A DNA stretch of 64,000 nt, from NCBI RefSeq assembly GCF_963675165.1, contig NC_087392.1, forward strand, positions 2,371,001 through 2,435,000, written 5' to 3'. How positions within the stretch are numbered: the first letter of the stretch is position 1; every line of letters begins with the position of its first letter. The notes under the pieces are model-generated. The model was not told the origin of the DNA. It was given only the letters and a program-made list of their open reading frames with translations, and made no database searches. Below, piece by piece: positions 1 through 64,000 of the stretch. Origin of the DNA: Halichondria panicea. Taxonomy: Eukaryota > Porifera > Demospongiae > Suberitida > Halichondriidae. The position numbers were made by a program, and so were the translations under genes.

Positions 1-186
1 CTAGCTAGCAGTAGCCATTTGTGAAATTGATCTCTTTGGACACACCCTTTAATTATTCCTATGGATTTTTTTTTTTTTTTTTTTAGCCTTTATGGCGAAA
101 GTAGTTAAGGTAAGTACAAACGGGTAGACAGATATAAATAGAAATCTAAGTAAGGTAAAGATATGAAGAACAAACATATAGTAAGT

Positions 187-963
187 TTAGGTATGCCCAT
201 CAAGCACAGGTGATAGAGTTGGTGACCTGTGAATGAGCATGGAAGCATTCCCTCGCCAAAGGGCTATGCTGACTCTCCCAAAGAGGTGTTTAATGGTGAC
301 TGAGTCTCGGTCCGCGCCTGAGCGGAGACAAATTGACCGGCCGATATCACGGATGGTTGAGATGAAGTCCTCTGCTAAGCCTCCCAGGGTTTCGGCCACA
401 AGGGGAATGCATGTCATACCCACAGACCTGCAGCTGGGGAGATTGGAAGCCAGCTTACGCTGGACCCCCACTTGGAGAGTGTGGCCCTGGGTCCTTGCAG
501 CCTCAGACAGTGTGAGAGACTGGAGAGGAGAAATGACATGGACGTCAAGAGCCGCTGGACGACCATTGATCCAGTTGGGGAGGAGGACGTCTGCAGGGCG
601 AGAAGCCGAGTCAGGAACAAGCCCTGTAGTTTCTCTTGAGGGGCCCAGAGCAGCAGACTGAGCCGCTTTAAAAACAACGTCACGGACGGCGTTGTGACGG
701 CTGATACGGTCACTGTTGCCTCCACATCCCACCTGGTGGTCACCAAGGGAGTCAGCAACACCATGACACTCAGGGCAGGTGAACTGGTCATTGTGCAGCG
801 GGACCCCTAGCCAGTAACACAGGCAAGAGCGAAACTCCCTATCTTGGAGGTGAAGCCCGAGTGAGGGAGAAGGGATTACGTTCAGCCAGTCGTGAGCGTG
901 AGGGAGACCAGTGGAGATGTAATGCGCATGCGCGCTCATTCCCCAGATCCTCCTGGCAGAATC
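187..963 (-). mobile_element. C-terminal fragment of a retrotransposon polyprotein
   Basis: An open minus-strand frame of about 250 residues ends at 187. It contains a Cys/His cluster of the form CPEC...GDHQVGCG, then RHNAVRD, then RPADVLLPNW and ALDVHVISPLQ. I recognise this order from the C-terminal part of retrotransposon proteins that litter invertebrate and fungal genomes: a zinc-knuckle-like cluster followed by a possible PD-(D/E)xK, restriction-like endonuclease segment. The endonuclease reading is inference. No reverse transcriptase lies upstream, because the frame runs into non-coding repeat sequence near 960. The piece is therefore a truncated insertion rather than a host gene. The frame itself is not broken, which suggests a fairly recent insertion. 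Confidence 0.7.
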
Positions 964-1290
964 ATATTTTTCTTGAGGGCCTGGTAAGCCACAAAACACT
1001 ACTATGTACACAAGTCTTTTCTTCTTAAATATTATAATTATACACTGCATGAACTACAGATCCAATTTTCTTCTTTCTTGAGGTCCTGGTATTAAAGCCA
1101 CATAATACAACAATAGCATGTGTAATAAGTCTTTTCTTCTCAGTGACTTTATATAGATAAGCTAACTTTATGAAATAATTATGCACTTCTGCTTATAATT
1201 AATTGAAAACAAAATCTTCTTTGTTGCTTCCTAGATCCTCGAGGTCCTGGTATAAGCAGCCACAAAACACAACAATGATACCATAATTAT
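955..1290. repeat. Three diverged short repeats at the end of the retroelement remnant
   Basis: Three blocks, near 972-1020, 1075-1140 and 1235-1290, share the string cttgaggtcctggta (or ctcgaggtcctggta). Each is followed by a stretch like agccacaaaacacaacaat, and the first two also share agtcttttcttct. They are spaced about 100-160 bases apart. A fourth, inverted copy lies near 49625-49660. The nature of the repeat is unknown. It could be the terminal region of a mobile element. Confidence 0.6.
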
Positions 1291-1451
1291 ACAATTGCAA
1301 GTCAGTTTTAGACAGATTATTTTATACACTTTTCCTCTTCTATACTTTCTCTTCTATACTTTTCTATACTTTTGAGCAAAAGCAAATCATGGCGAGAGGC
1401 ATTAGCACAGCGCCAGCTTGAACACTAGTTGATTCAGTGAAACAACCATGT
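1052..1451. other. Gene-free AT-rich stretch upstream of the first duplication copy
   Basis: Apart from the diverged repeats above, I see no coding sequence. It is the flank between the retroelement remnant and the 3' end of HSP70 copy 1. Homology with the second duplication copy begins at about 1452. Confidence 0.5.
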
Positions 1452-1517
1452 AATAATTACAATCACAACAATAAAATAAATATCCCTAGGATGTTAACAG
1501 TTTTAGACCGATTGAAT

Positions 1518-3491
1518 TTAATCCACTTCTTCAATTGTTGGTCCACCACTGCTGTTGTCACCACTGTCTGCAGGGCCACCTGGTCCACCAAATCCTCCTG
1601 GCATTCCACCGGGCATGCCACCAGGCATACCACCTTCAGGCATACCACCAGCTTGGTACAACTTGGTGATGATGGGAGAACACACTTGCTCAAGCTCTTT
1701 TTGTTGATGTTCAAATTCTTCTTTTTCAGCAGTCTGGTTCTTGTCCAGCCATTCAATGACCTCTTTACACTTCTTTGTAATGGTCTCGCGTTCTTCTTCG
1801 GTTATCTTGTCCTTGATTTTTTCTTCATCCATTGTGCTCTTCATGGAGAATGCGTAACTTTCAAGCCCGTTCTTGGCACCAACACGATCACGTTGTTTGT
1901 CGTCCTCAGCCTTGTAATCTTCAGCTTCTTTAACCATGCGTTCAATATCTTCAGCAGAAAGCCTTCCTTTGTCATTTGTAATGGTGATTTTGTTTTCACG
2001 GCCAGTGCTTTTGTCAGCAGCAGACACGTTGAGAATACCGTTTCGGTCAATATCGAAAGTCACTTCAATTTGAGGCACTCCACGAGGTGCAGGTGGAATG
2101 TTAGTCAGTTCAAATTTCCCCAACAGATTGTTGTTGTTTGTCATAGCTCTTTCACCTTCAAACACCTGGATAAGCACACCTGGCTGGTTGTCAGAGTAGG
2201 TAGTAAAAGTTTTCGACTCCTTCTTTGGAATGGTTGAGTTACGCTTGATTAGAGATGTCATCACACCGCCAGCAGTTTCGATACCAAGAGACAGAGGTGT
2301 AATGTCGAGCAGCAGCAAGTCTTGAACCTCCTCGCTTTTGTCACCATTAAGAATTGCAGCTTGCACTGCAGCACCGTAGGCTACAGCTTCGTCGGGATTG
2401 ATGGACTTGTTGAGCTCTTTGCCATTGAAGAAGTCTTGGAGAAGTTTCTGAATCCTGGGAATACGAGTGGATCCACCAACCAAAACAACCTCATGAATAT
2501 CGCCTTTGGCCATCTTTGAATCACGGAGTGCTTTCTCAACTGGCTCTAATGTGCTCCTGAACAAGTCAGCACAGAGTTCTTCGAATCTGGCACGAGTGAT
2601 CTTGGTGTAGAAATCGACACCCTCGAAAAGCGAATCAATCTCAATACTGGCTTCAGCAATTGAAGACAGGGTTCTCTTTGCTCTCTCACACGCGGTTCTT
2701 AGACGACGTAGAGATCTCTTGTTGCCGGAAAGGTCCTTTTTGAATTTTCTCTTGAATTCTTTCACAAAGTGGTCTACCAAGCGATTGTCAAAATCTTCGC
2801 CTCCAAGATGAGTGTCACCAGCAGTTGACTTAACTTCGAAAATTCCGTCTTCAATGGTGAGAACAGACACATCAAAAGTTCCTCCGCCAAGATCAAAGAT
2901 CAAAACATTTCGTTCCACTCCAACTTTCTTGTCCAGCCCGTATGCAATAGCAGCTGCTGTAGGCTCGTTAATGATTCGAAGCACGTTGAGCCCAGAAATG
3001 ACACCAGCATCTTTAGTAGCCTGTCGTTGAGAGTCGTTGAAATAGGCTGGAACAGTAACAACAGCGTCAGTCACGGTCTTCCCAAGGTAAGCTTCAGCTG
3101 TCTCCTTCATCTTGGTGAGAACCATGGCAGAGATTTCTTCAGCAAAAAAGTCCTTTGTTTCCCCTTTGTATTCAACTTCGATCTTGGGACGTGAATCTTT
3201 GTCGATAATTTCAAACGGCCAATGTTTCTTGTCAGAAACTATGGTTGGGTCGTTGCTTTTTCTTCCAATCAAGCGTTTTGCATCAAACACTGTATTGGTT
3301 GGATTCATGGCCACCTGGTTCTTGGCAGCATCTCCAATGAGACGTTCACTGTCGGTGAAGGCAACATAACTCGGGGTGGTACGATTTCCCTGGTCGTTGG
3401 CGATAATCTCGACTTTGCCGTGCTGAAAAACACCGACACAGGAGTAGGTAGTTCCTAGATCGATACCGATTGCTGGTCCTTTGGCAGACAT
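1518..3491 (-). CDS. HSP70: Cytosolic heat shock protein 70, copy 1
   Basis: A single coding exon of 657 residues. It is an ATP-dependent chaperone that binds exposed hydrophobic segments of client proteins. The three HSP70 signatures are present: [12 protein letters not shown] near residue 10, [14 protein letters not shown] near residue 200 and [15 protein letters not shown] near residue 340. The C-terminus has a GGMP repeat linker and ends in GPTIEEVD, the cytosolic EEVD tail that binds TPR co-chaperones. I chose the start at MSAKGPAIG. The codons upstream belong to a spliced 5' leader: a splice acceptor falls just before GTCAATCAAACAGCA. The gene lies head-to-head with the dynein-like copy 1. 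A near-identical second gene sits at 14804-16777. Confidence 0.97.
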
Positions 3492-3506
3492 TGCTGTTTG
3501 ATTGAC

Positions 3507-3620
3507 CTGCATGGAAAAAATTGAACACAATATCAAACAGGGTAACACAGTTTATACACAGTATTCCAGTATAATTATAAATTAATGTCGACTTAGACTG
3601 GAAACTTACTAAAGACGTAC
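3507..3620 (-). other. Predicted 5'-UTR intron of HSP70 copy 1
   Basis: On the minus strand, a donor GTACGT follows attcgaag and an acceptor ending in tgcag lies 15 bases before the start codon. Copy 2 has the equivalent intron at 16793-16897 with donor GTAAGT. A leader intron is predicted from these signals only. Confidence 0.7.
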
Positions 3621-3688
3621 CTTCGAATATAGCAGTTCACTTCAAACTTCAGATTTTCTTCTATGAAATGCATTCACTTTGGGTCACG

Positions 3689-3764
3689 TATTTATAGACA
3701 GCAATCCAACACGTGTTTAAAGAACCTTCTAGAACCCTGTAGAACCCTCAACGTAGTTCTGGAA
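3689..3764 (-). promoter_or_regulatory. HSP70 copy 1 promoter: TATA box and heat-shock elements
   Basis: On the minus strand TATAAATA lies at 3689-3696, upstream of the leader exon. Further upstream is a three-unit heat-shock element, GAAccTTCtaGAA (3722-3734). A second dyad, TTCtgGAA, lies at 3757-3764. Alternating inverted GAA/TTC units at five-base spacing are the HSF1 binding pattern. Heat induction is therefore expected. Confidence 0.85.
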
Positions 3765-4354
3765 GCCCGTATACTCCCACACCAACGCAAAATGGGTCAC
3801 CTTTGTAAGGTTAGGGAAATTCTGGCGCACATTCCACATGTGAAGTCATGCATGACATTTTTCTACTACTTCTGTGGATGATTCTGGCACAATCCACGCC
3901 TGAAGTCATGCATGACCTTTCTAATGGAGTGTGTGTAGACACTTGTAATTGTGTAGATGATCTAGATCTACCTGTTAATATTTTGGGAATGCCAGTTGTA
4001 GAAAATAAGGATGTCCTTATTTCAGGATTCTACGTGCATCTATTGAGACTTGTTGAGTGTTCGGCATTTCAGCTGAACACTGGGACTGGGTGCACACCTG
4101 GTCATATTGAGCATCACTACCAGGTACCTATAGTATAAGTATAGGCTAACCTGTACCCAGCATTGACCTTGAGTTAGCTACAGAGGGTTAGTAATACCCT
4201 AATCTCTGACCCTAACCCTAATCTCTGACCTTAACCCTCTATAGGCCCTGGACCCAGGACCGATGTACATGTACATGTGCGACAAACAGTTCCTTTCCTC
4301 TGGCCTGGAGCGCGCACAGAGCCTGGAGTCGAGGCTACAATCATGTGACAACAA

Positions 4355-4412
4355 GTCCCCGCCCTCATCCACAGCTCCGCCCCCTTGGTTCAGATAATAG
4401 AAAGGCGGGGCT
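4355..4412. promoter_or_regulatory. GC-box cluster before dynein-like copy 1
   Basis: CCCCGCCC, CTCCGCCCCC and GGCGGGGC occur within 60 bases, just upstream of the plus-strand start at 4462. The same cluster is conserved at about 18967-19023 in copy 2. It looks like a TATA-less promoter for the dynein-like gene, separate from the HSP70 TATA and heat-shock region. Confidence 0.5.
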
Positions 4413-7400
4413 GTTTTTTCCTCTCTGGAGCTATGAAAGTTGTCATGGCGATCCCTTTACTATGACAAGAAGCATGCTTTCTTTGAAGGATGACATGTCA
4501 CTCGAAACCAGCTTACCCCATGAAGATGGAGATCCAGAGATTCCTAGTTTGAAGTCCAAGTTACAGCTCAAGCAGCTTGGAGCTCTCTTTGTGACTGCAC
4601 TGACCCAGCAAGAAGATGGAGCCGAAGATGGAGCCAGGTACGTACGCACAAATCGAACAAGAAAACTATAATTCCAGTTTGGCGCTTAGCAATAGAACGT
4701 AGAGTACTAGTAGCTGTTTCCATGAGGCTATCAAAGATCAGTTGTACATGAGCCTCAATTAATAGCCGCGTTACTTAATTAAGCCTCTCAGTAAAAAATA
4801 ATTCCAGAATTTTCTTGGCGCTCAATTGGAGTAAAATAAAATTATTTGCGCTTCTATTTGAGTGGCGCTGTAATTAGAAGAAAGACGGTAATCCTCGACC
4901 TAAGCCTCATACTCACAAAAAATATTTTAACCTAGCCAATTACGTGGTGAAGTTGTGTTTGATTATTAAACGCCTGTCTCTCCCTCCTTCTCCCTCTCTC
5001 TCCTCCCTCTCGCTCTGTAAATGTTTGTAACGAGTGTGACCAATGCATTTCGCTACAGTCGTCTATTATATTTTACTGCAGTGTGTCTGCCTGGGAGTAC
5101 TTGCTGACCTATTTGGAGAGCACACTATCAAGAAGTCAAGTGAACCAACTTTCAGAACTCCCCGAGACTCAGCATTACATTCACAGAGCACTAAAGCATG
5201 TTCAAAAACACTCGGAAAATCTTGGACAACTTGAAATCATCAATCGCTTATCTAAACTTTTTCCTGTAATTGTTGAACGTTTGAAAGAGACAATTTTTTT
5301 AGTTTCCCCTGACATAACCACACAGACAATTAAGCGTAAGCGAGCTGCTACCACCAATTCTTTTAACTCGTCTTCACCACTACATTCTTATTGTCCATTA
5401 AAGCTCCCTGCTACATTTAGAGGACCATCCGTACAACTGAATGAGCTTCTACCAGCAGCTAACAAAGTATCAGTTGAGTTCTATGATGTGGAAAAGAACT
5501 TTGCTCACACATTTCCCACAGTCCCGCTAACACAACATAGTGCTAGGGTAACTCAAAGATCTCATCGCAAAACCAAATCAACCCCTGGTATTATGATTGT
5601 TGAGCCAAGAGCTATGCTTTTTCCAATGCTCGCTTCAGAAATACAAGATGAACATTTTTCGCGTTCCGATGCTCGCACCCTGTTTCCTAAGAAACAAATA
5701 AGATCTCCGAGGAAGAATATTGAAAAAGGAGCCAGTCAAGTATCTGAGATGAGGAGCGTGTATGATGTTATCGAAGCATTTTCTACTGGGAAACTCAAGT
5801 CCGAATCCGAGTCCATCTACTTTAACTATACTAACTCTGATAAATGGAATCCATATGACCTGACTATTGTACCTAAAAGGAAAGTGCAGTCAGAACATTT
5901 TGTAGTATCCAAGTTTGGAATCCTTCAAGTACACCCTGATGGAACATCAGACTTGCAAAGTTTTGCAGGCTGGTTGAGAGAAGCCAGTTTTTACAAAATG
6001 CTGAGGAGAAGCCCATTTTTGAAAACCTATTTGGTTCGACGTGCCTTCAAGCAGTGGTATGGCAATGTACGGTTTGCTCAATTTGCCCGATTCTATAGAC
6101 AGGTAGCAAGACTTTCGATTCGATTTCTACCTGATTTTGCTAGTGCTCTGCTCAAAATCCAATCTCTCAGTGAAGAATTGCTGACTGTGCCTTTTCACCA
6201 ACTTGTGCCTCTGTCGAACTATGATCAAGAAACACTGGAGCAAGCTATACAGGGCTCACTGTCAAAGGCTCAACGACTACTACACAAATATTTCAAATAT
6301 TGCAGACGTTTTATCATGGAAGTTATAAAGACAACTATTAGTCAGGTCATTATTTTTGAGACAGATAGACGGCATAAGCCATTCGTATCCGATCTTCCAC
6401 TGAGTGTACAAAAAGATAAATTTTCACAGTTGGAAAAAGATTTAAAAGCAGCCAAGTATCAAGCGAGCAATCTTGCTAACTTCGTTTGTCTTGCAGAATA
6501 TATTTTGTCCACTTGCATACTCACACTGTCCAAGCATGGAGCTCAATCTTGGATAGATACTGTTCTTACTAAAGAAGAAGACAGAGTCAATTTCACACCA
6601 GAATTTAGCAGCATTGTATCCAGTGAGACAAGACTGAGCCATACTTTTTGCAGCGCAGTGGATACTGAGTCCAAGCAGCCTCCTTCTGGTAGATCAAGCC
6701 CCAATGCAGATGCTTTCCTGTTGACCTCGTTTGAAATCAATGAAACAGGTAGGTGTAAAACATAATTATTTTATTTTGTGTACATCATCTCTTTTCATCC
6801 CTTCCCCCCCTCCCTCCATCTAGGAGAGCTGTGTGTTCATCCTTTGCCTTCAGACTTGAAGGGTCTCATAGCTGGCCAACTGCAAAGGATCTGCTCAATC
6901 CTCTCGTCAGTTGTAGCCCCTCTCACCAAGTCAACTGCAGCACAAAAATCTATAAGCAGGGACGAGCATCAGCCCACCAACGATTCAAACCCTCAGGTGA
7001 GCATTGTACGTGCACATACAAGTAATCATTTTTGTTTTCGCTGTAGTACTCGATCCCCCAAGCAGCCCCTCCGTCAATGGCCCCCTCTAGACAGCCCAGG
7101 TCCCTCTTGACAGTCTTAAAGGGTATCAGTGGAGACAACAGGGCTGATGGCATGATGACCAGTGAGAGAGCGCGCAGTGAGCTCAGTGAGGTCACCACCA
7201 GGCTGCTCAGTGGTGCAGGGGAGAGAGCAGATGTGTTAGTTACACAGGGTTCACCACTGGAGACCGACAAATTTGTGGACAAAATTAAGACAGAGTAAGT
7301 ATAATGATCATGATTCGATTAATGAAAGTATCTTAGTGGTTTGCCTTCGATGTTCCATTCTCGAAGATCAACGATTATAGCTTACAATTATAGCTTTGGT

Positions 7401-10143
7401 GATTTTCCCGAAACGAATTTTTGTAAGGGATGGTGATCTTGTATAACTGTGCTTATCGTTTTTTTGTAGTGAGGTGTTCTTGAATTGTGTGACAACCATT
7501 GAGACTGCTGTTGAGAGAGTGTGTGTTGAGCTCAGAGAGATGTGCTCTCAGTACAGCTGGTTGAGTGATGTGTGGAAATTCATCACTGCTTGGGATGGCA
7601 ACGAGAAGATTGCTAGTATGACAGCAGATAAGTATGAGGTAATTAAGTTACATACGTGTAAGATGAGCATGAACATGTGTTCAGTCTAGTAGATTTTACC
7701 TTCAGAAACTCTAGATGACTTTAGGGGTTACTACGATACATAAGGGTTAGATTAGACATGGAATTTAATTATTGCTCTTATTCCCCTCACAGGTAGTACT
7801 CTCCCAGCTGCATGAGTGGACTGATCTAGTTGCTCAGTTGCCCCCCAGACTCCCCACCTCCTACTCTCTACTCAGTGTCTCCACGATCCCTGTTGCGGAG
7901 CGAGTGGGGCCTCAGCTGGCCGCTATGTTGGAGGAGCTCACAGCAGTTGGGATGCAGCGTGCAATGGCTCTTTGTAAGAAGGTGCTTGAGGATATCAAGC
8001 AACGGGTTGAAGTGAGTCATATCTATATCTACAGTCATGTTGTGCACCACCCATCAAAAATACAAATTCATTTTCATATCCTCTATATATTGTAACCACA
8101 CATTTTTCGTTCCTTATTGTACATGTAAATGTTTGCGTAGGTGCTGTCTGCTAAGAGATATGATCTGGAGGGATTTGCTGAGTATACGCATCAGTTGCGA
8201 GAGTGCCAATCATTTAATAAGAGTGAAGCAGACAACATAGACTATGTCCTAAGAGTTCACAATAGCTTGCTGCATCATGGCGTGTGTATACCAAAAGATG
8301 ATAACGTAACTATTGTACACATTACCTATTTCTTGTCATAATGTGTACTTGCTCTAGGCTCTCAGCATGAAATTGCAATTGGCGTGGCATGCATTTCGAG
8401 GCAAGCTAAAAGAGGCTGAGGTGTTTGTCACAGCTCAAACTCCAATGAAGGCACAAGGACTCCAGGAGAGTATTGAGGTAATCAGCCACTAACTAGGGAG
8501 GGACCTGTCTATTTGCCAATTTGCAATTTTATAATTTGATACCTAGATCTATACCTATATACATGTACATGTACCTACGTAAAAAGTGATGACAGAACTT
8601 TCATCACTTTTTTTCGCTTTTTTGATTCACCTTTTCTGGACCTAATAGCCATTCACTGCTCACTATTTAGTACTATATACATCACAACACTTTGCAGGCA
8701 TGTGTTGAAGACCTGTCGGCTCTTGTGAGGCAGGTCAATGAGGGCGAATTTATCAATCCTGCGGCTATCCCTAATGAGCTGCTTGATGAACTGAAGCTGA
8801 CCCAGGAGAGTGTGTTGGCAGTGCGATCACGACTGTTGGGCCTCAGTAAGTGGAAGGAGGCCATCACTGGACAGCCACACGACCTCTCAGGAGTTAGCAG
8901 GTGAGGTATTGATTGTCGTGTTGCCTTGATTTGAACTCCAAATTATTGATAATCAACTAACTACTCTTATTTTCTTCAGTTTGATGAATCAACAGTATAT
9001 GCGCCAGGAGTTGTGGAAGTATCGTAGAGTATTTGACACGTACGAGAGAGAATGGGTCAAAACGCCGTTCAAGAAACTGGACATTAACCATCTATCCCAA
9101 AAAGTACAGGCAACTCTACTTATTTGTGTGTGAAAGTGATTATTGTGCATGGAATAGGTTTCAGACTGGTTGACAGCTTGTACCAAGCTGGAGAGAACAC
9201 TGTCTCCTGATGATCCAGTGGTGAGTGCATGGAGAGAGAGACTACAAGAGTTCAAAGGCAGGATACCGCTACTCCAACAACTATCATCTAAAGCTCTCAA
9301 GGTGAGTAGCAGGTTCCCTGTACTTATTTTGTTCTAACTACCATGTGCATGTACGTAGCTTTTATAATTGTTAGCCATGTACACTAGCTTCTCGTACAAA
9401 ACCTGTTCATGGAAACATTAGCCACAATTTTTATTATTACGTACCTGTAATTTGTCATTCTCTGTGTAGGCTTCCCATTGGTACACAATATTTGCTTCAC
9501 TGGGCGAAGACTACAATGCAGACTACCCATACACACTGGTAGACTTGATCTCTACAAGATGTACGATCATTCTGACATTATATTCGAGATTTGTCACGAT
9601 GCCATGCAACAAGAGAAACTTAGAGCCAAGGTATGCCCCCCTTTGCGATGAATGTACATGTACTAGGCACATATACAAATGCACGTACTATTTTAGATTG
9701 ACAAACTACAATCATTACTTGAGCAAAAGACGATTGCCGTTAACCAGTTTCCAATCGAGCGCTATCCATTTGCCGTTCCCCAAAAAGTCAGTAGACACCT
9801 CTGTGCCCCATCGACAGGCCACCATATCACCACGCAAAACATCTCAAGTACCGCGAAAGGTTGCCGTACCAAACACTCCATCGAAAACAACATTCTCTGT
9901 TGGTTTCCATGGCCTAACTAAAGACTCTGCTACCCTGGACCGCCTGTTTACCATAGAACATCAGAACCAGCTGTGTTTGTGGCTAGAGGACAAACTGATA
10001 CAGATGAAGGTGTTGCTTTCCTCCCCTCATCTTGGGAACTTGAAGTCCAAGAGAGAGCATTTGTTAAAGACTCTCACCGAGCCGCAGGAGATTGTCATGA
10101 TGCTGTCACTGTGTCAGGATAAGGTGAGTGTGTCGGTATGAAA

Positions 10144-10365
10144 TACCGTATACGTGTAGCAGGTCATTTTCGTGTGGTGGATATTTTGTATTTTTCATAT
10201 TGTAGAGCATCATCTGAAAAATAAAACTGCGAAATTATTCTACCGCAATAGGTTCTATATGTCACTATCCTGTGCTGTATACGAATGTAGAAAACGAAAT
10301 ATTTAATTACATTTAGGTACTTCATACAAAAATTATATCAACGAAAATTACCTGCTATAACGGTA
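10144..10365. mobile_element. Miniature inverted-repeat element in a dynein intron (copy 1)
   Basis: The left end, taccgtatacgtgtagcagg, is matched in inverse by the right end, cctgctataacggta. The core carries tcattttcg and cgaaaatta next to the ends. The same element is at 24795-24998 in copy 2, so it predates the segmental duplication. Ends of this type, TACCGTATA with CGAAAATT, recur in other elements of the window. Confidence 0.65.
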
Positions 10366-10525
10366 CTTACTTTTTTACTCAAATCAATGGCCTGTATAGC
10401 TGCAATCATTGAAATTGCACTTCATATGCTTAGTAATTGTAAAGATTTGATGAGCAAATAATTATCTGACCACAAGTAGGCTGGTAGTGTCAGTGAAATG
10501 GGTCAGATGGAAAATTCTAATTGAG

Positions 10526-10643
10526 GTGCACGACATGCATAATACGTAGATCTCTTGTAATACTTGTTTTTGCTTCATAGTGGTGTGCACGACATGCATA
10601 ATACGTAGATCTCTTGTAATACTTGTTTTTGCTTCATAGTGGT
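10526..10643 (+). repeat. 59-base tandem duplication over a splice acceptor in copy 1
   Basis: Two identical 59-base units (10526-10584 and 10585-10643) begin at gtgcacgacatgcataa and include the acceptor region tgcttcatag. Copy 2 has a single unit at about 25171. Copy 1 therefore carries two potential acceptors for the last duplicated exon. Confidence 0.9.
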
Positions 10644-10810
10644 GTGAGCTTCTATCATTATTCTCTCAAATCGACGACGACCAGTACAGCAGCTCTGGCC
10701 TGACTGAGCTACAGCAAGGTAGCTCCAAGTACCAGGAGATTGTTATGAGCATACGAGATGACCCTATACACTACTCTCTCTAATGGGGAAGAGAAGGGGA
10801 CAGAAAGGAT

Positions 10811-11146
10811 CTTCCCTGAGCTAGTCCTTAAGTTAGTAGCGCTCCAGCCCCCGGCTTGCCATAAGGATCATATCCACAACCACTCTGGGAGTGAGGATGT
10901 GTAAATGAGATCTGGAAACGACACGTATATAGGCACTGTCCGTTCAAACCTCTTACTTTGGTGGATACACCTACAGCTGGTCTCCCCCATGGATTATACT
11001 GTTGTAGCTGCTCTAAATCCTGCATTGATAAAATCAGCAGTTATTTATCCCCACTTAAAAGTAACTGTACTTTTCGTTGTTTTTCCACCTTCTCTCTCCT
11101 CTCTCTCTGCTTCTCTTCTCTTGTGTCTTCGATGATTTGTGGTCGC
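10811..11146. other. Gene-free junction DNA after the truncated dynein copy
   Basis: No coding frame here matches a family I know. It is unique sequence between the abrupt end of duplication copy 1 and the kelch fragment, with a pyrimidine-rich stretch at 11085-11130. Confidence 0.5.
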
Positions 11147-11630
11147 AGTACTTCAGGAGCGGCTGTACTCAATGGAAAGCTCTTTGTGGTTGGTGGTAGA
11201 GACAGCAATGCGTGCTTGAAGCCGGTAGAATGCTACGACCCTCACACTGATCGCTGGGCAAACGTCCCTGATATGAATGTTGCAAGAGGAGGTGTGGCTG
11301 TCGCTGTGCTCTTCAGAAAGCTGTATGCCATTGGTGGACACGAGATATCAGATCCACTCTCGTCCGTTGAAGTGTATGATCCTCTCACGAATGTGTGGTC
11401 GATGGTGGCTTCCATGCGATATAGAAGAGATGCTGTCGCTGCTGCTTCGTTTGGAGAGAAGGTGTATGCATGCAGTTGGAGGTTTTGATGGGTCAGACTA
11501 TCTCTGTTCTGTGGAGGCCTACGATCCTGAGTTGAATGAGTGGAGCCTGGCAGCAGAACTGAGATTGGGTCGTGCTGGCTTAGGGGTTGCAACCAGCTCG
11601 GACATTTGTGTCAGTGAACTTCCTAAATAG
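11147..11630 (+). pseudogene. Kelch-repeat protein fragment with a frameshift
   Basis: Three kelch blades can be read. One has VVGGRDSNACLKPVECYDP and then RWANVPDMN. The second has AIGGHEISDPLSSVEVYDP and then VWSMVASM. The third has VGGFDGSDYLCSVEAYDP and then EWSLAAEL. Each has the GG doublet, Tyr and Trp typical of a kelch beta-propeller blade, as found in KLHL-type ubiquitin ligase adaptors. Between blades two and three a four-base TGCA duplication (11467-11474) shifts the frame. No BTB or BACK domain precedes and no further blades follow. A pyrimidine tract and cgcag just before the first blade may be a relic acceptor, so this looks like a captured exon fragment. Confidence 0.8.
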
Positions 11631-11660
11631 TACAATCATTAGCACGGTAGTGCTAATAGT

Positions 11661-12428
11661 AGGGTTGGGTTAGTTGGGCGGAGTCCAACCAACGCTGCGC
11701 TCTGGGTTGGGTATCAGTACACGTAGCAGTTTTGTTCCACCGGTACTTGAGACAGAGTATGAATATTGTTTAATCTTTAAGTGGCTGACAACCGCATGGC
11801 TCAGGGGTGCGATATAAAGAAATCAATTAACTATTTGGATGGCTATTCTAGCTGACTGGATCTAGCTATAGTTGTTTTGGAATTCAAGAAAGACCTCAGA
11901 CTCTTAGAGAAAGTAGAAGAATACTTTAGCCTGTAATATAAGATTTAGTACAGGCAGAAATAAACTTTTTCATAATAGTTAGACATCTAGCACAAGGAGA
12001 GGTACAGCCAGCTATAAGACTACCCCAAGGCTTCTGAGAAGCTTTTCGAAGACCAAAGAAGGCATACATAACACAGGTTTTGTCCAAACTAATGATCTAA
12101 TCTTATTGGTAGCACAACAAAACTTAAAACAAAGACAAGTCCTTTTAATTAATTAATACATACTGTTCAAGCTTCATTCATAGATGCTAGGATAGACTAT
12201 GCTTCTTTTCTAGTAGCCCAGATATCCAGCAGGAGCTGTTTCTGCATTCTCCAGAGAAATACAGTGTCCCAGCTCGCCTTGTCAGCTAAATTGAGCTGTA
12301 AGGTTTCCCACTTGAACGCAGCAATCTGATTGGGCTGCAAATTTCTTGCAGTGGGAACAAAACTGCTACGTACTGATACCCAACCATGAGCGAAGCGTTG
12401 GTTGGACTCCGCCCAACTAGGGTTGGGT
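11661..12428. mobile_element. Element with about 78-base inverted ends
   Basis: The left arm (11661-11738) contains agttgggcggagtccaacca and ggttgggtatcagtac. The right arm (12351-12428) contains their reverse complements, with small differences. About 610 bases lie between them, without a recognisable transposase. It may be a non-autonomous DNA element. I could not find a clear target-site duplication. Confidence 0.6.
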
Positions 12429-12429
12429 C

Positions 12430-13080
12430 GAAAACAGCAAAAAGGCCCCCTCTGGATCTCACCCAAGACACAAGACACAGTTATTTTGAGTTTATATATC
12501 TGTTGCCTATATCATTTATGACATTTTTGTGAAATATGAACTGAATTGAACATTGTACAAAAAAGTTATAAGAACAGCAAAACTAAAAAAACAACAACTT
12601 TTTCTTCATCTTCCTCTCACGTTCTTCAGTCAGATAATCTAGAGAACTGTATGTCCACAGGACAAACTAATGGCACCGTACTGTTCTCTGTCGCCTTGGG
12701 TAGTGCAGTAACTAATCTATTTCCTTCGAAGTTAAATTTGCTAGGGTGGAAGCTACGCCCTCTTTAATGAGTGCAGAGGTGAGGTCGCCATTGTTTACCT
12801 ACTGAGCATGCTCAGACATAGCAGAAAGCAGGCCACACCCCTCTTTTCTTAGCAACCACTTGAGATCTATAGCAACAGTAGTGTTTTACACTGTCGATTC
12901 TTACCGCTCCAGTTAATGCTCCTTGAACTAGCCTCGATCCCAGGCCGCACTTCATCAGGGAGGAATCACTCTTAGACGGCCGCGCCGGTGAAGGAGGCTA
13001 GGCTAGCTCCTCGCATGCAAATTAAGTTGACACAAGCTCTTATCTGAGCAGCTTTTATTCTGCCTCTTATCATAAATTTA
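12430..13080. other. Gene-free stretch in the inter-duplication spacer
   Basis: No coding sequence recognised. Near 12933-13005 the strings ctagcctcgatcccaggcc and gaaggaggctaggctag form weak inverted ends. A similar sequence lies near 57109-57160. It may be a small degenerate element. Confidence 0.35.
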
Positions 13081-13082
13081 AG

Positions 13083-13191
13083 TTATCATAAAGTTCTTGG
13101 TCTTGCAGAGATGCATGCAATAATCATATGGCTTATGATTATTGCATGCATCTATATACAAGACCAAGAACTTTATGATAATTATCTGCAA
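13083..13191. repeat. Perfect-arm hairpin of about 47-base arms
   Basis: The outer arms ttatcataaagttcttggtc and their reverse complement enclose a short mismatched bulge. The inner arms atgcatgcaataatcata and its reverse complement enclose a five-base loop. This could be a small palindromic element or a structured RNA. No function is evident. Confidence 0.85.
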
Positions 13192-13398
13192 CAGTGCAAA
13201 TAAAAATTCGATCAGCCTTACAGCTAGCTAGCTAGATCTAGCTGTAGCAGCTTTCTTTTTTATCATAGTACTATGGTAATGCCACCTACTGAAGATATTT
13301 GATCTAGGTAGCACCATAGAATCTATGTGTTGGTACCTTATAAGAAAAAAGTGTACAAACAAGTGTATTTGTGAAAAAAATAATGGTGAGAAGTAGAC

Positions 13399-13625
13399 TA
13401 CCGTATAGCGCGAAATTTTCGAGGGGCTTAATTTTCACGGATATCGTGGGTTAGCAATCATACACGAAAATTTAAGTCCATGAAAATTGTTCTTTAATTA
13501 CCTGCTATAACGTGCAATGGTGTGGCTTCCGGTAAGCAGTCATTCCGCGAACATTGTGCAACGAAATGCTTTTAGAGGTCAATCCACGAAATATAAGTGC
13601 CTCGAAAATTTTGCGCTATAAGGTA
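13399..13625. mobile_element. Miniature inverted-repeat element, TACCGTATAGCG type
   Basis: The left end, taccgtatagcgcgaaattt, and the right end, aaattttgcgctataaggta, are inverted copies. They extend into cgagg and cctcg on the inner side. The element is 227 bases with no coding capacity. The interior contains smaller inverted motifs such as cacgaaaatttaag. Confidence 0.8.
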
Positions 13626-13779
13626 TCTATGGTTGCATGTTGGATAAGCTGTTCAAACCAAAAAGGGAGTGCACAAGATGGGTAACCCTAAAAAAACCGC
13701 CCATTAACAAAACGTGATTAGTTACGTGGCCTCCCAGGAGGACCACTCTATGCATGCATGCAGGGAAAAAAGTTTGCAA

Positions 13780-14352
13780 ACAAGTGCAAAAAACATTTTT
13801 GAAAAAATGGGGAAGAGTAGGGTTGGAAGAGCATGTGCATTGAAGTAACAAAAAGTTCGACAACAAGATTGTGGGTTGGTATAGTCTTTGCATGCTCCAA
13901 CTAGTTGGGAGTGGGGCTCAATCTTTACGATCTTTAACAGTTGGGTCCAGCACTACTTCAAGTTTTGGTGGGCAGGGCTCATCTGTAGAGTCTCAAATTC
14001 AGGAGTGCGGCTATTCATGCACTCTTGTAATTATACACTATGTGTTTCGGTGCTGGTCCTCCCTGGTGGAAAGAAAAGTCTCATTCAAATGCATTATTAT
14101 TGTATCGAAACACAAGCAAATTGATGGTCAAATAGGGGATCGAGCGCCTCGCATAAAGAAAAAGGTGAACGAGAAGTAGTGCTGGACCCAACTGTTAAAG
14201 ATCGTAAAGATTGAGCCCCACTCCCAACTAGTTGGAGCATGCAAAGACTATACCAACCCACAATCTTGTTGTCGAACTTTTTGTTACTTCAATGCACATG
14301 CTCTTCCAACCCTACTCTTCCCCATTTTTTCAAAAATGGTTTTTGCACTTGT
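13780..14352. repeat. Long foldback: two 180-base arms around a 213-base loop
   Basis: Bases 13780-13959 are repeated in reverse complement at 14173-14352 with essentially one mismatch, near the outer end. The loop is 13960-14172. Near identity of the arms implies either very recent formation or gene conversion. A transcript across it would fold into a 180-base-pair duplex. There is no coding sequence in the arms. Confidence 0.93.
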
Positions 14353-14424
14353 ATATATAGTAGTGAATGACTCATTTTATTTTTATCCCAATCACTTTTA
14401 ATTGCATTCTGCATGTGCATTCTG

Positions 14425-14685
14425 TGCAGTACACACATTTTTATATTCTCTGTACTGTGTCTGGAGAGTTGATTATGCATGTATTGTCAGCACGCCCCTA
14501 TATTTGTTTCTTATACCGTAGAGCTTTCATCGTGGTATATACAGTGAAGTACACACACATTTTTATATTCTCTGTACAGTGTCTGGAGAGTTGATTATGC
14601 ATGTATTGTCAATGTATTGTCAACACGCCCCTATTTGTTTCTTATATATACCGTAGAGCTTTCATTGTGGTATATACAGTGCATG
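14425..14685. repeat. Tandem repeat of about 120-130 bases, two units
   Basis: Strings such as tatattctctgtac, gtgtctggagagttgatta and taccgtagagctttcat occur once in each unit. The second unit carries an extra internal copy of the short string aatgtattgtca. It lies just before the second segmental duplication copy. Nothing else is seen in 14353-14737. Confidence 0.8.
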
Positions 14686-14803
14686 CACGATGTTATAGGT
14701 CATGCAGAAGGAATTCGAAAGATGTACATGTAACAACTAATAATTACAATCACAACAATAAAATAAATATCCTTAGGATGTTACAGTTTTAGACCGATTG
14801 AAT

Positions 14804-16777
14804 TTAATCCACTTCTTCAATTGTTGGTCCACCACTGCTGTTGTCACCACTGTCTGCAGGGCCACCTGGTCCACCGAATCCTCCTGGCATTCCACCGGGC
14901 ATGCCACCAGGCATACCACCTTCAGGCATACCACCAGCTTGGTACAACTTGGTGATGATGGGAGAACACACTTGCTCAAGCTCTTTTTGTTGGTGTTCGA
15001 ATTCTTCTTTTTCAGCAGTCTGGTTCCTGTCCAGCCATTCAATGACCTCTTTACACTTCTTTGTAATGGTCTCGCGTTCTTCTTCGGTTATCTTGTCCTT
15101 GATTTTTTCTTCATCCATTGTGCTCTTCATGGAGAATGCGTAACTTTCGAGCCCGTTCTTGGCACCAACACGATCACGTTGTTTGTCATCCTCAGCCTTG
15201 TAATCTTCAGCTTCTTTAACCATGCGTTCAATATCTTCAGCAGAAAGCCTCCCTTTGTCATTTGTAATGGTGATTTTGTTTTCACGGCCAGTGCTTTTGT
15301 CAACAGCAGACACGTTGAGAATACCGTTTCGGTCAATATCGAAAGTCACTTCAATTTGAGGCACTCCACGAGGTGCAGGTGGAATGTTAGTCAGTTCAAA
15401 TTTCCCCAACAGATTGTTGTTGTTTGTCATAGCTCTTTCACCTTCAAACACCTGGATAAGCACACCTGGCTGGTTGTCAGAGTAGGTAGTAAAAGTTTTC
15501 GACTCCTTCTTTGGAATGGTTGAGTTACGCTTGATTAGAGATGTCATCACACCGCCAGCAGTTTCGATACCAAGAGACAGAGGTGTAATGTCGAGCAGCA
15601 GCAAGTCTTGAACCTCCTCGCTTTTGTCACCATTAAGAATTGCAGCTTGCACTGCAGCACCGTAGGCTACAGCTTCGTCGGGATTGATGGACTTGTTGAG
15701 CTCTTTGCCATTGAAGAAGTCTTGGAGAAGTTTCTGAATCCTGGGAATACGAGTGGATCCACCAACCAAAACAACCTCATGAATATCGCCTTTGGCCATC
15801 TTTGAATCACAGAGTGCTTTCTCAACTGGCTCTAATGTGCTCCTGAACAAGTCAGCACAGAGTTCTTCGAATCTGGCACGAGTGATCTTGGTGTAGAAAT
15901 CGACGCCCTCGAAAAGCGAATCAATCTCAATACTGGCTTCAGCAATTGAAGACAGGGTTCTCTTTGCTCTCTCACACGCGGTTCTTAGACGACGTATAGA
16001 TCTCTTGTTGCCGGAAAGGTCCTTTTTGAATTTTCTCTTGAATTCTTTCACAAAGTGGTCTACCAAGCGATTGTCAAAATCTTCGCCTCCAAGATGAGTG
16101 TCACCAGCAGTTGACTTAACTTCAAAAATTCCGTCTTCAATGGTGAGAACAGAGACATCAAAAGTTCCTCCGCCAAGATCAAAGATCAAAACATTTCGTT
16201 CCACTCCAACTTTCTTGTCCAGCCCGTATGCAATAGCAGCTGCTGTAGGCTCGTTAATGATTCGAAGCACGTTGAGCCCAGAAATGACACCAGCATCTTT
16301 AGTAGCCTGTCGTTGAGAGTCGTTGAAATAGGCTGGGACAGTAACAACAGCGTCAGTCACGGTCTTCCCAAGGTAAGCTTCAGCTGTCTCCTTCATCTTG
16401 GTGAGAACCATGGCAGAGATTTCTTCAGCAAAAAAGTCCTTTGTTTCCCCTTTGTATTCAACCTCGATCTTGGGACGTGAATCTTTGTCGATAATTTCAA
16501 ACGGCCAATGTTTCTTGTCAGAAACTATGGTTGGGTCGTTGCTTTTTCTTCCAATCAAGCGTTTTGCATCAAACACTGTGTTGGTTGGATTTATGGCCAC
16601 CTGGTTCTTGGCAGCATCTCCGATGAGACGTTCACTGTCGGTGAAGGCAACATAACTCGGGGTGGTACGATTTCCCTGGTCGTTGGCGATAATCTCGACT
16701 TTGCCGTGCTGAAAAACACCGACACAGGAGTAGGTAGTTCCTAGATCGATACCGATTGCTGGTCCTTTGGCAGACAT
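14804..16777 (-). CDS. HSP70: Cytosolic heat shock protein 70, copy 2
   Basis: A single coding exon of 657 residues, intact, with the same signatures and GPTIEEVD tail as copy 1. I see five residue changes from copy 1: M62I, L to I in KRSLRR, R to C in ALRDS, A to V in SAADKS and K to R in LDKNQ. All are outside the nucleotide-binding signatures. It is therefore an active-looking chaperone gene. The 5' leader intron is at 16793-16897. The gene is divergent from the complete dynein gene, but a LINE now separates the two promoters. Confidence 0.97.
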
Positions 16778-16792
16778 TGCTGTTTGATTGAC

Positions 16793-16897
16793 CTGCATGG
16801 AAAAAATTGAACACAATATCAAACAGGTTTATACACAGCATTCCAGTATAATTATAAAATAATGTCGATTTAGACTGGAAGCTTACTAAAGACTTAC
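16793..16897 (-). other. Predicted 5'-UTR intron of HSP70 copy 2
   Basis: Donor GTAAGT at the upper end and acceptor tgcag at the lower end on the minus strand, matching the leader intron of copy 1. Confidence 0.7.
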
Positions 16898-16966
16898 CTT
16901 CAAATATAGTAGTTCACTTCAAACTTCTGATTTTTCTTCTATGAAATGCATTCACTTTGGGTCACA

Positions 16967-17134
16967 TATTTATAGACAGACAGCAATCCAACAGAGCCTT
17001 CTAGAACCCGTAGAACCCTCAACGTAGTTCTGGAAGCCCGTACACTTCACACCAACGCAAAATGGGTCACCTTTTGTAATTAGGGAAATTCTGGCGCACA
17101 TTCCACATGTGAACTCATGCTTCTAGAAATTTCT
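16967..17134 (-). promoter_or_regulatory. HSP70 copy 2 promoter with rearranged heat-shock elements
   Basis: TATAAATA (minus) lies at 16967-16974. The proximal element retains TTCtaGAA (16999-17006), but the first unit is GAG instead of GAA. The dyad TTCtgGAA lies at 17028-17035. A new distal array, TTCtaGAAatTTC, lies at 17121-17133, where copy 1 has no such match. Confidence 0.8.
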
Positions 17135-17515
17135 AGTTCTGTGGGATGATTTCTGGCACAATCCACACCTGAAGTCATAACCTTTCTAATGGAGTGTGTG
17201 TAGACACTTGTGTAGATGATCTAGATCTAGATCTACCTGTTAATATTTTGGGAATCCCAGTTGTAGAATATGAGGATGTCCTTATTTCAGGATTCTACGT
17301 GCATCTATTGAGTGTTTGGCATTTCAGCTGAACACTGGGACTGGGTGCACACCTGGTCATAATTGAGCATCACTACCAGGTTCCTATAGTATAGGTATAG
17401 GCTAACCTGTACCCAGCATTGACCTTGAGTTAGCTACAGAGGGTTACCCTAATCTCTGACCCTAGGGGTTAGGGCCTAACCCCTTAAGGCCCTGGACCGA
17501 TGTACATGTACATGT

Positions 17516-18825
17516 ATAATAATAATAATAATAATAATCGATGCTTTACAGTATGACTTTACATTTACACAAGGTGAATAGATTGTGGTGGTGCGTCAGA
17601 AATTAAACATACTGACAGGAAGTTCCTAGAAGGAACACCTGACTAGATCTACATACATAATTATACAGTTATACAGAGGAACAGGGACAGACTAGGTGAT
17701 AAGTGCAAATTATTGATTGGTCAAAGCGTTTCGAGTGAGAGAGATCTATAAAAGGGAGGGCAGGGCGTTCCAGAGTTTGACCAATCTTTTGAAGTAAAAG
17801 TGTCTTGTTGTGTTAGAGCGATGATGACCTTTATGAACTAGCTTGTGATTAGACGATAGTCTTGTGCTGCTGGTAGAGAATGATATGAACTCAGTAATGT
17901 CGAAGTTTTCTACTGGTTTTTGGAGACACCTGACGGCGAATATGACATCTTGCAACTCTAGCCAGTTCATTAGTGGCAAAAGGTCCAGTTTAATGAGGCG
18001 ACTTTTGTAGTCTAGACTATCAGATATACATGTAAGGTTCAGAATAAACTTTAAAGATCTTCTCTGGATTTGTTCCACTTTGTGATGGCCTTGTGTGTCT
18101 GTGGTCTCCACAGTTGCGAACAAAATGTTAAATTAGATCTAACAAGCGTAGTATAAAGTGTTCTTTTCGTGTGGAGATCATGAGAGCATTGAGTGTTTCT
18201 TACAAACAGCTGTAGGCCTTCGAACATAGGTTGTTGATATGTTTGTCCCAGGAGAGACTATTCTGGATGGTCACTCCCAGGTCTTTGTGAGAGTCTCTTG
18301 TTAAAGCTTTGAGTCCAAATTGTATAGCGAGTCATGAATGGTTTTACCAAAGTGGAGGTAGACACATTTGTCTAAATTGAGTGATAAGTTCCAGTCCTTG
18401 CACCATGTGACAAGATGGTCTAGATCAGATTGCAGGTCAGCTTGGTCTTCTGCATTGGCTATTCACTTCACTAGTTTAGTGTCATCTGCATAGATATATA
18501 TGGATGAATTAACGATTGGAGTGGTGATATCATTGACATAATTATACTAAAAACAACAGAGGACCGAGAATGCTGCCTTGAGGTACGCCTAATAGTACAG
18601 ATAGTGATGAAGAGTTTGTTCCCTCTAAACAGACATAGTGGCTTCGGTTGCTCAAATAACATTCAAACCATTTCCATACATTACCTGTAATGCCTAACCT
18701 CCATAGTTTGAATAACAGTTGTTTATAGGACACTTTATCAAACGCTTTTGCAAAGTCCAAGTATACAACGTCGCAGGATTCTCCAGCATTTAGAGCTTCC
18801 ACAATCTCGCTGTATGATGTTAGCA
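17516..18825 (-). mobile_element. 5'-truncated CR1/jockey-like LINE
   Basis: On the minus strand the reverse transcriptase motifs DVVYLDFAKAFDKV, GVPQGSILGPLLFL and, in another frame, IYIYADDTKL can be read. A C-terminal segment follows, with IQRRSLKFILNLTC near 18050 and RLVKLWNALPSLL near 17750. The reading frame is broken more than once, so the copy is dead. The 3' end is an (ATA)n tract at 17516-17538. The target gatgtacatgtac is present on both sides (17499-17511 and 18826-18838). Duplication copy 1 has the empty site near 4262-4280. Confidence 0.9.
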
Positions 18826-18966
18826 GATGTACATGTACGACAAACAGTTCCCTTTCCTCTGGCCTAGCGCCTGGAGCGCGCACAGAACCTAGTCTCGAGG
18901 CCAGACTCCTCCTGGCACATGTCAGATCACATGCAAGGTCTGGGGCTACAATTGTGAGACTACAAG

Positions 18967-19023
18967 TCCCCGCCCTCATCCACAGCTCCGCCCCATTGGT
19001 TCAGATAATAGAAAGGCGGGGCT
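18967..19023. promoter_or_regulatory. GC-box cluster before the complete dynein gene
   Basis: CCCCGCCC, CTCCGCCCC and GGCGGGGC occur upstream of the start at 19076. They are conserved with 4355-4412. The LINE insertion lies just upstream and leaves this cluster intact. Confidence 0.5.
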
Positions 19024-19075
19024 GTTTTTTCCAGCTCTCTGGAGCTATGAAAGTTGTCATGGCGATCCCTTTACT

Positions 19076-22000
19076 ATGACAAGAAGCATGCTTTCTTTGA
19101 AGGATGACATGTCACTCGAAACCAGCTTACCCCATGAAGATGGAGATCCAGAGATTCCTAGTTTGAAGTCCAAGTTACAGCTCAAGCAGCTTGGAGCTCT
19201 CTTTGTGACTGCACTGACCCAGCAAGAAGATGGAGCCGAAGATGGAGCCAGGTACGTACGTACGCACAAATCGAACAAGAAAAACTATAATTCCAGTTTG
19301 GCGCTTAGCAATAGAACGTAGAGTACTAGTAGCTGTTTCCATGAGGCTATCATAGATCAGTTGTACATGAGCCTCAATTAATAGCCGCGTTACTTAATTA
19401 AGCCTCTCAGTAAAAAATAATTCCAGAATTTTCTTGGCGCTCAATTGGAGTAAAATAAAATTATTTGCGCTTCTATTTGAGTGGCGCTGTAATTAAAAGA
19501 AATACGGTAATCCTCGACCTAAGCCTCATACTCACAACAAATATTTTAACCTAGCCAATTATTGGTTTGTAACAATGTACGTGGTGAAGTTGTGTTTGAT
19601 TATTAAACGCCTGTCTCTCCCTCCTTCTCCCTCTCTCTCCTCCCTCTCCCTCTGTAAATGTTTGTAACGAGTGTGACCAATGCATTTCGCTACAGTCGTC
19701 TATTATATTTTACTGCAGTGTGTCTGCCTGGGAGTACTTGCTGACCTATTTGGAGAGCACACTATCAAGAAGTCAAGTGAACCAACTTTCAGAACTCCCC
19801 GAGACTCAGCATTACATTCACAGAGCACTAAAGCATGTTCAAAAACACTCGGAAAATCTTGGACAACTTGAAATCATCAATCGCTTATCTAAACTTTTTC
19901 CTGTAATTGTTGAACGTTTGAAAGAGACAATTTTTTTAGTTTCCTCTGACGTAACCACACAGACAATTAAGCGTAAGCGAGCTGCTACCACCAATTCTTT
20001 TAACTCGTCTTCACCACTACATTCCTATTGTCCATTAAAGCTCCCTGCTACATTTAGAGGACCATCCGTACAACTGAATGAGCTTCTACCAGCAGCTAAC
20101 AAAGTATCAGTTGAGTTCTATGATGTGGAAAAGAACTTTGCTCACACATTTCCCACAGTCCCGCTAACACAACATAGTGCTAGGGTAACTCAAAGATCTC
20201 ATCGCAAAACCAAATCAACCCCTGGTATTATGATTGTTGAGCCAAGAGCTATGCTTGTTCCAATGCTCGCTTCAGAAATACAAGATGAACATTTTTCACG
20301 TTCTGATGCTCGCACCCTGTTTCCAAAGAAACAAATAAGATCTCCGAGGAAGAATATTGAAAAAGGAGCCAGTCAAGTATCTGAGATGAGGAGCGTGTAT
20401 GATGTTATCGAAGCATTTTCTACTGGGAAACTCAAGTCCGAATCTGAGTCCATCTACTTTAACTATACTAACTCTGATAAATGGAATCCATATGACCTGA
20501 CTATTGTACCTAAAAGGAAAGTACAGTCAGAACATTTTGTAGTATCCAAGTTTGGAATCCTTCAAGTACACCCTGATGGAACATCAGACTTGCAAAGTTT
20601 TGCAGGCTGGTTGAGAGAAGCCAGTTTTTACAAAATGCTGAGGAGAAGTCCATTTTTGAAAACCTATTTGGTTCGACGTGCCTTCAAGCAGTGGTATGGC
20701 AATGTACGGTTTGCTCAATTTGCCCGATTCCATAGACAGGTAGCAAGACTTTCGATTCGATTTCTACCTGATTTTGCTAGTGCTCTGCTCAAAATCCAAT
20801 CTCTCAGTGAAGAATTGCTGACTGTGCCTTTTCACCAACTTGTGCCTCTATCGAACTATGATCAAGAAACACTGGAGCAAGCTATACAGGGCTCACTGTC
20901 AAAGGCTCAACGACTACTACACAAATATTTCAAATATTGCAGACGTTTTATCATGGAAGTTATAAAGACAACTATTAGTCAGGTCATTATTTTTGAGACA
21001 GATAGACGGCATAAGCCATTCGTATCCGATCTTCCACTGAGTGTACAAAAAGATAAATTTTCACAGTTGGAAAAAGATTTAAAAGCAGCCAAGTATCAAG
21101 CGAGCAATCTTGCTAACTTCGTTTGTCTTGCAGAATATATTTTGTCCACTTGCATACTCACACTGTCCAAGCATGGAGCTCAATCTTGGATAGATACTGT
21201 TCTTACTAAAGAAGAAGACAGAGTCAATTTCACACCAGAATTTAGCAGCATTGTATCCAGTGAGACAAGACTGAGCCATACTTTTTGCAGCGCAGTGGAT
21301 ACTGAGTCCAAGCAGCTTCCTTCTGGTAGATCAAGCCCCAATGCAGATGCTTTCCTGTTGACCTCGTTTGAACTCAATGAAACAGGTAGGTGTAAAACAT
21401 AATTATTTTATTTTGTGTACATCATCTCTTTTCATCCCTTCCCCCCCCCCCCTCCATCTAGGAGAGCTGTGTGTTCATCCTTTGCCTTCAGACTTGAAGG
21501 GTCTCATAGCTGGCCAACTGCAAAGGATCTGCTCAATCCTCTCGTCAGTTGTAGCCCCTCTCACCAAGTCAACTGCAGCACAAAAATCTATAAGCAGGGA
21601 CGAGCATCAGCCCACCAACGATTCAAACCCTCAGGTGAGCATTGTACGTGCACATACAAGTAATCATTTTTGTTTTCGCTGTAGTACTCGATCCCCCAAG
21701 CAGCCCCTCCGTCAATGGCCCCCTCTAGACAGCCCAGGTCCCTCTTGACAGTCTTAAAGGGTATCAGTGGAGACAACAGGGCTGATGGCATGATGACCAG
21801 TGAGAGAGCGCGCAGTGAGCTCAGTGAGGTCACCACCAGGCTGCTCAGTGGTGCAGGGGAGAGAGCAGATGTGTTAGTTACACAGGGTTCACCACTGGAG
21901 ACCGACAAATTTGTGGACAAAATTAAGACAGAGTAAGTATAATGATCATGATTCGATTAATGAAAGTATCTTAGTGGTTTGCCTTCGATGTTCCATTCTC

Positions 22001-25000
22001 GAAGATCAACGATTATAGCTTACAATTACATGTATAGCTTTGGTGATTTTCCCGAAACGAATTTTATTTTTGTAAGGGATGGTGATCTTGTATAATTGTG
22101 CTTATCATTTTTTTGTAGTGAGGTGTTCTTGAATTGTGTGACAACCATTGAGACTGCTGTTGAGAGAGTGTGTGTTGAGCTCAGAGAGATGTGCTCTCAG
22201 TACAGCTGGTTGAGTGATGTGTGGAAATTCATCACTGCTTGGGATGGCAACGAGAAGATTGCTAGTATGACAGCAGATAAGTATGAGGTAATTAAGTTAC
22301 ATACGTGTCATAAGATGAGCATGAACATGTGTTCAGTCTAGTAGATTTTACCTTCAGAAACTCTAGATGACTTTAGGGGTTACTACGATACATAAGGGTT
22401 AGATTAGGCATGGAATTTAATTATTGCTCTTATTCCCCTCACAGGTAGTACTCTCCCAGCTGCATGAGTGGACTGATCTGGTTGCTCAGTTGCCCCCCAG
22501 ACTCCCCACCTCCTACTCTCTACTCAGTGTCTCCACGATCCCTGTTGCGGAGCGAGTGGGGCCTCAGCTGGCCGCTATGTTGGAGGAGCTCACAGCAGTT
22601 GGGATGCAGCGTGCAATGGCTCTTTGTAAGAAGGTGCTTGAGGATATCAAGCAACGGGTTGAAGTGAGTCATATCTATATTTACAGTCATGTTGTGCACC
22701 ACCCATCAGAAATACAAATTCATTTTCATATCCTCTATATATTGTAACCACACATTTCGTTCCTTATTGTACATGTAAATGTTTGTGTAGGTGCTGTCTG
22801 CTAAGAGATATGATCTGGAGGGATTTGCTGAGTATACGCATCAGTTGCGAGAGTGCCAATCATTTAACAAGAGTGAAGCAGACAACATAGACTATGTCCT
22901 AAGAGTTCACAATAGCTTGCTGCATCATGGCGTGTGTATACCAAAAGATGATAACGTAACTATTGTACACATTACCTATTTCTTGTCATAATGTGTACTT
23001 GCTCTAGGCTCTCAGCATGAAATTGCAATTGGCGTGGCATGCATTTCGAGGCAAGCTAAAAGAGGCTGAGGTGTTTGTCACAGCTCAAACTCCAATGAAG
23101 GCACAAGGACTCCAGGAGAGTATTGAGGTAATCAGCCACTAACTAGGGAGGGACCTGTCTATTTGCCAATTTGCAATTTTATAATTTAATACCTAGATCT
23201 ATACCTATATACATGTACATGTACCTACGTAAAAAGTGATGACAGAACTTTCATCACTTTTTTTCGCTTTTTTGATTCACCTTTTCTGGACCTAATAGCC
23301 ATTCACTGCTCACTACTTAGTACTATATACATCACAACACTTTGCAGGCATGTGTTGAAGACCTGTCGGCTCTTGTGAGGCAGGTCAATGAGGGCGAATT
23401 TATCAATCCTGCGGCTATCCCTAATGAGCTGCTTGATGAACTGAAGCTGATCCAGGAGAGTGTGTTGGCAGTGCGATCACGACTGTTGGGCCTCAGTAAG
23501 TGGAAGGAGGCCATCACTGGACAGCCACACGACCTCTCAGGGGTTAGCAGGTGAGGTATTGATCGTCGTGTTGCCTTGATTTGAACTCCAAATTATTGAT
23601 AATCAACTAACTACTCTTATTTTCTTCAGTTTGATGAATCAACAGTATATGCGCCAGGAGTTGTGGAAGTATCGTAGAGTATTTGACACGTACGAGAGAG
23701 AATGGGTCAAAACGCCGTTCAAGAAACTGGACATTAACCATCTATCCCAAAAGGTACAGGCAACTCTACTTATTTGTGTGTGAAAGTGATTATTGTGCAT
23801 GGAATAGGTTTCAGACTGGTTGACAGCTTGTACCAAGCTGGAGAGAACACTGTCTCCTGATGATCCAGTGGTGAGTGCATGGAGAGAGAGACTACAAGAG
23901 TTCAAAGGCAGGATACCGCTACTCCAACAACTATCATCTAAAGCTCTCAAGGTGAGTAGCAGATTCCCTGTACCTACTTTGTCCTAACACTACCATGTGC
24001 ATGTACGTAGCTTTTATAATTGTTAGCCATGTACACTAGCTTCTCGTAAAAAACCTGTTTATGGAAACATAGCCACAATTTTTATTATTACGTACCTGTA
24101 ATTTGTCATTCTCTGTGTAGGCTTCCCATTGGTACACAATATTTGCTTCACTGGGCGAAGACTACAATGCAGACTACCCATACACACTGGTAGACTTTGA
24201 TCTCTACAAGATGTACGATCATTCTGACATTATATTCGAGATTTGTCACGATGCCATGCAACAAGAGAAACTTAGAGCCAAGGTATGCCCCCCTTTGCGA
24301 TAAATGTACATGTACTAGGCACATATACAAATGCACGTACTATTTTAGGTTGACAAACTACAATCATTACTTGAGCAAAAGACGATTGCCGTTAACCAGT
24401 TTCCAATTGAGCGCTATCCATTTGCCGTTTCCAAAAAGTCAGTAGACACCTCTGTGCCCCATCGACAGGCCACCATATCACCACGCAAAACATCTCAAGT
24501 ACCGCGAAAGGTTGCCGTACCAAACACTCCATCAAAAACAACATTCTCTGTTGGTTTCCATGGCTTAACTAAAGACTCTGCTACCCTGGACTGCCTGTTT
24601 ACCATAGAACATCAGAACCAGCTGTGTTTGTGGCTAGAGGACAAACTGATACAGATGAAGGTGTTGCTTTCCTCCCCTCATCTTGGGAACTTGAAGTCCA
24701 GGGGAGAGCATTTATTAAAGACTCTCACCGAGCTGCAGGAGATTGTCATGATGCTGTCACAGTGTCAGGATAAGGTGAGTGTGTCGGTATGAAATACTGT
24801 ATACGTGTAGCAGGTTATTTTTGTGTGGTGGATATTTTGTATTGTAGAGCATCATCCGAAAAATAAAACTGCGAAATTATTCTACCGCAATAGGTTCTAT
24901 ATGTTACTATCCTGTGCTGTACTAATGTAGAAACGAAATATTTAGGTACTTCATACAAAAATTATATCAACGAAAATTACCTTCTATAGCTAACGGTACT

Positions 25001-28000
25001 TACTTTTTTACTCAAATCGATGGCCTGTATAGCTGCAATCATTGAAATTGCACTTTATATGCGGTAACTCGTTGCCTAGTAATTATAAAGATTTGATGAG
25101 CAAATAATTATCTGACCACAAGTAAGCTGGTGGTGTCAGTGAAATGGGTCAGATGGAAAATTCTAATTGAGGTGCACGACATGCATAATACGTAGATCTC
25201 TTGTAATACTTGTTTTTGCTTCATAGTGGTGTGAGCTTCTATCATTATTCTCTCAAATGGACGAAGACCAGTACAGCAGCTCTGGCCTGACTGAGCTACA
25301 GCAAGGTAGCTCCAAGTACCAGGAGATTGTTATGAGCATACGAGATGACCCTAGACTACTCTCTCTAATGGGGAAGAGAAGGGGACAGAAAGGATTCAGA
25401 GATCTGCAAGGAGAGCATCTTAGGCAACGGATTCATGACATGGAGTCAGTTTTGGTAAGTTCAGCAAATGTACGTAATTATGTTGTGCTTTATGCACAGG
25501 CTACTTATTAGTCACACACATGATACGTGCATATACTTTCATAAGTTTGTCCCTGTAGGAGATTGTGATACACAAAGTTCAGGGACGTCTCAAGGAGAGC
25601 TGTGTCCAGTTCCCTCGTCTTTACTACCTATCAGACAAAGATATCCTTCAACTTCTTTCCAACAATGGGAGACCCATTTCCATCATGCCATTGCTAAGCA
25701 GGGTGTTCCCCGCTATTAAAGGTATGCAACTGTCTGAAGTGGTTCCCAACCAGAGCTCCACCACATTTCGAAAGCTGGCCTCAAAGAGTGAAGAAGGTAA
25801 CATATTAATTGCCCCGTTGTAGGTACAAGTGCAATGTACTTTGTGCATACATATTGCCATACGTACTCTACGTAGAACTGCTTTGCACATTCTACATGTA
25901 TATTATTATTTTGTCTACAGTATTATACCAAAAATCTTCTCTGTGCACACATAGGGCTCCAGGTTATGCTGGTCGAAGGGTGGGGTGGGGAGCAGTTGCC
26001 TCTCTCTGTTCCCCTCCCCCTCGGGAGAAGACTTGCCCCTCAGTGGCTGAACGCTCTAGAGGGAGCTATCTCCTACTCACTGGCTGCAAGCCTCACCAAC
26101 ACCATCGCCAGTTTGCCGGACTGTCTAATGGGAATGAGTGGCAGTGCACCAACTGGTACGTATGTGTACTTGACATAAGTGTATGTACACTCTACCCAAA
26201 ATGTATTGGTAGCACTTTCTAGCAAATCACTAGACTCCATTGTTGACTGTACTGTTAATTGATCAACCATTATACAGATGCTGCTATCATTGGATGGGTG
26301 AGCAGCAACCTTAGCCAGTGTGTTCAACTATCACTAGAGCTCTGCTGGACCTCTGCCATTCATTCTGCACTACTCAGTGAAGAGCCGGTGACTGAGCTCA
26401 AGCAAACGAGGTACCGTAAATCTATCAGAAATCGTTTTACAGTAACTGTAATATTATGCTTTTGTTATGCAGGTCTAGGCTTTCAAATACTATAGAGTTT
26501 ATCACTGAATTGGTTCGATCTCTGGGCAGAGATTCTGGAAAGGGCACGGTCAAACGCTCAAGCTTTGTTGTGCTACAGAATTTGATCCTTATACTCATGC
26601 ATAAGACTGGAATCCTTAAAGCCATTCTTGACACTAAGTTAGCTGCTGTGAGCTGCTTCAATTGGAGGTATCGCATTCTCTACTCAACGGACACAGACAC
26701 ACTCTATCAAGACCATTGTAAGATCCAGATAGAACGAAGCTTGGCCTCCTCTTTTTCAAGCCTAGCTCCAAGCTCTAAGCTTACTGGCAAAGCAGCATCG
26801 TTAGGCTACAGATTACAGAATTCCTCCCGTAATTTAGTCGCCTCCAGCAAGAGCTTGCTGTCCTCTAAAAATAACTTGCTGTCAACTACCAAAGCCACTA
26901 ACGAACATAAGAGTTCCGCAACTTCTTCGATTGTGCTGACAACTGAACTAACCTCGAGCAGACGTTCTGTCCCAACAAAATGCATGGTCCACTGTGGCGA
27001 GAGCATAGTGCCATACGGATTTGAGTATCTGAGTCTGGACAGTAGACTGGTGCTCGCCCCTGAATCAGAGGCCTGCATTCTCTCCATGGTCAATTCCCTG
27101 GCTCAATTCAACTCTTGCTCACTTCACGGGGGACCAGTGTCAGGGAAGACAGAGACAGGGAGAGAAATTGCGAAGGTACAGTATATACCTACTGTATAAT
27201 ATATTACTGAAGTGTAATAGGCAATAAGTATAATTATTTTGTTATTGGTTGCCATAACTAATTCAGGTAATAGATTGCTTTGATCTTTGCAGTGATCGTG
27301 CAACAATAAAAAAATTACTGGAACTTTTTTGTGCATGCATCTTGTACAGATTACTTTTATTGATACGTGTGAAGTACACGTGCTAATGTCTATGATTGTC
27401 ACTGAAGGTGGTTGGAAGGCACTGCCAGGAGTTCCGATGCTCCCCTGAGACCACCCTCTCTACCGTACACCGGCTATTAACTGGGGCTGTTCAGACGGGA
27501 TCTCTACTGCTGATAGACAACTTTGTTGATCTCAAATTGGAGGTGATGATCTTGCTAGGAGAGTGGCTGCGTTCACTGAGCTTGTTGTTTGCAAAAGCTT
27601 TTAGAGGAACGCTATCAGAAGTAAGCTGTTGGCATAACCAATATTTGTGTTTATGCTACCTACTCTTTCTCTTTTTAGCAAGAAGAAGCTCAAAGTGATG
27701 CAGGTCTCACAAATGTTGAAAGTACTTCAACTATTGGCCCCATTAGTTTATTCAATCATCAGCAGTCATTCAAAGCTTCCTCCAACCATTTTCATATCCC
27801 CAAGCTACCATCTAACAAAACTTTGACATCACAGACAGATGATCCGTTGACCACTTCATCTCTTAGCCACCATTTGTCTCGTATGCCTGGCCACGGGATA
27901 GCAGCATCGTCGAGCAACAAGACATCCACCCCTTTCCCCTCACACAGAACCGAGACTCCTTCACAATACCATCACTCGTCTATGTCCGGGAGAACCAGTC

Positions 28001-31000
28001 GAGCCACCACAAGAATGGACTGGTACAAGATGGTCGAGGATGAGGCCGAATGGTTTGGGTATGGTGGAGCACCTAAAGAGGAGCTTGAGTTTACTGGTGA
28101 TCTGCTCAGAGCAAGCCCCGCATTTGGTTGTGTGCTAATCAGTTCTTCAAATGTACAGAGTCGATTTGAAATCCCTCATCAGCTAAGGGTTGGTTGAAAT
28201 CGATATTTTGATGCCGTGTTCACTAATTAACATGTTCAGGTTGCTCTGCGTAGTGTGGGGGTGATGCCGCCTGATCTCTCATGGGTCACTGAAGTTCTAT
28301 TGCTGAGTAACGGTTTCAAATCAGCACACAACCTGAGCAGAAGCTTTTCAAAGTTTTGGCAGGTCTTCGGATACCAAGTAAGCTCTAAAACAGTGTAAAG
28401 CTCAAGCTATTAACTCTTTGTATTCTGCCCATAGATTTCTTCAAACAGTCTTAATGTGTCTCCACCACCCTCAACTGTCAACCTACATGCTTTGAAGCTT
28501 ATTATCAACCAGGCAGCCTCAGTCCTCCACAATACTTCTGACCCTGGTCTCTCCGAGAGGAAGATCCTGGTCGGCTCTATTAAGCAGTACTTCTCCCCTC
28601 AACTAACCCATCCGGGAGAGACAGAGCAGAGAGAAGAGATCGGGGAGCCTATCAGTACCACCTACGAGCTGGCCACTTGGAACAAGCTGAACCAATTACT
28701 AGATCTGCATTTTCCTGAGTGTTGTATGTCACTTGGTGATGATGGTGGAATGGATAGCAGGCATGAGTTGGTAGAGCTTACTGACGCAGTTCAAGCGCAG
28801 CTCAAAGAACAGCATCTTCAGACCCTCCCATCACTTGTAAACAAGGTACGTACATGCACTGTGAAGTATATTTTTTGTTTTAATACACAATCTTAAATGG
28901 TCTCAGATTCAGCAGCTTCACTTATCCCTGACGAGCTCAAAATGTGTTTTGCTGTGTGGACCATCTGGAAGTGGAAAGACAATGACTTACAAGACACTCG
29001 CCTCAGCCTATCAATATATCAGAGAGCTGAGAGCCCTTGGAAAATCCTCGAAAGCTTCAAAAGCTTCAAACCGATTTGATAATACAAAAAAGTGTGAACA
29101 ATATCCTACCATTGACATCACAGTGCTCAACCCAGCTGCATACACCTATGATGAGGTAAAATCTATGAAATCTGAGCATAGGCGCTTTACATTGTTGTCA
29201 CACTTGTTTCAGTTGTTTGGGTTCTACAATGGTTCTTGTGATGAGACTGGACATCAACATTGGAGGGATGGAATTCTCACCAGGATATTCAGACAAATAC
29301 AATCACTAGACGAAGGCAGGGCATCCATTACCACCGACACTTCACGAGAGGTATGTGTGCATGTGTAATGTACAAGTGGGAGGTCAGTGCACTGCTGCTG
29401 GTACTGTACATGCATGTAGGTATAGGTTCTTGGTAGCTAGCAATGTACTGTGGTATAAGGTTCACAGCTCGAACCCTAATATGTAAACACACACTCGTAA
29501 GGAATGTGCAATGTGTTGCTGTGTAGGTTGAGTCAGTGGTCCACTGGATTGTACTGAATGGTCCTGTAGATAGTATGCTTACAGAGATGCTTGCTTCACT
29601 TGTCAGTGGAGAAGGACTGTTTCTCTCCAATGGAGACAAACTAAACCTTCCTGGTAAGATCATAACTCAAATGTGCCATAGGCAAAGTTATAATTCCATG
29701 TACAAAAAATGTTTAGAAGTCACAACATGTTCTGCTTACTACACTTCCTCAGGCTCTTGCCAAGTGTTGGTTGAGACAAACAGCCTTGCTGAGCTGAGCC
29801 CTTCTTTCATAGCGCACTCACCCCTCCTCTACTTCAGTGGGGGTGTGCTCACATTTGATGCTGTGGTCGATACATGGTTGGACAGGGCACCAACACAACA
29901 TAACCTCAGTGCCATGAGGTATATAGCAGTACACACGTAGAGTTTTTTAATCACTTTTTCATTTCTTGTATGTCTGTATGCGTAGTATTGTGTAATTTTT
30001 AATTGTGTATAGATTTACAGATTGTACATGACTCTTGACATTAGCAGTTATGGGTTAACTGTTGCCTCTTGAATGACCAAAAGCTCATTTTCAAGCCTGA
30101 TTTTTAAAAATGCGGAGCTATATATGTGGGGGAATTGAATTGTCAACATTTGGCGCTTAGGCACTTTTTAATTATTGTGTAGACGATAGTACTATTAATA
30201 TTATTGTGTGTACATACATGTACGTACACTAACAGTACATGTAATGTATGTACACCTAACTTTGAGTGTGTTCTATGCTTGTTCAGCACTGAAACTATGG
30301 CAAACATTATCAAGAAACTTCTGCCAGAGACTCTCGAATACTTGCACAAGACAAACACAAAGTGTCTAGGCACATCATACTCACTCTGGGCCTCATCTCA
30401 GACGTATGGATTGATCGAGACTCAATCCTTTCTTAACTTTCTCTCAGCCGTTCTGGAGCGTAATTCTCCTAAAATTGAGTCAAGTGTGACGCACACAGGG
30501 ATGGCCAGTAGGAGCAGCAGACTCAGCAGCAGGGCAAGCAGTGCTGTGCTCAATAGTTTCAGGTGAGATCCCAAAACCTGTTCCATTCACCTTCGTGCAC
30601 TTAATTTCCTAATGCAATATTCATTATTAGCTGTTACTGTGCAAGGTGGTACATACATCATGTACGTACTTCAATTTCTCCTAGCAGCTCAGCGTCAATG
30701 CAAGAGCATAGCAATGTCTCAATGGTAACTTCCAAGACTAGTGTGAGCATTGAAGGGGAACCACTCGAGCCATTGCCAGATGACCTCTCGGACTGCAATC
30801 TGGAGGTGGAGTTTGGCCTTTCCTTGCAATTCCAAATGGCCTCAATGCTAACGTTTTCATACATCTGGTCTCTCGGTGTTTTCTGTCCTTTCAGGTAAAC
30901 TGTGATATTCCCTTGAAACACAAACTATTTTCCATTTTTGCAGTGAGCTTTCCTCTTTTAGTGACTTTGTTCGGGAAATGATAGGCAGCTACATACCGTT

Positions 31001-34000
31001 TGAGATGTCTGTACCTGAAGAGGGCTCTGTGTTTGACTATTACTTGAACTTGAGACAGTACAAGTTTTTACCGTGGTCAGAGAGAAAGGGAGGTGGGAGT
31101 AAGGATGTATCTGCGAGTGGATATGTCTCCTTTCCCGAAGTAAGCACTGCATGTGCAAAGTGTGCTGATGCATTATATAAACGTTAAAAAAATTGTTTGT
31201 TTTTCTGTACATGCAGTTGGACCGCTACACATATATCATAGACCTGTACATATCGTATGGGTTCAATGTGATGATTGTCGGTGGCAAAGGATCTGGGAAG
31301 AGCTCACTCGTTCAAAACGTCCTCCAAATGCAACGTCCCATCACAAGATTACCAATAACTCCTACCCTTACAGCTGGCCAACTTCAAGAGAAAATTCTAA
31401 CTCGGGTCAGTGACATTGAGAAAAGAGCTGGGCAAAGATTCTCACATAGACAGTCATCGCCAATGAAGTATTTATTTTTTCTGGACGATGTTCATGTTGC
31501 AGCTAGAACTAATTTTGGGTCTGGGAATAAAGTCTCTACTGTATTGGAGCTCACTAGATTTGTCTCCACTCATCGTCAGCTCTACGATTATTCTAGAAAC
31601 TATCTGCACACTTTCAACGAAGCTCGATTTATTTGTTCGTGCACTCCTGAGGAATATTGGAGACTGCCGATTGAGTTTTCTCGAGCGTTCAGCTCTGTGC
31701 CTTTCCTACCTCCTTCTGACAGTTGTCTTAGGCACATATTCTCTAGAAGTGTTTTACTATGGTTACAGGGGTTTCCGGAAACTTCAATTGGAGATCCTGA
31801 AATATTTGCTGAGGTGAGTGCATGTACAGAATGTACATGCATTACGTAATGTATGTTTTCCATGCATGTGTACACCATTTTACCATACATTTTTCTATAT
31901 TTTATTGAATTCAGGCTCTTGGTACTGCTTCTGTGGCTGTGATTCGTAGCTTGGCTGATAAAATCTGTCCCTCTCCCTCAAACCCCCATTTTACTTTCTC
32001 GTTACATGACTTCATGCACGTGTACGAAGGCTTGTTGCTTCTCTCACCGGACACTAAGACTAAGTCCCAACCACAATTCAGTTTGCTAAATCGTAGGGGC
32101 TTCCTCAGCTCAACACAAAGTGATCAATCTCTTCGGAAAAAATCTAGTAGTAAACAAAAGAGACGTTCTTTGCCATCCTTGAGCGTGGGCTCTAATCAGA
32201 ATCAACTGAGATCTCGCAAGAGAGGATCCTCTTTGGCTGGCAATTTGCTCCTCAATGATCAAGCTCAGTCTACCATACGAATGGTGATAAGACTCTGGTG
32301 TCATGAGACAACACGTGTGTATTTGGACAGGATTGTGGACAGTAAAGATAGGATCTGGTTCACAAAGCTGCTTGAAGTGTGTATCAAGTACTGTTTCTGT
32401 GGAGATGATCTAAGTGGCTCAACAACCAAATCTATACCACAACAGAGGCAGCTCGGTGGAACAGCATCTTATGGTATGGAAGTGCATGCACATGCATGTA
32501 CATGCATAACTTACAGGATCTGCAAAATGACATTATGTTGTGTGTTTAATAGTGTACCTTACGTTCAATAGATAATCTGTTGCTTACATTGTAAGACTCA
32601 CATTTTGAAACAAAGGGAGTATACATTTAGATCTATGTAGATCACTTTTCACTTCATGTGTGTTTGTCTAGGAAGTCGACGTGTACGTGGTGGGTCAATG
32701 AGAGGTGGCATACTGCCCCAGTCCTCATCGGATGGTCCTAAACTGGAGGATCTGGTCAAAATGGGGGTCAGGGTGGAGGTCCTGCAGCAACTGATGCCCC
32801 CCGGTGATGGTGGCAGTGGACTCACTAAGCTACTTGCTCTAGATCAAGTGACGATGAAAGGAGAAGATTTGACAGGTCAGACACATTTGCTCTCACTAGA
32901 TTGCTACGTATATAGTTGCTAGGTACACGTGTGTTCGATTTGATACATATAGGTATTTTCACTTTTTTTTATATGCTTGTGAGTTGTCTATGAAATAATG
33001 TTCTTGTTTCACTTTCAGAGTTGATATTTGCTCAGTTTCCTAAGGTTGCCAACTCAAATGTCGAAGATTCAACTTCTGCTACTGATTCACCCTCTGATAG
33101 TCCCAACTACACTGAACTGGGTGATGGACAGGTCATGGACATACTGAAGATGCACATTGGAGATTTGAATTCAGGAGATGGATTAGTCTTGTTCAAGGGA
33201 GCCATTGAGCATGCAGCACGAATATGCAGGGCAATGGTACTAACGTACTCTGTGCACATTGTATATACTCTCACTCTTATGTATGTGTGTATAGAGTTTG
33301 GTTGGATCTCATGCAATGCTCATTGGCACTAGGGGCTGTGGAAGAAGGACCCTGGTCAGACTCATGTCACAAATCTTTAAAGCCAAGGTAAGTAAAAACC
33401 ACACAGCTTGGCTGTGAGGATACTGTTTGGTTTTACGTACGTTGATCGCTGTGTATATTTATTTTCTTGATCGTACACACACTACTTCCAGTTGTTTGAA
33501 GTCAGATCAGCAGGAAACATTCTGAAAGACACCTTAAGAGATGTGTGTGTGTCTGCTGCCGTAGACTCGCAACCAACAGTTCTACTGGTCACTAACACTG
33601 ACGCACTCAAGTCTCAAGATTGGGAGAAAGTACAACTCCTGATGAAAAATGGTATGTTCAGTATGAGTCACTTACACTATAAAAGTCGACAGGTATAGCT
33701 AGGACTCCAGTCTGTACATATCGATTGTCTCCTACATTGTACCATCTCTCTCCGCTTTCTTAATTTTAAAACTTGGTTGCTAGACAACAGAGTATATTAT
33801 GTAGTACTGTTAAAAGTATATTAATTATGTTTATAGGACTATGCCCTAGGCTGTTTACCACATCTGAGCTGCTGGTGATGAGCAGCAAGCTCCAGAAGGG
33901 CAGAGTGAAGAACACTACCGATTTTGCCCAACAGATATTTGCCAAGACAGTCAGGAAGCACCTACATGTATTCATAATCTGGGACGTAGACAACACCACT

Positions 34001-37000
34001 GATACCCTCTTCAGTACAACCACTGCTAATAACAAATCACTAGGGGAGGAGCAAATGAGGGCCGTCTTTTCATCTCTATGTCAGGCTTGCTCGTACATTG
34101 ATCATGTCACTAGCTGGACAAAGCAAGAGTACACTGACATAGCTTTGAGATCGTGGCAGCAAGGATTTAGCAATACAGGTAAGCTGAATGTTTCACATTG
34201 AGATATTACTTATTTTCACACAGGCGGTACAGCTGTGAGGTTGCAGGATTGGATTGATACCAGCAGTCAACTGGAGGCAGTAGGCATGCTCGCTACACAC
34301 ATTCACCTCACAACCTCAGAGCTACTGACCAGGATAAACGGGCGTCGATCCAGCACACTAATCTCACCAAAAGTCTTCATTGAGTCTTTGAGAATTGCTC
34401 AGGAACTGGCTGTCAAATTCATAGCTCAAGAAAAGGTATGTACATTTGTACATTCTGTTTCGATGTATTATAATGCCATTTGTCGCAATCATTCATTCAG
34501 GTGGAAGAGACCCGTTTGGAGATGGCTCTACAGAAAATGGCCCAATTGGACAGCACTGTGTATGAGTTGGAGCAGGAGCTGGGGGTACTGAAGCCACAGC
34601 TGGCCGTGGCTGAGCAGGAGGTGCAGCAGCGAATGAACCAGATAACGACAGCCAAGGAAAAGTAAGCTAGTACTGTTAACCTCATCACAATGCTGCACAT
34701 GATAAGTTCAATTGGGCTTTCTCTTTAGTAGAGTACATACATGTAGCGTAATTAAGTGCAACATCGGTGTCTAGTTTCTCGTAACACTTAAAGTAGTCCT
34801 TGAGAATCCACCGATCTTATAAAAACAGTTGCCCCCAGACCTCCCCTAAAGCTGTACCTTTGCCCCTTCCCTGCAACAAGAATACAACTCTTTATATATC
34901 AGGAGGTTAAAACAATGTACTGTATACTTGTGTGTAGGTACATGGCAGCCAACCAGAGGTGTAAGACAGCTGAAGATACTATAAATAGTGAAACAAGAAA
35001 TGTGGAACGCTACTCTAAAATGGTCAAAGAAAGATTCAATGAGGTACATAAGAAATGATATCACTTTCTTGGTACTATAAACAAGGATAGTAATAATGGT
35101 CACTTTAGAGAACTTATCGGGCCCAAATCCACTCATATAATTATAGTAATGCAAGATTGCTATTTAGTCCGTTACCTACCTCGCTGTGAGTGGAAAAGGG
35201 GGCCTGTTGCGCGTGCGTATCAATTACCAAATTAGTATTTTAGGACGCACAAACTTTTGTCAATATTCTTATTCCGCTTTTCGTTGATGTTATAGTAAAA
35301 AACAGTAGTAAAAAATCTACGCTACGTATAATTATGTCAAGTTGCTTGTTGAGATGGCTTCTACCACTCTACTACTCTTCCGCTCTCACTGAGCCAATTG
35401 CCCTACAGTCTGCAGAAGGATGGACACTCAACTAACCATCTGGGTTCTGTACACTCGCTCGTTTAATTGCGAGTTTTACTAACAATTGCACAAACAGTGC
35501 ATACCAAACCCTATTTAGGGGCCTAGAATCGAGGCTATCTGTTGCCTAATTAATGTTTAGGGCGATGCAAGCCATTGAGGATAATTAGAATTGAGTGATG
35601 GGTTCTAACAGCAACTGAATTACGTATCAGGGCATGGGGGACCTTTGTTGAATGATATATTAATTCTCCATAAAATTATATACTATAGCCATGTGTCTCT
35701 GTATGTACGCAGGTGTCACCAGTCTACTACTCAGCACTTCATGCTTTGTCCTCTGTTAAGAAGAATGACACTCTTGAAGTAATGGGCTACCGAAACCCAC
35801 CAGACGTGCTCAAACCAGTTTTTGATGCCCTTTGCATGCTCTTTGATAGGGAACAAACGTGAGTTGACGTAGCTACATGTATATAATTATGGCACTGTCA
35901 TAATTTTTTTCCGCTGGTCAATTTCTTACGTGTACGTAGGTGGGAGGATTGCCAGCAGTTACTTATTTCACCAAATTTCTTTGAGAACTTAAGGTTTTTC
36001 GATAAGGATAATGTTCCTAAACGAAAGCTGCATCGTCTTAATAAAATTATCAGTAGACACTCAAAGTTTGAGATGCTTGCTCAAGGAAGTCAGGCTGTGA
36101 TCTCACTGTGCTCCTGGCTTAATGCTTTGATAGACTATCACAACACTAAGACGGCAGTGCAGCCTTTTAGAGAGAGTCTGGCTAAAGCGGAGAAAACACT
36201 GCTAGATGTACGTGCGAATACAGCATGCATAATTATATTGATGCCAATCACACTTGTATTTTTCCCGTAGGCAAACAAGACATTTGTTGAGATGCGTAGA
36301 GACATGATGGATACAAAGTTAGAGCTTGAAGAGACGGTGAAAGTACACAAGGAGAGTGTGCAAAAACAAAGATCAGTTGAACTCGAAATAGAGGTATAAT
36401 CTGATCCTGTCATATCATACTAGTTGATACTCGTGTGTGTACTCTTATATAGGGCATTCGCTCCAAGCTTGACCATTCCAATCACCTTTTATCCACGATA
36501 TCCAAACAAAGACAGAAATGGGAAGAAAGTATCAAAATCACCAAAGGGAGGATTGATTCTCTCCCAGGTCATGCTGTACTGTGCTCAGCAGCCGTCTGCT
36601 ACTTGACCAGAGTCCCGCCCAATAAGCACAATGACCTGCTCTCTGCTTGGTTAGGCTACTGCAATGGCAGCATTAGTCTGGGAAACTTGTCTGAGGATCG
36701 TGGAGGACTACAGTCTACACAGGTAAAGGGTATGTGTAAAGTTAGTCGTCATATACACGTATTTATTATGCAGGGATATAAAGTGCACGGAGGACAGCAA
36801 CAAGTTGTACGGATACAAAAGGACTTCACAGTTGCTGCCCATTTTTCTGAAAAAGCAGAGCGGTCTCTGTGGGAGCAAGAGAGCACATTTCCTGATCAAA
36901 TCCTCCTTGATAGATGTTTGTGCACAAGATTCTACTGTAGAGCTGGAAGCTGTAGCTGGCCTCTGGTATTTGACCAGTACAGTCAGTTCAAGGGCTACCT

Positions 37001-40000
37001 GGAAGCATTAGAAAAGCAATCAATCACAGCTTCTCAATTAGAAAGTACGAGATTGAACATGCTAAATAAATGTATTGTTGCTTACATGTATTAATTTTTG
37101 TAGGAGAGAGTAGCTCAACTGAACTTGGGGCAGTTCTCCAAATGGACCTGCAAGACTCTGACGTGGCTCAGAGGCTATCTAAAGCCATGACCACTGGACG
37201 CACAGTATTACTGTTAATCAAGAATGTGACAATCTTACAAGACGAAAAGGAAAATGTGAATTTTTTGTCGAAGGTGTTCAGAAGAGGCTATTTCCGAAAT
37301 GGCGGCCAAACTTTTCTTGACCCATCTTGCAGCGTTCTTGTACACCCCCACTTCAAGCTGTATATTGTGATTGAGCAGAGCCTAGAAGATGTGATGCAAT
37401 CGACTGCCTATTTCAATAGTGTGGGATCTTTTTGTGGTAATGACTGGTCTTCTATATTCGTGGTTGAGCTTGGATTGAGCCTCAAAGGACTCCAAAGTCA
37501 CCTTCAAAAGCTGATTCTGAAGTACAAAAAACCAGAATACAGTATTCGCTACAAGTCACTACTAACTGACCTGACACTACATCATCAACAGCTTGAAAAC
37601 AATGAGGTACGTAGGTGCTGTGCACAATACTTAAAATAATATTATACGTTTAAAACTGTTAACAAGCAATCTACATGTATATACAAACATCCAGCTCTCT
37701 AATCATTAAACCAAACTAGTCCCTTAGCCAGGTGCCTCTCCTTTGTCTGAGAACAATGGATTGTCCCAAAGTCCATAACCCTGAGCTCTGTGGGCCAGCA
37801 TCTTCAACATTATACCAAGCACCAATAACCCTGACACATGCTTTAATTTCATTTATTCTGTGCAGAGAGCCGTTATTGACAGTGTGGTGGACACTCCTAC
37901 CTCTCTTCTGGAGGTGCCTGATCTCCTCGTGACTATTCAAGAAAGTGAATCATCAGATGCTTCAACTCTAGAGCTTATCCACGAAACAAATAAGAATATC
38001 AGGACATTCAATCAGCAGTCCCTTGCCTACAAATCTCTTTCGGAATATTCCAGTTTGCTGTACACCTGCATACGGAGACTCCAACAATGTTTCAGATATT
38101 TCAAGTTTCCATTGGATCAGTTTGAGGTTTTGTTTAGTGAAGTTCTCACCAATTCAAGCAGAGGAGTGAAAGTGCCAGACAACGTTATGGCCATTAATGC
38201 TCATGTCCTCCACCTAAAGCACCAGCTACTGTCAGTTGTATGCAATACCCTCAAGGTATGCATGTGCAGTGATGCATCATATTGGTGTGTGTATATAGTG
38301 TGCATTACCATAGGTGCACCTGTTTGAAAGGCATCAAATTCTACTCTTATTGCTGGTGGGCCTCGAGTTTATGAAACACCAGGGTAAACTGGTATCAGAG
38401 GAGGTCGAGGTGCTCGGGAGGGTTCTTCTATTGACTGAGGGACAAATTGATTTATCTTCATCTTCATCTGATCCAAGCTCTCAATACGATCCACTCAAGC
38501 CTTCATGGATTAGTGATGAGGTGAGTATTAGCTTATAATTATTATCAATGCGTTGTAATTTTGTTGCACTTCTACAGTCATGGTGTGCTGTGCTTCAGCT
38601 TCAAAAGGGTCTCCCCTCCTTTAGACGGCTATCCACAGAGATAGTCAATCACAGTTGTGAATGGAATGAATACTTGAAGGTTTGTCGCACCGTATGTATA
38701 GGTGTATTCATATTTGGCAAGAATCACCAATGTTATATGTACTACTGTACATGTGCGTACGTATAGATAATACTCGTTTTAAATGCATGTGATGTTTACC
38801 ACATCACAACATCCGCAGTCCTCCCCCTCTCTCCTGATGCCTGTACCTGGTTATGGTGACAACTGTTCAATGCCACAAAAGCTTCTCTTGTGGAGAGTTT
38901 TACGACCAGAAATGGTAGGAGAGTTGATTCTAACTACATGTACATGTGTCTCACTATTTTGGTTGCATGCAGTTTTCTGAAGCTGCAAAGGATTTTATCC
39001 TTCTGACCTTCGGCACAGACTTCACCAACACACACCCCTGTACCATTGGCTCGATTCTTCCTTACACCAACCCTACCACCCCAACATTGTGTTACTACTC
39101 AAACAGCGTTAGCTTCCCTGAATCTCTGAAGCGAACTGAAGCTACCAGGGAGCTGTGTTGTGTTGCTCTGATTGATGAGCACCACTTAGTTACCATTGAG
39201 TCTCAGCTGTCATACCTCATGCAAGACGGGCACTGGCTTGTGGCTGAGAATCTCCAATTATGTCACAACCCATCAGAAATGTTTTCATCGCTTAGCAAGG
39301 TGAGACTCCTAAGACGTCTCATTGTTTACTGTCTGTATACTTGTGTATTGCTGCTGCAGGTACTTAGTGAATTGTCCAAAGAAGTGACTGTCCATCCAGA
39401 CTTTAGAGTATGGATACCTTTGCCCCTTGACTGTTTTGTTGCAACTGATTTGGGAGGAGGATTCGCTTTTGAATACAAAGTAAACAAATAATTGTGTACT
39501 ACATTATGTAATTATTTAATTTATGGCTTCTGCACACATACAGAGCTTTGATTTTTCTCCGAGTAGCAACCAGCTTATTTATGATCTTCAAACCGTGATC
39601 AATTACACATCTACTAAAGATGGGGCCTCCAAAACCAATTGTCAAAAGTGGGAAGCTCATATCACTCTGATTTCAAAGCTTCAGAACTTTATCTCTCAAC
39701 CTCTTTCTCTGACTGACCTGGCTGAACTCGACCCAAACCAAGACACCTCACAAAACATTTTACCGCTTATCTTTGAAGAGTTGGCGTCAACAAACAGAAT
39801 ATTGACGTCCCTACAATCTTCACTTTGGAGTCTGTATAATTATTTAAATGGACATTTACGATTTACAGCACAAATTGGAGCCACATTGACAGCACTGAGC
39901 AACAACTCGATACCTGCAAATTGGGCTTACTCACTTTCAACTGACCACGGTTTCCCAAGAACACTCGTGCCAGCACTAAAACTCTTGAGGGAGAGATTTT

Positions 40001-40944
40001 CAGTTTATGTCGGTGTTTTACGGAGTGGAGCTGTACCCAGTGAAACCAGTCTATTGATGATCTCCAAGCCCGATGACCTAATATCACGAACCATGCTCTC
40101 GTTTGCAAAGGAACATGAGCTACACCCTTGCAATGTGACTGTACAAGCACAGGTATGTGTGTAACTATCTGGGAGAAATTGTATGTATTTTAGTGCATGG
40201 GTAATGAAATGGGTTTTTGGCTGGTGGATGGGTCATACTAGAAAATACAGAGCACTACCTTAGGCACAAGCAACGAGGGCAAGTTTCCTGTATAATTATG
40301 TAATATTGCATAAAACACAAGGTTTCTCACGCTATTATTATATCATAACAATCCTTTACCAAATCATTCCTCGAGGCTACACGGCCGTGTAGTATATCAC
40401 GGATGGGACTTTTATTACATGCTTGTAATCTTGACAACGTGATATAATGTGTGCTCTAGCTAAATTTACGCACTTTTTACAAGTATTACAGAGGCTTAAG
40501 TGTCATATGTGTGTGTAACTATGTGGGGAAACTTACATGTATTTAGTGCATTGGCATGCTTTAGGTATGGCCAATGCTATATATGCATTCTAGAGTTCTT
40601 CCCTTAACTCTAAAATTAAGCAATTTTCCATGTAGGTGTTACTGAGACCCGGAGATGATCAAGTTCATGAGCCGTGTCTCGTGTTGAAAGACCTTCTCCT
40701 ACACAAAGCTACACTCGACAGTCATGGTCACCTTGTATGTGACATTCACGAAGGAGCTAGCAGTGGACAGTCATGCTGGGTTGCTGTGTATTTCGATAAC
40801 AGGGAGAATGCCAACAAACTGATTCTAAACTGCCCTGTCTTTATAAACTCTGCTTATAGATTCACCCTTCCACTGGTTAATACTCACTGTGAGCTTGACT
40901 CAATTAGTGACAAGATTTACCTCAGTTGTGACAACACCAATTAA
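19076..40944 (+). CDS. DNHD1: Complete DNHD1-like dynein heavy chain (about 55 exons)
   Basis: A dynein-type heavy chain of roughly 4,800-4,900 residues by a rough sum of exons, close to the length of human DNHD1. The order is: a long N-terminal tail (exon 1 at 19076-19251, exon 2 at 19719-21385, then many short exons), a linker with FPRLYYLSDKDILQLLS (25605-25660), and six AAA modules. A coiled-coil stalk with microtubule-binding domain lies between AAA4 and AAA5. The C-terminus ends in a conserved strand containing CPVFINSAYR. Walker A loops are intact in AAA1 (GGPVSGKTET), AAA2 (GPSGSGKT) and AAA3 (GGKGSGKS). AAA4 has Arg for Lys. The AAA1 Walker B has Asp-Asn instead of Asp-Glu. Known DNHD1 acts in sperm flagella. 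A flagellar role here is inference. Assignment to DNHD1 rests on divergence and length, so another divergent axonemal class is possible. Confidence 0.8.
24795..24998. mobile_element. Miniature inverted-repeat element in a dynein intron (copy 2)
   Basis: Same element as 10144-10365, with slightly different ends (tactgtatacgtgtagcagg and taacggta). Confidence 0.6.
25558..26410 (+). other. Dynein linker-domain exons
   Basis: Within the complete gene, these exons read RLKESCVQFPRLYYLSDKD and then MPLLSRVFPAIKGMQL. This corresponds to the conserved FPRFYFLS...L.KCFEGI block of dynein linkers. Exon limits are about 25558-25797, 25950-26155 and 26277-26410. The linker is the mechanical element that swings over the AAA ring, so its retention implies selection on more than a tail function. 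Confidence 0.75.
26472..28378 (+). other. Dynein AAA1 module with altered Walker B
   Basis: The approach segment VPYGFEYLSLDSRLVLAP matches the canonical YGYEYLG...RLVITPLT block. Walker A is GGPVSGKTET (27127-27156). Walker B reads GSLLLIDNFVDL, with Asp at 27516-27518 and Asn at 27519-27521 where dyneins have FDEFNRI. The sensor-I region reads VLISSSNVQSRFEIP in place of the usual MNPGYAGR-type motif. A Ser/Thr-rich insert (about 27700-28000) interrupts the module. Nucleotide binding looks possible; hydrolysis looks impaired. Confidence 0.75.
28906..29918 (+). other. Dynein AAA2 module
   Basis: Walker A is GPSGSGKT (28958-28981). It is followed by ITVLNPAAYTYDE and HWRDGILTRIFR, as in canonical AAA2. 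The Walker B block reads HWIVLNGPVDS, so the usual Asp of FDGPVD is Asn (29557-29559). The module likely binds nucleotide without hydrolysis, as is normal for AAA2. Confidence 0.75.
31217..31811 (+). other. Dynein AAA3 module
   Basis: One exon codes for Walker A GGKGSGKSSLVQ (about 31280-31315) and Walker B YLFFLDDVHVAA (about 31471-31506), corresponding to canonical FIDDLNMP. AAA3 is therefore the best preserved candidate for regulated hydrolysis in this protein. Confidence 0.75.
33019..33650 (+). other. Dynein AAA4 module start
   Basis: The block LFKGAIEHAARICRAM precedes a Walker A-like loop, GTRGCGRRTLVRL (about 33328-33366), in which Arg replaces Lys. Axonemal dyneins often have GRQS here. 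The Walker B-like segment is PTVLLVTNTDALK. Three or four short exons code for it. Confidence 0.7.
34500..36392 (+). other. Dynein stalk and microtubule-binding domain
   Basis: Coiled-coil 1 is coded by exons near 34500-34660 and 34937-35041 (ELEQELGVLKPQLAVAEQEV). The microtubule-binding head follows at about 35713-35858 and 35940-36100: SALHALSSVKKNDTLEVMG, RNPPDVLKPVFDALCML, then LRFFDKDNVP, all close to the canonical KSM.NPP..V....AV and YDKDNIP landmarks. Coiled-coil 2 is near 36140-36392. The head is well conserved, so microtubule binding is likely. Confidence 0.8.
35042..35712 (+). other. Large intron inside the dynein stalk
   Basis: No coding sequence, no RNA gene and no clear element ends are visible. 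It separates the end of coiled-coil 1 from the microtubule-binding head and is one of the longest introns in this otherwise compact gene. Confidence 0.6.
36453..40944 (+). other. Dynein AAA5, AAA6 and C-terminal region
   Basis: About 14 exons code for the second half of the ring. Landmarks include GHAVLCSAAVCYLTRVP at the AAA5 start, VHPHFKLYIVIEQ, HPDFRVWIPLP (the canonical HPDFRLWLTS-type strand) and a final strand region, CWVAVYFDNRENANKLIL. The stop is at 40942-40944. The C-terminal domain is full-size, so the gene is not truncated. Confidence 0.75.
40151..40634 (+). repeat. Last dynein intron with an internal direct repeat
   Basis: A block near 40153-40205 (gtatgtgtgtaactatctgg, then gtgcatgg) recurs in diverged form at about 40505-40555 (tgtgtgtaactatgtgggg). 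Between the copies lie a 16-base palindrome, ctacacggccgtgtag (40377-40392), and inverted tatatcacg / cgtgatata. This suggests an insertion into the intron with a duplicated flank. Confidence 0.5.
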
Positions 40945-41270
40945 CCTTATAATCACTTAATTAATTAATTATCAGTTCTTTTTTTAAAACACAGTCTCTG
41001 TTACGTTGTGCCCAGCCAGTACATGCTTCATGAAGAAAGTTTGTTATTAAAATTAATATATTAATGCCACAAAACGTAAAAGAGTCGTATATAATAATGC
41101 AGATTTTAAAGATAATTATTACAATAAACTACAAAACATGTTCGTTAAAGCAGCTCAGGTATGTCTAGCCAAATCATGATCAATCAGAGCTAATCTCTTT
41201 TGGTATAATGTACATTAAAAAAAAATCTACTATCTAGTGTATTTGTAGCAGTGTCAGCGTTCATTGATTT

Positions 41271-44200
41271 TTACCGCCTACCCTGTTTCTTGGCAAGCTG
41301 CTCCCTCTCAGTTTGGGCACGCTGAGCCTGCACTGCCGCCTTCTTCTTGTTAAACAAGCTAATCTCCTCCTCCTGCACATGACACACAGTATACAATAAT
41401 GTCACAAGCGAATCATAATGTATCTTATGGGGGAAACGTTTGTTTTATTAGGCAAAAGCTAGGGAAAAATTTGATTCAAGAACGCAATCCAGTTACTCGG
41501 ATATAATTACTCTTAGCTACAAGTTATTTGCAGATTAAAGTTTACACATTACTGATATTCCACTGCTTAGCAACGCACCAGTTGCCTCTTTTTATCATCC
41601 AACTGTCTCTTTTCTTCAGCGTTTTGCCTGCGAAGCCTCTCAAACTCATTATGGAGCTTCTGCTCGGATGACTTGAGCTCAGCCTCCTTGTCTTTCACCT
41701 GTAGGAGAGCTGCAATCATCTACGCACTAACAGTAAAGGGTAAAACAAACCTTCTGCACAAACATTTGCCTCATCCTCTCTTCTTTGCTCTGCATCTCAC
41801 GTATGTGCTCCACACGCTTGGCTTCATACGTCTCTTGTAGGCTGTACATGTACGAGTACAAACACAAGATATGCACTACATGTATTCAATTTTCTTTACA
41901 CAGTACCTAACAGGCTCGTTGTCTGCTCCCATGTCAGCAAACCCCATCTGAACTAGTCGCTCAGATCTGAACCTCTCATAGTGCTGAGTGTGCGTCTTCT
42001 CTCGCAGATCTTCCATGTTGGTTCTGTAAGAGAGAACAGTATTACACCAAGAGTACATAGAGGGTACTGGGACTTACCGAAGAACCATCTCCCTGAGCTT
42101 GACAAAATCACAGTGGGCTTCATTTTCAACTGCAAAGAATATTGGTATCATAATGTACAGGCTACTCTAAACAAAGACACCTAATATTAGTGTATGTACA
42201 CAACGCATACACACCCACACTTTACCTAAGTGCAAAGCTATTTGTGGGTGGGTCACTATAGCAATTACTGTACATGTACTTAAAGGCTATTGTTGGGAGA
42301 TGTCTGGCTGCTGCACTATTCAATTAAGCGTACACGTACCTTCGACTGTTCCCCATGGGTACTGCCTGGCCCTGACCTTGTGGCCATTCACGACCACCTC
42401 GTCTCGACTGCCCACCACAGCAAAGGGCACCTGTTCGTTCATCTTTGTGTTGAGATCAGACACTGTGTCATCGTCGGTGGGGAACTGGTAAATCCCTATC
42501 CCATTGCTCTGAAGCTCCTCTATGATCTGTAGAAGGAGAGCAAGCAATCACTGAACAATGCACACTAGGGGATTGCATAATGGAGGTGTAAAAGTGTATA
42601 GATTCCAAGAACAGGGCATTAATTACAGAACAATTATGTTGGGGTAGTCAATATACAGCACGCACAGGGCTACTGTGAACCCACAACATTCCGATATACC
42701 ACAATTCCTCACACATGCAATCTTCTACACATTCCAGGAACCCCCACACAGTCAACATATACCGTGAAGCCACTGTTATGAGGCAATCGCTGCACCCTGT
42801 AATGCCAGTTGACAAGTTTTTGGCAGACAACACCATTGTATGTATTGGTTTAGCCATAATAATTACTTTGGTATGAGCAAAATACTGTGATGCGTGGATT
42901 ATGCTCTGAAATCAAGCCACGCAGGTATGTAATGACTGTAGTGTACTGCATGTATGACTCACCCTAGCCTTGAACTGGGAGAGCTCAGCTCTAGAGACTG
43001 TGTCAGCTTTAGCAATGACAGGGATAATGTTCACCTACAACAGAAACACAAGTAATTGTAATAGCACTGACCCATTAACGGGACCTCAAGTAAACAGGCA
43101 CTACACAGATCAGAGCATTAACATATTTGTATAAATACAGGCACATTAGCACCAATCACACAACACGGGGGGGGGGGGATGCTACAAAGTCACTTACCCT
43201 TTTGTCTAGCTCCTTCATGCACACCAGGTCGAGAGATTTGATACTAATGTGTGTATGGACAAACAAACATGAGGCTCAGTACAAACAGTGCTTGGAAAAT
43301 TGGACATGAATCAACTGTACAAAATGCTATGCTTACGAGTGGCCTGTTGGTGAGACAAAGTAGATGCAGGCATGAATACGTGTGTCATGAAAGCTCCTAA
43401 GATCCCGTTTGATCTTGAGTTCCTCTTCGAGGAAGTTGGCAAACTGCTGGTCAATGTACTGAATGATGGCGTTGCAGCTATTCTCTTTGTTGATCTGATC
43501 TCCATAGCCAGCCGTGCTCACAACTGTCAGGCGGAGGTTCACATTGCTCTCCTTCAGCTCTAAGAGGTATAAAAAAAGAGTAATTTTGATAAAAGTGCAC
43601 ACATAACACAGTAACTATGCCCAGCGGGCATGTAGCAGCTAGTGTTAATTCTGAGAGTTGCTCACGGTAGGTTTCTTGATTCAGCGATACTTCTGGCAGC
43701 TTATGCATAACTTCTTGATCTGAATGGAATAACAAGAATCACAGAATGAGTGTGAATGGTAGTGATCATTCATTCATTCATGGAATAAAATTATGGGTGG
43801 GCTATCAAAAAATCACAATCATTTATAGGTCGCTATGAATAATGGTCGGTAATCCCAAAGCAATTACAAGGTACACAATCTCCATTAATGTACATATCAG
43901 TTCAGGGTAAATTTTAGCAAAAGGAAAACAGGTTATCAAAATTTACATGTACATATAATTATACATTTCATGCGAAAAACGAGTGCATACACCGAGTTCA
44001 TAATTATGTTTACAAGAGTAACTCACCGTTAAAAGTCGTTTTGAAAAGAGAGTCTATCAGTGTAGATTTGCCACAACCAGTTTCACCTACGCGTACAGAT
44101 CACCGTGGAGATAATCACATATCCAAATACCAAGGGTAGACACCTCACACACACAAACACACACACACACACACATGTATAGCGCCGAACTGGGAGCTAA

Positions 44201-44738
44201 CACTGACAGGGTGGGGTGTTATGTATGTTGCTCACCTATGCACAAGATGTTGAAGTCAAAGCCTTTATTGACACACTTGTTGACCAGTTGGTCAGGGAGA
44301 CTGTCAAATCCAACATGGCCGGTTAACCGCAACTCACGACCATCCCCTCCCTAGCAACACAGAGGTAAATGTAACGCACATAATTTTTTAAATACAATGG
44401 TGGATTGGAGCACACAACTTTTCCCTATCGAACCCTTAGGCAAAAACGGCTACATGAACGTGTGCAAAATAATTGTTATACTTTCTTTACCTTACACGAA
44501 AAACGCATGCAAATTTCCTATTTCATATCTGGGCTACATAGTATATATAAGCTAGCTAGTATCAAGGGCGTATAAGCCCTTGCTAGTATAGGGTAATGAG
44601 GTATAATTATATGGCATTTATTGAGTGACTTTCCCCCTCCCCAAAAAAGCTTGTATGAGTCGAGTATACCACCAGATTATATTAATAATAGCTTAATCAG
44701 GCACTTACCAACACTCGGAGTACATCAACGTGGCTCAT
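41271..44738 (-). CDS. Septin, SEPT6/8/11 group
   Basis: Thirteen exons give 422 residues: 44709-44738, 44236-44350, 44027-44086, 43666-43719, 43337-43559, 43198-43243, 42963-43034, 42340-42526, 42078-42129, 41907-42023, 41751-41841, 41579-41698, 41271-41372. Septins are GTP-binding proteins that assemble into cortical filaments. The polybasic-side block reads [14 protein letters not shown]1 is [11 protein letters not shown]3 is [12 protein letters not shown] and G4 is AKAD. The septin unique element, [15 protein letters not shown], is followed by a C-terminal coiled coil rich in Glu and Lys. GYGDQINKE and the C-terminal coil fit the SEPT6/8/10/11 group, which usually keeps GTP bound without hydrolysis. 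The 10-residue first exon is the weakest part. The gene converges on the dynein stop, 326 bases away. Confidence 0.93.
44149..44176. repeat. (CA)n microsatellite in a septin intron
   Basis: A short CA repeat with one interruption, in septin intron 2. Confidence 0.9.
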
Positions 44739-44985
44739 TTTCTGTATACACGCTGCTAGATCTAGCCACGAAACAATTTGTCTTTGTAAAAATTTGCAAC
44801 ACACCCAAAAGTTCAAAGGACAATTAACAGAAGCGTGGGTACAAAAACATCTACGGGGTACTATGTACAATAATACACAATGTTTACCCCGCAACTCAAC
44901 AATGAACAGTGACTTAGTTTGTAAGCCCACACAAATAATTATGCACAAAAATCAACTAAACAATAATCATAAAAACAGTCTGTGC

Positions 44986-46649
44986 TCATAATACCACGAC
45001 AGGCTTTTCGAATGCAAAGTAGTCCTCCAAGCTCATCATCGTAGACATGTCCGATTGTTGGTGAAACACATCATCTTCTTTACATGGATTAATATAATGC
45101 TTCAGGCTCATACTATCGTTGTCGAGTGGTGTTGTTGGTGGTAAAAAACACTGGTTATTGTCATTAAAAATTGGGTTTCCCATCTGAGGGGAACATTATG
45201 ATAATACGATGTAAATGGAAGCAATTTTTCTTACCACTGGATCCAATTCAAAAACAGGTGGTTGACATTGGACATTCACGGAAACCAAGCTCATCATCGT
45301 AGACATGTCCGATTGTTGGTGAAACACTTGGATATTATCATCATCTCCTTTATAATAACGCTTCAGGCTCATACTATCGTTGTCGAGTGGTGTTGTTGGT
45401 GGTAAAAAACACTGGTTTCTGTCATTAAAAATTGGGTTTCCCATCTGAGGGGAACATTATGATAATACGATGTAAATGGAAGCAATTTTTTTACCACTGG
45501 ATCCAATTCAGAAACAGGTGGTTGACATTGGACATTCACGGAAACCCTATGGGTAAGAAAACAAACACAGTAATGTCAAGTCAACAAGCAAGAGCTTCGT
45601 ACAACATTATAAAAGTATAACCAGTCCATCCAGGAATTCCTCCATCAGCAGTGCATGATCCGGTGATCCGGTGATTCGTGTGACATCTACTTGTGACATC
45701 TAACTTTTTCAGTTCTGCTCTACGTAACACGAGTTCCAAAACGACACAAATCAGAAGCAACAGACCTTGACATCGTAGGCCAGGGAAAAGTGGGGAGTGA
45801 TGTGAAACTAACTAGCTGCAGGTGATATGAATAGCCAGAACAATAGCCTGAGGTGAGAAACCAGGGCATGAATACAATCAAAATCTCATAGAGAGGCACA
45901 AATCATCTTGCCCTCTCTACATGATAGAGATTGGACCCACACACTGATCAATCTCCAGCAGAACGAATCTTCTGACGACAGTATTCACTAGTCGGCAGTA
46001 AGTTGATCGACACTCACCCCACTTAACCCCGATATACACTGACAGGAAAAGTTGCAGCTGAGACGTGTCGCAACGGCACTGGTGTTAGGCAGAGCAGTGC
46101 TGGAAAAGTAAGCTACACAACTAGAAGGTGTCTGGTATCAAGTGGAGAGTATACTCAGAACAGTCCGATCAGACAGAAGAGCCACGAGAACAACGGGGAT
46201 CATAGGTCTGATCCGACCGACCTGAGTATACGATCACATGATACAGACACAATACACTCACCGGTTATCTTTGTCTTGTCATAAACTGTACCTGCTCACC
46301 AACTTACTAGAGCTGTATATAACATGGCTGAATTCTTACGGGTGTGCAGGGGAAGCTGTAGGCATGTTATGCTGATTGAGCTCCTGTTCTAATCTCCTAC
46401 ATGGAGAACAACGACATGGCATTGTTGAATTGAAACACAAACCACATTTACTTACGCAAGTGCTGCTTCTACCATGTATTTCACTAACTGCGGTCGTGAC
46501 TTTTTGATATTGAGTTTCTTGGCCCTCTCTTCAAATTCCCGGAAAAGAGTATTGGTTTCCATAGCTTCATGATTTTCACCAAGTGATATACTGTATTGCT
46601 TTCTGCCCTTTTTCCTGACTCTCTTTGGTTGTCCCTGGTTACCTGACAT
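44986..46649 (-). CDS. Unrecognised 217-aa protein built on repeated exons
   Basis: Four exons join in phase: 46456-46649, 45495-45546, 45235-45444 and 44986-45183 (654 bases with stop). I do not recognise the family. The N-terminal exon is strongly basic, with PKRVRKKGRK as a candidate nuclear localisation signal, and then a helical-looking segment, LFREFEERAKKLNIKK. Exons 3 and 4 code for two copies of a 65-70 residue unit that starts MGNPIFND and contains QCFLPPTTPLDNDSMSLK and HQQSDMSTMMSL. The sequence VSVNVQCQPPV precedes each unit. The unit is Asp/Ser-rich and acidic, so a nuclear regulator with an activation-like tail is possible. That is speculation. All splice sites are GT-AG, and the phases support the model. 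Confidence 0.7.
45031..45546 (-). repeat. 261-base tandem exon-plus-intron duplication
   Basis: The segment from the acceptor of exon 2 through exon 3 is repeated head-to-tail with a 261-base period, intron included (the short intron with gaacattatgataatacg occurs twice). The identity is high, so the duplication is recent. It created two near-identical protein units. Confidence 0.93.
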
Positions 46650-46880
46650 GGTGGCTCAAACCTCAAATCTGATAAGAACTGTTAAAAACTGTATATAAAC
46701 CTGAGTGTGATATCTGTGACTATAGCTAGCTAGCTGGTACATATGAGCAATAACATTGTTACAGCCAAACATGGTCATGTGATGAATATGGTATGTAATA
46801 CTGTGTGTACATTACTGATCTCGTGAGAGTAGCAATAATGTTATCACATCGTCACTGAATTGATATTAAAACACGAAAAA

Positions 46881-48495
<1,615 letters not shown>

Positions 48496-48649
48496 GGCGC
48501 GCGAGGCATGCAAAGCTTTTTACGCAATATGTACTGAACAAAGAATCCCAATATTACTTTTAAGTTGTAATGTTCTAATTGACAGTATAAACAAAACAAG
48601 ACTGAAGTTACAATCATACATGTAGATCTAAGTTTGGTAAGAGCAATGT

Positions 48650-51315
48650 TCAGGTGCTCCAGTCAGGTCTCACAAGTTGTATCCCCCAGTCAATGAGGGT
48701 GTGAGTCATGTGGTATTCAAGCTGTAGTTTTCCAACTTCGTTCCCAATATTATAGTAGCTAAACATTTTCATCTCTGGTTTGGTATCTTCGGCTGATGAA
48801 GATGTATCGCAGGGTTTACCATTTCGGATCAGTTTGCCTTGACGTGTGGTTGTCATTGTATAACTCAGTTTAGTGATGTCCGTAACATCTTTCTTGTTTG
48901 CTTGGACAAAATCAACAGCGGTGTATCTGTGAACACCCATTGCCTTGTGAGCGAAGGTTGCATCATGACGATTGACTTCTATTTTCCCCACACGACTTGA
49001 TCTTCCAGATTCTACGCGATCTTTCTGCAAAGAAAACAAATTATCACAGTGCTAGAAATATATGCGAGCATAAAATTAGGCCACTCCAACTGACAATTTA
49101 GTCCATTCTTTTGCAAAGAGGATGAAGGATGAAGGAGCAAGGGTATAATTATGTAATTATGTATTACCAAGAGTTCATCTTGGTATTACCAATACTGATT
49201 GGATCATGATATTGGATTACGTAATCCTTAATAAAACCACAGACACACCACAAAAAGTAAAAGCTAAAAACCGAGCTCAGAGGTCAATAATAAATTCAAG
49301 GACTATTTTCATTTTCATGAGGAATTATGCTATTATTATTGTTGATCGCAATTGTTGATAGAATTGAATTCCAGACAGTCATTTAGGAGAGGAGCTGAAT
49401 GGCAGACGCCTATCTGATGGCTTTGATGAATAATCTTCAACGATTACTGAAGCAACTGCATGCTATTTAAATGGCCTGTAGCCAAACAGTGGGAGCAAAC
49501 CTTTGTCAAAGGCAAAGAGTATATTCAAGCACAGACAGTATAGTGTATGTAAACAAGCAGAGAAAAGACGTGTGTACATGTATCTATTGTTACCAGACTT
49601 GTGCACATGCATCTTTTGTATCATTGTGGCTTACCGGTATACCAGGACCTCAAGAAAAAGAAGTACTGAAGTTGCCACTGGATTCTAACATGTGGGATGA
49701 GCGCGCATGCGCATTACATCCACAATTAAAGAGTGTGCCTGCAAAGAGATCAAGTGTTTACAAATGGCTACTATAGGTAGCTGGTTAACAGACCTTTTAA
49801 GCTAAGGCTTTAGTGCAAGGCTAACTCATATGTTGAATAGAAAGTTTGTGCGAACGGATGATGCTATGAAAGATTCTGAAGAGACTGCAAAAGCCTTCAA
49901 TGTGAGTCAAACTAGCCATAACTCGAGAAAGAAGCTTTAGTTTGCTAATCCACAAATCAAAATCGTGGCTAGAAGCCTATAGAAGCTGTTTGTTTTCGTC
50001 GCATTGCAACCGTTGAGCAGTTACAGCTGGAACAGACACACAGACACAGTCAGCTTTACCGTATCCCTTGTGCGGCTACGCCTAGAGGCATAAAAATGCA
50101 AATCTTATTACACTACAATGCACACAGGGGACCACACCATAGGCTCTGTACACTATTCCACACATTTGAGGTCAATTAGTGTACATAAGGAATTCAGTTT
50201 TCCTTCACCGTATTACACTATACATGTACTAAAATGTTTTGCGAGCATCAAACATATACAATTCGCAACAATGAAATCCGTAAAACCTAAAGTAAATACA
50301 CGATCCTTGCCAGAACGCAATAGTTAGATCACAAAGGGTCAAATTTTCTGCTGATTTGGCTCATTCACAAAGGTTTTCACCTGCAAAATATTCTAGTAAA
50401 TAAATACAGTATTTCAAGTGAGTTGAAAAAGGGTTTAACTCAGTGGCGTAGGAAGCAATTTATTAATGGGGGGGGGGAAGCTCTAATTTTTGAATGGAAA
50501 AAGTACGGCTATCTACATAGTGCAGGTTGATATCTACTTAATAGCCTAGAAAGATGGGGGGCTCCAGCCCCTGGAGCCCCCCTCCCTTCCTATGCCACTG
50601 TAACTACCAATACTGTATAACGGGTAATTTGGGGGGGGGGGGGGGGGAAATACTCGCGGTTGAGCGATATTTAGTCAGTTCGGGGATCTTATGTTTATGG
50701 TTGCTGCTTGCACTTGCAGGTAAAGGTAGTCAAGGTCGCTTTATTGGTGGGTAAAATATTAAATTTTATCACGAAAACCACAAATATTTTGCCCCCCCCC
50801 CCCCCGGAAATTACCAGCTATATGGTACCTCGTTCTCAGCAAATCTAGGTAGAGAAAAGAGAAATTCGCGGCTAGATCCATCTTGTTCTGCGAACCCTTC
50901 AACAACTCTATAAAATATATAATGCTATTGAATACAGTACATGTCACCGTTCGTGTAGCTTACTTTGTTTCCCGGTCTCTCAGCCATACTTCATTTACTT
51001 TAACACCATCGACAAACACTTTAAACACAGAGTATGGGCAACCAGCTTTAGAAGATATCTGTGATAATTATTTTTTAATAGTTTCAACAACAACAGGAGA
51101 AAACACACCATTATCTGATATGGAGTGACAGGCCACTTTTGCTCCTCCATTTCCTCACTGTAGGATGAGTACTCCCTCACATTTAGCCAGTAGGTGACTG
51201 GAGACACCAGGATACTCTCCACCATCCCTCTGGTGCTGTCCTCAGGATGACTGTACTCAGCCAGCTCTTTCCCCCCCACCAGGATACTGAACCCAAATTT
51301 GCTGTTAGCTGGCAT
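48650..51315 (-). CDS. Paralog-family protein, member 1 (DUF7918-like, tentative)
   Basis: Four exons give 251 residues: 51109-51315, 50964-51058, 50829-50907 and 48650-49024. The protein starts MPANSKFGFSILVGGKELAEY and has YSVFKVFVDGVKV, REFLFSLPRFAE, RVGKIEVNRHDATF and a C-terminal block with GKLQLEYHMTHTLIDWGIQL. It aligns along its length with the protein at 53187-54208. The pattern of an N-terminal strand with a tandem of short beta segments, xxVDGxxV, F.F..P and a GxIEV strand reminds me of the fungal DUF7918 family, but that is only a resemblance. No signal peptide or membrane span is seen. Exon 2 ends directly at a miniature element, and intron 3 holds several more. Confidence 0.75.
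50206..50412. mobile_element. Miniature element, ACCGTATTAC type, copy 1
   Basis: Ends accgtattac and aatacagtat enclose an interior with aaaatgttttgcgagcatca and aacgcaatagttagatca. The interior matches the inverted element at 62759-62968. No coding capacity. Confidence 0.7.
50441..50600. mobile_element. Miniature element, CAGTGGCGTAGGAAG type
   Basis: Terminal inverted repeats cagtggcgtaggaag and cttcctatgccactg are flanked on both sides by taact (50436-50440 and 50601-50605), a five-base target-site duplication. The element is 160 bases long. Confidence 0.85.
50611..50827. mobile_element. Miniature element with poly-G ends abutting an exon
   Basis: Left end tactgtataacgggtaattt, then a run of 18 G. 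Right end is a C run, then aaattaccagctatatggta. The inverse match of the ends is clear. The right end lies one base from the exon at 50829-50907, so the second base of the splice donor GT is the first base of the element. Confidence 0.8.
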
Positions 51316-51426
51316 ACTCAAATTTGAAAAGTCAAGACTCTCAGAATACGTACATAGATCTACACGTACACAACAACAAGCCAGAGACAACAAGCCACCT
51401 GGATACTAGCCCCATGGGTAGTCTAA

Positions 51427-51435
51427 TGCGCATGC
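51427..51435. promoter_or_regulatory. NRF-1-like half palindrome upstream of member 1
   Basis: TGCGCATGC lies about 112 bases upstream of the start codon of member 1. It resembles the NRF-1 consensus (C/T)GCGCA(C/T)GCGC but is incomplete at the end. Confidence 0.4.
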
Positions 51436-51864
51436 TCTGTGCATACACATTACAGTCATGTAGATATCTATGACTAGACTAGACTAGACTGTAGACAACA
51501 TAAATTATAATGATAGATCTACAATTATCTATCATCACATAATACATGACTAGACTAGACTGTAGACCACATATAATGATAGATCTACATTGTAGATCTA
51601 GATACAGTATAGCGGGCAATTTTTGTAAGAACTACACGTACCCATTATTGCATTAATTTTGTGCACATTATAATTTTGAACCAAATGTGGTACAATATTT
51701 TAATTTTCGTACATAATGCTCTACATACCAGTCAATTTCACATTTTCAGTTGTCAGAGTGAGACTATGGTTAGTTGCTCCAGCAAAAGTTATCTCCCAGT
51801 CATTAGAGTATGAGTCAGTTATTGTACTACTCCATGCAGCTGCAATCCGCAAACTCTACTGCAC

Positions 51865-52630
51865 TTAGCAACACCTCGTTTCTGGTTTAATATCATTGCT
51901 TGGCCTATCATATGGCTTACCATTTCGCACTACTTTGCCTTGACACGTGTTGTTCCCATTGTTTTTTGTAACCTCTTTTTTGGTTGCCTGGACACAATTT
52001 ACAAAACAACAGTTTACTGTATGGTTTGGCTTATTAGGAGCATCGTAACAAATCACTTCAATCTTGCCAATTACTCTTCTCTTTAGATACTGAGCAATTA
52101 TTCTGTAGAAAGTATACATGTACAGTTGCAATAAAAAAAAAACATACCTCATGATCAGCAAATCTGGGTAGGGAGAAAAGGAGGGAGAAAAGGACTTAGG
52201 GCTACTTCCATCAATGTCAGGATTCCTCAATAATGCTTGAGCAAGATATTATTGTATATACATTACTCACCAACTCGGCTTCCAACATACAAGTATAGTC
52301 TAGTGTTGCTTTAATTAATACAGACACCAGCAAGACTGGGCAGCAAGACTCAGTAAAGATCTGATGTGTACACTGGGTATAGATTATCTACTGAGGTCAA
52401 CACAATAATGCAAGCAAACCTATATTTGATAAAGAGTGACAGGACATGTTTAATTTGTTCTTCAAACTCTTGACTATGAGTATGAGTACTCCGGCTTCGG
52501 TGCGGGTCAGTTACGGCCGGGATACACCAGAATACTTTCTACCATCACCCTTGTGCAATGAGAGTGTGCAGGTATTTCTTTGCCCCCCCCCCCCCACCAC
52601 TAGCACTAGTGCTGGATGGCAGACATGAAC
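51865..52630 (-). pseudogene. Broken paralog-family member 2
   Basis: Remnants of all exons can be traced. An exon-1-like part (about 52436-52625) carries stops and a poly-C tract. An exon-2-like part (about 52144-52225) holds SFSPSFSPYPDLL in place of REFLFSLPRFAE. An exon-3-like part (about 51865-52100) holds RRVIGKIEVICYDAP and NCVQATKKEVT. A short intron with donor GTATGT after catgag separates exons 2 and 3. Stops and frame shifts make an intact product unlikely. Confidence 0.85.
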
Positions 52631-52673
52631 CTGTTCAAATTCGAAAATAAATTATGAAGAGACTAGTCTATAT

Positions 52674-52685
52674 TGCGCATGCGCA
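52674..52685. promoter_or_regulatory. NRF-1-like palindrome upstream of broken member 2
   Basis: A perfect 12-base palindrome, TGCGCATGCGCA, about 50 bases upstream of the exon-1 remnant. Its flank, agtctat, resembles the flank of the half site upstream of member 1, so it is probably an inherited promoter element. Confidence 0.5.
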
Positions 52686-53186
52686 TCATTGATTTTTCCC
52701 AGAATCGCTGATGACCAGAATTGGGGTATTCTTGGTAAACGTAGCAATTGAGCAACTTGCCAGGAATACAGGGTCTTTCTTGTGAATTGCAATTGGAATT
52801 ATAAGAAGACCAAATCATGTCTGTTTAAGGTAAGTAAAGGGGAAAAGCAGTCTTTAATAGTAATATTGTAGTCTATAGTCTTGGCTAGCTATCTATAACT
52901 AGCATCCATAAATAATTATTAATCATCTAGCCTTTGGAAGCCATAGTTCTCATCATACTCACTCACTCACTCACTCACTACTTTTGTCTTAGCTAATGTT
53001 AAATTATGTAGAGAGCAGCTTTAACAATTCATTATCAGTCTGTGCATATATATAATAGGTCTGTGCATATAATTATGTCTGGATGGAAAAATTATGATCT
53101 TGAGATGAAACATAATAGTGATGTAGTTGATGTAGACAAACAAAACATAAAAAATGGAAATGACCAGATTGCGACAGCTAGCTAAC

Positions 53187-54208
53187 TCATTCTATTGGTT
53201 CTTGTTTTACTTGTGCTAGTTGAATGGATGTGAGAGTAGATGGACTAGAACACTTGTGACTTGGACTGCCCTGAGAGGATTCTGGGCTGGAAGGATTTGA
53301 GAGTCCTTCTGAACCATTTCTGATATCTGTTGGACTTCCAGGAGGTGTGGACGAGCCACTCGGGGACACTGATCGTCTCACAATAACTTTGGACCAGTCA
53401 GTTTGCTTTATAGTGATACCCATCTCCTCCAATGTGTGTCCCATTCGATAGCGAACAGTTAATCTGCCACACTCGGGGCCAACTTTCCACAACTTCTTCA
53501 ATTGAACATCATACGGAGCAGCACGATGAAGGTATCGGCCTTTCTTTGTCGTGGACATGGTATATTTACCTGCGGTTACTTTGAATGCATCCTTTTTGTT
53601 TGCTTGGTTAAAACTAGTGTCCTGTACTGGGCGATACTCTTCTTTAATGAAACTTGCTTCACAACGAACAATCTCAATGGTTCCAATTTTGGGCTGTCTT
53701 TTCTTGTCAAGTCTGTCTTCATGATTAGTGGCATATCGTGGAAGTGCAAACAGAAACTCTCTGACCCCATCTTTATCTGTGAATCCCTGAATGATTCTGC
53801 AAATGAAAAAATACAGTCAATAAGCTTGTGATCAACGTAACTCCTTGTCAATGACACCAATAATTAAGATAGATCTACCGTAGAGTCTATTTAGGAATGA
53901 GATAACTCAGACACTACTTACTTTGAATTTCCCTTCTCCAACTTGAGTTTTGTGACCTTGACTCCATCCACATAAATGAACAAAACGCTGTCTTTGCAGT
54001 GTGCAGCTAAGTGAATGAATAGTTGATATGGAGTGACTGGGCATTTCTGCGTCTCTGTCTCTCCATTTACATCCTCCTGGATATCTTGGTTGTAGCTGAA
54101 TGGAGTGTACAAGCTGCTCTCTACATAAGCATGTCCATCATGAACATATTCAGGCACAGGTCTCCCTGCTACTAGAACTGAGACTCCAAAGTAGTTGTCA
54201 GAAGGCAT
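53187..54208 (-). CDS. Paralog-family protein, member 3, with a Ser/Pro tail
   Basis: Two exons (53922-54208 and 53187-53796) give 298 residues. The first part parallels member 1: MPSDNYFGVSVLVAGRPVPEY, VTPYQLFIHLAAHCKDSVLF, IYVDGVKV, REFLFALPRYATNHE, KIGTIEIVRCEASF and CGRLTVRYRMGHTLEEMGI. A tail of about 60 residues, rich in Ser and Pro, is unique to this member. It ends in QVKQEPIE, where VKQE fits the SUMO-attachment consensus. Two introns present in member 1 are missing here. A nuclear role is suggested only by the tail. Family identity is uncertain (DUF7918-like). Confidence 0.8.
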
Positions 54209-54589
54209 TTTTATTTCAGCTCAGTGAGACTAGATTATACTAGACTGGACCAGCTCACCGCTTATATACAGACCTGCATGCTGGTGGGTTTCCTATGAAT
54301 GCAAGGAGTACTAAGTATTCCCTTACCATAATTATCTGCATGAAATGGCTGAAGCCTCATATTCTAGGAATGTTGTTGATAGTGGCTATGCTGACAACAC
54401 AATTGAGTACGAGTGGGTGTTCCAGGTAATCACTAGTTTCCTTGAAAGCTGAATCCTACCTATAATCATTTTCTTGAGTACTATCATTGCCAAGAAGGTA
54501 TGAAGATGTATACATTAGTTAGTTTTCCAAGGAACAGTGTTCTAACAGCATAATTTTGGTTACATGCACTATTTGTGTATAGGTATAGG

Positions 54590-54935
54590 CACCAGTTCTA
54601 AGATAAGCTCCAAGCACTGAGTATATATATAACTCTGCTGAAAGGTCCCATACATTGTGTCAACCTCAAAAGCTGCTAGCAACACATCTGTGACGAGAAA
54701 AGAGAAAAACAGTTATTGTTTATGACATCAACATTTATGATGAAACTGAAACTGTACACAACAAACAAAAGGCAATAGCCAAAATACTATGGAATATGCT
54801 GTTTACAAAACCGACAGATCTCTCCAATGGAGTGTGTTTGTCTTGACTATCGATTCCAAATATCTCTCTAATACTGGCTTCATGCACCACCTCTTCTAAG
54901 GACAGCTGGTTCCATTTTGGGTTAGTCTCATGCAC
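54590..54935 (-). pseudogene. Degenerate amidohydrolase 3' fragment
   Basis: It resembles the last two exons of the intact gene at 57392-61145. NPKWNQLSLEEVV and IREIFGID can be read near 54850-54925. A decayed last exon with ctgctgaaaggtccca lies near 54590-54700. The fragment has frame changes and is interrupted upstream by the miniature element at 54953-55196. Confidence 0.8.
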
Positions 54936-54952
54936 GCATATATATACGTATA

Positions 54953-55196
54953 CAGTAGACTCTCGTTAATCCGGTCACCCTTGGGGCAGTGCAGCTTGGC
55001 CGGATTAGCGAGGAGCCGCAGCTAAAAAACGACATTGAAACCTAGTTTGGGGCAGCCATTATACGGAATAGTGAGTGGACGCATTTCAGGGCGAGTTTTG
55101 TGCAGTAAACATCTAGCTAGCAATCCGTGCCAAACCAAATGGCCAGTATATCGAGGTAGCCGTACTTCAGAGAGCCGGAATAGCGAGAGTCTACTG
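54953..55196. mobile_element. Pogo/Tigger-like miniature element with TA target duplication
   Basis: Ends cagtagactctcgttaatcc and ggaatagcgagagtctactg are inverted copies, flanked by TA on both sides (54951-54952 and 55197-55198). The element is 244 bases with no transposase. Confidence 0.9.
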
Positions 55197-55198
55197 TA

Positions 55199-57391
55199 TA
55201 GAACAACACATAATAGTTCCACTGGAAGCTATACTTGTAACTACCGACACAAGGCATGTCAAGTCAACACAAAAAATGAGCATGCCCTCCAATTTCAACG
55301 AAACTTGCCATACCATAAGTTTAAGGAATAAAGCCAAAAATAAAAAAATCCATTAAAAAATGTATGTATATTATAGTTACAAGAAACACATTCTTTTGAT
55401 TGCGAATTGCGTATAAATCCCAATCGAAAGACACACAAAGAGTGAACATGCATGCACATGCAATTTCCGATGCATTATATATTAGAAAAACAACCAGTGT
55501 CATTTGCATTCAATAAACATTCAAACTTGATATACTGTATTGAGTCACTTGGAGTGGTTGTATAAGACTGCTCCCTGAGTAACCCAACTTAGCATGCATG
55601 TGTATATACTGAATCCCCAGAATGGATATTCTTATACCCAGAAATAGTCCTGGAACCTTTACAGAGTTTCCTAGATATATACTATAGCTTCCACAAGACA
55701 TGACTGATGACACTCTGTTGTTACTAGGGAATGGCACAATATACCTGGTACTAAGTTAGTACCGGGTATATCGTGCCATTCCCTTCGCAACACTCAGAGG
55801 AGGTCTGACATAATATTATGTGCACAAAACTACAAGTGCAGTGCATGCATGTATTGGCCTGGACGTTATCACGTGACCGCAAATGACATCAATGCACTGA
55901 GCCTATAGTGATTTGTGCACACATGTCGGACCTCCTTGTTCAACACTGGCAAGAGGTTGCATGCATGGTCTTGCATGACATGACATGACATCATTATATT
56001 GATAAGGTAACCATAGAACAACAGTGTGGTTTCTTAGTATTTTGTGTTATACAACACGAAGCTATAAACACGCTGGTTTCTAATTTTGCTATGTGCACGA
56101 CAATAATAATGAACACATTATGAACGTTATAATATCACCGCTGAAAAAACCTTTGCAACAAAGTGTATACAATATAGTTACCAAGTGTACAAATCTGTAC
56201 TCTGAATTTACAAAGTGAAGTGCATATAATAATTATGACATTTCCTTCTACTTGATAATTATACATGCACACACAAATACTTCCATGTATAATAATGCTG
56301 GAATTGTTTCTGGTCCACCGCCCTCACCAGATTTATTCGAAACAAAGTGAATAATGGCATGACAAAAGCTGCCCGCCCACATGCAATTAGAGAAACATCC
56401 GGACCAGAGTATCACTTGGAATGGCTGAATGACATTTGAATAACATAATAATACCATGCACTATGCATGCATGGTGTCCCAGTATTGTTTCAGCCGTGAA
56501 GGTGTAATTACGTAACAGTATACAGTCATGCAGATCATGGTTAATACCTCACATGCATGTACAAGCTCTAATTATTGGTAATGGATTTGTTGTGACTCCG
56601 GTTGGTTGATTCTTAGTAGTGTGACACTTCGGGGAATTACATACTGTTCCAAGAAAACCTAAGTATAGCCACCGATCATCACTACCACATGCAATTACCA
56701 TCACCATACATCTCCAAGTTGTGGAAGCAGACAGTGGAAAATAGGAACCTATATGCACGCTCTGCATGGCAACCATGCAAATGGGGTTTGCATTCCTATA
56801 TTGATTATTCCGTGTGAGAGCCACCACATAGGCATGCATGCATGATAACAAGCCAAATCACGTCAATCTATATAAATACATGTACATCCGTCATGAATCC
56901 TTTTTGACCAACTGTATAATTATACACTGTAAAAAAAATTGGTTGAAATACCCCATTTATGGTTGAAATAACCATTTTGGGTGCAATTTTGCAATTCAGG
57001 TAACCAAAAATGGCAAATTTTTTTTAAGTAAAGGGAGAGTTCATAATTATAACGATTATACTGATTATTATTACAGAAAACAGTAAAAGTTACAATTAAT
57101 TGCTCCAGCCTAGCCTTGATCTCACGCCCATTTCCTCTCAGAGATGTGAAGGAGGCTAGTTGTAGCCCTCACTATAATTATGTATCGTAAAAACATCATC
57201 ACCAGAGACAATAATTAAAACCCCCAGCCAATAATTGAAGACATTTTATATAATTAATTCTTTCATTCAGCCTATAGATAGTTAATGTTATCATCATCTT
57301 GCATGGTAAAGCTTATCTAACCTTTCCTGAGATCAATGCCGTGCATACAGTTTTCTTCTAATTACTTAGGTGTTTACCCTACACAGTTGTA
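55199..57391. other. Gene-free stretch between amidohydrolase copies
   Basis: It contains a palindromic hairpin (55727-55783) and a block at about 55928-56090 that is homologous to intron sequence near 58975-59115 and 63815-63955. A small region at 56926-57030 has cactgtaaaaaaaattgg-like ends. No coding sequence recognised. Confidence 0.6.
55727..55783. repeat. Palindromic hairpin of about 28-base arms
   Basis: The arm gggaatggcacaatatacc is matched by the reverse complement of ggtatatcgtgccattccc, with one mismatch and almost no loop. Confidence 0.85.
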
Positions 57392-59163
57392 TTATAATCT
57401 ATAAAACTTTCTTGCATTCCCAGCGTAGAACTTTTGTTGATCTTCTTTTGAGTAGACACTGAGGATAGGCTCCAGAGCACTGAGCAGCTGCTGAAAGGTC
57501 CCATTTATTTTGTCAACTGGAAAGTTGCTAGCAAACACACATCTGGATGGAGAGAAACAGTTCTTGCTTATAATTATGACATTGACATTGAAACTGCTGT
57601 GCACAACCAACAAAAGGCAATAAGCAAAACTACGATATTACGCTGCTTACATGCATGCTGAACACCAAATGCAGTATAATTATTGGGTTGTGTGATTTTT
57701 CTCACCTGTCAATTCCAAATATCTCTAATACTGGCTTCACCACATCTTCTATTGACTGCTGGTTCCATTTCGAGTCAGTAAAAAACATCCCAGACACTTT
57801 AGCATACACATTAGAACACTTAGACAACTCTTGCAAACCTACAACATACACGAAGTAACACGCATAAAGTGTAACACCTGGTGTACTTGGCAATTTAGAT
57901 GTGAGTAACTAGCACAGGTTGAAGTAATTAAGCGATAACATTATACCTTTCTACCAATTAAGTGCAAGCTATGAAAAATATTACAATACATTTCCACCAA
58001 ATATACTACTCTATACTCATAATGCAGCAAGCAAGAAAAGCATAATAATTTACTTCCACTACAAACTATAATAAATATACATTTATAGACACTAAGATCT
58101 ACACACGTGAAAAGTGCCTGAGAGGAGGTATATACTATGGGACTTAGTATACGTATCTCGTTGTCAAGCAAAATAAACTTGTTGTATTGTAGTCAAGCCT
58201 CGAGGACAAGGTTTGCGCATGTGCACTAGTATCTAGACACTGTTTTGTCGGTGTCCATGTGATTTAGAAGTCCAAGCACTGCTTTAGTATTCCGAGCATA
58301 GCAAAGATACTATAATCCCCTTACACCTCCAAAACAGTGTCTAGTTACACCAATGGCATATAAACGAGAAGAGGGAATATAACTGACTATCAAACCCTCT
58401 GTGCGAGTAAAAACTGAAGCCACAGACCGGGTATAACTACGTATTGTACACAAAAATCTATCTATATAGATATAGATATATATAGACATGATATTACGGT
58501 ACTTTTCCACTGCCCACTTCAGTTTTTGCTCGAAAGCTGTTGCATGCCCTCTTCTCCTTTATACGCCCTTGGTTACACGCATACACACCGTGGCAATGTC
58601 GTGTCTATTTTGTCTAAGTCATTTTTGCCAGGAATGGTAAAAGGAGTGGTTGGGCATTCTACTCCTTTTAGCCTTTTACCTGGCACTGGAGGGAAGGCCT
58701 CCTACATAGCTTCACCAAACATGGCTTGAGGTTGCATATGTAATTACTTACAACACTGGTCATGGGCTAAAGCTTACATTTGCGTACTACCTCACTATAA
58801 CACAAGTCTATAGGCTCTGTCCACTACAATGTATATTGATTGATTGGTTCTGACCTAAGAAATGTACCCACCAAATCAATGGGAGACGAAATTGACAGTA
58901 ATTCAGACACTTTTACAAACTGTTCACAAAACATTAATTACTGCCATTACAATATTGAACAAAGCAGCGACACAAGAGGTTGGTCTTGGCATGGACACGA
59001 TATCATTCTGATAATGTAACCATAGAAAACACTTAGTATTTAGTGTGACAACACGAAGCTATAAACCATACTGGTTTCTTCTTAGTATTTTTGTGAATGA
59101 CATACCATATAAATTAGTCCTTGGAAAGACCATAATTGATATGAGTTGCATAACAAGTAAACA
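57392..59163. repeat. Tandem duplication, left copy (amidohydrolase 3' half)
   Basis: The last two exons and the following intron up to about 59163 are repeated at 61732-64000 in the same orientation with moderate divergence. The right copy holds two extra miniature elements. Confidence 0.85.
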
Positions 59164-61145
59164 CACATTTCTCATAATTGATAGGCAGGCACAGGACAGA
59201 AAGAAATCGCAAAACTCACAATGAAGTATATGGCACTATCTGATTGGCCCGTACATAACAGCAGTGCACCACACCTTCAAATAACAAATAAAACAGAGGA
59301 TTTTTGAAACCCACCTTCCCTCCAAACTCTCATTGACTCAGGGGTTTTCTCATACGGGACCCCACAATGATTCACTATCACCATCACTCCAGGGTAATCC
59401 CTAACCACTGCCGCAGCCCTGCATAGCAACATGCATAGTTGTGCAACCACTGTATATAATCAGTACTCCATTTATACAACTCCAAATCAAGAGTGGCCCG
59501 GCAATCAAATGGAATTTCAGAAAGTGGCAGTTATTATTGAAGTGTACATGATGAGGATCTCCAGTATATTACATGTGTCAAAAATACTGCCTGTACCTCT
59601 TCATTTGGCCAGGTAGTATGTGGAGGTCAAAAGAGAGGTTGTATTTCTCAAGGAGAGCGAATCCTCTGATCCAGTTTGGGTCAGTGAGGTAGTCATCGTG
59701 AGGCACGGCATTATACGGGTGTGTTTTGTGCAAGTTTAACAGCATTAAATTTTGTCTAATTCCTCTCATTCTCTTGTGCTCACTGTGTCGCTTGAGAATG
59801 TCTTCAGCATCGGGGGAAGACAGGTCACAGTAGCCCACAATAGCTGCATGAGGTTTGTGTGAAATGACAATTGTGTTTATTGTGTGTACATGCTAGACAT
59901 ACCATTTGGTGTCCCAGTACTGTCTGCTAGCCCATTCAGCCAGCTGTAATTATAAGTATAGATCACTGTTAATTCTACAAACTCTTTTTACTGGTAATTT
60001 TGTACTCCTTTATCAGCGAGTCGATTCTCCTAGCAGTAGGGAATTTACTTTTCTAAGAAGCTACAACCCCATGCAATAAAGCATGATCCCTTCAATATAC
60101 CCATTCGTACAAGAGTTTTGTGGCAGCAATAAAGACAGATTCATAGATTCATTGGAATCCCATACAAAAAGGTTCACAGTTCACACTCCATATTACATGT
60201 GAGAACCACTCACATCACCTGACATGCAAATCTGTTTGTTATCATGGTAGACCCCACTTATATGCACTAAGTTAACACACATTGTGCCAAAATATAGCTA
60301 GACATATCGCAGTCTGAGGAATAAAACATGCTGTGTGTCCCATTAGTAACAGTACTGATTCATAATTATAACCCATGAAAGACAAGTAAGGCCAGCCAGC
60401 CGATGACAGACTGTTATATTTGCATAGGAAACAAGAAACTAAGCAGAACATCCATACTTCCTTTGGATGTGCATAATCAAATGTCAGCCATTATTTTGTG
60501 AGCATAGCCATTCTTGTGACCCATGCAAATAGGAGTGTAGCGGGTGTAATCTGTCCATCACATGCAATACAGTTCAGTGACAACGTATATACAAGTAGCA
60601 CTTACACGGTTTCCTCAACAGGGTCCCCCAGCCATGCTGCCTGCACATGCACACACTGCACCACATTGTGACCCTCTGTGTCTTTTTTGTAGTCGTCCGT
60701 CAGGTAAGTAAGGAAAGATTCTGAAGGAAGAGTTCTTCAAACTAAGATCTTATGCACTAATAATGCGCCTCCTGAACATTTGGATTATAGCATAGATTTA
60801 TATATAGCAGATAATTAATTATACATTTTCATACAGTAGAGGGGGGGGGGTGGGGCGGCGCCTTTTTTATGGTAGAGATCTAGCAGTTTCTACACTATAA
60901 CCGAATTAAACAAGTATGTACGTATGTTTTCAGCCTATAGCATATTTCATAGCTGACAAACAAAATTGTGACTCATCATGCCTTCACTCTGAACAATTAG
61001 CTCCAGAGCATGTATAGATAATTGGCAATTATACATGCTCTGGCTATATACATACATTGAATAGCTTACTAAATATTTTGAAGTTCGAGACCAACGGGTG
61101 AGTTTCAGGAGTCCACAAATGTATGTGTGTGTCAATGATCTCCAT
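57392..61145 (-). CDS. Amidohydrolase-related protein, y4mH-like (PF04909 type)
   Basis: Seven exons give 288 residues: 61070-61145, 60606-60720, 59903-59943, 59597-59843, 59315-59418, 57706-57838 and 57392-57542. The protein starts MEIIDTHIHLW, with the metal-binding HxH at residues 7 and 9. It continues with GHNVVQCVHVQAAWLGDP, AIVGYCDLSSPDAE, RGIRQNLM, SFDLHILPGQMKR and VIVNHCGVPYE, with conserved His residues. It ends with NVYAKVSGMF and CVFASNFPVDK. This is the TIM-barrel hydrolase layout of the lactonase/amidohydrolase-2 group. Asn in SNFPVD stands where many relatives have the metal-binding Asp (SDWP), which is common in this subfamily. The substrate is unknown; a sugar lactone is plausible. 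The length is normal for the family. Confidence 0.88.
58340..58590. repeat. Diverged foldback in an amidohydrolase intron
   Basis: The stretch with cgagaagaggg and gcgagtaaaaactgaag (58345-58425) recurs inverted at about 58513-58580 (cttcagtttttgctcg, ccctcttctcctttatacg). The same foldback is at about 63170-63395 in the right duplication copy. It may be an old foldback element. Confidence 0.6.
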
Positions 61146-61731
61146 GATGTCCTACTAGAATTTACTAAATTGGTATTGGTCGTCAGATGTTGTGTTATAA
61201 AGTGAGCTTGTTTGAAGAATAGTTGAGTAGGCACAATTTTTTGATGCTGGCATAATGGACACCTTATAAACAATAATAGGCAGGTTTTGGAATACACGTA
61301 GCTACATGTCTTAGTATAAACAATTTTACATTGTAGGCTGAGCTTGCAGAGCTAGCCCTTGGTACTAAGCTTTAGACCTAATTTGCTCTTTTGCTCAAAT
61401 TTGGTGGCTAATTATAGTTTGATGTTACTTGTGCGACGACATGGAGTATGTTGTACTTTGGAGGAATAATGTGGGAATAATAGCCGATTTGTGTTAACTT
61501 GAGCATAAAAGAATAGTAAAATCTCGAGCATAATCTACCAACCCCTACTCGTACTCTAGAAACTGCAATCTGCACAAAAATAATTATGAAGACCACAAAA
61601 ATTCTAGTGGATTGGGGGAAAGCACCAAAAAGCAGATATTGTACATCACATTTTATCAAAAGTGGCACAGCAGTATGATAACATAATTATATATAGAGTC
61701 TACATCACAGTTCTATAATAATTATATTTGT
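61146..61731. other. Intergenic stretch between the two amidohydrolase genes
   Basis: 587 bases between the start of one copy and the stop of the next. It must hold the promoter of the left gene (minus) and the 3' flank of the right gene. No TATA box at a convincing position and no other feature recognised. Confidence 0.5.
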
Positions 61732-64000
61732 CTACAGTTTGTAAAACTTTCTTGCATTCCCAGCGTAGAACTTTTGTTGATCTTCTTTTGAGTAGACACT
61801 GAGGATAGGCTCCAGAGCACTGAGCAGCTGCTGAAAGGTCCCATTTATTTTGTCAACTGGAAAGTTGCTAGCAAACACACATCTGGATGGAGAGAAACAG
61901 TTTTTGCTTCTATGACATAGACACATAATTATGTGATGAAACTGCTGTACACAACCAACAAAAGGCAATAATCAAAACACTATGGTATTACGCTGCTTAC
62001 AGTGGAACCTCCAAATAACGGACAAGTTGGTACAGGAGGTTTTGTCCGTGATTCGGAGGTGTCCCTTATATCGGAGGTTATACCATATAAGGTTATGTCA
62101 CTTATGTGACCGATTTAGTAAATTAAGCGTGAGGCCGTTTTAGTAAATCGGGAACTGATACAGTGAAGAGAATTTTCATGTACCTTAAACATGCAGTTTT
62201 TACACATGGTTAACAAACGGCACCACATAGGTGTCCGCTATTTGGGTTGCAAGCACACTGGAGAAGCAGTTGGTACAAGGCATGCTGTCCGCTATAACAA
62301 GAGGGGTCCGCTATTTAGAGAGTCCGTTATAAGAGGTTCCACTGATGTCAAACACCAAATACAATTGATTGTGTGTGTTTTTTCTCACCTATCAATTCCA
62401 AATATCTCTAATACTGGCTTCACTACATCTTCTATTGACTGCTGGTTCCATTTCGGGTCAGTAAAAAACATCCCAGACACCTTAGCATACACATTAGAAC
62501 ACTTGGACAACTCTTGCAAACCTGCAACATACCGTGAATCATGATTCACAATGAAATGAATGTGACACAGCTGTACGAACTTCTCCGAGGCAGAAGTAAC
62601 ACGTATAAAGTGTAACACCTGGTGTACTTGGCAATTTAGATGTGAGTAAAATAATAACCAGCACAGGTTGGTGGCAACATTATAAGTATCAACACTTTCA
62701 AGTGCAAGTGAAAAATAACACAACATATTTCCTCCAAATACTACTACTCTATACCTCATACCGTATTACATTTTTCAGGTGACAATTGCGAATGAGCCAA
62801 ATCAGCAGAAAAGTTGACCCTTTGCGATCTAACTATTGCGTTCTGGCAAGGATCGTATGTATTTACTAGTAATAATTTAGGTTTTGCGGATTTTATTGTT
62901 GCGAATTGATCAACCCTCGCAAAGTTCACAAATGTTTGATGCTTGCAAAACATTCTAGTAATACGGTAATGTAGCAAGCAAAAAAAAGAAAAGCAATAAC
63001 ACTGCAAGCTATAATAAATATAATTTAGACACTAAGATCTACACAAGTGAAAAGTGCCTGGGAGGAAGTTACTATGGGACTTAGTATATATACAACATAC
63101 GTATACGTAGTATCTCTCGTTGTCAAGCAACTATAATTATTATAGTCAAGTAATCCCATTACACCTCCAAAACAGTGTCTAACTATTATAGTTACACCAA
63201 GGGCATAGAGGGCATGTAACTGACTATCAATCCTTCGTGCGAGCAAAAACCAAAGCCACAGACCGGATACACTATGTACTGTACACAAAAATCTATTTAT
63301 AGATATGTACTTTCCACTGCCCACTTCAGTTTTTACTCACAAGTTGTTGCATGCCCCCTTCTCTTTTATACGCCCTTGGTTACACGCATGCACACCGTGG
63401 CAATGTCGTGTCTATAACATAATGTTTTGTCTACGTCTAAAATGGAGTGGTTGGGCATTCTACTCCATTCTATATACTGCATTTCTACTCCTTTTAGCCT
63501 TTTACCTGGCACTGGAGGGAAGGCCTAGCTCCTACATAGCTTCACCAAACATGGCTTGAGGTTGCATATGTCATTGCTTACAACACTGGTTATGGGCTAG
63601 AACTTACATTTGCATGTTAATTGTACTAAAATAATTATATAGCACTGCACTCACTGCCCTCACTAAAACACAAGTCTATAGGCTCTGTCCACTACACTGT
63701 ATTTTGATTGTGATGACCTAAGAAATGTACGCATGGAAGAGTTGACAGTAATTCGAACACCTTTACAAACATTAATTACTGACATTACAATATTGAACAA
63801 AGCAGCGACACAAGAGGTTGGTCTTGGCATGGACACGATATCATTCCGATAATGTAACCATAGAAAACAGTATGGTTTCTTAGTATTTAGTGTGACAACA
63901 CGAAGCTATAAACCATACTGATTTCTTCTTAGTATTTTTGTGAATGACATACCATATAAATTAGTCCTCCTTGGAAATACCATAATTGATCAAGTAAACA
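61732..64000 (-). CDS. Second amidohydrolase gene, 3' part only (cut by window end)
   Basis: Exons 61732-61882 and 62389-62521 correspond to the last two exons of the gene at 57392-61145. They code for almost the same residues: NVYAKVSGMFFTDPKWNQQ and CVFASNFPVDKINGTF, ending KFYKL. No damage is visible. The upstream exons must lie beyond 64000. The intron between the two exons contains a 345-base miniature element that the left copy lacks. Confidence 0.85.
62000..62344. mobile_element. Pogo/Tigger-like miniature element with empty-site evidence
   Basis: Ends cagtggaacctccaaataac and gttataagaggttccactg are inverted copies, with gtccg repeats inside. The paralogous intron near 57646-57662 lacks it and reads gcttacatgcatgctgaacacc, so the insertion is directly visible. 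Confidence 0.9.
62759..62968. mobile_element. Miniature element, ACCGTATTAC type, copy 2
   Basis: Ends taccgtattac and agtaatacggta are inverted. The interior matches the element at 50206-50412 in opposite orientation (tgaccctttgcgatctaac). The left amidohydrolase copy lacks it. Confidence 0.85.

Follow-up and report, generated by a model that had tools for sequence, protein, structure and literature searches.

A sponge dynein-like heavy chain without the AAA1 catalytic glutamate and with a retained microtubule-binding domain

Dynein heavy chains are built around a main ATPase site, AAA1, and a gene in the sponge Halichondria panicea raises the question of what such a chain can be when the residues that serve this site have changed. 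Is the protein still a motor, and if it is not, is it a structural part of some kind or a gene in decay? The gene lies within the window, a stretch of 64,000 nucleotides (C16:2371001-2435000 of the 131-Mb genome), where the initial annotation had noted that the catalytic glutamate of AAA1 is missing from the dynein-like protein of a complete gene. The question turns on a small number of positions. A cryo-EM study of dynein structure marks Walker B, sensor-1 and the arginine finger as the principal catalytic residues of AAA1 (PMC5473941), and an AAA1 change from glutamate to glutamine (E/Q) is reported to abolish ATP hydrolysis virtually completely (PMC4359366).

The gene model and its domain order

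The gene was modelled as a phase-consistent exon chain in two runs, the second of which gave a bonus to five segments because the reading frames showed that the first had omitted parts of AAA2, AAA3, AAA4 and the C-terminus. The predicted model closes with a TAA stop codon at the 3' end, and its first exons and start codon are uncertain. Its 37 motor exons hold no internal stop in the correct frame and 165 and 246 in the other two frames, although the open frame is weak evidence in a model that was built to be open. When the genome was searched with the AAA3 exon or the AAA1 region, each query matched its own place only.

The order of the Pfam matches is DHC_N2, AAA_6, Dynein_AAA_lid, AAA_7, AAA_lid_1, AAA_8, MT, AAA_9 and Dynein_C, which is the architecture of a dynein heavy chain, running from the linker through AAA1-AAA5 with the stalk to the C-terminal domain (Table 1). 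The recognition of DHC_N2 agrees with the earlier description of the linker as intact. AAA2 is matched by general AAA models only, and the DHC_N1 and AAA6 models find no match in the protein at E 0.01, the tail being divergent and its start uncertain.

Table 1. Features of the dynein-like gene and its partial duplicate, in window positions
Feature	Position	Strand	Basis
Partial tandem duplicate, 5' (tail) part only	4333..10810	+	similarity to 18944-25395
Whole dynein heavy chain gene (55 predicted exons, 4,841 aa)	18334..40944	+	semi-Markov exon chain, five segments given a homology bonus
Linker region, best stretch of DHC_N2, residues 1309-1571 (approximate)	24595..26100	+	Pfam E 1.4e-48
AAA1 Walker A GGPVSGKT, general consensus kept	27128..27151	+	sequence, paralogue alignment
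AAA1 Walker B exon	27408..27620	+	AG at 27406-27407, GT at 27621-27622
Asn codon AAC replacing the catalytic Glu of Walker B	27519..27521	+	Glu in 15/15 canonical paralogues
Ser/Thr-rich insertion in AAA1, ~140 residues, most of it (approximate limits)	27679..28090	+	alignment
AAA1 sensor-1 segment VLISSSNVQSR, Asn of TMNPGY replaced (Ser)	28132..28164	+	Asn in 13/13 readable paralogues
AAA2 Walker A GPSGSGKT, kept	28958..28981	+	pattern and alignment
AAA2 Walker B HWIVLNGPVD, Asp to Asn	29542..29571	+	Asp in 14/14 readable paralogues
His replacing the AAA2 arginine finger, SRCGM to AHSPL	29815..29817	+	Arg in 14/14 readable paralogues
AAA3 Walker A GGKGSGKS, kept	31280..31303	+	frame reading, pattern
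AAA3 Walker B YLFFLDDVHV, resembles DDxN of axonemal paralogues	31469..31498	+	frame reading, comparison
AAA4 Walker A GTRGCGRRT, Arg for Lys	33325..33351	+	Arg also in 4/8 readable canonical paralogues
Stalk/MTBD region	35713..36207	+	Pfam, match to solved dyneins, paralogue alignment
Dynein C-terminal domain (approximate)	39600..40890	+	Pfam E 3.5e-10

The AAA1 site, the ring and the stalk

The central claim of the initial annotation was that the AAA1 Walker B reads LLLIDNFVDL, with asparagine in place of the catalytic glutamate, and this is borne out, the AAC codon falling exactly where it had been placed. The exon that carries it translates as VVGRHCQEFRCSPETTLSTVHRLLTGAVQTGSLLLIDNFVDLKLEVMILLGEWLRSLSLLFAKAFRGTLSE and is the one previously delimited as 27407-27619, the model setting both ends one base later. 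No gap is needed to align the Walker B stretch with two solved dyneins and with the 15 canonical heavy chains modelled from the genome, the latter all reading FDEFNR (three of these, L009, L010 and L012, are closely related); a fragment in L015, the 16th, likewise reads FDEFNR. Since the same modelling returns this motif in 15 paralogues out of 15, chance is a poor explanation of the asparagine, and because AAC is two base changes away from either glutamate codon, GAA or GAG, one wrong base would not be enough to produce it. A different splice that restores the DE pair, which would have undone the original reading, does not appear, as the three surrounding introns contain no DE motif in translation; a loose DE pattern run across the window gave one match only, on the opposite strand.

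These results bear directly on the simplest rival, which is that the modelling of the gene or the assembly is at fault and the Walker B region has been misread. The gene model was predicted from DNA alone, without RNA, which leaves some room for such an error, but the gap-free alignment with solved dyneins, the need for two base changes, the flanking introns without DE and the correct recovery of FDEFNR from the canonical paralogues by the same pipeline all speak against it, as does the alteration of three catalytic positions in three separate exons, so that an artefact is extremely improbable.

The second of these positions is sensor-1, where the motif had also been called changed and where the asparagine of the paralogues is indeed gone (Table 1). 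The third, a loss that the initial annotation did not contain, is the change to histidine in AAA2 of the arginine of SRCGM, which we take to be the AAA2 arginine finger serving the AAA1 site. In these comparisons the sensor-1 rows of L018 and L026 were left out, their exon having been missed by the model, and so were the arginine-finger and AAA2 Walker B rows of the mis-modelled L019; the canonical set is without L013, L014, L015 and L028, and the partial AAA1-AAA2 copies on C13 stand outside the Walker B scoring. Thus, of the catalytic glutamate, the sensor-1 asparagine and the AAA2 arginine finger that an ATP-driven motor would be expected to have, the protein has none, and with all three lost it would very probably not act as an AAA1-driven motor.

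The remainder of the ring is less uniformly altered. The Walker A loops of AAA1-3 had been described as intact, and this holds in so far as all of them fit the general pattern GxxxxGK[ST]; however, the AAA1 loop GGPVSGKT departs at several positions from the GPAGTGKT or GPAGTGKS of the 15 paralogues and is missed by a stricter Walker A pattern. The Ser/Thr-rich insertion in AAA1 sits between the Walker B helix and sensor-1, beginning at the end of the exon that precedes the one in which most of it is held (27679-28188, open in frame). In AAA4 the Walker B aspartate, present in 7/7 readable paralogues, has become asparagine. The AAA4 Walker A change from lysine to arginine was considered as a fourth loss, mimicking a yeast double mutant in which AAA1 E/Q is combined with a lysine to alanine (K/A) change in AAA4, and was rejected; it is not countable as a loss because the same arginine is found in the canonical chains L016, L020, L022 and L025, four of the eight that are readable.

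At the other end of the motor, the stalk is recognised by Pfam as MT (E 7e-15), stalk and microtubule-binding domain (MTBD) together match solved dyneins with E 4.4e-23, and the MTBD sequence is flanked by two coiled-coil arms. In dyneins the first and last helices of the MTBD contact the microtubule. The first helix of the sponge protein has KK, and the last has Ala-Gln at two positions where at least one Lys or Arg is found in 13/14 paralogue rows. The earlier description of the microtubule-binding head as intact stands for the fold, and in the last helix the missing basic residues could weaken microtubule binding. In a scan of prokaryote contigs with the MTBD for hidden animal sequence, none of the 61 pattern matches was a relative.

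Constraint, decay and the other degenerate heavy chains

Is the gene, then, simply decaying? DNHD1, the vertebrate heavy chain that it most recalls, has been called a ghost gene that is maybe becoming a pseudogene (PMC8754002), and on that model the sponge gene would be a remnant of the same type, an old dynein copy losing its function. The very long branch of the gene is what such a fate would leave, and so is the halving of its AAA1-AAA2 identity, which averages 25.5% against the canonical chains and 48.9% among 12 of those chains. An adjoining partial duplicate of the tail, with indels, points the same way. Divergence is nevertheless uneven along the protein. Mean identity in the linker is 21.8% versus 32.0% among paralogues (9 chains), or 21.5% versus 38.4% over a shorter stretch (8 chains), and in AAA4 it is 26.5% versus 40.2% (5 chains), while the MTBD, at 25.7% (12 rows) versus 30.2% among 10 of those 12, shows nearly normal divergence. 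The MTBD values are without L023 and the short fragments L016 and L018, and L009 and L012, which are 84% and 96% identical to L010, were excluded from the paralogue means; AAA3 gave no match with the L010 query. On these figures the microtubule end has been conserved best among the four compared parts, and the main ATPase least well.

The tail duplicate provides a more direct measure. In coding sequence it differs from the gene by two single-base indels and one 3-base deletion, with a further insertion of 2 bases at the margin of the similar stretch, and over 1,315 codons there are 15 synonymous and 14 non-synonymous changes, giving a dN/dS of 0.27 (Fisher p 0.0005) once the duplicate's ragged end and the codons lying between the two single-base indels are removed, and of 0.41 unfiltered. 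Differences between the tail copies are likewise fewer in coding (32/4,135) than in non-coding sequence (36/2,185, p 0.002). This speaks for purifying selection on the duplicated tail, the test covering the tail and not the motor, and the value of 0.27 argues against simple decay. The stops, frameshifts and dN/dS near 1 that would mark a pseudogene are not seen: dN/dS in the tail is 0.27 with the filter and 0.41 without it, and the 55-exon model has no internal stop or frameshift, although it was built to be open. With the P-loops of AAA1-3 kept and the MTBD at nearly normal divergence, decay is improbable. The duplication itself, which spans 1451-10810 and 14738-25395 of the window, is a recent tandem one of an HSP70 gene together with the 5' dynein tail; the HSP70 copies lie on the - strand at 1518-3551 and 14804-16828, with ORFs of 677 and 674 aa, and in the upstream dynein copy the similarity stops before the motor.

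Two further genes of the same genome have a degenerate AAA1. In the gene at C16:4.99-5.01 Mb (L013/L029) the AAA1 Walker A reads GSVGSGKVQ and the Walker B CLADVHTL, and in that at C1:16.61-16.64 Mb (L014/L030) the aligned Walker A is GEEGSGKSS and the Walker B LLHSLDTL. The AAA2 arginine finger is asparagine in the first and is kept as arginine in the second, and the rough models of both retain an AAA3 P-loop and have no AAA4 P-loop. Each carries several Pfam dynein domains (2,437 of 3,344 modelled residues were scanned for the C16 gene and 1,460 of 4,232 for the C1 gene), and their mean MTBD identities are 20.2% and 20.5%. The AAA1 Walker B is thus destroyed, and the AAA3 P-loop kept, in all three genes.

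Whether the three belong together is less clear from the trees, which are weakened for these genes by long branches. Within the genome the window gene falls inside no supported set, on a very long branch and with a best identity of 27%. An LG+G4 tree joins the three degenerate-AAA1 genes at 48-55%; a mixture-model tree (without L019) splits them, and AU tests leave the clade unrejected (p 0.31, 0.37 and 0.40). It is a tentative, and on balance doubtful, idea that these three non-motor dyneins represent an ancient ATP-insensitive ciliary scaffold, with vertebrate DNHD1 as a survivor of it, such that the 'ghost gene' would be a functional pseudo-motor.

Dynein sequence is repeated elsewhere in the genome as well. 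About twenty partial AAA1-AAA2 copies of a heavy chain lie at C13:5.0-6.1 Mb (L028 is an example), and they share one strand with a single exception. Several copies of a dynein stalk region at C11:3.83-4.26 Mb suggest that part of a heavy chain gene has been amplified locally. L010 and L012 (C12:1.94 and 1.97 Mb) are 96% identical in AAA1-AAA2 and stand in opposite orientation some 27 kb apart, and L009 on C4 is a third copy, 84% identical to L010.

Function, and comparison with DNHD1 and other dyneins

What could a heavy chain of this kind do? The initial annotation proposed a nucleotide-locked microtubule tether or scaffold rather than a motor. Its negative half is strengthened by the three AAA1 losses. 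Its positive half meets a difficulty, since in yeast dynein AAA1 E/Q alone is reported to place the stalk in the weak-binding beta registry in ATP (PMC7683685), and the tether reading consequently needs a further assumption. In the same source, blocking ATP binding at AAA1 gives the alpha/gamma registry, combining AAA1 E/Q with blocked binding at AAA4 (K/A) gives the gamma registry in both directions, and among the tabulated yeast mutants the non-beta registries occur where AAA1, AAA3 or AAA4 is kept from binding ATP (PMC7683685). Circumstantial support for the assumption comes from two of the losses, that of the arginine finger and that of the AAA4 Walker B aspartate. An AAA1 without glutamate, sensor-1 asparagine and arginine finger should not hydrolyse ATP by the normal route and would probably be unable to close on it.

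The tether is favoured on two grounds: the loss of the arginine finger and of sensor-1 should stop this closure, and no other compared part is as well kept as the MTBD. Since linker, ring, stalk and MTBD are still present an ATP-insensitive cross-link is its likeliest mode, in which the tail would anchor the protein and the tip of the stalk would grip an adjacent microtubule without stepping. If vertebrate DNHD1, which it resembles, is a guide, the protein probably serves the assembly of a cilium or flagellum and not its beating, and would bind microtubules in cells and be located in cilia. Overall, the non-motor reading of the gene is well supported and the tether reading is plausible but unproven; for an AAA1-dead heavy chain kept as a structural protein, probably as an ATP-insensitive ciliary tether or scaffold resembling DNHD1, we put the chances at about even.

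Two other functions would keep the protein free of stepping. In the first, AAA3 would exchange or hydrolyse ATP and so switch the affinity for the microtubule, with AAA1 binding nucleotide in a structural capacity only. The AAA3 Walker A GGKGSGKS and its DDVH Walker B are suited to this, the AAA3 P-loop is kept in both other degenerate-AAA1 genes, and AAA3 is described as the gate of microtubule release in yeast dynein; that gate, however, acts through ATP binding at AAA1 (PMC7683685), which is probably impaired in the sponge protein, and a regulated binder is on these grounds rather unlikely. In the second, the chain would act as a pseudo-subunit: paired with a heavy chain that is active, it would hold that partner or set its position, and its own passive head need not be bound to a microtubule. 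The weak binding predicted from AAA1 E/Q (PMC7683685) would suit such a head, and there is a precedent in DNAH12, which is reported to be without a typical MTBD and yet to be needed for recruiting DNAH1 and DNALI1 (PMC11949491). A passive head would not need an MTBD, though, and among the four compared parts it is the MTBD that has been kept best, so that a pseudo-subunit is a somewhat weaker candidate and is likewise unlikely.

How does the tether reading sit beside known dyneins? With the canonical axonemal and cytoplasmic heavy chains the protein shares the linker, the AAA1-3 P-loops, the stalk, the MTBD and the C-terminal domain, and it differs from them in the three lost elements of AAA1 and its neighbour, in the ~140-residue AAA1 insertion and in having DHC_N1 and AAA6 unmatched by Pfam. 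The yeast E/Q mutants, single or combined with AAA4 K/A, resemble it in that the AAA1 Walker B glutamate is removed (PMC7683685), but unlike them the sponge protein is also without the arginine finger and the sensor-1 asparagine, and its AAA4 P-loop is of the arginine type. DNAH12 is similar in being a heavy chain thought to work with partners, and shows the opposite loss, as it is described as having no typical MTBD (PMC11949491) while the sponge protein has an MTBD and no AAA1 catalysis. In a literature search on DNHD1 and inactive heavy chains, with subscription journals outside its reach, no title or opening of an abstract among the matches listed contained this combination of losses.

The closest comparison is with vertebrate DNHD1. 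The predicted 4,841 aa are near the 4,753 of the human protein (PMC9916431), and neither is assigned to a canonical heavy chain class, DNHD1 being described as an orphan (PMC8754002). The DNHD1 label is a lead, and the two genes may be orthologous; the asparagine in the AAA1 Walker B may be lineage-specific. The human variant positions Gly1997 and Arg2011 (PMC9916431) were tried as a guide to orthology and set aside as uninformative, because their spacing fits several dyneins. Knockdown of dnhd1 in zebrafish is reported to leave cilia fewer and shorter while beat frequency does not change significantly (PMC9749982), in keeping with a structural role, and men with DNHD1 variants are reported to have a disrupted sperm flagellum (PMC9916431). 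DNHD1 thus presents a puzzle, as it is an orphan or ghost gene by description and yet its loss goes with broken sperm flagella in humans and with fewer, shorter cilia in zebrafish. A DNHD1-like gene that has lost three elements of AAA1, and that has kept its MTBD and a tail under selection, addresses this puzzle if it is read as a dynein reused as a structural part.
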